A DNA stretch of 33,569 bases, taken from Alphaproteobacteria bacterium. GTDB taxonomy: Bacteria; Pseudomonadota; Alphaproteobacteria; Rhodobacterales; Rhodobacteraceae. Both the position numbers and the translations under genes were made by a program. The DNA is taken from positions 1-33,569 of the forward strand of contig RFGB01000257.1 in NCBI GenBank assembly GCA_003697125.1, read 5' to 3'. The notes below the pieces were generated by a model, which saw only the letters and a list, made by a program, of their open reading frames with translations, was not told where the DNA came from and did not search any database. Positions 1 to 33,569 of the stretch are shown here, one piece after another; positions within the stretch are counted from its first letter, which is position 1; every line of letters starts with the position of its first letter.

Positions 1-1102
1 GCGCCAGCCCGACCACCCGCACCGCATTGCCGATCAGCGCCGCCCGGGTATCGCCGCGCGCCAGCGCGGCCAGCGATGGCCACTGCCGAAGGATCCGGAT
101 CCCCACCGCCATGCACAGCCAGACCATCAGCAGCTCGGGCGCGCGATAGGCCGGGCCGAACACCAGCGCCACGATCTCGGTGCCCAGAAGCATCAGCGGA
201 ACGAACATCCCCGCCGCCAGGATCCCGATCGCCGCCAGCAGCGCCTGGGACCGCCGGGCGAAGTCCGGCCCCGAATCCTGGACCGCGGCCAGCCAGGGCA
301 GGCCCACGCCACGGATCGCCTCGCCCAGGAGCGTGGCCGGTGCCGAGACCAGCATCGCCCCCGCCGCATAGAGCGCCAGATCGCGCATGCCCGCCGCCGC
401 GCCCACCAGAAACCGGTCGCCCTGGGCCGTGGCCGCGATCACCAGGCCGCTCAGCATCAGCGGCCAGCCGAAATGCAGCGCGCGCCGCATGTGGGCGCGG
501 TCGAATGACAGCCCGTAGCGCCGTTCGGCCACCAGATGGCTGCCCAGCATCTGCCCCGCCGCCACGGCGATCACCCCGCCCAGCATGGCGTGATAGTCGC
601 CGATCGCCCAGGCCAGCGCGATCGCCACCGCCGCGCCCAGGGCATTGGCGCACAGGTTCACCCCCACATCGCGGCCATAGCGCATGTGCCGGTGCAGCCG
701 CTTGACGTCGAGATTGAGCGCGCCCCTCAGCAGCGGCACCACCGCCAGCGCGGCAAAGGCGGGCCTCGCCTCGGGAACCCCGAAGATGGCCGCCACCTGG
801 CCCGCCGAGACCAGCAGGATCGCCGCGATCACCATCCCCCGGATCAGAAGGATCGTCTGCAGCGTGTGCTGCAGCCGGCGATCCTCGCCATCGGGGGCCT
901 GGATCAGGAGCTTGTCCATGGCCAGATCCGATGCCTGTTCCAGCAGCAGCAGCGTCACCGCGAAGGTCGCCGCGATCCCGAAATCCTCGGGGCTGATCAG
1001 GCGCGCGACCATGAAGTTGCGGATCAGCGCCAGCAGATGGATGCCCGCCTGTCCGGCGAGGATCAGCAGGCCGCCCCGCAGCATTCTGCGCCGCGCATTC
1101 AT
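1..1102 (-). CDS. Polysaccharide flippase (Wzx/MATE-like), C-terminus cut by window edge
   Basis: Translating the minus strand from the ATG at 1102 gives an open frame that continues off the left edge, about 367 residues. The protein is strongly hydrophobic, with repeated membrane segments separated by short basic loops. The N-terminus (MNARRRMLRGG, then a hydrophobic stretch and RNFMVARLISPEDFG) is typical of the polysaccharide-transport arm of the MOP superfamily, which flips lipid-linked repeat units across the inner membrane. It lies 57 bp downstream of the sulfotransferase gene on the same strand, so the two probably share the promoter near 2165. A second in-frame ATG lies six codons in. 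The stop codon is not visible, so total length is unknown; family members are usually 420-500 residues. The family call is firm; the exact substrate cannot be read from sequence. Confidence 0.85.
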   Translation of the reverse strand, partial: MNARRRMLRGGLLILAGQAGIHLLALIRNFMVARLISPEDFGIAATFAVTLLLLEQASDLAMDKLLIQAPDGEDRRLQHTLQTILLIRGMVIAAILLVSAGQVAAIFGVPEARPAFAALAVVPLLRGALNLDVKRLHRHMRYGRDVGVNLCANALGAAVAIALAWAIGDYHAMLGGVIAVAAGQMLGSHLVAERRYGLSFDRAHMRRALHFGWPLMLSGLVIAATAQGDRFLVGAAAGMRDLALYAAGAMLVSAPATLLGEAIRGVGLPWLAAVQDSGPDFARRSQALLAAIGILAAGMFVPLMLLGTEIVALVFGPAYRAPELLMVWLCMAVGIRILRQWPSLAALARGDTRAALIGNAVRVVGLA

Positions 1103-1159
1103 GCCCGCCCCCCTGCCCGGCGGGGGCGGGGGCAGCGGGGCGGACAGGCGGGCCCGCGC

Positions 1160-2089
1160 TCACGCCGCAAGAAGATCGCTCAGCGGATGGTCGCCGCCAC
1201 TGGCGCGCAGCTGCTCCCATACCGTCTCGTCCGATGCATAGAGCCGCCTGATCCGCCGCACCAGCCCGGGCCCGGGTTCATGCTTGCGCAGCTCCTGGGC
1301 AAAACGGTTGGCCAGCCCGTTCAGTTCGAAGCGCGTCATCGGCCGCAGCAGCACGCCATGACGGTCGGCCATCCCATAGCGCACGCCCAGCGGTCCGGCA
1401 TGGGCCAGGCGATGGTAACCGCCCGTCCCGGTCGCCCGGCGCAGCAGGTCGCGCAGGAAGGTGCGTCCCTTCTCGGGCTTCTGTCCGCCGACATTGCGCG
1501 GCGCGGTGGTGGCGGCGACGGCGATGCCGAAGCGGGCCGATATGGCGGCCAGATCACGCTCCAGCGTCTCGACCGCATAGACATGGGGATCGATCCGCAG
1601 CCGCCCGCGCCGGTCGGTCAGGAAACTCAGCTGCGGTTCGTGATGGGCATCGAAGAAGGCATATTCGACCAGATCGACGAAACCTTCCAGCAGCGCCGGG
1701 ATGTCGCGCCCGGCGATGGCGCACAGCTCGTGATAGACATCCTCGGGGCAGATCACCCGATCGGCATTCCAGGGGTCCGCGATCTCGGCATAGGTCACGC
1801 GCAGCAATGTCTCGGGAATCGAGGAGAGGAAGCGGCGGACCGGATTGCGGAAGAAGGCCACCACGGGCCCGTGATGGGCATGGAACGGGCACAGCACCGA
1901 GCAGGCCAGCCGGTCTACCAGCTCGCTCGAGGCATTCTTCGAGATGCGCACCAGTCCCAGCCGCCCGTCGGACCGCCGCAGCAGCTGGCCGTGATGATGG
2001 GTCGTGGTCAGCGGCTGCCGGGGCCCGAAGTCGCGGCGCGGCGCCTGACCGATCCTGTGCAGGACGGGGGTGCGGCCTGCCTGGGTCAC
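1160..2089 (-). CDS. Sulfotransferase family protein
   Basis: This is a protein of about 309 residues with the two PAPS-binding signatures of carbohydrate sulfotransferases. A 5'-phosphosulfate-loop-like segment (RISKNASSEL, about residues 48-57) is followed by a 3'-phosphate-binding segment (FFRNPVRRFLSSI, about 79-91). I chose a GTG start at 2089 because GGGAGA sits six bases upstream; the frame is open to a TTG at 2107, and no suitable in-frame ATG was found. It would transfer sulfate from PAPS to a hydroxyl, here most likely on the exported polysaccharide or a lipid-linked precursor. It is first in a two-gene minus-strand unit with the flippase and diverges from the GMC oxidoreductase. 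Family assignment rests on the two motifs and should be checked with a profile search. No PAPS-synthesis gene is in the window. Confidence 0.7.
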   Translation of the reverse strand: MTQAGRTPVLHRIGQAPRRDFGPRQPLTTTHHHGQLLRRSDGRLGLVRISKNASSELVDRLACSVLCPFHAHHGPVVAFFRNPVRRFLSSIPETLLRVTYAEIADPWNADRVICPEDVYHELCAIAGRDIPALLEGFVDLVEYAFFDAHHEPQLSFLTDRRGRLRIDPHVYAVETLERDLAAISARFGIAVAATTAPRNVGGQKPEKGRTFLRDLLRRATGTGGYHRLAHAGPLGVRYGMADRHGVLLRPMTRFELNGLANRFAQELRKHEPGPGLVRRIRRLYASDETVWEQLRASGGDHPLSDLLAA

Positions 2090-2159
2090 GTGGCTTCTCC
2101 CATTCAACTCGTTCCCTGGTCGATCCCTTGCTGCCTTGCAGCATTACCCGTGCCCCCGC

Positions 2160-2201
2160 GGGAATTATAGACAATTCCGGACAGGGTTGTCAGTAATTCC
2201 C
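2160..2201. promoter_or_regulatory. Divergent overlapping promoters inside a 42-bp interrupted palindrome
   Basis: Arms 2160-2174 and 2187-2201 match as inverted repeats at 13 of 15 positions, around a 12-bp spacer. Read on the minus strand, CTGACA (2193-2188) and a perfect TATAAT (2169-2164) are 18 bp apart, upstream of the sulfotransferase. Read on the plus strand, TAGACA (2168-2173) and AGTAAT (2192-2197) are also 18 bp apart, upstream of the GMC gene. It is the only AT-rich patch in the intergenic region. The arrangement implies mutually exclusive or jointly controlled transcription. Promoter activity is inferred from sequence only. Confidence 0.55.
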
Positions 2202-2266
2202 TGCCGCACCGATCCCGCCGACCATGGCCGGGGCTTGCAGGATGCGGAAGGCGGGGAACGGACGGC

Positions 2267-3928
2267 ATGGCCGCGACGACAGGGAGCGCGATCGCCTGCG
2301 ACATCGCCGTGATCGGGGCGGGACTCGCGGGGGGGCTGGTGGCGGCGGATCTGGCACGGGCCGGCCTGTCGGTGACGCTGGTCGAATCCGGCCCCCCCCA
2401 GCCACCGCCGCCCCGGCCAAGCGGCCGGCTGGCGCGGCTCGGTGCCATCTTGGCCGATCCGCGTGCGGCCATCGCGCCTGGGCGCTGGCCCGAGATGCTG
2501 CTGGTGGAGGATCCCGCCCGCCCCGGCCGCGTCCGCGCCCTGCCGCCGGTCCTGGGTCACGGGCCGGGCGGTTCGGCCACCCTCTACGGCGCGGCGCTGA
2601 CCCGTCTGCGCCGCTGCGACATCGAGGCGGATTACCGGCCCCGCGATCAGGACGCGGCCGGGGCGGTGCTGCCCAATGCCTGGCCGATCGGGTTCGACGA
2701 GCTGCGCGTCTGGTATGACCGCGCCGAGGCGGTCCTGGGCCTGGTGGGACAGCGCGATCCCGGCGACCCAGATCCCGCACCGCCCCTGCCCGCCGCGCCG
2801 CCCGTCTGCCCCCGCGACGCCAATCTGGCGGGGGATCTGGCGGCGCGGGGTTGCGCCCCCTTCCGGTTGCCCGTGGGCATCGCCTATCGCCCGGGCTGCA
2901 CCGAATGCCAGGGGCATGCCTGCCCCCGGGGCTGCAAGGCCGACAGCCTGGTGCGGGCCCTGCGCCCTGCGCTGGCGACGGGACGGGTGCGCATGCTGTG
3001 CGCACTGACCGCTCGGCGCATTGCGCGGCGCGACGGCATGCTGGTGGTCGAAGCCGTCGATGCGGCCGGCCAGGTGGCCGAGCTGGCGGCGCGCCGGGTG
3101 GTTCTGGCCGCGGGCGCCCTCAACACGCCGCGCATCCTGATGCGCTCCGGCGGACTGTGGGGCCGGGCGGACCCGCCCGGCCTGCTGGGCGCGGGGCTGA
3201 TGTTCCACATCAGCGACATCCTTGCCGTCTTCGACCGCCGCGACGGGGAAATCTGGGGGCCGCGCAAGACCATCTGCCTGCGTGACTTCTACCGGCATGG
3301 AGGGGAACCGCTTGGCGAGGTGCAGTCGCTGGGCCTCGATGTCACACCGGGCCAGATCGCGGCCTATCTGGCCGAGGAGGCCGCCGCGCTCGGCCTCGGC
3401 CGCATCCGTCCGCTGGTCATGCTGGCCACCCGCGCCCCGGCGATGATCGCCGCGCGGCTGTTCGCGCGGGCCCATCTTCTGGCCACCATTCTCGAGGATC
3501 TGCCGCTTGCCGCGAACCGGGTGCTGCCCGATCCGCCCGGGCCGCCACCGGCCGGGCCCGATCCGATCCGGCTGCGCTATGGCGTCACGGCGGACGTGGC
3601 GCGCCGCGCCGCGGTGATGCGCCGGCTGGTGCGCGCGGCCTTCGCCCCGAACCGGGTTCGTTTCCTGTCGCGGCCCGGGCGGCCGAACTGGGGCCATCCC
3701 ATGGGCACCTGCCGGATGGGCGGCAGCCCCGGGGATTCGGTCTGTGACCCGGCAGGGCGGCTGTGGGGGGCGCCCGATATCCGCATCGCCGACGCCTCCG
3801 TGCTGCCATCGTCGGGAGGCACCAACCCCTCGCTGACCATCGCCGCACTGGCCCTGCGGCTGGCGGCCGATCTTGCGGCCGAGCTGGGCGGGCAGACCCT
3901 CAGCGGGCCAGCCCAAGCTTCCGCCTGA
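2267..3928 (+). CDS. GMC-family FAD-dependent oxidoreductase
   Basis: This 553-residue protein has an N-terminal FAD-binding Rossmann motif (GAGLAG, residues 17-22, ending in acidic VESG). The C-terminal GMC catalytic block contains GHPMGTCRMG (His477) and SGGTNPSLTI (Asn520), the usual His/Asn pair that oxidises an alcohol. A four-cysteine cluster (Cys211, 214, 219, 223; C-x2-C-x4-C-x3-C) resembles that in the gluconate/sorbitol-dehydrogenase branch. There is no signal peptide. In that branch the large subunit is exported with a Tat-signal partner, and a Tat-signal microprotein is encoded nearby at 4658-4861 on the other strand. The start has GGGGAA upstream. The gene converges with, and overlaps by 29 bp, the SDR gene. 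The substrate is unknown; an alcohol or sugar in the polysaccharide pathway is inferred from context. Confidence 0.85.
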   Translation: MAATTGSAIACDIAVIGAGLAGGLVAADLARAGLSVTLVESGPPQPPPPRPSGRLARLGAILADPRAAIAPGRWPEMLLVEDPARPGRVRALPPVLGHGPGGSATLYGAALTRLRRCDIEADYRPRDQDAAGAVLPNAWPIGFDELRVWYDRAEAVLGLVGQRDPGDPDPAPPLPAAPPVCPRDANLAGDLAARGCAPFRLPVGIAYRPGCTECQGHACPRGCKADSLVRALRPALATGRVRMLCALTARRIARRDGMLVVEAVDAAGQVAELAARRVVLAAGALNTPRILMRSGGLWGRADPPGLLGAGLMFHISDILAVFDRRDGEIWGPRKTICLRDFYRHGGEPLGEVQSLGLDVTPGQIAAYLAEEAAALGLGRIRPLVMLATRAPAMIAARLFARAHLLATILEDLPLAANRVLPDPPGPPPAGPDPIRLRYGVTADVARRAAVMRRLVRAAFAPNRVRFLSRPGRPNWGHPMGTCRMGGSPGDSVCDPAGRLWGAPDIRIADASVLPSSGGTNPSLTIAALALRLAADLAAELGGQTLSGPAQASA

Positions 3929-4661
3929 TCAGCGCGCGCAGACCCTCGCCGGGATGCAGCTCGCGCCCCTCCTGGAAGAAGCGTCCCGAGGGCCCGCCCG
4001 GGGGCAGGTCGATCAGCGCGCGGACATGGGGGCAGACCGCCTCGGGCGGGTGGCCGTGGCCGCTCATCGCGGTCAGCGTGGCGCCGGGGCTGATCTCGTT
4101 GATCAGCACGTTGGGAAAGCGGGTGCGGTCGATCTCGGCCGCGATGCCCTTCACCAGCGCGTGCAGCGCCCCCTTCGAGGCCGAGTAGGCCACCGATCCG
4201 GGAAGCGGGTTCATGTCGGCCAGCGAGCCCATGACGATGATCCGGCCGCAATTGCGTTCCAGCATCCCGGGCAGCACCGGGCGGATCAGGTTCGCCACGC
4301 CCTCGATGTTGATGCGCATGGTCGCCGCGAAATCCCTGGCCGGAAGATCCAGGAAACGGGCTTTCGGATGGATGGCGGCATTGGCGATGGCGATGTCGAC
4401 GGGCCCCAGCTCGGCCTCGGCCCTCGCCAGCGCCTCGGCGGTGGCCTCGGGGTCGGCGACATCGGCCACAAGGCACAGCATGTCCCCATGGCCCGCGGCC
4501 GTCTCGCGCAGTCTGGCCGCATTGCGCCCCAGGATCGCGACGGGATGTCCGCGCGCGGCCAGATCCCGCGCGACCGCCCGCCCGATTCCGGCGCCCCCGC
4601 CCGAGAGGACGACGACGCGGGGCGTGCGTGGCGGTGATGTCTCGAAACCGGCCAGGTTCAT
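3900..4661 (-). CDS. Short-chain dehydrogenase/reductase
   Basis: This 253-residue classical SDR has a cofactor motif GGGAGIG (residues 21-27), an NAA motif (about 94-96) and the catalytic Ser146, Tyr159 and Lys163 (YSASK). It should carry out an NAD(P)-dependent alcohol/ketone interconversion. The ATG at 4661 overlaps the stop of the upstream Tat-signal microprotein as ATGA, which implies translational coupling; a longer reading to 4727 would only add non-conserved sequence. No clear Shine-Dalgarno precedes this start, consistent with coupling. It is the last gene of the manC - microprotein - SDR unit, and its 3' end overlaps the convergent GMC gene by 29 bp. The substrate cannot be deduced. 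Confidence 0.85.
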   Translation of the reverse strand: MNLAGFETSPPRTPRVVVLSGGGAGIGRAVARDLAARGHPVAILGRNAARLRETAAGHGDMLCLVADVADPEATAEALARAEAELGPVDIAIANAAIHPKARFLDLPARDFAATMRINIEGVANLIRPVLPGMLERNCGRIIVMGSLADMNPLPGSVAYSASKGALHALVKGIAAEIDRTRFPNVLINEISPGATLTAMSGHGHPPEAVCPHVRALIDLPPGGPSGRFFQEGRELHPGEGLRALIRRKLGLAR

Positions 4662-4861
4662 GATGCGGGGGATCTTGCGGCGACATCGAAGCGCAGGGTC
4701 GGCGGCGGGCGGGTGGCGCCGGCCCATGCGGGGGGCTGGCCGAGGATGGCGCCGCCCAGCGGCAGCGCCCCGGCCAGGCGCAGCAGGTCGCGCCGGCTGA
4801 TGCCTTCGGGATCCGGCGTCCCGGCGGCGGGGGCGGGATCAGTCGGTCGAGCTTCGGGCAT
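4658..4861 (-). CDS. 67-residue Tat-signal microprotein
   Basis: The peptide has a textbook twin-arginine signal: SRRDLLRLAG (about residues 22-31), a hydrophobic core, and an AWA|G-like cleavage site near residue 48, leaving only about 20 mature residues rich in Pro and Arg. The start at 4861 has GAGGA about five bases upstream and lies inside the end of manC (23-bp overlap). The stop overlaps the SDR start as ATGA. These junctions argue for a real, translated gene. In the gluconate/sorbitol dehydrogenase family a small Tat subunit carries the signal-less GMC subunit across the membrane; here almost only the signal is left. It could be a minimal export partner for the neighbouring SDR or GMC protein, or the remnant of a larger Tat protein. 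The function is not established. Confidence 0.6.
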   Translation of the reverse strand: MPEARPTDPAPAAGTPDPEGISRRDLLRLAGALPLGGAILGQPPAWAGATRPPPTLRFDVAARSPAS

Positions 4862-6257
4862 AGATGTCCTCGTAGCGGATGATGTCGTCCTCGCCCAGAT
4901 AGCTGCCGGTCTGGACCTCGATGAGATACATGTCGACCTTGCCCGGGTTTTCCAGCCGGTGCCGGGCCCCGAGGGGGATGTAGACGGACTGGTTTTCGGT
5001 CACCAGCCGCACATCCTCGCCCACCGTCACCCGCGCCGTGCCGGCGACCACCACCCAGTGTTCGGCCCGGTGCATGTGGGACTGCAGGCTCAGCACCCCG
5101 CCCGGGCGGACCATGATGCGCTTCACCTGGAAACGCCCGTCAAGGCACAGCGTCTCGTACCAGCCCCAGGGGCGGTGAAAGCGCGGAAAGGCCTCGGCCT
5201 GGGCCACGCCCGCGGCCTTCAGCGCGGCCACCGCCTCGCGCACCTTCTGCGACTGCCCGATATCGGCCACCAGGACCGCATCGCGCATCGCCACCGCGAC
5301 GATGTTGCTGAGCCCGAGGCCGACGAGGTGGAGATTGCCCTCCTCCGAGCGCAGCAGGCTGTCGCGGCAGCCGATGGCGGTGACCGGCCCGGTGGTGGCC
5401 ACCCCGTCATCGTCGCGCGGCAGCGCCGCCCACAGCGCCGCCCAGGATCCCAGATCCGACCATCCCCCCGAGAAGGGCATCACCGAGAGGTTCTGCGCCT
5501 TCTCCATCACCGCATAGTCGATCGAGATGTCCTGGGCCCGGCGATAGGGTTCGGCGGCAAGGCGGAAGAAGGACAGGTCGCGCGCCCCCCCGGCCAGCGC
5601 CGCCTCGCATGGTTCGACCAGATGCGGGGCATGGGCATCGAAGGCGGCAAGGATGTCGCGCACCCGGAACAGGAAGATGCCGGCATTCCACAGATGCCGC
5701 CCGTCGGCCAGCATCGCGGCGGCGCGGGCCTCGTCGGGCTTCTCGACGAAGCGGACCAGCGGCTGCAGCCCCTCCGCGGCCGGGCCGGGCAGCTCCAGCC
5801 AGCCATAGCCCGTCTCGGGCCGGTCGGGGGTGATGCCGAAGGTGACCAGCCGCCCCGCCCGCGCCCCGTCCACCGCCGCCATCACCGCGGCACGGAAGGC
5901 GGCCTCGTCGGCGATGACATGATCCGATGGGGCGACGAGCATCAGCGCATCGGGATCGGCGCGCAGCGCCAGCGCCGCGACCAGGATCGCGGGGGCGGTG
6001 TTGCGCGCCTGGGGCTCGATCAGGATCCGTGCATCGCCCAGCCCCGCCGCGGCGGCCTGGTCGGTGACCAGGAAGCGGAAATCGGCATTGGTCAGGATCA
6101 GGGGGGCATCGAAGCCTTCGGCGGCGAAGCGCCGCAGCGTCGCCTGGAACAGGCTCTCGCGCCCGATCAGTGCCGAGAACTGCTTGGGAAAGGACTTGCG
6201 CGAGGATGGCCACAGCCGCGTGCCCGAACCTCCGCACAGGATGACCGGTGTGATCAT
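4839..6257 (-). CDS. manC: Mannose-1-phosphate guanylyltransferase / mannose-6-phosphate isomerase
   Basis: This 472-residue bifunctional enzyme has an N-terminal nucleotidyltransferase domain with the pyrophosphorylase signature GGSGTRLWP (residues 9-17) and FPKQF (about 23-27). A C-terminal type II phosphomannose-isomerase cupin follows (PWGWYETL, then MVRPGGVLSLQSHMHRAEHW). The length fits the ManC/CpsB/XanB family. It makes GDP-mannose from mannose-1-phosphate and GTP, and may also interconvert fructose-6-P and mannose-6-P. I took the ATG at 6257 because GGAGGAGG lies six bases upstream; upstream codons to 6407 are not conserved. It diverges from the GDP-mannose dehydrogenase-type gene that would use its product, across a 213-bp gap with an inverted repeat. 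No phosphomannomutase is in the window. Confidence 0.93.
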   Translation of the reverse strand: MITPVILCGGSGTRLWPSSRKSFPKQFSALIGRESLFQATLRRFAAEGFDAPLILTNADFRFLVTDQAAAAGLGDARILIEPQARNTAPAILVAALALRADPDALMLVAPSDHVIADEAAFRAAVMAAVDGARAGRLVTFGITPDRPETGYGWLELPGPAAEGLQPLVRFVEKPDEARAAAMLADGRHLWNAGIFLFRVRDILAAFDAHAPHLVEPCEAALAGGARDLSFFRLAAEPYRRAQDISIDYAVMEKAQNLSVMPFSGGWSDLGSWAALWAALPRDDDGVATTGPVTAIGCRDSLLRSEEGNLHLVGLGLSNIVAVAMRDAVLVADIGQSQKVREAVAALKAAGVAQAEAFPRFHRPWGWYETLCLDGRFQVKRIMVRPGGVLSLQSHMHRAEHWVVVAGTARVTVGEDVRLVTENQSVYIPLGARHRLENPGKVDMYLIEVQTGSYLGEDDIIRYEDIYARSSTD

Positions 6258-6293
6258 GGCTGTCCTCCTCCCTCGCTTGCCGGGGATTGCGCG

Positions 6294-6348
6294 ATTTCCG
6301 CCACAAACCCCACATAGCAGGGACGTGGCACGGAGAGGCGGCGGAAAT
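6294..6348. promoter_or_regulatory. Inverted repeat with TTCCGCCACAAACCC motif between manC and the GDP-mannose dehydrogenase gene
   Basis: Perfect 9-bp inverted arms, ATTTCCGCC (6294-6302) and GGCGGAAAT (6340-6348), flank a 37-bp spacer in the divergent intergenic region. The left arm overlaps TTCCGCCACAAACCC (6296-6310), which recurs with one substitution at 16959-16973 and more loosely at 29271. Position and recurrence suggest a regulator site for the polysaccharide genes. The binding protein is unknown. Confidence 0.4.
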
Positions 6349-6470
6349 GCGGCGCCGCCGCCCGCGGCCGCCCGTCCGGTATGCCACCGGATGGCGCGGG
6401 AAGCCATGTTCTGTTAGGGCCGCGTGGGCAGGGTCGGACCGGCCGGCATGCGCGACTGGGGGACAGCGGG

Positions 6471-7742
6471 ATGAAGGTGGCGATACTGGGTCTGGGCTAT
6501 GTCGGGTTCACGGCGGCCTGCTGCATCGCGTCCGAGGGTCACGAGGTGATCGGAATCGACGTCTCGGCCCGGAAGGTGCGGATGATCCGCGAAGGCCGCG
6601 CCCCGATCGTGGAGCCCCGGGTTCAGGAGCTGCTGGAGGCCGGGCTGGCCGGCGGGCTGATCCGCGCCGATACCGCGATCGGCAGCCATCTCGACGATTG
6701 CGATCTGGCCATCGTCTGCGTCGGAACCCCCTCGGCGCCGGACGGATCGCACAACATGGGCTTCATCGCCGATGTCTCGCGCCAGATCGCCGAGGCGCTG
6801 CGCAGGGGCGGGCGTGCCGCGCCGCTGACCGTCGCCTACCGCTCGACCATCCGGCCCGGCACCACCGAGGGGCTGATCGCGCCGATCTTCCGCGCCGCGC
6901 TGGGGGATGCGGCCGACCGCCTGGTGCGGCTGGTCTACAATCCCGAATTCCTGCGCGAGGGTTCGGCGGTGGAGGATTATTTCGCGCCCCCCAAGATCGT
7001 GATCGGCACCGCCGACGGGCAGCCCGACCCGGTGATGGCGCGGCTGAATGCCGGGCTGCGCGCGCCGGTCTTCGTCACCGGCTATCGCGAGGCGGAGATC
7101 ACCAAGTTCATCGACAATTCCTGGCATGCGGTGAAGGTCGCCTTCGCCAACGAGATCGGGCGTGTCTGCCTCGCCCTCGGCATCTCGGCCGGCAAGGTGC
7201 ACGAGATCTTCGTCTCGGACACCAAGCTCAACATCTCGCCAGCCTATCTGCGCCCCGGCAGCGCCTTCGGCGGGTCCTGCCTGCCGAAGGATGTGCGCGC
7301 GCTGCAATACATCGCCGCCGATTCCGGGGCGGCCACCCCGCTGGTGGACAGCCTGCTGCGGTCCAACGAGGCGCACAAGCACCGGCTGTTCGAATATGCC
7401 GCCGAGGGCCTCGCCCCCGGCGCCCGCATCCTGCTGGCCGGGCTGGCCTTCAAGGCGGGCACCGACGACCTGCGCGAAAGCCCCAATGTCGATCTGGCGC
7501 GCAAGCTGCTGAACGCGGGCTTCGACCTGCGCATCTTCGATCCCGGGATCGACGCCGAGAAGCTGGTCGGCGCCAATCTCGGCTATGCCTATTCGCATCT
7601 GCCGATGCTGGAGGCGCTGCTGGTCGACCGCGCCGCGGCCGAGGCCGGCCCCTGGGAGCGGGTGATCGGGGCCAACGCCACCGTCGCCCTGCTCGACCTG
7701 CCGCCGGGAACCGACCGGCGCGATCTTCACCCCCTGCCATGA
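6471..7742 (+). CDS. Nucleotide-sugar dehydrogenase, GDP-mannose 6-dehydrogenase type
   Basis: This 423-residue member of the UDP-glucose/GDP-mannose dehydrogenase family has NAD-binding GLGYVG (residues 7-12), NPEFLREG (about 157-164) and the catalytic Cys270 in GGSCLPKD. The stretch TKLNISPAYLRPGSAFGGSC is closer to AlgD (GDP-mannose 6-dehydrogenase) than to UDP-glucose dehydrogenases, which have KFLHPGPGYGGSCFPKD as in the second family member at 19327. It would oxidise GDP-mannose twice to GDP-mannuronate. It sits divergently beside manC, the GDP-mannose source. Its stop overlaps the next gene's start as ATGA. The frame is open to 6381, but ATG 6471 begins the Rossmann fold directly. Specificity is inferred; UDP-linked substrates remain possible. 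Confidence 0.82.
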   Translation: MKVAILGLGYVGFTAACCIASEGHEVIGIDVSARKVRMIREGRAPIVEPRVQELLEAGLAGGLIRADTAIGSHLDDCDLAIVCVGTPSAPDGSHNMGFIADVSRQIAEALRRGGRAAPLTVAYRSTIRPGTTEGLIAPIFRAALGDAADRLVRLVYNPEFLREGSAVEDYFAPPKIVIGTADGQPDPVMARLNAGLRAPVFVTGYREAEITKFIDNSWHAVKVAFANEIGRVCLALGISAGKVHEIFVSDTKLNISPAYLRPGSAFGGSCLPKDVRALQYIAADSGAATPLVDSLLRSNEAHKHRLFEYAAEGLAPGARILLAGLAFKAGTDDLRESPNVDLARKLLNAGFDLRIFDPGIDAEKLVGANLGYAYSHLPMLEALLVDRAAAEAGPWERVIGANATVALLDLPPGTDRRDLHPLP

Positions 7743-9010
7743 GGACGCCGTCGATGGATGATGCCGCCCCCGCCCAACCGGCCGCCGCCGCGATGCCCAG
7801 GCTCGAGGCGGTGCGCGCCGCCCGGCCGCTGGCGGGGCGGCGGGTGCTGATCGTGGTCGAGAACCTGCCCGTGCCCTTCGACCGGCGGGTCTGGCACGAG
7901 GCGCGGACCCTGACCGCGGCCGGTGCGCAGGTCTGCGTGATCTGCCCCACCGGCAAGGGGTTCGAGGCGCGCCGGGAGGAGATCGACGGCATCCATGTCT
8001 ATCGCCATCCCCTGCCCGTGGATGCGCGGGGCGCGCTCGGCTATCTCCTCGAATACGGGGCGGCGCTGTTTCACGAGACGCGGCTCGCCTGGCGGATCTG
8101 GCGGCGGCATGGCTTCGACCTGATCCACGGCTGCAACCCGCCCGACCTGATCTTCCTGATCGCCCTGCAGTTCCGGCCCTTCGGGGTGCGCTACATCTTC
8201 GATCACCACGACATCAACCCCGAGCTCTACGAGGCGAAGTTCGGCCGCCGCGGCCCGCTGTGGCGGCTGATGCTGCTGCTCGAGCGGCTGAACTTCGCCG
8301 CCGCCCGGACGGTGATCTCGACCAACGAAAGCTACCGCGCCATCGCGCTGCGGCGCGGGCGCAAGCGGCCCGAGGATGTGTTCGTGGTCCGCTCGGGGCC
8401 CGATCTCAACCGGCTGCGGCGCGTGGCCCCGAACCCGCAATGGCGCAGGGGACGCGCGCACATGGTCGGCTATGTCGGGGTGATGGGCGATCAGGAGGGG
8501 ATCGACCTGTTGCTGGAGGCCGCGCGCCGGGTCGTCTTCGACCACGGGCGCGACGTGCAGTTCGTGCTGGTCGGCGGCGGGCCGGCCCTGTCCGGGCTGC
8601 AGGCCATGGCCCGGAAGATGGGGCTTGAGGATCACGTCACCTTCACCGGCCGCGCGCCCGATGCGGTGCTGTTCGAGGTGCTCTCCACCGCGGATGTCTG
8701 CGTGAACCCCGACCGGGTGAACCCGATGAACGACCTCTCGACGATGAACAAGATCCTCGAATACATGGCCTTCGCGAAGCCCATCGTGCAGTTCGACGTC
8801 ACCGAGGGGCGGCGTTCCGCCGGGCCCGCCTCGCTCTATGCCGCACCCAACGACACCGCCGATTTCGCGGCGAAGATCATCGCGCTTCTCGACGATCCCG
8901 AGCGGCGCGCCGAGATGGGGCGCATCGGTCGTGCCCGGGTGGAGACCGAGCTGTCCTGGGACCATCAGGTCGATGCCCTGGTCGCGGCCTATCGGCGCGC
9001 GCTGGCCTGA
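7739..9010 (+). CDS. Glycosyltransferase family 4 (GT-B fold)
   Basis: This protein of about 423 residues has the two Rossmann halves of a GT-B enzyme. The acceptor half begins RVLIVVENLPVPFDRRVWHE. The donor half has VGYVGVMGDQEGIDLLLEA, a glycine-rich VLVGGGPAL, and the donor loop ending in KILEYMAFAKPIV, which contains the usual E-x7-E-like region. It should transfer a sugar from a nucleotide donor to a lipid-linked or growing glycan at the cytoplasmic face. The ATG at 7739 overlaps the dehydrogenase stop (ATGA), so translation is coupled. A second in-frame ATG at 7754 has GAGG nine bases upstream and is an alternative. The 3' end overlaps the convergent ParA-like gene by 22 bp. Donor and acceptor are unknown, though the preceding gene suggests a mannuronate or mannose link. 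Confidence 0.85.
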   Translation: MRTPSMDDAAPAQPAAAAMPRLEAVRAARPLAGRRVLIVVENLPVPFDRRVWHEARTLTAAGAQVCVICPTGKGFEARREEIDGIHVYRHPLPVDARGALGYLLEYGAALFHETRLAWRIWRRHGFDLIHGCNPPDLIFLIALQFRPFGVRYIFDHHDINPELYEAKFGRRGPLWRLMLLLERLNFAAARTVISTNESYRAIALRRGRKRPEDVFVVRSGPDLNRLRRVAPNPQWRRGRAHMVGYVGVMGDQEGIDLLLEAARRVVFDHGRDVQFVLVGGGPALSGLQAMARKMGLEDHVTFTGRAPDAVLFEVLSTADVCVNPDRVNPMNDLSTMNKILEYMAFAKPIVQFDVTEGRRSAGPASLYAAPNDTADFAAKIIALLDDPERRAEMGRIGRARVETELSWDHQVDALVAAYRRALA

Positions 9011-10263
9011 ACCCCGCCCGTGAGGATCGCGCGCAGCCCCGCCCACAGCGCATCGAAGGGTTCGCGCGCCCGGATATAGGTCTCGCGGCCGAAGTCGCGG
9101 TAGTCCGCGGCATAGAGGCCCGGCCCCGCCGGACCGATCATCGGGGTTGTCGCAAGCCGTCCCGGAAGCACCAGCCCGCCCAGGGCGGCCTCGATCGCGG
9201 CCGCCTCGGCCTGGCCGGAAAACCGGCTGATCACGAAGTGCAGCCCCTGCCACCGGAAGGCGAAATCCGGCAGCCCCAGCGCCTGGGCGATCGCCGCCTC
9301 GGCCGCCTCCACCCCGCCAAGACCCTCCTGCAGCAGCGCGAGGAAGGCCGCCGTCTCGGCGCAGCCTTCCGCCGAGGGCCGGACCGGCACCAGCAGCAGG
9401 TCGGCCGCCGCCAGCCCGGCCAGCGCCAGCCAGCCCAGCCCCGGGCCGGTGTCGATGATCACCAGGTCATGGCCGTCCAGAAGCCCCGCCGCCCGCAGCA
9501 TGGCCGGCAGGGCCTGCCAGGGCCGCCAGTCGGGCATGGTCTGCCGCCAGGCCGGGATCAGCAGGTCGGCCCGTGCCAGGCCGAGCCCGGCGGGAATGAT
9601 CCGCAGCCCCGGCCAGGCGGTTTGCCGCAGCGCCGCTTCCGGCGGCTGGCGCAGCGCGCGCGACTGCTCGGGGCCCAGCGGCAGCATCGCCTCGCCCCGG
9701 CTGACCCGTTCGCGGTTGCGCGCCTGCTGCATCTCGCCATGGTGGCGGGCCAGCAGGCCGAGCGCGCCGTCATGCGCCGCGACCGGAGCGATGCCGAAGC
9801 GGCGGCTGAGAGCCGCGGCCGGGTCGAGGTCGATCATCAGGACCCGCCAGCCGTCGAGGCGGGCGGCCATGGCGAGATGGGCGGCGATGACGGTCTTGCC
9901 GGTGTCGCCCGCGGCCTGGGCGAGGGCGATGATCCTGGCCGGTTCCGGGCGGTGGCCGGTGTTGCGCGCGGCAAAGCGTTCGCGCAGCCGCTCCACCTCC
10001 TCCAGGCTGAACCAGCGCGTGGCGCCCGGGCCGTGGGCCTCGCCCTGCGGCAGGCCGGGATCGGCGGCCAGCACCCGGCGCAGATGCGCGGCGCTGACCG
10101 GAAGCATGTAGCGCGCCACCTCCCAGGTGGGAAAGCGCCGGGCGCGGGGCGGTGGCGCGGCTTGCGGGGCGAGGGTTCCCGCCAGCGCCGCGATGCGCTC
10201 CTCGATGGCGGCCAGATGCGACAGCCCGGTGCCGTCCCTGGATCCGGATTCGGATCGCGCCAT
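8989..10263 (-). CDS. Orphan ParA-like ATPase lacking the signature lysine
   Basis: This 424-residue protein has the layout of plasmid ParA/RepA partition ATPases. An N-terminal MerR-like helix-turn-helix region (FPTWEVARYMLPVSAAHLRR, about residues 45-64, plus RWFSLEEVERLRERF) is followed by the ATPase. Its P-loop reads AQAAGDTGKT (about 115-124). The GKT is kept, but the signature lysine of the deviant Walker A box (KGG-GKT) is replaced by alanine. A Walker B-like DLVIIDTGPGLG follows. I chose ATG 10263 because AGGAGG sits seven bases upstream; an ATG at 10281 lacks this. It is divergent from repA across the iteron region and has no ParB partner beside it. It may act as a DNA-binding regulator or accessory partition factor. 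It differs in sequence from the canonical parA at 11814. Confidence 0.8.
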   Translation of the reverse strand: MARSESGSRDGTGLSHLAAIEERIAALAGTLAPQAAPPPRARRFPTWEVARYMLPVSAAHLRRVLAADPGLPQGEAHGPGATRWFSLEEVERLRERFAARNTGHRPEPARIIALAQAAGDTGKTVIAAHLAMAARLDGWRVLMIDLDPAAALSRRFGIAPVAAHDGALGLLARHHGEMQQARNRERVSRGEAMLPLGPEQSRALRQPPEAALRQTAWPGLRIIPAGLGLARADLLIPAWRQTMPDWRPWQALPAMLRAAGLLDGHDLVIIDTGPGLGWLALAGLAAADLLLVPVRPSAEGCAETAAFLALLQEGLGGVEAAEAAIAQALGLPDFAFRWQGLHFVISRFSGQAEAAAIEAALGGLVLPGRLATTPMIGPAGPGLYAADYRDFGRETYIRAREPFDALWAGLRAILTGGVQASARR

Positions 10264-10678
10264 GCCCTGCCCTCCTGCCATGAGCTGATAATTGTCTATG
10301 CATCAAAAATTTCCGCATCGCCAGAATTATTGTGATGCCGAAAAAACCGCCATGTTTCAATGCCTTGCCAGGCATGGCCCGGGGGGCGTCTGCGGGGTTC
10401 GGCAGCGGTGCCGGTGTTATCAGGTGTTAGGTATATGTGTTACGGGTCCTCTGGCGCGGCGCTGACCCTGGCTATCGCGTTGTGCGGCAAGGGGATTTTC
10501 CGCCGCCGCTCCGGGCCGGGCGATTCCGGAACCACGTTGGCGCGAATCCGCAACCACGCTGGCGCGAATCCGCAACCACGCTGTCCGCCTTGCCGGGCGG
10601 GGGCGGGCCGCCTAGGCTGGGTGTCATTGAAACCACGTTGAGGCATCCCGCCAGAGGATGCGCGGGGGATCGGGCAGG
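10264..10678. other. Replicon control region between the ParA-like gene and repA (candidate origin)
   Basis: About 415 bp without a convincing gene separates the divergent ParA-like gene from repA. Bases 10287-10347 form an AT-rich patch (runs of A and T, AATTGTC, AATTATTG) that is unusual in this GC-rich DNA and could be a DNA-unwinding element or a promoter. Three GTGTTA words lie at 10414, 10424 and 10437, the first two one helical turn apart. Tandem 22-bp iterons follow at 10530-10595, with an isolated half-copy at 10631. Short reading frames here on both strands resemble no known protein. The assignment as origin rests on this layout next to an RPA-family initiator gene. Confidence 0.6.
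10530..10640 (+). repeat. 22-bp iterons upstream of repA
   Basis: Unit 1 (10530-10551) and unit 2 (10552-10573) are head-to-tail 22-mers of the form AACCACGYTGGCGCGAATCC plus GC, differing at one base. Unit 3 (10574-10595) keeps the first ten bases (AACCACGCTG) and then diverges. A fourth AACCACGTTG stands at 10631-10640, 57 bp after unit 3 begins and 48 bp upstream of the repA start. A spacing of 22 bp puts the boxes on nearly the same face of the helix. Such iterons are typical binding sites for plasmid initiators and often autoregulate the initiator gene. Confidence 0.75.
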
Positions 10679-11722
10679 ATGGCAGCGGAGAGCGGGGCGG
10701 GATCCGTTCCGGCGCAGCGTGCCGCCGGGCAGCTGGCCTTCGTGTTCTGCGACATTCTCGATGTCGTGCCCAAGGACGACATGGCGACGATGGAGCATCC
10801 GGTCTTCTCGCTGTCCACCCGCCCGGACCGGCGGATCCTGCGCTATGACCACGGGCCGGTGCGGGTCGAGATCACCCCCTCGGTCAAGGGGCTGGCGACG
10901 ATCCACGACAAGGACATCCTGATCTACTGCATCAGCCAGCTGGTGGCCCGGCTGAACCGGGGCGAGCCGGTGGCGCGCGAGCTGCGCCTGATCGCCCAGG
11001 ACCTGATGCAGGCCACCGGGCGCGAGACCTCGGGCGATGGCTACCGGCGCCTGCGCGAGGCCTTCGAGCGGCTGGCCGGCACCCGGATCGTCACCAATAT
11101 CGCCACCGGCGGGATCGAGACCACGCGGGGCTTCGGGCTGATCGATGGCTGGGAGATCCTGCGCCGCACCCGTTCGGGGCGGATGATCAGCGTCAGCGTC
11201 GTCCTCTCCGACTGGCTCTACCGCGCGGTGCTGGCCCGTTCGGTCCTGACCCTGTCGCGGGATTACTTCCGCCTGCGCAAGCCGCTGGAACGGCGCGTCT
11301 ACGAGCTTGCGCGCAAGCATTGCGGGCGGCAGCCGGAATGGCGCGTGGGGCTGGGAACGCTGCTGGCCAAGACCGGCTCGGCCTCGCCGCTGCGGGTGTT
11401 CCGCAAGATGATCCGCGACATCGCCGCCGCCGATACCCTGCCCGACTACCGGCTGGAGCTGACCGGGGACGACATCGTCGTGGTGACCCAGCGCCGGGAT
11501 CATCTGGTCGAGGAGGAGGGCTGGCCGCGCCTGCCCGCGGGCACCCATGAGGCGGCCCGCGCCGCCGCCCCGGGCTATGATCCCTACTGGCTGGAACGGG
11601 AATGGCGCGCGATGTGGGCCGCCTCGGGCAGGCCGCGGCTGCGCAGCCCCGCCCGCGCCTTCCTCGCCTTCTGCCGCAGCCGCGCGGCGCGGGCCCCGCT
11701 CGGGGGGGAGGGATCGCGATGA
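10679..11722 (+). CDS. repA: Plasmid replication initiator, RPA family
   Basis: This initiator of about 347 residues matches the RPA family of alphaproteobacterial plasmids. The conserved N-terminal segments are present in order: KDDMATMEHPVFSLSTRPDRR, then HDKDILIYCISQLVARLNRG, then a winged-helix-like region (GYRRLREAFERLAGTRIVTNI) and SRDYFRLRKPLERRVYELAR. It would bind the iterons just upstream, open the origin and recruit host replication proteins. I prefer ATG 10679, with a G-rich tract about ten bases upstream; ATG 10658 (seven codons longer) is in frame but its AGAGG touches the start codon. The gene is followed after 91 bp by parA and then parB on the same strand, so replication and partition probably form one operon. 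Confidence 0.92.
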   Translation: MAAESGAGSVPAQRAAGQLAFVFCDILDVVPKDDMATMEHPVFSLSTRPDRRILRYDHGPVRVEITPSVKGLATIHDKDILIYCISQLVARLNRGEPVARELRLIAQDLMQATGRETSGDGYRRLREAFERLAGTRIVTNIATGGIETTRGFGLIDGWEILRRTRSGRMISVSVVLSDWLYRAVLARSVLTLSRDYFRLRKPLERRVYELARKHCGRQPEWRVGLGTLLAKTGSASPLRVFRKMIRDIAAADTLPDYRLELTGDDIVVVTQRRDHLVEEEGWPRLPAGTHEAARAAAPGYDPYWLEREWRAMWAASGRPRLRSPARAFLAFCRSRAARAPLGGEGSR

Positions 11723-11813
11723 CCGCCGCCGCCCGGGGCCGGTTCGGCCTTGCCTCGCGCCCCCGCCCGGCCGATTCTCCCCCCCGGTCGGGAATCCTGT
11801 GCGAGGATGGATC

Positions 11814-13043
11814 ATGACGGAGCCCTGCCCGGCGGAAGGCGGACTGGCCGAAGTCGATCTTGCGGCGCTGGACCGGCTGGCGACCGCGGCCGAGACGGTG
11901 ATCGAGCGGCTGCGCGAGCGGGTCTTCGCCGAGGGGGCGCGCAAGCGGCTGGAGCTGCGCTTCCAGCCGCGGGCGGCCGCCGCGATGGCGGGCACCACCG
12001 TCGCCGCGATCCGCGCCGCCGAGGCGGCCGGCGCCCTGCCCGATCCCGCCGCCGGTCAGCCGGGGGGGCGGCATCCGGGCTATGACCTGGCCGCGGTCAA
12101 CGCCATCCGGGCGCATTTCGGCACCCTGCCCTGGCGGGCCGAGAGCGACCCGCCGCTGGTCATGGCGGTGCAGAACTTCAAGGGCGGGGTCGGCAAGTCC
12201 ACCCTGGTCTGCCACCTCGCCCAGTATCTCGCGCTCAGGGGATACCGGGTCTGCGTGATCGATTGCGACAGCCAGGCCACCACCACCGCGGTGTTCGGCC
12301 TCAACCCCGATGTCGATGTGGACGAGGAGCGCGAGACCCTCTACCCCTTCTTCCGCCATGGCGGGCCCGCCAGCCTGCACTATGCCCTGCGCCCCACCCA
12401 CTGGCCGGGAATCGCCCTGATCGCCGCCAATCTCGGCCTCTATGACGCGGAATACGAATTCGCCGCCCGGCTGGCGCGCGAGGACGGCTTCGTGCTCGAC
12501 CGCCTGCGCGAGGGGATCGCCACCATCTCGGACGCGTTCGACGTCGTCCTCCTCGATCCGCCGCCGGCGCTGGGGATGATCTCGCTGTCGGTGCTGCGCG
12601 CGGCCGACGCGCTGCTGATCCCCGCGCCCCCGAGCACCATCGACTTCGGATCCACCGCCCATTTCCTGCGCATGCTCGCCTCCACCCTGGCCGAGCTTGC
12701 CCGCCATGGCGGAGAGCGCCATTACCGCTTCGTGCGGCTCCTGGCCACCAAGCTCGACGAGAACAAGAGCGCCCATCACGCCATCCGGCGGATGATGGCG
12801 CATGTGTTCGCGGGCGGCCTGCTTGACGCGACGCTGAAGGACAGCGCCGAGATCGACAATGCCGCCGCGGCGCTGTCCACCGTCTATGAGGTGACCGGCC
12901 CCGCGGCCCGGACCGAGACCCATCGCCGCGCCCGGGCCTTCCTCGATGCGGTGGGGGCCGAGGTCGAGGCGCTGATCCGCGCCACATGGCCGGCCTCCGG
13001 GCCGGCGCCAGCGAGGGGAGAGGGAGATGACGAAGCGCCATGA
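11814..13043 (+). CDS. parA: Partition ATPase ParA
   Basis: This 409-residue partition ATPase has an N-terminal winged-helix/MerR-like DNA-binding region (about residues 48-100). A canonical deviant Walker A follows (KGGVGKST, 123-130, with the signature lysine present), then CVIDCDSQATTT and a Walker B-like DVVLLDPPPALG. This is the ParA/RepA type found in low-copy alphaproteobacterial plasmids, which uses ATP and nonspecific DNA binding to segregate plasmid copies and represses its own operon through the N-terminal domain. ATG 11814 follows a GAGGATGGATC stretch; the frame is open further upstream, but that overlaps repA and is not conserved. The 3' end overlaps parB by 17 bp, indicating coupled translation. 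Confidence 0.93.
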   Translation: MTEPCPAEGGLAEVDLAALDRLATAAETVIERLRERVFAEGARKRLELRFQPRAAAAMAGTTVAAIRAAEAAGALPDPAAGQPGGRHPGYDLAAVNAIRAHFGTLPWRAESDPPLVMAVQNFKGGVGKSTLVCHLAQYLALRGYRVCVIDCDSQATTTAVFGLNPDVDVDEERETLYPFFRHGGPASLHYALRPTHWPGIALIAANLGLYDAEYEFAARLAREDGFVLDRLREGIATISDAFDVVLLDPPPALGMISLSVLRAADALLIPAPPSTIDFGSTAHFLRMLASTLAELARHGGERHYRFVRLLATKLDENKSAHHAIRRMMAHVFAGGLLDATLKDSAEIDNAAAALSTVYEVTGPAARTETHRRARAFLDAVGAEVEALIRATWPASGPAPARGEGDDEAP

Positions 13044-14010
13044 GGAGCTGATGCGCGACGTCCTGGGCGGGCTGCCCGCAACCGGCACCCCCCCGCAGCC
13101 GGCCGCCGCGCCCGCGCGCGAGACGCGCTTCCTGAAGCGGTCCACGGGGCTGGCCGAGCGGCTGTCGGGCGACCGCGTCGAGAAGACCCTGCTGTGGGTC
13201 GATCCCGCCCGCTGCCGCATGTGGGAACGGCACAACCGCCGCTATGATCTGCTGAACGAGAGCAACTGCGCCGACCTGATCGAGGGGATCAAGGCGCAGG
13301 GCGGGCAGGAATTCCCCGCCATCGTCCGCCGGGTGTCCGACGGGCGGCATGATTTCGAGGTGATCTGCGGCGCCCGCCGGCACTGGGCGATCAGCTGGCT
13401 GCGCGCCAACACCTATCCGCAGTTCCGCTTCCTGGTCGAGGTGCGCGACCTGACCGATGAGGAGGCCTTCCGCCTTTCCGACATCGAGAACCGCGACCGC
13501 CAGGACATCTCGGACTGGGAACGGGCCTGCGACTATGCCGAGGCGGTCCGGCTCTACTATGGCGGCCGCCAGAAGCGGATGGCCGAACGGCTCGAGGTCT
13601 CCGAATCCTGGCTGTCGCGCTATCTCGACCTCGCCCGCCTGCCCCGGCGCATCGTCGCCGCCTATCGCGACGTGACCGAGATCCGCGAATCCCATGCCCG
13701 GGCGCTGAAGCCGCTCCTGGCCGATCCGGCCACCCGCGAACGGGTGCTGGCGCGCGCCGACGCGATCGCCGCCGAACAGGCCGAACGCCCCATCTCCGCC
13801 CCCGCGGTGCTGGCCGCCCTGCGCGCCGCGGCCCGCCGCCCCGCCCCGCGGCCCGCGGCGCGCAGCTATCCCGCCCCCGACGGATCGGGCGCGATCACCG
13901 TGCAGGCGCGCGGCCGCAGCATCCGGGCGGAGTTCCCCGCCACGCTCTCGCGCGATGCGCTCGAGGCCGCCTTCCGCGCCTATCTTGCCGACCGCTTCGG
14001 CGAGGGCTGA
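13027..14010 (+). CDS. parB: Partition protein ParB/RepB-like
   Basis: This 327-residue ParB-family protein carries the core features in order. The ParB/Srx nucleotide-binding domain holds the arginine-rich box GARRHWA (115-121; GERR-x-RA in most ParBs). ENRDRQDIS (154-162) follows, then a helix-turn-helix (about 183-206, RMAERLEVSESWLSRYLDLA) and a C-terminal dimerisation region. It should bind a parS site and load ParA. The start at 13027 has GAGGGGAGAGGGAG directly upstream and overlaps the end of parA by 17 bp. An 18-bp perfect palindrome begins at the base after its stop codon and is the obvious parS candidate. Confidence 0.92.
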   Translation: MTKRHEELMRDVLGGLPATGTPPQPAAAPARETRFLKRSTGLAERLSGDRVEKTLLWVDPARCRMWERHNRRYDLLNESNCADLIEGIKAQGGQEFPAIVRRVSDGRHDFEVICGARRHWAISWLRANTYPQFRFLVEVRDLTDEEAFRLSDIENRDRQDISDWERACDYAEAVRLYYGGRQKRMAERLEVSESWLSRYLDLARLPRRIVAAYRDVTEIRESHARALKPLLADPATRERVLARADAIAAEQAERPISAPAVLAALRAAARRPAPRPAARSYPAPDGSGAITVQARGRSIRAEFPATLSRDALEAAFRAYLADRFGEG

Positions 14011-14028
14011 TCTTGCCAATTGGCAAGA
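14011..14028. promoter_or_regulatory. Candidate parS: 18-bp perfect palindrome
   Basis: TCTTGCCAATTGGCAAGA is a perfect 18-bp palindrome that begins immediately after the parB stop codon. It is not followed by a T-tract, so it does not look like an intrinsic terminator. It differs from the chromosomal parS consensus (TGTTTCACGTGAAACA). I saw no second copy in the window. An imperfect 11-bp palindrome (CGGAAATTCCG, 14031-14041) lies just beyond. The location next to parAB makes a centromere-like partition site the simplest reading. Confidence 0.6.
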
Positions 14029-14151
14029 ATCCGGAAATTCCGTTTCCGTTCAGGCAGATGGCGAAATCCCGGCTGCGGGCGGCAACCGGGTCGCGCCCCG
14101 GGCGGGTTTGGTGCATGATGCGCCCGGCCCGGGCCAGGGAGATTTCCGACG

Positions 14152-14955
14152 ATGAGCCATATCCGCCGCTACACCAATCTCCTGCCGCAGCCCGTCCGCT
14201 TCGGCCTGCGGCGGCTGCTGTTCTTCGGGACGGCCCGGCGCTGCGAATTGTGCGGAAACGGCGTGCGCGGCTTCGCCGCCCATGGCGGGGGGTTCGAGGT
14301 GCTGGACCGCCGGCAGGTGGTTGGCGGCATGCGGCGCGAGAATGACCGCTGCCCGGTCTGCCATGGCTGCGACCGCACCCGGATGATGATGATGTGGCTG
14401 CGCGATGTCGCCGGGCTGGGCGGCGATCATCCCCCCCTCGATCTTCTGCATGTCGCCCCGGACTACGGCCTCTATCTGTGGCTGAAGCGGCAGAAGGGGC
14501 TGCGCTATGCCGCCAGCGACATCGACCCCGCCCGCTATCGGCACATCCCGAACATGCATGCCGCCGACCTGACCGCGGCCCCCTTCGCGGATGCCAGCTT
14601 CGACATCGTCATCTGCTCCCATGTGCTGGAACATGTCCCCGACGACATGCAGGCCCTGCGCGAGATCCGCCGCATCCTGCGCCCGGGGGGGCGGGCGCTG
14701 CTGCTGACCCCGCTGGCGCTGGACGGCAGGGGCACCGAGGAGGATCCCTCGGTCACCGACCCTGCCGAGCGGGAGCGCCGCTTCGGGCAGTGGGATCATG
14801 TGCGCATCTACGGGCGCGAGGATTTCCTCGACCGGATCACCCGGGCGGGGCTCGAGGCCACGCTGTGGGATCCCTTCGCCGCCGACCGGGCCGAGGCGGA
14901 GCGGCTCGGGCTCAACCCGCTCGAGCTTCTGCCCATAGGCCGGCGGCCGGGGTGA
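14152..14955 (+). CDS. Class I SAM-dependent methyltransferase with N-terminal cysteine pairs
   Basis: This 267-residue protein has an N-terminal part holding two C-x2-C pairs (Cys31/34 and Cys67/70, plus Cys73) that may bind zinc. A Methyltransf_11-type core follows: LLHVAPDYGLYLWLK (about residues 98-112) as the SAM-binding first strand, ASDIDP (121-126), and FDIVICSHVLEHV (150-162). Such proteins are common in polysaccharide loci, where they methylate sugars or a chain end. The start at 14152 has AGGGAGA about nine bases upstream. It is separated from parB by a 141-bp gap with the parS-like palindrome and converges on the GT2 gene at 14965. The substrate is unknown. Confidence 0.82.
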   Translation: MSHIRRYTNLLPQPVRFGLRRLLFFGTARRCELCGNGVRGFAAHGGGFEVLDRRQVVGGMRRENDRCPVCHGCDRTRMMMMWLRDVAGLGGDHPPLDLLHVAPDYGLYLWLKRQKGLRYAASDIDPARYRHIPNMHAADLTAAPFADASFDIVICSHVLEHVPDDMQALREIRRILRPGGRALLLTPLALDGRGTEEDPSVTDPAERERRFGQWDHVRIYGREDFLDRITRAGLEATLWDPFAADRAEAERLGLNPLELLPIGRRPG

Positions 14956-14961
14956 CCGGCC
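14945..14961. terminator. Weak hairpin between convergent methyltransferase and GT2 genes
   Basis: GGCCGG (14945-14950) and CCGGCC (14956-14961) form a 6-bp stem around a GGTGA loop that contains the methyltransferase stop. It lies between two convergent genes only nine bases apart. There is no T-tract, so termination function is only suggested. Confidence 0.25.
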
Positions 14962-14964
14962 CGC

Positions 14965-15942
14965 TCAGCCCTCCTGCCATTCCCCCCGGCGGGCCCAGAT
15001 CTCGGACCAGGCGGCGGCCGAGGCGCGCAGCCCCTCCCGCCCCGTCACCGCCGCCAGCGCCGAGAGGACCGCGCGCCGCGTCCAGGGGACCGAGCGGAAC
15101 AGGAACAGGCCCAGCGGCCGCTGCCAGGCGGGGAAATGGGTGCGGATGAGGCGCATCTTGGCCTTGAACAGCCGCACCATCTTGTCGGCGCGCACCGGCT
15201 CGGAGGCGCCGCCATGGTGAATGATCACCGCATCGGGGGTGAAATGCGGATCGGCGCCGAAGTCGCGCTTCGCCCGCAGGCACAGGTCGGCCTCCTCGCC
15301 ATACATGAAATAGCCGGTATCGAACCCCCCCAGATCGTTCCACAGCCGGCGCGGGATCATGAGGAAGCAGCCGGTGACGATGTCCACCGGGCGCACGCTG
15401 TCCATGTTCCAGCCGCCATAGGCTTCCGACACCAGCCGGTGGTTGCCGAGCGCCGAGGCGATTCCGGTGGCGCGGCAGAACACGTTCCACAGCGTCATGC
15501 GCTGGAAGCAGCAGGTGCGGTTGAGCGAACCGTCGGCATAGAGCGTGCGCCCCCCCCAGATCTTCGCCCCGGGGGTGGCGCGGGCGAAGGCCATCAGCCT
15601 GTCGATCGCCCCGTCCAGCACCACCGTGTCGGGATTGAGCAGCAGCAGATATTCGCCCCGCGCCCGGGCCGCGGCCAGGTTGTTCCCCCCCGCGAAGCCG
15701 TGATTGACACGCTCGGCCAGCAGCCGGACGTCGGGAAATTCCGCCGCGATCGCCTCGGCGGACCGGTCGGGCGAATTGTTGTCGACCACGATGATCTCGT
15801 AGGAGGTCTCGCGGGTCTCGGCGATCACCGAACGCAGGCAGGCGAGCGTCATCTCGCGGGTGTTGTAGCTGATCACGATGATCGACAGCTCCGGCGCCGC
15901 CCCCGCCGTTCCGCCCGTCCCTGCCATGTCCCCGCCCGTCAT
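14965..15942 (-). CDS. Glycosyltransferase family 2, rhamnosyltransferase-like
   Basis: This GT-A glycosyltransferase of about 325 residues has LSIIVISYNTREMTLACLRS at the start of the catalytic domain, EIIVVDNNSPDRS, GFAGGNNLAAARARGEYLLL, and the metal-binding acidic motif LNPDT. A later region has GFDTGYFMYGEEADLCLRAK, where the acidic residues include the likely catalytic base. This pattern is typical of WbbL/RfbF-type rhamnosyltransferases in O-antigen and EPS clusters. I chose ATG 15942, which has AGGGCA upstream; ATG 15927 is an alternative five codons in. It is divergent from the second GT2 gene across 73 bp and convergent with the methyltransferase. Donor sugar cannot be assigned with confidence. 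Confidence 0.87.
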   Translation of the reverse strand: MTGGDMAGTGGTAGAAPELSIIVISYNTREMTLACLRSVIAETRETSYEIIVVDNNSPDRSAEAIAAEFPDVRLLAERVNHGFAGGNNLAAARARGEYLLLLNPDTVVLDGAIDRLMAFARATPGAKIWGGRTLYADGSLNRTCCFQRMTLWNVFCRATGIASALGNHRLVSEAYGGWNMDSVRPVDIVTGCFLMIPRRLWNDLGGFDTGYFMYGEEADLCLRAKRDFGADPHFTPDAVIIHHGGASEPVRADKMVRLFKAKMRLIRTHFPAWQRPLGLFLFRSVPWTRRAVLSALAAVTGREGLRASAAAWSEIWARRGEWQEG

Positions 15943-16015
15943 TGCGCTGCCCTGTCGCCGCAATTGCCCCATAGGCCTTCCGCGCCAGGATCAACAGAAG
16001 GAATATGCAGATTTC

Positions 16016-16957
16016 ATGGTCCCGCCCGCATCAGGAACCCCGCCGATGCCGCCCGAGCCCCGGATCAGCGTCGTGATCCCCCACCTGAACCAGCCCCGGA
16101 CGCTGGCCCGCTGCCTCGCCGCGCTGGCCGCCCAGGGCACGGCGATTCCCTTCGAGGCGATCGTGGTCGACAATGGCTCTGCCCGGCCGCCGGACGCCGA
16201 GGTGGCCGCCCATCCCTTCGCGCGGCTGGCGGCCGAGCCCAGCCCCGGCCCCGGACCGGCCCGCAGCCGCGGCGCCCGCCTCGCCCGGGGTGACATCCTC
16301 GCCTTCATCGATGCCGACTGCGTGCCGCGCCCCGGCTGGCTGGCCGCGATCATGGGCTTCCTCGACGCCCATCCCGAGATCGGGGTGATCGGCGGCGATG
16401 TGCGCATCGCCCCGGCCGATCCCGCCCGCCTGACCGCGATCGAGGCCTATGAGAGCATCTGGGGCTACCGCATGAAGCTCTATGTCGAACGCGACGGCTA
16501 TGCCGCGACCTGCAACATGGCCGTGCGCGCGTCGGTCTTCGCCGCGGTGGGCGACTTCGCCGGGATCGGGGTGGCCGAGGATGTCGACTGGGGCCGCCGC
16601 GCCAGGGCGCTGGGGGTGCGCATGGCCTATCTGCCGCAGATGGTGGTCGAGACCCCGGCGCGGGAAAGCTTCGCCGAGCTGGCGCGCAAGTGGGACCGCC
16701 ATGTCGGGCATGACTTCGCCACCGTGCGGGGAATCGGGGGGCGGCTGCGCTGGGGGCTGCGGGCGCTGGCCGTCGCGGTCAGCCCCCTGGCCGAGATCGC
16801 GCGCCTGATCCGCTCGGACCGGATCCGCGGCGCCGGAACCCGCGCCCGCGCCTTCGCCTGCCTGCTGCGCATCCGCCTCCATCGGGCACGACGGATGCTG
16901 TCGCTGCTCGTGCACGGGGATGCGGCGCGCTTGCATGCGCGCTGGCGGCAGACCTAA
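16016..16957 (+). CDS. Glycosyltransferase family 2
   Basis: This protein of about 313 residues has GT-A motifs: RISVVIPHLNQPRTLARCLA, IVVDNGS, GPGPARSRGARLARGDILAF and the metal-binding FIDADCVP. GVAEDVDWGRRARALG supplies the later acidic motif. A basic, weakly hydrophobic C-terminus may associate with the membrane. I annotate ATG 16016; ATG 16046, preceded by AGGAA at eight bases, is equally plausible, since the conserved domain starts just after it. It is divergent from the other GT2 gene. A recurring TTCCGACACAAACCC motif and rfbF follow downstream. It would add one sugar of the repeat unit; which one is unknown. Confidence 0.85.
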   Translation: MVPPASGTPPMPPEPRISVVIPHLNQPRTLARCLAALAAQGTAIPFEAIVVDNGSARPPDAEVAAHPFARLAAEPSPGPGPARSRGARLARGDILAFIDADCVPRPGWLAAIMGFLDAHPEIGVIGGDVRIAPADPARLTAIEAYESIWGYRMKLYVERDGYAATCNMAVRASVFAAVGDFAGIGVAEDVDWGRRARALGVRMAYLPQMVVETPARESFAELARKWDRHVGHDFATVRGIGGRLRWGLRALAVAVSPLAEIARLIRSDRIRGAGTRARAFACLLRIRLHRARRMLSLLVHGDAARLHARWRQT

Positions 16958-16958
16958 C

Positions 16959-16973
16959 TTCCGACACAAACCC
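16959..16973 (+). promoter_or_regulatory. TTCCGACACAAACCC motif upstream of rfbF
   Basis: This 15-mer differs at one position from that at 6296-6310 and lies in the 119-bp gap before rfbF. It is the left part of an inverted repeat, CTTCCG (16958-16963) with CGGAAG about 17 bp later. It is likely a regulator site shared with the manC intergenic region. Confidence 0.35.
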
Positions 16974-17076
16974 GGATTACCGGAAGGCGGACAGATGCGT
17001 TCATTGAAGGTCAGGAGATTCCGGTCAGCCTGTCCGGCGGCGGATCCGGGGCAATGACGATGTTCGGGAGGATGAC

Positions 17077-17985
17077 GTGAAGGTCGCAATCTTCGCCGGC
17101 GGCAAGGGGTCGCGCCTGATCGAGGAGACCCGGATCAGGCCCAAGCCCCTGGTCGAGATCGGCAACCGCCCGATCCTGTGGCACATCATGCAGCACTACT
17201 CGACATACGGGCACAACGAGTTCGTGCTCGCCCTGGGCTACATGGGCGACATGATCAAGAAGTACATCGCCGACCTGTGCCAGTATTCGGGAAACCTCAG
17301 GGTGGATTTCGCCAAGCGCGACCTGTACGGTCAGCCCAACGGCATCGATCCCGACGCGCCGCGCCGGCCCTGGATCGTCGACCTGATCGACACCGGAGAG
17401 GAGACGATGACCGGCGGGCGGCTGGCCAGGCTGGAACCCTATCTGGGCGGCGAGACCTTCATGCTGACCTATGGCGACGGCGTCTCGAATGTCGATCTCG
17501 ACGCCCTGCTCGCCTTCCACCGCAGCCATGGCAGGCTGGCAACCATGACGATGGTGCGTCCGCTGACCACCTTCGGCCATCTGGTGGTGCGCGAGGATGG
17601 TCTGGTGGAGGGGTTCGACGAGAAGCCCGAGACCGGGCAGGACTGGATCAATGGCGGCTTCTTCGTGCTGGAGCCGGGGGTGTTCGAGGCGGTCGCCGAG
17701 GTCAACGGCGATGACGTGATGTGGGAACAGGGGCCGCTGCCCAGGCTGATGGAGATGGGCCAGCTGATGGCCTATCGTCATACCGGATTCTGGTATTGCA
17801 TGGATCATCTGGCGGACAAGCGCCGGCTCGAGGAGATGTGGAAGAATGGCAACCGACCCTGGGCGACATGGGAAGCCGCGGCACGTTCTGGTGACGGGGC
17901 ATCTGGGCTACGTCGGGACGGTCGCGGTCCCAATATTGGCCGAGGCGGGCATCCGGGTGACTGGGTGCGATACCAATCTCTTTGA
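17077..17985 (+). CDS. rfbF: Glucose-1-phosphate cytidylyltransferase with C-terminal extension
   Basis: This enzyme makes CDP-glucose from glucose-1-phosphate and CTP. It has the nucleotidyltransferase signature [20 protein letters not shown] at its N-terminus, followed by [41 protein letters not shown] and [10 protein letters not shown], all characteristic of RfbF. Known RfbF proteins end near 257 residues with a W-x-x-G-x-x-PW motif; here [13 protein letters not shown] ends at about residue 266 and the frame runs on for 36 more residues. That tail overlaps the next gene by 140 bp in another frame and has no family resemblance, so the normal stop appears lost. The start has GGGAGGATGAC upstream. 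No CDP-glucose 4,6-dehydratase is evident unless the following SDR plays that role. Confidence 0.93.
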
Positions 17986-18922
17986 CGTCGCCGACTTCCC
18001 CCCCGCCGGCCCGGTCCCCCGGGTGCCCAATCTGGGCAAGGACATCCGCGATCTGACGGCCGCGGATCTGGAAGGGTTCGACGCCGTCATCCACCTTGCC
18101 GCCCTGTCCAACGATCCGCTGGGCCAGCTGCGCCCCGGCCTGACCCAGGAGATCAACCACGCCGGCACCGTGCATGTCGCGCGCTGCGCCAGGGAGGCCG
18201 GCGTGCCGCGCTTCGTCTTCGCCTCGTCATGCTCGAATTACGGGCGTGCCGGCGAGGCGATGGTGGACGAGACCGCGCAGCTGAACCCCCAGACCGATTA
18301 CGGCGTCTCCAAGGTCCTGGCCGAACGCGACCTCGCCCCCATGGCCGATGACCGCTTCTGCCCGGTCTTCCTGCGCTTCGCCACCGCCTATGGCATCTCC
18401 CCGCGCATGCGCTTCGACCTCGTGCTCAACAATCTCGTGGCCCATGCCCATACCTCGGGCCGCATCCTGATGATGTCCGACGGCACGCCCTGGCGGCCGA
18501 TCATCCATGTCGAGGACATGGCCCGCGCCTTCCTCGCCGCGCTGGACGCCGATGCCGATGCCGTGCGTGGCCAGGCCTTCAATGTCTGCCGCAGCGAGAA
18601 CAACTATCAGATCCGGGACCTGGCACGGATCGTGGCCGAGGTGGTGCCCGGCGCACGCATCGAATATGCCGCCGGTGCCGGGCCCGACACCCGGTCCTAT
18701 CGCGTCAGCTCGGCAAAGATCGAAAGGCTGATCCCCGCCTTCCGCCCGCAATGGGATGCCCGCCGCGGCGCCGAACAGATCTATGCCGCCGTGAAGGCGA
18801 TGGATCTGAAGCCGGAGGATTTCGAGGGGCGCAGATACAAGCGGCTGGCGCAGCTGCAGGCGCTGGTCGCGGAGGGCAGGCTGGACGACAGCTTCCGCCG
18901 GCGCGATCCGGTTCCGGCCTGA
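17846..18922 (+). CDS. NAD-dependent nucleotide-sugar epimerase/dehydratase (extended SDR)
   Basis: This 358-residue extended SDR has [11 protein letters not shown] (GxxGxxG at residues 18-24), the catalytic Ser128 region FASSCSNYG, and Tyr152/Lys156 (YGVSK). The downstream [18 protein letters not shown] is typical of nucleotide-sugar epimerases/dehydratases. The ATG at 17846 has GAGGAGA upstream. Because the Rossmann motif begins by residue 12, the overlap with the rfbF frame must be more than about 100 bp. Placement directly after rfbF suggests a CDP-linked substrate. It lacks the features I would expect of a classic CDP-glucose 4,6-dehydratase, so I leave the reaction open. The gene ends inside a symmetrical hairpin shared with the convergent small membrane protein gene. 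Confidence 0.88.
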
Positions 18923-18938
18923 CCGCCGCGGTCAGGCC
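18916..18938. terminator. Bidirectional hairpin containing both stop codons of convergent genes
   Basis: GGCCTGACCG (18916-18925) and CGGTCAGGCC (18929-18938) form a perfect 10-bp stem with a CCG loop. The epimerase stop TGA (18920-18922) and the stop of the minus-strand membrane protein (18932-18934) are mirror images within it. There is no T-tract. A bidirectional transcription barrier is the simplest reading. Confidence 0.5.
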
Positions 18939-19162
18939 CCGCCGCGGCGGAAGGCGCGCCGGTCGACCAGGACGGCAAGCCCCAGCCCGGCCAGAAGCGC
19001 GACCGCCGCCGCGGCCCCCAGCCAGGGCAGGGGCAGCGGGCGATCGACCAGATCCATCCGCAGCAGCAGGATGAACACGGCCAGGAAGCCGCCCGCCCCC
19101 ACCGCGACCGCGCCCGCCATCAGCAGGCCAGCCACGATCAGCCGCAGGAGGGCGCGCATCAT
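18932..19162 (-). CDS. Small two-helix membrane protein of unknown function
   Basis: This 76-residue protein starts MMRALLRLIV. Hydrophobic helices at about residues 5-35 and 46-66 are joined by a short loop (RMDLVDRPLPLPW) and followed by a basic tail (DRRAFRRGGA). By the positive-inside rule both termini should be cytoplasmic. I do not recognise a family. The start at 19162 (or the second Met at 19159) follows AGAAGGGATCGGGGG. It is a lone minus-strand gene between two convergent or divergent plus-strand genes, and its stop codon sits in a hairpin shared with the epimerase. It could be a small accessory of polysaccharide export or a phage/plasmid-type membrane peptide; there is no evidence for either. 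Confidence 0.55.
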   Translation of the reverse strand: MMRALLRLIVAGLLMAGAVAVGAGGFLAVFILLLRMDLVDRPLPLPWLGAAAAVALLAGLGLAVLVDRRAFRRGGA

Positions 19163-19326
19163 CCCCCGATCCCTTCTTCCGGGCAGCCGGCCCCTTCCGG
19201 CGCCCGTCCGCAGCTTATCCCCCGACCCCGGGGGCAAGGCAAGCCCGCCGTCCCGTCCCGGCACCGCCCTTGCATCGCGCCCGGCCGCGGGCCATCAAGT
19301 GCCCCGCAGCGCAAGGGGGGCAGGGC

Positions 19327-20649
19327 ATGCGCATCGCGATGATCGGCACCGGCTATGTCGGCCTCGTCTCGGGGGTCTGCTTCTCGGATTTCGGCCATGA
19401 GGTGGTCTGCGTCGACAGGCTGGCCGACAAGGTCGCCGCGCTGCAGGCCGGCCGGGTGCCGATCTACGAGCCGGGACTCGAGGCGATGATGGCGCGCAAT
19501 GTCGCGGCGGGCAGGCTGTCCTTCACCACCGATCTGGCCGGCGCGGTGGCGGGGGCCGATGCGGTGTTCATCGCCGTCGGCACCCCTGCCCGCCGCGGCG
19601 ACGGCCATGCCGATCTGCAGCATGTCCATGCCGCCGCGCGCGAGATCGCCCCCGCGCTCGGCGGCTATACGGTGGTGGTGATCAAGTCGACCGTGCCGGT
19701 GGGCACCAACCGCGCCGTCGCCCGGATCATCCGCGAGACGGCGCCGGGGGCCGATTTCGACATCGCCTCCAATCCCGAATTCCTGCGCGAGGGGGCGGCG
19801 ATCGAGGATTTCATGCGCCCCGACCGGGTGGTGGTCGGCGCCGACAGCGACCGCGCCCGTGCGGTGATGGCGGCGATCTACCGCCCGCTGTCGCTGCGCG
19901 ACGCGCCGGTGGTGTTCATGGACATCGAATCGGCCGAGCTGACGAAATACGCCGCCAACGCCTTCCTGGCCATGAAGATCACCTTCATCAACGAGATCGC
20001 CGCCCTGTGCGAGCGGGTCGGCGCCGATGTCCAGCAGGTCGCCCGCGGCATCGGGCTCGACCGGCGCATCGGCCCGAAATTCCTCCATCCCGGCCCCGGC
20101 TATGGCGGATCCTGCTTTCCCAAGGACACCCGGGCGCTGGCCCGCATCGGGCAGGAGCATGCCAGCGCCCTGAAGCTGGTGGAAAAGACCATCCAGGTCA
20201 ATGACGAGATCAAGCGCGCGATGGTCGAGAAGATCCTCGACCTGTGCGGGGGCAGCGTGAACGGCCGGCGCATCGCCGTCTTCGGCGTGACCTTCAAGCC
20301 CGAGACCGACGACATGCGCGAGGCCCCCGCGCTGACCATCGTCCCCGCCCTGGTTGGGGGCGGGGCCGAGGTGCGGGTGGTCGATCCCCAGGGCCGCAAG
20401 GAGGGCGAGGCGCTGCTGCCGGGGGTGATCTGGCACGAGGATCCCTATGCCGCGGCCCGGGATGCGGATGCGGTGGTGATCCTGACCGAGTGGAACGCCT
20501 TCCGCGCCCTCGACCTCGACCGGCTTGCGCGCGGGATGCGCAAGCCCCGCATGGCCGATCTGCGCAATGTCTACGACCCCGCCATGGCCCGGGCGGCGGG
20601 CTTCGCCTATGTCGGGGTGGGCCGCGGGATCAGCCCCGCATCTGCTTGA
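19327..20649 (+). CDS. ugd: UDP-glucose 6-dehydrogenase
   Basis: This 440-residue enzyme begins MRIAMIGTGYVG (NAD-binding GxGxxG at residues 7-12). It carries SNPEFLREG (148-156), the substrate-loop lysine region ELTKYAANAFLA, and the catalytic Cys263 in GYGGSCFPKD, with the C-terminal FGVTFKPETDDMREAP. These are diagnostic of UDP-glucose 6-dehydrogenase, which makes UDP-glucuronate by two NAD-dependent oxidations. ATG 19327 follows GGGGGGCAGGGC. It is the second dehydrogenase of this family in the window; the one at 6471 is of the GDP-mannose type. The 3' end overlaps the convergent AMP-ligase gene by 20 bp. Confidence 0.94.
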   Translation: MRIAMIGTGYVGLVSGVCFSDFGHEVVCVDRLADKVAALQAGRVPIYEPGLEAMMARNVAAGRLSFTTDLAGAVAGADAVFIAVGTPARRGDGHADLQHVHAAAREIAPALGGYTVVVIKSTVPVGTNRAVARIIRETAPGADFDIASNPEFLREGAAIEDFMRPDRVVVGADSDRARAVMAAIYRPLSLRDAPVVFMDIESAELTKYAANAFLAMKITFINEIAALCERVGADVQQVARGIGLDRRIGPKFLHPGPGYGGSCFPKDTRALARIGQEHASALKLVEKTIQVNDEIKRAMVEKILDLCGGSVNGRRIAVFGVTFKPETDDMREAPALTIVPALVGGGAEVRVVDPQGRKEGEALLPGVIWHEDPYAAARDADAVVILTEWNAFRALDLDRLARGMRKPRMADLRNVYDPAMARAAGFAYVGVGRGISPASA

Positions 20650-21982
20650 ACCGCTCGGTGGCCAGCGGCCCGTCCACCAGGATGATCTTCTGCGGGATCT
20701 TGTAGGGTTCCAGCACCCCGGCAAGGCCCCGGCGGATCGCCACGCGCAGCGCGGCCGCGTCGGCGGCCGGATCGGCCGGGCGGATGCGCGCGCAGACGCA
20801 GGCGCCCAGCATCGGATGCGGCACGCCATGCACCGCGGCATCGGCGATGCCGGGCAGGGCGCGCAGCGCCGCCTCCACCTCGGCCGGAAACACCTTCTGC
20901 CCGCCGACATTGATGATGTCGCTCTCGCGCCCCAGAAACCGGATCATCGATCCGCAGGGGGAAACCTCGACCCGGTCGCCGGTCATGTGGAAACCGTCTT
21001 CGGTGAAGGGCGAGGGGGCGTTCAGATAGCCCAGCATCGCGGTGGGGGTGCGGATTTCCAGAAGCCCGCCGCGGACCCGCCATTCGGTGCCCGCGCCGCC
21101 GATCGTCAGCCAGCGCGAGCGGTCCCCCGCGCTGCGCGACCGCAGCGCCCCGAGTTCCGAGGTGCCGTATTTCTGCACGATGCGCACCCCGGGAAAGGCC
21201 GCCGCGACCCGTTCCAGCAGCGGCTGGGGCATCATCTCGGCCCCGTAGGTGATGATCTTCAGCGCGGAAAGGTCCAGCCCCTCATGCGCGCCCGACAGCA
21301 GCAGCATGTTGAGGAAGGACGGCGCGGTGGGCAGGACCTCGACCCGATGCGCGGCGACGCAGCGCATCACCGTGGCGGGATCGCGGGCGGGCGGGCAGAC
21401 GAGGGTCGAGGCATTGGCCAGGGCGTAGAGCAGGGTGTCGATCCCCGCGATGTGATCGAACAGCAGGAAGGCCAGCGTGCGCAGATCCTTGCCCGGGGCG
21501 TGGAACTTCGACAGCAGCCGCCCCGCGTCATGCACCGCCCCCTTCGGGGTTCCGCTGGTGCCCGAGGTGAAGATCACCAGCCCCGGCGCGGCGCGGCGGC
21601 GCAGTTCGGCATAGAGCGGGTGGGCCGATCCGCCGGGGCCCGGCGCGATGTCCCCCGCCGCGACCGGTCCCGAGACGATCCAGGAGACATCGCCCACCGC
21701 GGCGAACTCCGCCGCCCGCGCCATGCTGGTCGGGGCGACGGGGAGCGCCACCGCGCCGATCTCCCACAACGCCAGCAGCCAGGCGGCGGCATCGGCGCCG
21801 AAATCGCCCCGCAGCTGCACCGCATCGCCCGCCCCCACCCCGGCCGCGGCCAGCGCGGCGCGGGCCCGGGCGATCCGCCCCAGGAACTGCCCGCGGCCGA
21901 CCGCGGCGCCATCGGCCTCGATGAAGGCGGTTCCCTCGCCGGCATCGCGCAGCCGCTCCAGCAGGAAGGCGATCGCCGACAT
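20630..21982 (-). CDS. AMP-forming acyl ligase (ANL superfamily)
   Basis: This 450-residue adenylating enzyme has the P-loop-like motif VIFTSGTSGTPKGAV (about residues 136-150), YGTSELGALR, an FHMTGD motif, FLGRESDIINVGGQKVFP at the hinge, and Lys446 near the C-terminus (RFKQMRG). It should activate a carboxylic acid as acyl-AMP and pass it to CoA or a carrier protein. It is about 50-100 residues shorter than typical acyl-CoA synthetases. The start at 21982 lies four bases after the SDR stop. It is last in a ten-gene minus-strand operon that also encodes an acyl carrier protein, so ACP loading is the natural inference. The acid substrate is unknown. Confidence 0.9.
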   Translation of the reverse strand: MSAIAFLLERLRDAGEGTAFIEADGAAVGRGQFLGRIARARAALAAAGVGAGDAVQLRGDFGADAAAWLLALWEIGAVALPVAPTSMARAAEFAAVGDVSWIVSGPVAAGDIAPGPGGSAHPLYAELRRRAAPGLVIFTSGTSGTPKGAVHDAGRLLSKFHAPGKDLRTLAFLLFDHIAGIDTLLYALANASTLVCPPARDPATVMRCVAAHRVEVLPTAPSFLNMLLLSGAHEGLDLSALKIITYGAEMMPQPLLERVAAAFPGVRIVQKYGTSELGALRSRSAGDRSRWLTIGGAGTEWRVRGGLLEIRTPTAMLGYLNAPSPFTEDGFHMTGDRVEVSPCGSMIRFLGRESDIINVGGQKVFPAEVEAALRALPGIADAAVHGVPHPMLGACVCARIRPADPAADAAALRVAIRRGLAGVLEPYKIPQKIILVDGPLATERFKQMRG

Positions 21983-21986
21983 CGCT

Positions 21987-22691
21987 TCAGATCCCGCCCA
22001 GATAGATGGTCTGCCCGGTGATGAAGTCCGATTCGGGCCGCAGGAAGAAGTCGCAGACATTCAGGACATCCTCCATGGTGCCGTAACGCGGGATCGCCTG
22101 GCGCGCGATCAGCGCCCGCATCTTCTCCTCGGGAACGCTGCCCACCAGATCGGTGGGCACCGGGGTCGGCCCCACCGCATTGACCGTGATCCCGAAGGGG
22201 GCGAGCTCGCGCGCCAGCACCTCGGTCAGCGAGACGACGGCGGCCTTCGATGCGGCATAGACCGCCTCGCCCTCCAGCTTCAGCGGCGTGGCCACGGTGG
22301 CGAAGTTGACGATCCGGCCATGCCGGTTGCGCGCCATCAGCTTCGCCGCCTCGCGGCAGAAATAGAAGCTGCCGAAGACATTGGTGGCGAAGATGCGCCG
22401 CAGGGTCGCGCCCGGGGTCAGCAGGGCGTGGTTCATCGCGGCGATGCCGGCATTGTTGAGCAGCGCGTCGACCCGGCCATGGCTGCGGGCGATGGCGCGC
22501 ATCATCCGCGTCACTGCCGGTTCGTCGGCGACGTCGAGTTCGTGATGGGCATAGGCCGGATGATCGGGCCCGCCGGCGCCGCGGGCGCAGCCGATGACCT
22601 GCCAGCCGCGTTCGAGGAAGCGTTCGGCCAGGAACAGGCCGATGCCCTTGCGGGTTCCGGTGATCACGATCACCCGGGGCTGGTCGGCCAT
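21987..22691 (-). CDS. Short-chain dehydrogenase/reductase, FabG-like
   Basis: This 234-residue classical SDR has VITGTRKGIG (residues 9-18), LLNNAGIAAM (77-86) and the active-site YAASK (Tyr145, Lys149). The usual serine position reads NFATVAT, so a threonine (Thr132) seems to replace it. The C-terminal FFLRPESDFITGQTIYLGG is typical of FabG-like enzymes. Lying between the ACP and the AMP ligase, with a 3-bp gap on one side and 4 bp on the other, it may reduce an ACP-bound beta-keto group. A sugar reductase role is also possible. Confidence 0.87.
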   Translation of the reverse strand: MADQPRVIVITGTRKGIGLFLAERFLERGWQVIGCARGAGGPDHPAYAHHELDVADEPAVTRMMRAIARSHGRVDALLNNAGIAAMNHALLTPGATLRRIFATNVFGSFYFCREAAKLMARNRHGRIVNFATVATPLKLEGEAVYAASKAAVVSLTEVLARELAPFGITVNAVGPTPVPTDLVGSVPEEKMRALIARQAIPRYGTMEDVLNVCDFFLRPESDFITGQTIYLGGI

Positions 22692-22694
22692 GGC

Positions 22695-23003
22695 TCAGCC
22701 CGCCTGCGCGCGCGCCATCTCGACGGCATATTCGGCCAGGGCGCGCAGGCTGCGATAGGGCGACCTGCGGCGCGACATCGCCGCCTCGGAGGCGAGCACG
22801 AGATCGAGGCCGGTGGCGTCGGACAGATGCGCCTCGGCCGCCATCACCAGATTGACCAGGCCGACGCTGTCGACCACCCCGCCATCGCCGAACAGGACCG
22901 CATCGGGATCGTCGGGGATCCGGCTGCCCTCGGGCAGGGAAAGGTTGATCTCGGCCACCGCGCCGCGGATGGCGGCAAGGGCGGTTTCGGCATCAAGGCT
23001 CAT
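22695..23003 (-). CDS. Acyl carrier protein-like
   Basis: This is a small acidic protein of 102 residues with the phosphopantetheine attachment signature GGVVDSVGLVNLV, Ser46 being the likely modified residue. It has helical segments on either side. The length and motif fit stand-alone carrier proteins, with a longer C-terminal basic tail (MSRRRSPYRS, about 76-85) than FabG-pathway ACPs. ATG 23003 has GGAG seven bases upstream. The neighbours are an acetyltransferase (20 bp upstream) and an SDR plus AMP ligase downstream, the usual company of dedicated carrier proteins that shuttle one specific acyl group. A longer reading upstream would overlap the acetyltransferase and is not needed. Confidence 0.85.
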   Translation of the reverse strand: MSLDAETALAAIRGAVAEINLSLPEGSRIPDDPDAVLFGDGGVVDSVGLVNLVMAAEAHLSDATGLDLVLASEAAMSRRRSPYRSLRALAEYAVEMARAQAG

Positions 23004-23023
23004 CGGGAAACTCCGTGCTGAAA

Positions 23024-23599
23024 TCAGGCGGGGGGAACCTCGCGCGGGATGACGCGGGGCGGGGGGACGAACAGGGTGCGGCCGGCCGGGACATCGGCCG
23101 AGATCACGCAGTTCGGGCCGATCTGGACATCGTCGCCGATGGTGATGTTGCCGATGATCGCCGTCCCCGGGCCGAAGCTGACGCGGTTGCCGATCACCGG
23201 GCCCCTGCCGGGGATCCATTCATTGGCGATGCCGAAGGTGACGCCCTGGCGCAGCACGCAGTCGTCGCCGATGGTGGCATGGTCGTGGATGACGATGCCG
23301 TGCTGGTGCCCGATCTCCAGCCGGCGGCCGATCCGCGCCGTGCGGCGCAGCTCGATCCCGTAGAAATTGCGGCAGAAGCGGAAGCCGACGGCATAGAGGA
23401 TGTCGAAGGGCCAGCGCCAGGGCCGGGGCAGGGTGGTGGCCCAGACCCCGATGCGATGGATGATCAGGGCCTGCAGCCCGGGGCGGGACCATTCGCCGCG
23501 ATGGGTGCGGATGTCCTCGGCCAGGATTGCGCGCAGGCCCATGGCGCGGATCAGTGCGGCGCCGGTCAGCGCCGGCGCGGGCGTGGCGTCCGCATCCAT
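23024..23599 (-). CDS. Hexapeptide-repeat acetyltransferase, serine acetyltransferase-like
   Basis: This protein of about 191 residues has a helical N-terminus followed by a left-handed beta-helix of hexapeptide repeats (IGRRLEIGHQHGIVIHDHATIG, then VIGNRVSFGPGTAIIGNITIG). The catalytic-type histidine region GHQHGIVIHDHATIG and the C-terminal DVPAGRTLFVPPPRVI are like CysE/WbbJ O-acetyltransferases. It would acetylate a sugar hydroxyl or amino group from acetyl-CoA. I chose ATG 23599 because GAGGAG lies six bases upstream; ATG 23617 would overlap the preceding gene by 8 bp. It sits between the SAF oxidoreductase and the carrier protein in the same operon. Confidence 0.86.
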   Translation of the reverse strand: MDADATPAPALTGAALIRAMGLRAILAEDIRTHRGEWSRPGLQALIIHRIGVWATTLPRPWRWPFDILYAVGFRFCRNFYGIELRRTARIGRRLEIGHQHGIVIHDHATIGDDCVLRQGVTFGIANEWIPGRGPVIGNRVSFGPGTAIIGNITIGDDVQIGPNCVISADVPAGRTLFVPPPRVIPREVPPA

Positions 23600-23609
23600 T
23601 CCCTTCTCC

Positions 23610-24911
23610 TCAGACATCGCCGCCGGCGGGAAAACGGGCGGCCTGCTCGGCCCGCAGCCGGTCGATCAGCCGGCCCGGGGGCAGTTCGACATCGGCATAG
23701 GTCAGGGGGGTGTCCCGGGGGATGTCGCGCTTCAGCCGGCAGCCCTCGGCCACCCCCATGGGCAGCAGCCCCTCGCGCGCCGCCACATCGGCATTCTCCG
23801 CCTCGCCATAGGTCATGTACCAGCCGATGCCGTCAAGGATCTCGCCCGCGCGCAGATCGGTCTTGGCCCGCGCGATCACCTCGACCCGCGGCGCGCCCAG
23901 CGGGGCCATGACGCAGTCGCCGAACAGCGCGACGCGCGCGGCCGAGACCGGCACCTCGAAATGGCACAGGTGATAGGGGGTGTAGAAGCAATAGAGCGGC
24001 CCCTCCCCCAGCTTGTAGAGGTTGAGATAGTGGCGCTGGCCGGGATCCTCGGTGGTGGCCAGGACGAAGACCCCGGGGCCGGGGCGGGCGCCCACGACGT
24101 AATCGACGATGCCGCCCATGGATTTCAGCATGTCGATGTCATAGGCCGTCACCAGCTCGTCGACATGGCCGCGGTGATCGGCCCCGATCATGCCGCGCCT
24201 GGGGACGCGGAAGCCGGCGGCGTTGGCGACGATGGCCTGTTCGAACGAGATCTTGGTGCCGTCGGCGAAGCTTGTCACCATGTGGGGCTTCTGGCCCCAG
24301 CGTTCGGCGAAGGCCTTCTGGGTGGTGGGGGTGCGGTAGGGGTCCTGCAGCCCCTTGATGTTGCCGGCCACCAGCGGGGTCAGGCCCATGCCCCGCACGA
24401 AGCGGATCAGGTTCATCTGCACGCCTGGCTGGTCGCCGTCGCAGCCCGAGAGGATGACCCCCGCCCGGTCGGCCATGACCTTCAGGATCGGTCCGACGGT
24501 GCCGTCGAGTTCGGCATTCATCAGCACCACATGGTTGCCATGGGCGATCGCCTCGGTCACCACCCGGGCGCCGAACTCGATCGCCCCGGTCACCTCGATC
24601 AGCACGTCGACATTCTCGGCCCGGGCCAGCAGCATCGCATCCTCGGTGACCGCCCGCCGGCCGGCGCGGATCGCATCCTCCAGCGCCGACTGGGTCGAGA
24701 CCTCGACCGCATCATCCGCCCCCGCCTCCGCATAGGCGCGGCGCGCCCCGGCGATGTTGCGGTTCGCGATCGCCACCAGCGCCATGCCCGGGACATGGTT
24801 GAGGATCTGGCTGGCGATGCCGCGGCCCATGAAGCCGGCCCCGATCATGCCGACCCGGACGGGGCGGCCCTCCTCGGCCCGGCGGCGCAGCGCGCTGTCG
24901 ACGATGATCAT
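23610..24911 (-). CDS. NAD(P)-dependent oxidoreductase with C-terminal SAF domain
   Basis: This 433-residue protein has an N-terminal Rossmann fold with GMIGAGFMGRG (GxGxxG at residues 24-29), resembling the NAD-binding half of homoserine dehydrogenase. Its central region contains ILSGCDGDQPGVQMNLIRFV and KGLQDPYRTPTTQKAFAE. The C-terminal stretch (about 340-433; ARAKTDLRAGEILDGIGWYM and DIPRDTPLTYADVELP) resembles a SAF domain. Proteins of this architecture are found in surface-sugar loci, but their reactions are largely unassigned. The ATG overlaps the stop of the RmlC-family gene as ATGA. The substrate may be a keto-sugar or small acid used to build the substituent; this is inference. Confidence 0.85.
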   Translation of the reverse strand: MIIVDSALRRRAEEGRPVRVGMIGAGFMGRGIASQILNHVPGMALVAIANRNIAGARRAYAEAGADDAVEVSTQSALEDAIRAGRRAVTEDAMLLARAENVDVLIEVTGAIEFGARVVTEAIAHGNHVVLMNAELDGTVGPILKVMADRAGVILSGCDGDQPGVQMNLIRFVRGMGLTPLVAGNIKGLQDPYRTPTTQKAFAERWGQKPHMVTSFADGTKISFEQAIVANAAGFRVPRRGMIGADHRGHVDELVTAYDIDMLKSMGGIVDYVVGARPGPGVFVLATTEDPGQRHYLNLYKLGEGPLYCFYTPYHLCHFEVPVSAARVALFGDCVMAPLGAPRVEVIARAKTDLRAGEILDGIGWYMTYGEAENADVAAREGLLPMGVAEGCRLKRDIPRDTPLTYADVELPPGRLIDRLRAEQAARFPAGGDV

Positions 24912-25444
24912 GCCCGCTCTCCGATCAGCGGCCAGGCCGCATCCTTTTCCGAGATCACCTCCACCGCCACCGGCCAGTCGATCCCCAGCGCCGGATCGTC
25001 CCAGCGCAGCCCGCCCTCCGCCCCGGGGGTGTAGAACTCGCCCACCTGGTAGATCACCTCGGCCCCGTCGGTGAGGGTGATGTAGCCATGGGCGAACATC
25101 TCGGGCACATAGAGCGCGCGGCGGTTCGCGGCCGACAGCTCCACGCCGACATGCTGCAGATAGGTGGGGCTTTCCGGGCGCAGGTCCACGATCACGTCAT
25201 GGATCGCCCCGGCGGTGCAGCGCACCAGCTTGGTCTCGGCGGCGGGGGGGCGCTGGAAATGCAGGCCCCGCAGCGTTCCCCGGCGGTGGTTGAAGGACAG
25301 GTTGGTCTGGGCCACCATCGGCTTCAGGCCGTGGGCCTCGAATTCCCGCGCGCAGAAGGTGCGGGCGAAGAAGCCGCGGTGGTCGCGCCGCTCCTCCAGG
25401 TCGATGATGAAGGCACCCTTCAGATGCGTCTCGGTGAAGATCAT
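24908..25444 (-). CDS. dTDP-4-dehydrorhamnose 3,5-epimerase family (RmlC-like cupin)
   Basis: This 178-residue cupin has RmlC landmarks: RGFFARTF, FNHRRGTLRGLHFQ with the catalytic His62, VDLRPESPTY, VPEMFAHGYITL and Tyr132 in IYQVGEFY. It epimerises C3 and/or C5 of a 4-keto-6-deoxy nucleotide sugar. No rmlA, rmlB or rmlD is in the window, whereas rfbF and an SDR are present, so the substrate may be CDP-linked rather than dTDP-linked, or the other rml genes lie elsewhere. Both junctions are ATGA overlaps, with the acyltransferase gene before and the SAF gene after. Confidence 0.9.
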   Translation of the reverse strand: MIFTETHLKGAFIIDLEERRDHRGFFARTFCAREFEAHGLKPMVAQTNLSFNHRRGTLRGLHFQRPPAAETKLVRCTAGAIHDVIVDLRPESPTYLQHVGVELSAANRRALYVPEMFAHGYITLTDGAEVIYQVGEFYTPGAEGGLRWDDPALGIDWPVAVEVISEKDAAWPLIGERA

Positions 25445-26460
25445 CGCGATCGGTCCGTTCCGGTTGCCGCCAGCGGCCGGGGACGGGGGGCGGACACGGC
25501 CGCAAGCACCATGCGCCGCAGCGCCTCGGCCGGCCGGTCGACGGCGAGATAGAAGAGGATCGCGCCCAGGGGGGCGAGGAGGAGGAGGAAGGCGAGCTTC
25601 TCCGGGTCGGTGAAGTCCCGGCCCAGAAGCTGCCGCCCGATCTGGATGGCGGGATAATGCACCAGATACAGGGCATAGGACAGGTTGCCCAGATGCCGGT
25701 CGATCGCCGGGCTGTCCTGGCGGACATTCCAGGCGACGAAGGGCAGCAGGATCAGCGCCCAGCCCATGGCGAACAGCCTGTCGAGGGCGAAGTCGCCGCT
25801 GCCCCAGATCACGAAGGGATGCAGTGCCGGCACCGCCCAGGCGATCACCCCCGCCAGCACGAACGCCCCCGCCGACAGCGCCGCCATCCGGCCCGAGGCG
25901 CGCAGCCCCAGCTGATGGATCGCCATGCCGGCCAGGAACAGCGGCAGATACGCGATGGCAAGCCGCAGCCCCGCCCCGAAATCCAGCGCCCAGCCCAGCA
26001 CCGTCAGCGCCGCCAGCCCCGCGGCCAGCGCCGCCGGCGGCAGATGGCGCAGCGCCAGCCACAGGGCGGGCAGCAGCAGGTAGAACTGCATCTCGATGTC
26101 CAGCGACCAGGCGATGCCGATCGGGTCGCGCCCATGGGTCGCCACCCCCAGAAGCGGCAGCGCGATCCAGGGCACGCGATCCCCGCCCCCGACCAGGAGC
26201 CGCGCCGCCAGCACCGCCAGCAGCCCCGCCACGGCGAAGGGCAGCCAGATGCGCAGCAGGCGCGCCGTCCAGAAGGTCAGCAGCGGCCAGGGGGCGTGGC
26301 GGTAATGCTGGTCATACATCCGCCCCACCCAGTAGCCGGACAGGGCGAAGAAGACCATCACCGCCGGGCTGCCGATCTGCAGCCGCGACAGATGCTCGAC
26401 CACCACCGCCATGGCCAGGATCAGGCGGAAGAGCCCGGGGCCCTGCAGCATGCCCGCCAT
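25441..26460 (-). CDS. Acyltransferase 3 family membrane protein
   Basis: This 339-residue polytopic protein has about nine or ten hydrophobic segments and features of the acyltransferase-3 (OafA/NodX-like) family: an early VVVEHLSR, where the His is the likely catalytic residue, FFALSGYWVGR, FWTARLLRIWLP, WSLDIEMQFYLLLP and LGNLSYALYLVHYP. Such enzymes O-acylate periplasmic or lipid-linked glycans using acyl groups supplied from the cytoplasm. In this operon with a carrier protein and ligase, it is the best candidate to place the acyl group on the polysaccharide. The start at 26460 is 12 bp from the GMC stop; ATG 26451 is an alternative. Confidence 0.9.
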   Translation of the reverse strand: MAGMLQGPGLFRLILAMAVVVEHLSRLQIGSPAVMVFFALSGYWVGRMYDQHYRHAPWPLLTFWTARLLRIWLPFAVAGLLAVLAARLLVGGGDRVPWIALPLLGVATHGRDPIGIAWSLDIEMQFYLLLPALWLALRHLPPAALAAGLAALTVLGWALDFGAGLRLAIAYLPLFLAGMAIHQLGLRASGRMAALSAGAFVLAGVIAWAVPALHPFVIWGSGDFALDRLFAMGWALILLPFVAWNVRQDSPAIDRHLGNLSYALYLVHYPAIQIGRQLLGRDFTDPEKLAFLLLLAPLGAILFYLAVDRPAEALRRMVLAAVSAPRPRPLAATGTDRSR

Positions 26461-26472
26461 CCCCGCCCCCCT

Positions 26473-27921
26473 TCAGCGCGCCAGCCGCGTGGCCAGGTGA
26501 TCGGCCAGCCGCAGCGACAGCTGCACGATGGTCAGCGTGGGGTTGGCATAGCCCCCCGACGGGAAGACCGAGGAGCCGGCGAGATGGAGATTGCCCAGCC
26601 CGTGCACCCTCAGCTGGGCATCGACCACCGAATCCGCGGGGCTGTTGCCCATCCGCGTGCCGCCCATGTGGTGCCAGCTGGCCATCACCCGGTCGACCGG
26701 GATCGGGCGGCGATCGTCCAGCACCCAGTCGAGCAGCCGCAGCCGGCCGATCCCCGCGGCCGCGAAGCCTTCGGCCAGCGCCATCACCGCGCGCGTCACC
26801 CCCGCCCGGTCGGCCGCCGACTTGCGCCAGTGCAGCACGACCCGCGGCAGGCCCAGCCGGTCGCGCGCCTCTCCCAGCGCCACGCGGTTGGCCGCATCGG
26901 GCAGCTGTTCGCACTGCGCGTGCACCCGCGCGCCGCAGACCAGGTTCTTGCCGAACGCGTCCATCACCGCCTGGCCGAGCGCGGGGGCCGCGCACATCAG
27001 GTCGGCGATCAGGGCCCGGGTCTGGTCGGGATAGGCCATCACGTCGATGTCGAAGGACAGGTTCAGCCCCCCGCTGCGCTCCAGCGCCGCGGGCGAGAGG
27101 GCGAAGAAGGCCTGATCGTTCACGAACAGCCCGTCCGGGTCGCGCCAGACCACCGCCTCGGCGACCGAGAAGGTCGGATGCTCCATCCAGTAGCGGCCGA
27201 GCGCGGCGGGCGGGATCAGCGCCTGTCCGTGGGTGGCATTGGCCCACAGCAGCAGGCGGGAATTCTCGATCCCCCCCAGGGCCAGGACGAAGTCGTCCGC
27301 CTCCACCTGCCAGCGCCGCTGCGCGCCGTCGCCGGCCTCGGTCACCACTTCCAGCGCGCGGATTCCCCCCGCCCCGGGCACCAGGTTGACCACCGCGCTG
27401 CGCAGGCACAGCCGCAGATGCGGATCCTCGGCGCAGAAGGCGCGATACTTCTCGCCGAAGCGCACCGGGGGGCTGACATGGAAGACGGTGCGCAGCAGAT
27501 CGCTTCCCACCGGCCGGTCCGCGAAGCGGTCCGGAATCTCCAGGATCTCCGCGGCCGCGGCCAGGAAGGGATCGAGATCGGCGCGGCCGATCGGCCAGCC
27601 TGGGCGGGGCGGATCGGCGCGGGGCAGGAAGTCGTGGGCATCGAGCGGGCGGCAATAGCCCGCCCAGTGTCCCGAGGTTCCCCCGAAGCAGCGCAGCCGG
27701 GCGAGGTCGAGCTCGAAATAGGGATCCCCCTCGACCCGGCCGGCATAGAGCTGCTGGCTGGCATCGTCGGGCTCGGGGCCGCCCGCCTCCAGCAGCAGGA
27801 CATCGATGCGGCGCAGGGCCAGCGCCCGGGCCAGGGTCATCCCCGCGGGGCCGGAACCCGCGACGCAGACCCGGGCGCGGACGACATGGCCTTCGGGAAA
27901 GGTTGATGCATCGAGGATCAT
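26473..27921 (-). CDS. GMC-family FAD-dependent oxidoreductase
   Basis: This 482-residue flavoprotein has FAD-binding VAGSGPAGMTLA near residues 20-31 (ending in the acidic LLLEAGG), RCFGGTSGHWAGYCRPL, and the catalytic C-terminus with HHMGGTRMGN (His418) and SSVFPSGGYANPTLTI (Asn460). It has no signal peptide. It lacks the four-cysteine cluster of the other GMC protein (2267-3928), so the two are not recent duplicates. Its ATG shares one base with the stop of a 44-residue Tat-like peptide (TGATG), and no good ribosome-binding site precedes it, so translation is probably coupled. It may oxidise an alcohol on a sugar or lipid-linked precursor, possibly in the periplasm. Confidence 0.88.
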   Translation of the reverse strand: MILDASTFPEGHVVRARVCVAGSGPAGMTLARALALRRIDVLLLEAGGPEPDDASQQLYAGRVEGDPYFELDLARLRCFGGTSGHWAGYCRPLDAHDFLPRADPPRPGWPIGRADLDPFLAAAAEILEIPDRFADRPVGSDLLRTVFHVSPPVRFGEKYRAFCAEDPHLRLCLRSAVVNLVPGAGGIRALEVVTEAGDGAQRRWQVEADDFVLALGGIENSRLLLWANATHGQALIPPAALGRYWMEHPTFSVAEAVVWRDPDGLFVNDQAFFALSPAALERSGGLNLSFDIDVMAYPDQTRALIADLMCAAPALGQAVMDAFGKNLVCGARVHAQCEQLPDAANRVALGEARDRLGLPRVVLHWRKSAADRAGVTRAVMALAEGFAAAGIGRLRLLDWVLDDRRPIPVDRVMASWHHMGGTRMGNSPADSVVDAQLRVHGLGNLHLAGSSVFPSGGYANPTLTIVQLSLRLADHLATRLAR

Positions 27922-28055
27922 CAGCGATCGGCCCGGTCGAGCACCCAGCGGCGGCGGATGCGGAACAGGCGGGGCAGGGCGATGCGGGCCACGAGCCCCG
28001 CCGCGGCCAGCCCGGCCAGAAGCCGCCGCCGGGTGGGTCCGGCCGCCTCAGCCAT
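27921..28055 (-). CDS. 44-residue Tat-like microprotein coupled to the GMC gene
   Basis: The tiny protein begins MAEAAGPTRRRLLAGLAAAG, a twin-arginine-like signal (TRRRLLAG) with a moderately hydrophobic core, then ends in a basic tail (RLFRIRRRWVLDRADR). No clear cleavage site is seen, so it could be a membrane anchor. The start at 28055 overlaps the end of the glycosyltransferase gene by 8 bp and has a G-rich tract upstream. Its stop overlaps the GMC start by one base (TGATG). The tight fit on both sides argues for a real gene. It parallels the 67-residue Tat peptide at 4658-4861. A role as minimal Tat partner for the signal-less GMC enzyme is inferred. Chance occurrence of a short frame is the main alternative. 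Confidence 0.5.
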   Translation of the reverse strand: MAEAAGPTRRRLLAGLAAAGLVARIALPRLFRIRRRWVLDRADR

Positions 28056-29208
28056 GCCGCCCCCCCGCACAGGCCGCGCCCGGCCGCGCCGCGGGCGCGG
28101 CCTCCAGCATCGCCGCCAGCCCGGCAAGCTGTCCGGCCCGCCGCTCCATCCCCGCCGTCGGCGGCAGGCCGGCGATGTCGAGGATCGCCTGCCAGCGGTG
28201 CAGGTGGTCATGGCGGGTCAGCGCGTTCAGCATGTTGGCCCGGCGCGCCGCGGCGATCCGCTCGGGCTGGGCATCCAGCGCATCGATGATCTCCCCCGCC
28301 TCGGCGCAGTCATAGGGCAGGGGGATGACGGCGTCGGGCCAGCCCAGATGGGCGCGGAATGCCGGGCTGTCGATCACGTCGCCCAGAAGGATCGCGCCCC
28401 CGGCGATGCCCTCGATGTAGCGCAGGCCGAATTCCTCCTGGCGGCCGCGCTCCTGCCGTTCGGCCACCTTGGCCATGTGCGAGATCAGATAGCGGCTGCG
28501 CTTCATCCGCTGGGCGTAGAGCCAGCGATGCTCGGCGGTGTCATGGGCGAAGATGCCGCCGCGGATGGAGGTGAATTCGTAATGCCAGCCCCGCCGGCGG
28601 GCATGGTCCAGAAGCGCGGCATGGGTGCGCGGCGCGATGCGGCTGATGTTGTTGACGTGGATGCAGCGTTCGGGCGCGGATGGCAGCGGGCTGAACAGGA
28701 TCGTGTCCACCCCCCAGGGCAGATAGCTGACCGGCACCGACAGGCGTTCCTGCAGCACCGGGGTGGTCGCCGCCATGGCGCAGAAGACGTGATCGAAGCG
28801 ATCGAGGATGTCGAGCAGCCGCCCCGCGCGGGGGATGTCGTCGATCCACAGCTCCTGCAGCCAGCAGATCGCCCGGCCCGCGCGCCGGCGCCAGTCCGGC
28901 ACGGCGTCCAGCGCGACGAGATCGCGCGGCACGGCGGCGTAGAAGAAGAACAGGTCGACCCCCCCCGCCGGGACCGATGCCGCCAGCCCCGAGGGCACCA
29001 GCCCCTGCAGCCCCCCCAGCCGCGCCAGCCGGTTGCGCATCCGCAGCCGCAGGGCCGAGGCCGGGCCGGGCCGGGGTGCGATGATCGTCGCCGCCTCGAA
29101 CGCGCCGGCGATCAGATCCTCGAATTCATGGATGCCGCAGCGGGACAGATGCGTCGACAGGTTGCGCAGTGACAGGAGACCGATTCGACGGGCGGCTTCG
29201 GCGCTCAC
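28048..29208 (-). CDS. Glycosyltransferase, CgeB/GT1-like
   Basis: This protein of about 386 residues has CgeB-type glycosyltransferase features: ICWLQELWIDDIPRAG, DHVFCAMAATTPVLQE, VSYLPWGVDTILFSP, and a donor-half region EFGLRYIEGIAGGAILLGD followed by IPLPYDCAEAGEIIDAL. I chose a GTG start at 29208 because AGGGGA lies six bases upstream; the frame is open to 29445, but that part is arginine/proline-rich and non-conserved and would overlap the gene at 29373. It opens the ten-gene minus-strand operon. It should transfer a sugar in the cytoplasm; donor and acceptor are unknown. Confidence 0.78.
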   Translation of the reverse strand: MSAEAARRIGLLSLRNLSTHLSRCGIHEFEDLIAGAFEAATIIAPRPGPASALRLRMRNRLARLGGLQGLVPSGLAASVPAGGVDLFFFYAAVPRDLVALDAVPDWRRRAGRAICWLQELWIDDIPRAGRLLDILDRFDHVFCAMAATTPVLQERLSVPVSYLPWGVDTILFSPLPSAPERCIHVNNISRIAPRTHAALLDHARRRGWHYEFTSIRGGIFAHDTAEHRWLYAQRMKRSRYLISHMAKVAERQERGRQEEFGLRYIEGIAGGAILLGDVIDSPAFRAHLGWPDAVIPLPYDCAEAGEIIDALDAQPERIAAARRANMLNALTRHDHLHRWQAILDIAGLPPTAGMERRAGQLAGLAAMLEAAPAARPGAACAGGRHG

Positions 29209-29230
29209 CGGAAATCCCCTGTCATGTACA

Positions 29231-29312
29231 CCCTGTTCCACACATTTTCCGGCCGGATCGGGCAGATGGGTTCCGGCCACAAATTCAACACAACCCTGTT
29301 CCAGTCTAGGAT
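29231..29312. promoter_or_regulatory. Repeats and possible promoter in the divergent gap before the HAD-UbiA gene
   Basis: The 164-bp divergent gap (29209-29372) holds two direct copies of CCCTGTTCCA (29231-29240 and 29294-29303), two of TTCCGGCC (29247 and 29271), and a variant of the TTCCG-N-CACAAA motif at 29271. TTCAAC (29284-29289) and TAGGAT (29307-29312), 17 bp apart, form a weak plus-strand promoter candidate. The gap is clearly less GC-rich than its surroundings. It is likely the control region for the ten-gene operon and the HAD-UbiA gene. Confidence 0.4.
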
Positions 29313-29372
29313 GCAGGGGAATGGTGATCAAGCAGTTGCGCGGGCACGGACAGGATCTGGCAGGGACGGGCG

Positions 29373-30833
29373 ATGAGGGTCGAGCGCAGCATCGAGGCGG
29401 CGGGGCGCGTGCCGCCGGTTCTGGCCGTGGATCTGGACGGGACATTGCTGCGCACGGATCTGCTGCACGAGACGCTGCTGGCGGGGCTGGCCAGCCGCCC
29501 CCGCGCCACCCTGGCCGCCCTGACGGCGCTGCGGCGCGGCCGCGCGGCGCTGAAGGCGGCGCTGGCCGCGATGCCGGTGGATCCGGCCGGCCTGCCGCTG
29601 AACCAGGCGGTGGTGGCGCATGTGCGCGCGGCGCGCGCGGCGGGAATGCGCACCGTGCTGGTCTCGGCCTCCGATGCGCGTCTGGTGCGCGCGGTGGCCG
29701 AGCGGACGGGGCTGTTCGACGAGGCCCATGGCTCGGAGCCGGGGCGCAACCTGAAGGGCGCGGCCAAGGCCGCGTTCCTTGCCCGGCGGTTCGGCGAGGG
29801 GGGGTTCGCCTATGTCGGCGATTCGCGCGCCGATCTTCCGGTCTGGGCGCGGGCGGCCGAGGCGGTGACGGTCGGGGCGGGCCCCGGCCTGCGCCGGGCG
29901 GCCGCGGCGGCCGCCCCGGCCGTGCGGCATCTGGAACCGGCCGGCCGGCTGGGGATCGGCGGCGCCCATCTGCGGGCGCTGCGCCCGCATCAGTGGCTGA
30001 AGAACCTGCTGGTGTTCCTGCCGGCGCTGGCCGCCCATGCCGCCGATCCGGCGCTGTGGCTGGGCGCGCTGATGGCCTTCATCGCCTTCGGGCTGACCGC
30101 CTCCTCGGTCTATGTGCTGAACGACCTGCTGGATCTGGGCCCCGATCGCGCCCATCCGCGCAAGCGCCACCGCCCCTTCGCCGCGGGCGCGGTGCCGATC
30201 GCCCATGGCATGGTGATGGCGCCCGGGCTGCTGGCGGGTGGGGTGGTGGTGGCGCTGATCGGCACGCCGCCGCTGTTCCTCGCGGTGCTGGGGGGATACT
30301 ACGCGCTGACGCTCGCCTATTCGCTGCTGCTCAAGCGGCGGCTGGTGATCGACATCTGCGCGCTGGCCGGCCTGTACACCCTGCGGGTGATGGGGGGGGC
30401 GGCAGCCACCGGGGTGGCGCTGTCGCCGTGGATGCTGGCCTTCTCGGGCTTCCTGTTCCTGGCGCTGGCGGCGGTGAAGCGCCAGGCGGAACTGGTCGAC
30501 GGCATCGCCTCGGGGCGCGAGCGGGCGGCGGGGCGGGCCTACATGGCCGGCGACCTGCCGATCGTGACGATGATGGCGCTGGCGGCGGGCTATGCCGCGG
30601 TGCTGGTGCTGGCGCTCTACATCGCCAGCCCCGAGGTGCGGATGCTCTATGGCCAGCCCGCCCTGCTGTGGGGCGTGGCGCCGGTGATGGTCTACTGGAT
30701 CAGCCGCATGGTGATGATCGCCCATCGCGGACGGATGACCGATGATCCCATCGTCTTCGCCCTGCGCGATCCGGTCAGCCTGGCCTGCGGCGCCGCGGTG
30801 GCCGGCCTGGGCGTGGCCGCCGCCTTCCTGTAG
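29373..30833 (+). CDS. HAD phosphatase-UbiA prenyltransferase fusion (DPPR synthase-like)
   Basis: This 486-residue fusion has an N-terminal HAD hydrolase domain with the nucleophile motif AVDLDGTLL (Asp20/Asp22), VSAS (98-101) and YVGDSRADLPV (148-158). From about residue 205 a UbiA-type membrane prenyltransferase follows: LRPHQWLKNLLVFLP, the Asp-rich NDLLDLGPDR (251-260) then HPRKRHRPFAAG, and KRRLVIDICALAGLYTLRV, with about eight helices. The UbiA half resembles decaprenyl-phosphate phosphoribosyltransferase. That enzyme makes a polyprenyl-phosphoryl phosphoribose whose 5-phosphate must later be removed, which the HAD domain might do in the same polypeptide. A lipid-linked ribose or arabinose donor for the polysaccharide would follow. 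The domain calls are solid; the reaction is inferred. Confidence 0.88.
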   Translation: MRVERSIEAAGRVPPVLAVDLDGTLLRTDLLHETLLAGLASRPRATLAALTALRRGRAALKAALAAMPVDPAGLPLNQAVVAHVRAARAAGMRTVLVSASDARLVRAVAERTGLFDEAHGSEPGRNLKGAAKAAFLARRFGEGGFAYVGDSRADLPVWARAAEAVTVGAGPGLRRAAAAAAPAVRHLEPAGRLGIGGAHLRALRPHQWLKNLLVFLPALAAHAADPALWLGALMAFIAFGLTASSVYVLNDLLDLGPDRAHPRKRHRPFAAGAVPIAHGMVMAPGLLAGGVVVALIGTPPLFLAVLGGYYALTLAYSLLLKRRLVIDICALAGLYTLRVMGGAAATGVALSPWMLAFSGFLFLALAAVKRQAELVDGIASGRERAAGRAYMAGDLPIVTMMALAAGYAAVLVLALYIASPEVRMLYGQPALLWGVAPVMVYWISRMVMIAHRGRMTDDPIVFALRDPVSLACGAAVAGLGVAAAFL

Positions 30834-30880
30834 GTCCTGCGCCTTGCCGCGGGAGGGGTGCAGTGGCATGGTTGATCCCT

Positions 30881-30923
30881 GCCCCCGCGCCGGCCGGGGC
30901 GGGGGCTGTGGCGTGGCCGGCGC
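30881..30923 (+). promoter_or_regulatory. Two mutually exclusive GC-rich hairpins between HAD-UbiA and xrtD
   Basis: GCCCCCGC (30881-30888) pairs with GCGGGGGC (30899-30906). GCGCCGGCC (30887-30895) pairs with GGCCGGCGC (30915-30923). The stems share bases, so only one can form at a time. They sit in the 129-bp gap before xrtD. No T-tract follows. An attenuator-like role is possible, but in DNA of this GC content chance is a serious alternative. Confidence 0.3.
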
Positions 30924-30962
30924 GGGTTCGGCGGCGGTCTGCCGGATGGGGAGTCTGGCGGC

Positions 30963-32546
30963 ATGACGACCGGTGTGATGGCGCGGGCGGCTGGCGGGGT
31001 TCCGGGGCTGTCCGTGGCGGGGATCTTCTGGCTTGTGGTGGCCCTTGCCGGGGCGGCGGCGGTGTTCTGGGAGGGGCTCGTCTCCCTCGGCATCGCATGG
31101 TCCACCCCCGAATACAGCCACGGGCCGCTGATCCCGCTCGTCTCCTTCTGGCTCTACCTGCGCGAGATGCGCTTCGTGCCGCCCGCCGCCCGGCCGGTGA
31201 CCGACCGCTGGCCGGGGGTGGCGCTGGCGCTTCTGGCGCTGGCCATCGGTCTGGCCGGGCATGTCGTGCAGATTCCCGACATCGTCACCTATGGCTTCAT
31301 CCTGTGGGTGGGGGGGCTGATCCTGACCGCCTATGGCCTGCGGCGCGGGATCATCTTCTGGCCGTCGGTGGTGCATCTGGTGTTCATGCTGCCGCTGCCC
31401 AACTTCCTCTACTGGCCGCTGTCGATCCAGCTGCAGCTGATCTCCTCGGAAATCGGCGTCTGGGTGATCCGGGCGCTGGGAATCCCCGTCCTGCTCGACG
31501 GCAATGTCATCGATCTCGGCCTCTACAAGCTGCAGGTGGCCGAGGCCTGCTCGGGCCTGCGCTACCTCTTCCCGATCCTCTCCTTCTCCTGGATCACCGC
31601 GCTGCTCTATCGCGGGCCGTTCTGGCACCGGGCGCTGCTGTTCCTGTCGGCCGCGCCGATCACGGTGCTGATGAACAGCTTCCGCATCGGCATGATCGGG
31701 GTTCTGGTCGATTCCTACGGGATCGCCCAGGCGGAAGGCTTCCTGCATGCCTTCGAGGGCTGGATCATCTTCCTGGCCTGTGTCGCCATCCTCCTGCTGA
31801 TGGCGGCGGTCCTGCAGCGGCTCGGCCCCCGGCCCAGGCCGCTCTCCCAGGCGCTCGATCTCGACTTCTCGGGACTGCACCTGCAGCTTGCCCGGCTGCG
31901 CGGGGTCGTCCCCTCGCCCGCGCTCATCACCGTCGCGCTGGCCGGCGCCGGCCTGGGGCTGGCGATGCATCTCGCCCCCCCGCGCGAGGCGATGGCGGTG
32001 GCGCGCGAACCGCTGGTGCTGTTCCCCCGCCTGGTGGGGGAATGGAGCGGGCAGACGATCCGGCTCGATCCCGAGGTGGAGCGGGTGCTGGCCGCGGACG
32101 ACTATCTGTCGGCGCGCTATCTGGGCGGGGACGGGGCGGTCGACCTGTTCATCGCCTGGTATCGCGCCCAGGCGGGGGGGGCGGGCATCCATTCGCCCGA
32201 GGTCTGCCTGCCCACCGGTGGGTGGGAGGTGTCGGCCTGGCGGCAGGAGACGGTCTCCCTGCCCGGCGGGCACGCGGTTCCGGTCAATCGCGCGGTGATC
32301 GCGCGCGGTCTGGAACGGCAGCTGGTCTGGTACTGGTTCGAGGGGCGGGGCCGGCGCGAGACGTCCGACTACATGGCCAAGATCGCGGTGGTCTGGGATT
32401 CGGCCACCACCGGGCGGTCGGACGGCGCGCTCGTCCGCCTCGTCACCCCCATCGCCCCGGGCGAGGACGAGGCCGCGGCCGCGGCGCGGCTGCGCCGCTT
32501 CCTGGCCGGGATCCTGCCCGATCTGCCCCGCTTCGTGCCCGAATGA
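30963..32546 (+). CDS. xrtD: Exosortase D (VPLPA-CTERM type) fused to EpsI domain
   Basis: This 527-residue protein has an N-terminal exosortase domain of about eight membrane helices. It carries the catalytic triad Cys196 (EACSGLRYL), Arg241 (MNSFRIGMIG) and His262 (HAFEGW). A soluble EpsI-type domain follows at about residues 330-527 (with GIHSPEVCLPTGGWEV). This fusion is the form described for the VPLPA-CTERM-specific exosortase of Rhodobacterales. It cleaves a C-terminal sorting signal from exported proteins and attaches them at the cell surface, and it is usually encoded in an EPS locus. ATG 30963 has GGGGAG eight bases upstream. No VPLPA-CTERM substrate is encoded in the window. The adjacent ATPase at 32705 is the usual neighbour of exosortases. 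Confidence 0.9.
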   Translation: MTTGVMARAAGGVPGLSVAGIFWLVVALAGAAAVFWEGLVSLGIAWSTPEYSHGPLIPLVSFWLYLREMRFVPPAARPVTDRWPGVALALLALAIGLAGHVVQIPDIVTYGFILWVGGLILTAYGLRRGIIFWPSVVHLVFMLPLPNFLYWPLSIQLQLISSEIGVWVIRALGIPVLLDGNVIDLGLYKLQVAEACSGLRYLFPILSFSWITALLYRGPFWHRALLFLSAAPITVLMNSFRIGMIGVLVDSYGIAQAEGFLHAFEGWIIFLACVAILLLMAAVLQRLGPRPRPLSQALDLDFSGLHLQLARLRGVVPSPALITVALAGAGLGLAMHLAPPREAMAVAREPLVLFPRLVGEWSGQTIRLDPEVERVLAADDYLSARYLGGDGAVDLFIAWYRAQAGGAGIHSPEVCLPTGGWEVSAWRQETVSLPGGHAVPVNRAVIARGLERQLVWYWFEGRGRRETSDYMAKIAVVWDSATTGRSDGALVRLVTPIAPGEDEAAAAARLRRFLAGILPDLPRFVPE

Positions 32547-32704
32547 TCCGCCCCGTGATCCCGGTCACGGCAATCTGCGGAAAAATCATCATTAACGGCC
32601 CGCCGGGCCATGCCTGCCGGGTCGCAAGAAGGGGGGGCATCGATTATATTGCGCTGCGGGGTCCGCGTGAGAGCCCGCGCGGCGGGCGAGATTGATCGGG
32701 TATC

Positions 32705-33569
32705 ATGTACGAGAGCTTTTACGGCCTGAAGACCAAGCCGTTCCAGACGGTTCCGGATCCGGCCTTCCTGTATCTGTCCAAGGGCCACGACCTGGCGCTG
32801 ACCATGCTGCGCTATGGCCTGATGACCGCGGCGCCGATCACCGTGATCACCGGCGAGGTGGGGGCGGGCAAGACCACGCTGCTGCGCCACATCATCGCCG
32901 AGATGCCGCCCGAGCTGACGGTGGGGCTGATCTCGAACATGCAGGCCGGACGCGGCCAGCTTCTGGAATGGGTGATGATGGCGCTGGAACAGCCCTATGC
33001 CGGCAAGGGGCATGTGGAACTGTTCCAGGATTTCCAGCGCTTCGTCATCGACCGCTATGCCGAGGGGCGGCGGGTGGTGCTGATCTTCGACGAGGCGCAG
33101 AATCTCGACATCCCCACGCTGGAGGAGCTGCGGCTGCTGTCCAACATCAATGTCGATGGCGAACAGCTGCTGCAGCTGATCCTTGTCGGCCAGCCCGAGC
33201 TGCGCGACCTGCTGCATGATCCGCGCCTGACCCAGTTCGCGCAGCGCATCGTGGCCGATTTTCACCTTGCCCCGCTGGAGCCCGACGAGGTCGCCCCCTA
33301 CATCGCCCAGCGGCTGAAGACCGCCGGCGCGCGCTGGACGATCTTTCCCGAGGAGACCTGCGCGCTGATCCACCACGCCACCGGCGGGGTGCCGCGGCTG
33401 ATCAACGCGCTGTGCGACCTGTGCCTCGTCTCCGGCTTCTCGGCCGAGGAGAAGGTGATCTCGCCGCAGCTGCTGCGCGACTTCCTCGCCTCGGCCGGAC
33501 GCCACGGCATCTATCGCCAGTTCCGCCCGCTGCCCGATCCCGCCCCCGATCCCGCCGCGGCGCAAGACC
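32705..33569 (+). CDS. ExeA-like AAA ATPase of the exosortase/EPS locus, C-terminus cut by window edge
   Basis: From ATG 32705 the frame stays open to the end of the window, about 288 residues. It begins MYESFYGLKTKPFQTVPDPA, typical of the ExeA/GspA-type ATPases that accompany PEP-CTERM/exosortase loci. Walker A is GEVGAGKT (residues 50-57) and Walker B is VVLIFDEAQN (124-133). The region QRIVADFHLAPL and TGGVPRLINALCDLCL holds the expected sensor segments. The C-terminus turns proline-rich (PLPDPAPDPAAAQ) just at the edge. It probably couples nucleotide hydrolysis to polysaccharide or protein export. It lies 158 bp downstream of xrtD. That gap contains a short GGCCCGCCGGGCC palindrome (32597-32609) and a TATATT (32645-32650) that could be a -10 element. 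Confidence 0.92.
   Translation, partial: MYESFYGLKTKPFQTVPDPAFLYLSKGHDLALTMLRYGLMTAAPITVITGEVGAGKTTLLRHIIAEMPPELTVGLISNMQAGRGQLLEWVMMALEQPYAGKGHVELFQDFQRFVIDRYAEGRRVVLIFDEAQNLDIPTLEELRLLSNINVDGEQLLQLILVGQPELRDLLHDPRLTQFAQRIVADFHLAPLEPDEVAPYIAQRLKTAGARWTIFPEETCALIHHATGGVPRLINALCDLCLVSGFSAEEKVISPQLLRDFLASAGRHGIYRQFRPLPDPAPDPAAAQD

What the first reader, a model, noticed from the sequence alone, without database searches (positions are those of the whole stretch)
20630..29208. Ten-gene operon combining a carrier protein, AMP ligase, SAF oxidoreductase, RmlC cupin and acyltransferases
Ten minus-strand genes from 29208 to 20630 are joined by 1-8 bp overlaps or gaps of at most 20 bp. The order is CgeB-like glycosyltransferase, Tat microprotein, GMC oxidoreductase, acyltransferase-3, RmlC-like epimerase, SAF oxidoreductase, hexapeptide acetyltransferase, ACP, SDR and AMP ligase. 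A dedicated ACP with its own ligase and reductase is not part of standard EPS pathways. This looks like a route that builds an acyl or other carboxylic acid group on a carrier protein and attaches it to a modified 6-deoxy sugar. The substituent itself cannot be read from sequence.
Basis: partly seen in the sequence, partly recalled or inferred. Interest (0 to 1): 0.72.

Follow-up and report, generated by a model that had tools for sequence, protein, structure and literature searches.

The report
Plasmid operon making acyl-decorated branched sugar
A plasmid-type gene cluster, probably from a Paracoccaceae bacterium, joins a kit that loads an acid onto its own carrier protein to a sugar-nucleotide pathway ending in an unusual reductase, and that reductase is a testable candidate for the unidentified enzyme that shrinks the sugar ring in streptose-type sugars.

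Summary
The ten-gene operon is real and mostly named correctly. It combines two modules that also occur apart. Module B is hexapeptide acyltransferase–ACP–SDR–AMP ligase, seen in seven clusters. Of 17 ACP–SDR–ligase sets found, 12 have a hexapeptide, GNAT or MBOAT acyltransferase next to or near them, so an acyl-ACP donor is likely. The SAF protein belongs to the DXR-II/DLO family, lacks two DXR-II substrate-anchoring residues, and lies within 1.3 kb of RmlC in 20 of 20 related loci examined. The SDR is not a 4,6-dehydratase; its best solved match is 6vo6, recalled as Cj1427, a sugar C4-dehydrogenase. Four of four Deinococcus copies add an L-2-hydroxyglutarate oxidase, which fits. CDP-glucose is probably oxidised at C4, epimerised and reduced by SAF, keeping its 6-hydroxyl; '6-deoxy sugar' is not supported. 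Most novel reading: SAF performs the unassigned ring contraction of streptose-type sugars. Published DLO1 members include Streptomyces griseus and Coxiella burnetii, the two known makers. Function is inferred; nothing biochemical was tested.

The parts
28048..29208 (-). CgeB-like glycosyltransferase (GTG start)
   Evidence: PF13524 22.3 bits, below cut-off 25; Halovulum homologue 50%; L066 homologue 38%, 28.8 bits, over the cut-off
27921..28055 (-). 44-aa Tat-type microprotein (TRRRLLAG ... WVLDRADR)
   Evidence: Sequence; no family hit; similar short frames with a GWVL[DH] stretch near the end directly before GMC in L036 and L066
26473..27921 (-). GMC-type FAD oxidoreductase
   Evidence: GMC_oxred_C 90.7 bits; 56% in L036, 36% in L066
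25441..26460 (-). Membrane acyltransferase family 3
   Evidence: PF01757 87.3 bits
24908..25444 (-). RmlC-type 3,5-epimerase (module A)
   Evidence: TIGR01221 181.7 bits over cut-off; H62 and Y132 kept
23610..24911 (-). SAF oxidoreductase, DXR-II-like (DLO1-type) (module A)
   Evidence: DRL_cat 182.9 bits; 3upl E 5e-72; RmlC-linked clade 100/99
23024..23599 (-). Hexapeptide acyltransferase, CysE/WcaB-like (module B)
   Evidence: Hexapep 46.6 bits; serine acetyltransferases as nearest solved
22695..23003 (-). Acyl carrier protein, family without a Pfam hit (module B)
   Evidence: DS motif and SEAAMSRxRSPYR motif; AlphaFold model; fold search, weak
21987..22691 (-). SDR, FabG-like, Thr where FabG has the catalytic Ser (position recalled) (module B)
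   Evidence: adh_short_C2 158.2 bits; 63-82% identical in 7 other clusters; alignment
20630..21982 (-). AMP-forming ligase, 450 aa (module B)
   Evidence: AMP-binding 116.8 bits; tree
17077..17985 (+).
   Evidence: TIGR02623 299.7 bits against cut-off 300.25; 84% in Halovulum
17846..18922 (+).
   Evidence: 6vo6 E 2e-35, next 1e-17; no dehydratase motif

Best explanation
The operon makes and decorates an unusual sugar for a plasmid-borne exopolysaccharide. Module A: RfbF makes CDP-glucose; the SDR at 17846-18922 oxidises C4 without dehydration; RmlC epimerises C3/C5; the SAF (DLO1-type) enzyme reduces the 4-keto sugar with NAD(P)H, either plainly or, as the most interesting option, with a ring-contracting alpha-ketol rearrangement like that of DXR-II. 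Module B: the AMP ligase loads a small acid on the ACP, the SDR reduces the tethered acyl group, and the hexapeptide acyltransferase moves it to the sugar. CgeB-like and GT2 enzymes would transfer the sugar. Shown: gene content, module conservation, residue patterns, phylogeny. Inferred: every catalytic step, the substrates, and the acceptor.
For: RmlC lies in 20 of 20 SAF-clade loci examined (14 of these measured at 6-1215 bp) and was seen in 0 of 14 other SAF/DRL relatives, 13 of which have under 2 kb of flank; the SAF clade is supported 100/99. Cj1427-like SDR in 12 of 20 plus a copy cut by the contig end in L035; RfbG with TTDK instead in 3 of 20, never both; neither in the 4 Rhizobium loci. 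LhgO-like gene in 7 of the 13 SDR-type loci and 0 of the other 7, annotated lhgO in 4 of 4 Deinococcus. The genome holds two other RmlC matches over the cut-off, one at a contig edge, and RmlA- and RmlB-like frames on C12 (read by eye), so this RmlC is not needed to explain rhamnose. An acyltransferase is next to or near the ACP-SDR-ligase set in 12 of 17 loci; 3 are followed by a large synthase gene, annotated polyketide synthase in 2; 2 are undetermined. Among 390 order genomes the 3 with a strong ACP match (148-157 bits) are all among the 6 with a SAF-clade gene.
Against: Two further order genomes, G003 and G028, have a weaker ACP match (44-45 bits) with ligase and SDR beside it but no SAF match at E 1e-60, so module B relatives do without module A. 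The two non-own co-occurring genomes (G094, G328) are sisters in both trees and so are not two independent events, and in both the modules lie on different contigs. Module B stands next to a response regulator and a transglutaminase gene, not glycan genes, in Cereibacter changlensis. The ACP profile also finds places without ligase and SDR: 9 of 14 opened. RfbF is just under its cut-off and RfbF above 200 bits lies in only 10 of the 20 SAF loci. No LhgO was found in the window; the best match in the genome is below cut-off (185.7 against 299 bits). In Rhizobium (4 loci opened of 7 listed) the RmlC-SAF pair stands without RfbF, SDR, RfbG or RmlA/B homologues within the 8-11 kb held on each side. 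The hexapeptide protein could simply use acetyl-CoA.
Confidence: 0.5

Rival explanations
1. Plain reduction: SAF reduces C4 of the epimerised CDP-4-keto sugar without rearrangement, replacing RmlD, and yields an ordinary CDP-L-hexose.
For: RmlC-SAF adjacency fits successive steps; the family resembles homoserine dehydrogenases; K193 and T229 of DXR-II are lost; four DLO proteins tested earlier fail to replace DXR (PMC3847144 passage).
Against: Does not explain why a DXR-II-like enzyme was recruited instead of an RmlD/SDR, nor the DLO1 entries from S. griseus and C. burnetii.
Confidence: 0.4
2. Priming-cassette logic: ligase, SDR and ACP make an omega-hydroxyacyl-ACP (3-hydroxypropionyl or 4-hydroxybutyryl) from malonyl- or succinyl-CoA, as MupQ/MupS/MacpD do, and the hexapeptide enzyme attaches it.
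For: The ligase groups with the pTML1 ligase and the other triad ligases, away from 10 ligases of its own genome (99/94); ligase-SDR-ACP order on pTML1; MupQ/MupS/MacpD make 3HP from malonyl-CoA and the thiomarinol side chain is primed from 4-hydroxybutanoyl (PMC10098928 passages; succinyl-CoA as its source is recalled); malonyl-CoA synthetase tops the solved list by a hair.
Against: The ACP does not match the pTML1 ACP; the SDR is no closer to the pTML1 SDR (about 30%) than to SDRs of its own genome (up to 36%); relations inside the ligase group are unresolved, and that group also holds one stray long-branch row, L077.
Confidence: 0.25
3. RmlC here serves dTDP-rhamnose and the operon is a loose collection of EPS genes.
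For: RmlC is over the rmlC cut-off; RmlA- and RmlB-like frames exist on contig C12.
Against: Two other RmlC matches over cut-off exist; RmlC accompanies SAF across Alphaproteobacteria, Deinococcota and Bacteroidota; the order is conserved in Halovulum.
Confidence: 0.12
4. The SAF protein is a second DXR of the MEP pathway.
For: DRL_cat match and B. abortus DXR-II (3upl) as nearest solved protein.
Against: K193->L in 15 of 15 and T229->I or M in 15 of 15 clade members, against K and T in 12 of 12 other relatives compared; a partial DXP_reductoisom match over the cut-off suggests an ordinary DXR elsewhere in the genome (28.5 bits, 26 of 129 positions).
Confidence: 0.03

Closest known systems
Dihydrohydroxystreptose/streptose pathway as proposed in PMC9095892 (abstract, passages of the introduction, structure section and discussion read)
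   Same: Expected steps: C4 oxidation of NDP-glucose, RmlC-type epimerase, ring-contracting reductase; matching candidate genes sit here together.
   Different: CDP instead of TDP; DLO1 instead of the suggested RmlD paralogue; no product known; Met123 of CBU1838, said to make room for the 6-hydroxyl, corresponds to Tyr121 here.
DXR-II/DLO1 oxidoreductases (PMC3847144; abstract, passages and part 1 of section 5 read)
   Same: DRL_cat and SAF domains; Ile at position 229 as stated for DLO1.
   Different: Own RmlC-linked clade with DGDQPG and GNIKGLQD stretches.
Cj1427-type GDP-heptose C4-dehydrogenase (6vo6; name, activity and 2-oxoglutarate recycling recalled)
   Same: ISPRMR stretch, best solved match to the SDR; lhgO partner in Deinococcus fits recycling through L-2-hydroxyglutarate.
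   Different: Presumed substrate CDP-glucose.
Viosamine island acp/vioR/vioS/vioB (PMC3927599, passages)
   Same: ACP, reductase and acyltransferase proposed to build and attach an acyl group to a nucleotide sugar.
   Different: Uses KAS III; the word ligase does not occur in the text; flagellin glycan of Pseudomonas.
MupQ/MupS/MacpD cassette (PMC10098928, passages)
   Same: Ligase, SDR and ACP trio; related ligase.
   Different: Feeds a polyketide synthase; ACP and SDR not specially related (pTML1 proteins).

Membership tests
DXR-II (MEP pathway) | Lys191, Lys193 and Thr229 | tested here: not met
   K191 kept in 15/15, K193->L in 15/15, T229->I in 14/15 and M in 1/15. phmmer places the gap near K191 differently, but Ile stands at 229 in both alignments.
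DLO1 | Leu, Ile or Val at position 229 | tested here: met
   Ile221; rule from PMC3847144.
DLO1 | Position inside the published DLO1 clade | not tested
   The published DLO1 sequences were not at hand.
RmlC 3,5-epimerase | Family score and His/Tyr pair | tested here: met
   181.7 against 155.75 bits; H62, Y132, the pair named in PMC9095892.
CDP-glucose 4,6-dehydratase RfbG | T-T/S-D-K dehydratase motif (motif recalled) | tested here: not met
   SSCSNYG in the window, SSC in 12 of 12 homologues where the stretch was read; TTDK in the 3 RfbG-type loci.
Cj1427-like C4-dehydrogenase | Closest homology and shared ISPRMR stretch | tested here: met
   6vo6 E 2e-35, next 1e-17; that 6vo6 is Cj1427 is recalled.
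Cj1427-like C4-dehydrogenase | C4 oxidation with cofactor recycling | not testable with these tools
   Needs an assay.
Streptose/DHHS pathway | C4 oxidase plus RmlC-type epimerase | tested here: met
   By homology only.
Streptose/DHHS pathway | RmlD-paralogue ring-contraction enzyme | tested here: inconclusive
   No window protein scanned has RmlD as its best family; weak RmlD matches fall on the SDR at 17846. Frames at 2-2143 and 32696-33568 were not scanned, nor the rest of the genome.
Acyl carrier protein | DS motif at the start of helix II of a four-helix fold | tested here: met
   fold search weak, E 0.26 for the best ACP.
Acyl carrier protein | 4'-phosphopantetheine attachment | not testable with these tools
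   Needs mass spectrometry.
MupQ/MupS/MacpD cassette | Ligase of the same clade | tested here: inconclusive
   Same side of a 99/94 branch as the pTML1 ligase, inner order open.
MupQ/MupS/MacpD cassette | Specially related ACP and SDR | tested here: not met
   Against the pTML1 proteins: no ACP match; SDR about 30%.

The most novel reading that the evidence does not exclude
RfbF, C4-dehydrogenase, RmlC and the SAF/DLO1 enzyme form a CDP-linked route to a dihydrohydroxystreptose-like branched sugar, and to dihydrostreptose where RfbG replaces the dehydrogenase. The DLO1 enzyme is the missing ring-contracting reductoisomerase, and module B then acylates the sugar from a dedicated carrier protein. 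Streptose-type sugars would then occur in polysaccharides of Paracoccaceae, Rhizobium, Deinococcus and Persicobacter, not only in S. griseus and C. burnetii.
Probability: 0.25. Interest if true: 0.85.

Novelty: new variant of a known kind. Interest (0 to 1): 0.58.

Why it matters
[quoted passage not shown] This locus and its relatives place one candidate for each near RmlC in environmental bacteria, so the question becomes an ordinary four-enzyme assay. It also gives a function to test for DLO1, called uncharacterised in PMC3847144, and defines a small mobile ACP acylation cassette that appears with several kinds of acyltransferase.

Tried and rejected
Rejected: SAF as a MEP-pathway DXR; SDR 17846-18922 as a 4,6-dehydratase; RmlC as the genome's only rhamnose epimerase; membership in the mupirocin cassette. 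Weak or empty: the ACP found nothing in solved sequences or plasmids. The ACP profile is not specific: of its 15 non-own places in the phylum search I opened 14; ligase and SDR homologues lie beside 4 (L070, L071, L108, L110) and about 5 kb away in L077, while 9 (L072-L076, L078-L080, L111) have none. Literature: searches found no paper and the listing of one search showed nothing relevant; the listing of one search showed no paper placing a SAF oxidoreductase in the streptomycin pathway. This is no proof of absence from print. The RmlC Met123 test was negative. The family-level search gave the same three ACP genomes, 3 of 394 at E 1e-12, and adds no independent case.

Rows dropped or added: LIG tree without L037, L040, L046, L060, L061 (duplicates or fragments); SAF tree without L014-L018, L030, L096 (duplicates or fragments) and own-window copies; one search used 12 of the 14 non-clade relatives (L012 and L021, the two longest branches, left out). 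Of 15 plasmid records at 50% identity or more to SAF 12 were opened. In the count of 17 ACP-SDR-ligase sets L037 and L068 are one genome and count once; L040 (ligase cut at the contig edge) and L077 (genes far apart) are not counted; in L070 the ligase lies about 5 kb from ACP and SDR; in L041 an unassigned frame stands between MBOAT and ACP; L109's neighbour was not examined; L110 showed no acyltransferase, but its gene calls are poor. In L032 the large gene after the trio is annotated only as an SDR family protein. The GNAT in L033 is just under its cut-off (20.3 against 20.7 bits), but a hexapeptide protein is present there too. Corrected on checking: the SDR of module B is compared in 7, not 8, other clusters, and L035 carries a cut copy of the module A SDR.

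Full report
WHAT IS THERE. The window lies on contig C68, from its first base, of a 3.5 Mb assembly in 315 contigs. One genome of the same family, G328, is Cereibacter changlensis by its contig length (73775), so the host is probably a Paracoccaceae. The window carries genes for replication initiator RPA and ParA- and ParB-like proteins (10658-14010), so the cluster sits on a plasmid-type replicon. Around the operon are ManC, two UDP-glucose/GDP-mannose dehydrogenases, two GT2 enzymes, a UbiA-HAD protein and exosortase XrtD (621.7 bits against 400). The ten minus-strand genes have the order and spacing described, and most annotations hold.

TWO MODULES. tblastn of the window proteins against fetched loci shows that the operon is made of separable units. 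Halovulum marinum (L036) has the whole block plus the partners at 17077-18922. Amylibacter (L035, a 4.8 kb contig) has RmlC-SAF-HEX-ACP-SDR-ligase and a cut copy of the partner SDR. A Rhodobacterales MAG (L039) has both modules in another arrangement. Caulobacterales (L038) shows only HEX-ACP-SDR-ligase in the 21 kb held. In Cereibacter changlensis (L037, L068, G328) and G094 the two modules lie on different contigs. Among 390 order genomes, SAF-clade genes occur in 6 and strong ACP matches in 3, all 3 within the 6. A hypergeometric count gives 2e-6, or 1e-4 without the window's own genome, but G094 and G328 are sisters in both trees, so this overstates the evidence. Two more genomes of the 390, G003 and G028, have a weaker ACP match with a ligase and SDR beside it and no SAF match at E 1e-60, so relatives of module B do without module A.

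MODULE B, THE ACYL KIT. The ACP family has an invariant DS and a second motif SEAAMSRxRSPYR (consensus). AlphaFold gives a confident four-helix model, and the three best solved matches are ACPs, though with E 0.26-0.45 none is significant by itself. The SDR is the most conserved member, 63-82% in seven other clusters, with Thr in place of the usual catalytic Ser (the meaning of that position is recalled). The ligases of ACP sets lie on one side of a 99/94 branch, away from ten ligases of the same genome. Seventeen distinct ACP-SDR-ligase sets were seen. Twelve have an acyltransferase next to or near them: nine a hexapeptide protein (window, L035-L039, L069, L071, L033), an MBOAT in a Phycisphaera MAG (L041, one frame away), and a GNAT in L070 (where the ligase lies about 5 kb off) and L108, the last beside a Polysacc_synt_2 epimerase/dehydratase and a polysaccharide exporter. 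Three are followed by a large synthase gene, annotated polyketide synthase in L031 and L034 and SDR family protein in L032. Two are undetermined (L109, L110). Swapping of the acyltransferase around a constant trio is the best evidence that the trio makes an acyl-ACP donor. What acid it loads cannot be read; the mupirocin-type answer (3-hydroxypropionyl, PMC10098928 passages) is one option, and neither ACP nor SDR is specially related to the pTML1 proteins.

MODULE A, THE SUGAR. The SAF protein matches DRL_cat and 3upl, B. abortus DXR-II (identity of the entry recalled, its partner 3upy named in PMC3847144). Relatives at 50% identity or more form a clade (100/99), and RmlC is present in 20 of 20 loci opened (14 of 14, 6-1215 bp away). 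Of 15 such plasmid records, 12 were opened; of 5 non-own order genomes. In 14 other SAF/DRL relatives no RmlC was seen, but 13 of these have under 2 kb of flank. Clade members share DGDQPG and a GNIKGLQD-like stretch. Of the three residues that anchor fosmidomycin in DXR-II (PMC3847144 passages), K191 is kept while K193 and T229 are lost in 15 of 15; 12 of 12 other relatives compared keep all three. Ile at 229 is what that paper reports for DLO1. In the 20 loci RfbF above 200 bits occurs in 10 (a weak match in one more, L066), the SDR in 12 plus the cut copy in L035, a TTDK-type RfbG in 3 and never together with the SDR; the 4 Rhizobium loci have neither, and no RmlA/B homologue. The SDR's best solved match is 6vo6 at E 2e-35, the next 1e-17, with a shared ISPRMR stretch. 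I recall 6vo6 as Cj1427, which oxidises C4 of GDP-heptose and recycles its NADH with 2-oxoglutarate, giving L-2-hydroxyglutarate; two papers I tried by id were not held. In 4 of 4 Deinococcus plasmids an annotated L-2-hydroxyglutarate oxidase gene stands between rfbF and the SDR, and LhgO-like genes occur in 7 of 13 SDR-type loci and 0 of the 7 others. That fits a C4-oxidase and leaves the 6-hydroxyl in place. No LhgO was found in the window, and the best in the genome is below cut-off.

WHY RING CONTRACTION IS WORTH TESTING. PMC9095892 (abstract, passages of the introduction, structure section and discussion) expects dihydrohydroxystreptose to arise by C4 oxidation of NDP-glucose, RmlC-type epimerisation and a streptose-synthase-like step. 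It shows that StrM and CBU1838 are double epimerases and says the other two enzymes are unidentified, favouring an RmlD paralogue for the contraction. Table 1 of PMC3847144 (section 5 part 1) lists Streptomyces griseus NBRC 13350 and five Coxiella burnetii strains under DLO1. DXR chemistry, an alpha-ketol-type rearrangement followed by aldehyde reduction, is the same class of reaction (established knowledge, recalled). Against this: DLO1 also lists many organisms not known for streptose, the S. griseus and Coxiella gene positions were not checked, StrL is the usual synthase candidate (recalled), the Met123 feature of CBU1838 is absent here (Tyr121), and plain C4 reduction explains the genes as well. 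I give ring contraction 0.25.

COMPARISON AND NOVELTY. ACP-based acylation of nucleotide sugars has precedents: loss of vioR removes modified viosamine from flagellin glycans (PMC3927599 passages), and Enterobacteriaceae islands carry ACP, CoA ligase and FabG (PMC4875605 passage). So module B is a variant of a known kind, with its own ACP family and mobile layout. Module A is a CDP-sugar route with an uncharacterised terminal enzyme. I found no paper describing either combination in the listings of searches, which cover only an open-access library.

VERDICT. Observation confirmed; interpretation partly supported; new variant of a known kind; the value lies in two precise, cheap tests.

Noticed in passing
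window 17846-17985; L036 13791-13930: RfbF carries a C-terminal extension of about 45 aa that reads 140 bp into the SDR gene in another frame; the same overlap, with 84% identity to nearly the end, occurs in Halovulum, whereas the annotated RfbF proteins of Deinococcus, Gemmobacter and Paracoccus have 256-258 residues.
   Followed up: partly
window 27921-28055; L036 about 2600-2766; L066 about 7610-7830: A Tat-type microprotein with a WVL[DH] stretch near its end directly precedes the GMC oxidoreductase in all three, suggesting a small partner or export helper of this GMC type.
   Followed up: partly
L033 6716-12372 (Rhizobium sp. T136 plasmid): ACP, GNAT-like, SDR, ligase, hexapeptide protein and a CmlS-like halogenase in a row: possibly a halogenated acyl group built on an ACP.
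   Followed up: no
L041 5402-11320 (Phycisphaera MAG): GDSL-like (below cut-off), MBOAT, a short frame, ACP, SDR, ligase: reminiscent of the Dlt system (recalled) with an added reductase.
   Followed up: no
L070 2256-10272 (G527): GNAT, ACP, SDR, metallo-beta-lactamase fold, KAS III, second ACP and ligase in one cluster.
   Followed up: no
window 30963-32543: Exosortase XrtD (VPLPA-CTERM type) beside the EPS genes; a 54% homologue also neighbours the SAF module in L063.
   Followed up: no
window 2267-4727: A second GMC oxidoreductase with an SDR on the opposite strand, not explained here.
   Followed up: no
L064, L006, L121: Where RfbG replaces the C4-dehydrogenase-like SDR, the SAF proteins of L064 and L006 pair in the tree (93/97; L121 was not in that tree), suggesting substrate-matched evolution.
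   Followed up: partly

Follow-up and report, generated by a model that had tools for sequence, protein, structure and literature searches.

A short gene beside a GMC oxidoreductase gene encodes a Tat-like peptide proposed as a minimal export partner

The mini gene and its neighbours

The window, which is the whole stretch of 33,569 nucleotides analysed here, harbors a short gene (the mini gene) directly upstream of a gene for a GMC oxidoreductase, in a row of genes that all lie on the same strand (Table 1). The overlaps given in the original prediction, 8 bp with the upstream gene and one base common to the TGA of the mini gene and the ATG of the GMC gene (TGATG), agree with the coordinates, and the mini gene and the GMC gene are probably translationally coupled. 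The word "fused" in the title of that prediction is wrong, however, as the two are overlapping genes for separate polypeptides.

Table 1. Features around the mini gene in the window
Feature	Position	Strand	Basis
Glycosyltransferase-like ORF upstream, 8-bp overlap with the mini gene	28048..29445	minus	weak PF13524 match under the cut-off
Mini Tat partner, 44 aa, MAEAAGPTRRRLLAGLAAAGLVARIALPRLFRIRRRWVLDRADR	27921..28055	minus	ORF list; conserved family; controls
Twin-arginine motif T-R-R-R-L-L and hydrophobic core, residues 8-27	27975..28034	minus	sequence; TIGR01409 below cut-off
C-terminal proposed docking tail FRIRRRWVLDRADR, residues 31-44, conserved W37, L39 and D43	27924..27965	minus	tail profile
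TGATG stop/start overlap of mini partner and GMC	27919..27923	minus	ATGA or TGATG also in relatives
GMC oxidoreductase of 482 aa, the proposed cargo, without signal peptide	26473..27921	minus	PF05199 (GMC C-terminal domain), 90.7 bits; alignment; tree
Acyltransferase family 3 gene downstream of GMC	25441..26460	minus	PF01757; same neighbour at L129/L135

The signal part of the window peptide scores 13.3 bits with TIGR01409, which is below the cut-off of 16.7, and its tail has RRRW at the place where most of the related tails have an [ND]G turn. The original description of a "basic tail" was incomplete, since three residues of the tail (W37, L39 and D43) are conserved as well; it is the conserved GW-x-L-x3-D tail, overlooked at that time, which makes a bare signal peptide a plausible escort. 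That the GMC enzyme has no signal of its own was confirmed on the 482-aa protein, whose N-terminus, MILDASTFPEGHVVRARVCVAGSGPAG, is followed directly by the FAD-binding motif (Rossmann motif GSGPAG at residues 22-27). TatC is encoded in the host genome (tatC).

The neighbours scanned (23610-32546) include glycosyltransferase-like, acyltransferase, RmlC, DRL/SAF oxidoreductase, UbiA and XrtD genes, and this exopolysaccharide setting (XrtD, glycosyltransferases, RmlC and acyltransferase) suggests that the substrate of the enzyme may be an envelope or exopolysaccharide-related sugar. Within this region (29373-32546), a HAD-UbiA prenyltransferase fusion of the PRK08238 type adjoins the exosortase XrtD (VPLPA-CTERM type). 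Beside the polysaccharide cluster (10658-14010), the replication initiator RPA (PF10134) precedes ParA-like and ParB-like ORFs, so the contig has the appearance of a plasmid or chromid fragment; on plasmid p1 of Jannaschia sp. CCS1, repA, XrtD and a GMC gene occur in a comparable combination. The plus strand of the window (2267-3928) codes for a further, distant GMC oxidoreductase, and no Tat-like partner was found on either side of it.

Conservation of the mini partner

The scanning of genome contigs with the window GMC gave 80 loci, nearly all from Mesorhizobium, plus Sinisalibacter. A short Tat-like ORF lies directly upstream of the GMC gene in all 80 loci, with an ATGA overlap at its end in 79 of them. 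The consensus tail of the 79 Mesorhizobium copies is EVNGWILKRSDLA. In the reading frame of this tail, pN is 0.077 and pS is 0.41, whereas pN is the larger of the two in either shifted frame, and selection thus acts on the mini reading frame; the check proposed with the original prediction, that the frame be conserved ahead of orthologous GMC genes and change mainly at synonymous sites, had a positive outcome. No exopolysaccharide cluster was apparent, by inspection, around the Mesorhizobium pairs, so the partnership seems independent of the exopolysaccharide pathway.

Wider searches of GMC loci from the family and the class of the window's source and from gammaproteobacteria (including Halomonas) again revealed mini partners, of about 41-80 aa, each consisting of a twin-arginine signal and a short tail, for which [ND]GW-x-L-x3-D is the usual pattern. 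All of them have RR, although the filter permitted KR; the tail Trp is missing in one (L114). The mini gene is located downstream of the GMC gene in two loci (L098 and L099), which means that the pairing survives a change of gene order. One locus (L100) is cut by a contig end, and no natural in-frame fusion of a mini partner with its GMC was found among the loci surveyed.

Two irregular loci were recognized. In Sinisalibacter aestuarii (L008, 3833-5413), the mini ORF and the GMC share one frame with a TAG between them, and the GMC has no ATG, GTG or TTG start; this could reflect read-through, a start codon of an unusual kind or a broken gene. In Halomonas sp. PA16-9 (L087, 2953-4391), the GMC is apparently frameshifted and the mini partner intact, while the relatives L126 and L127 look whole.

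At a GC content of about 72%, many long spurious ORFs are expected, and the mini gene could itself be one of them. All small ORFs were passed through a filter that requires a twin-arginine signal and, behind it, a W-x-L-x3-D tail. The 44-aa ORF is the only one of the 204 small ORFs of the window to pass, but the filter was designed after the family had been seen, and so the weight lies on the controls rather than on this count. Among related loci, 93 ORFs adjoining a GMC gene passed, in contrast to none of 7,764 control ORFs away from GMC genes, and none of the 10,345 ORFs in order-2 randomised windows did. Moreover, the tail of the window peptide fits a mini-tail profile built without it better than its own shuffles do (p ~1.5e-4). 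With the controls empty and the relatives under purifying selection in frame, by which a chance origin is already refuted for the family, a chance ORF is extremely improbable in the window too and was set aside; it is nearly certain that the mini gene is a real, conserved gene.

Longer Tat partners and the origin of the mini form

A maximum-likelihood tree has a branch (100/99 support) that sets apart 35 GMCs having a mini partner and two lacking one, whereas the GMCs outside this mini clade have partners of ~115-140 aa or none. These longer Tat partners (L005, L088, L089, L091, L104-L108, L111 and L136), which are frequent outside the clade, are encoded mostly downstream of the GMC gene, and in most of them a C-terminal (D/E)GW-x-L is followed by a TEAxLCALAAL-like stretch (L088 and L105 diverge). 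Both forms thus have a Tat signal, a related GMC gene next to them and a similar C-terminal motif, but the long partners possess a middle part of roughly 60-80 residues that is absent from the mini form.

Because of the similar motif at the C-terminus of the long partners, the mini form seems to have been reduced from them; this link to longer Tat partners had escaped the original prediction. Most of the mini tails score better than their own shuffles on a long-tail profile, even without the anchoring Trp, whereas a minority, including that of the window (p 0.19), do not. When two distant outgroups were added to the tree, the mini clade was nested in the long-partner GMCs, with long outgroup branches that leave the rooting unsure. 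Taken as sequence evidence, these likenesses suggest that the mini form derives from, or shares ancestry with, the ~115-140 aa partner. Neither the mini partners nor the long partners scanned had a match in Pfam or a family match at cut-off in NCBIfam, and a PDB sequence search with the long partners gave no significant relative. The ~115-140 aa Tat partners seem to constitute a separate, unnamed family.

Proposed export role and comparison with known hitchhikers

Tat hitchhiker small subunits have been described for fructose dehydrogenase and the Burkholderia glucose dehydrogenase, BcGDH (PMC6719666, PMC9727119). In BcGDH, the hitchhiker is the gamma subunit; it binds the GMC subunit, it is reportedly needed for proper folding and secretion, and its C-terminal region (Gly157-Phe158-Trp159 in 6a2u) lies in a hydrophobic cluster with the GMC enzyme (PMC6719666). 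The pair in the window is like BcGDH in having a small partner with the Tat signal and a GMC enzyme without a signal, and the conserved Trp in the mini tail recalls the C-terminal Trp region with which gamma packs on its enzyme. However, the gamma subunit, with a residue numbering beyond 160 and several helices, is far larger than the 44-aa peptide, and no sequence relation was detected between the two. A further difference lies in the 3Fe-4S cluster and the multiheme cytochrome of BcGDH, which are not seen at the window pair: the four-cysteine 3Fe-4S motif is absent from the window GMC, and no multiheme cytochrome c gene occurs among the neighbours scanned (23610-32546). The small subunits of fructose dehydrogenase and 2-ketogluconate/gluconate 2-dehydrogenase (Gluconate_2-dh3) are also described as Tat hitchhikers for GMC subunits, and neither the mini nor the long partners matched this or any other named small-subunit family in Pfam or NCBIfam. 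Given the lack of a family model, of the cysteines and of a cytochrome gene among the scanned neighbours, the window pair is not assigned to the BcGDH type; by analogy of signal, gene pairing and tail, it may nevertheless work like the BcGDH hitchhiker system.

In PaoABC, hydrogenase and formate dehydrogenase, an untagged subunit is exported with a Tat-tagged partner (PMC4273604, PMC10924467). The partner that bears the tag is a complete redox subunit in those systems, whereas the mini peptide comprises a signal and a short tail. No description of such a mini partner was found in the open-access literature, to which the search was confined (subscription papers lay outside it).

In two of the loci, the mini gene and the GMC gene are in one frame with only stop codons between them (mini part in front in L097 and behind in L099), so that both pairs could be folded as artificial read-through fusions. 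For the structure alignments, the mini peptides were left out, since MAFFT scattered such short rows, and plasmid-derived rows were removed. In both AlphaFold models the tail, whose rows had almost no alignment behind them, forms a strand, the [ND]G turn, a second strand and the start of a helix, with a pLDDT of about 60 in L097; in L099 the tail reaches 74-85 and the linker stays under 50. A confident hairpin past a disordered linker suggests, within the limits of such models, that the tail docks on the enzyme. A short strand is present at the GMC N-terminus in both models, and our guess is that it might pair with the hairpin of the tail. The L099 model, from the same clade as the window GMC, has as its nearest fold the FDH large subunit (9jqa_A; Z 40.4, rmsd 5.2, 431 aligned), followed by Burkholderia glucose dehydrogenase alpha (8grj_B; Z 36.0, rmsd 5.6, 430 aligned); the VIA structural alignment ranges cover the enzyme only, with the tail outside them.

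We consider it likely that the mini peptide is the Tat partner of the GMC enzyme, and we infer, with good though lesser confidence, that it exports the enzyme by docking of its tail. The overlapping stop and start codons would allow peptide and enzyme to be made together, the enzyme would fold and take up FAD in the cytoplasm, and the tail (W-x-L-x3-D, usually after an [ND]G turn) would dock on the folded enzyme. The twin-arginine signal would then bring the pair through the Tat pore, and the exported oxidoreductase would act on the periplasmic side. More broadly, and somewhat more probably than the contrary, the mini peptides may be detachable signal peptides, each with a Tat signal encoded by a gene of its own and a "mature" part that is wholly a ~15-20-residue tail recognising one folded flavoenzyme. 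They would have arisen once, by reduction of a larger escort in which the middle part of an ancestor-type partner of ~115-140 aa was lost, and been retained in both alpha- and gammaproteobacteria, where they might act in trans on more than one GMC.

An unlikely alternative to an export escort is that the peptide is mainly an uncleaved anchor, inserted through Tat or in the membrane, by which the enzyme is held at one or the other face of the inner membrane. An A-x-A after the hydrophobic core is found in only 10 of 32 mini partners and not in that of the window, and a conserved tail suits a tether equally well, but a plain anchor would not need the RR kept in all members, and export by Tat hitchhikers is known from relatives of the enzyme (PMC6719666). 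Anchor and escort are not exclusive, as an exported anchor would combine both. It is very unlikely that the mini gene is a translational leader or coupler, the translation of which opens the GMC start while the peptide itself is inert. ATGA or TGATG overlaps are indeed nearly universal where the mini gene is upstream; however, the amino acids of signal and tail are conserved, a homologous-looking motif exists in the longer partners, and the mini genes downstream of GMC (L098 and L099), together with the in-frame selection, led us to set this reading aside. The small Tat partner of BcGDH, reportedly needed for folding as well as secretion (PMC6719666), gives some ground for seeing the peptide as a chaperone or regulator, which would keep the enzyme inactive or protect the loading of its cofactor and for which export would be a side role, but 44 residues, half of them signal, leave scant room for a separate activity, so the probability of this reading is very low indeed.

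If export by the mini peptide is correct, this peptide is among the smallest export escorts recognised, as Tat hitchhiking has so far been known with a full subunit as the signal bearer. Should a signal and a short tail suffice, the pair would be the smallest natural test of the acceptance of a non-covalent folded passenger by Tat and of partner recognition; as a tool, a two-part tag this small would offer a simple way of exporting folded enzymes, and GMC enzymes that annotation would call cytoplasmic would move to the periplasm. The mini genes also represent a conserved class of short genes outside any Pfam or NCBIfam family model.

Orthologous loci without any frame at this place, named in the original prediction as evidence that would speak against it, were found only as duplicated copies with sisters that have the peptide. 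The GMCs closest to that of the window, L124 (57%) and L131 (54%), have no adjoining mini gene, and each of the two genomes contains, in the same polysaccharide cluster, a second GMC copy that has a mini gene and, downstream, the acyltransferase known from the window. For L124 and L131, one has to suppose either that a peptide is shared in trans, so that it may serve two enzymes, or that the gene has been lost, possibly with the enzyme functioning in the cytoplasm. A single mini Tat gene together with two GMC copies in one polysaccharide cluster was observed in L137 (9612-11042 and 15225-16682) and L138 (8813-10309 and 14374-15804), which offer a natural case for whether one escort serves two enzymes.
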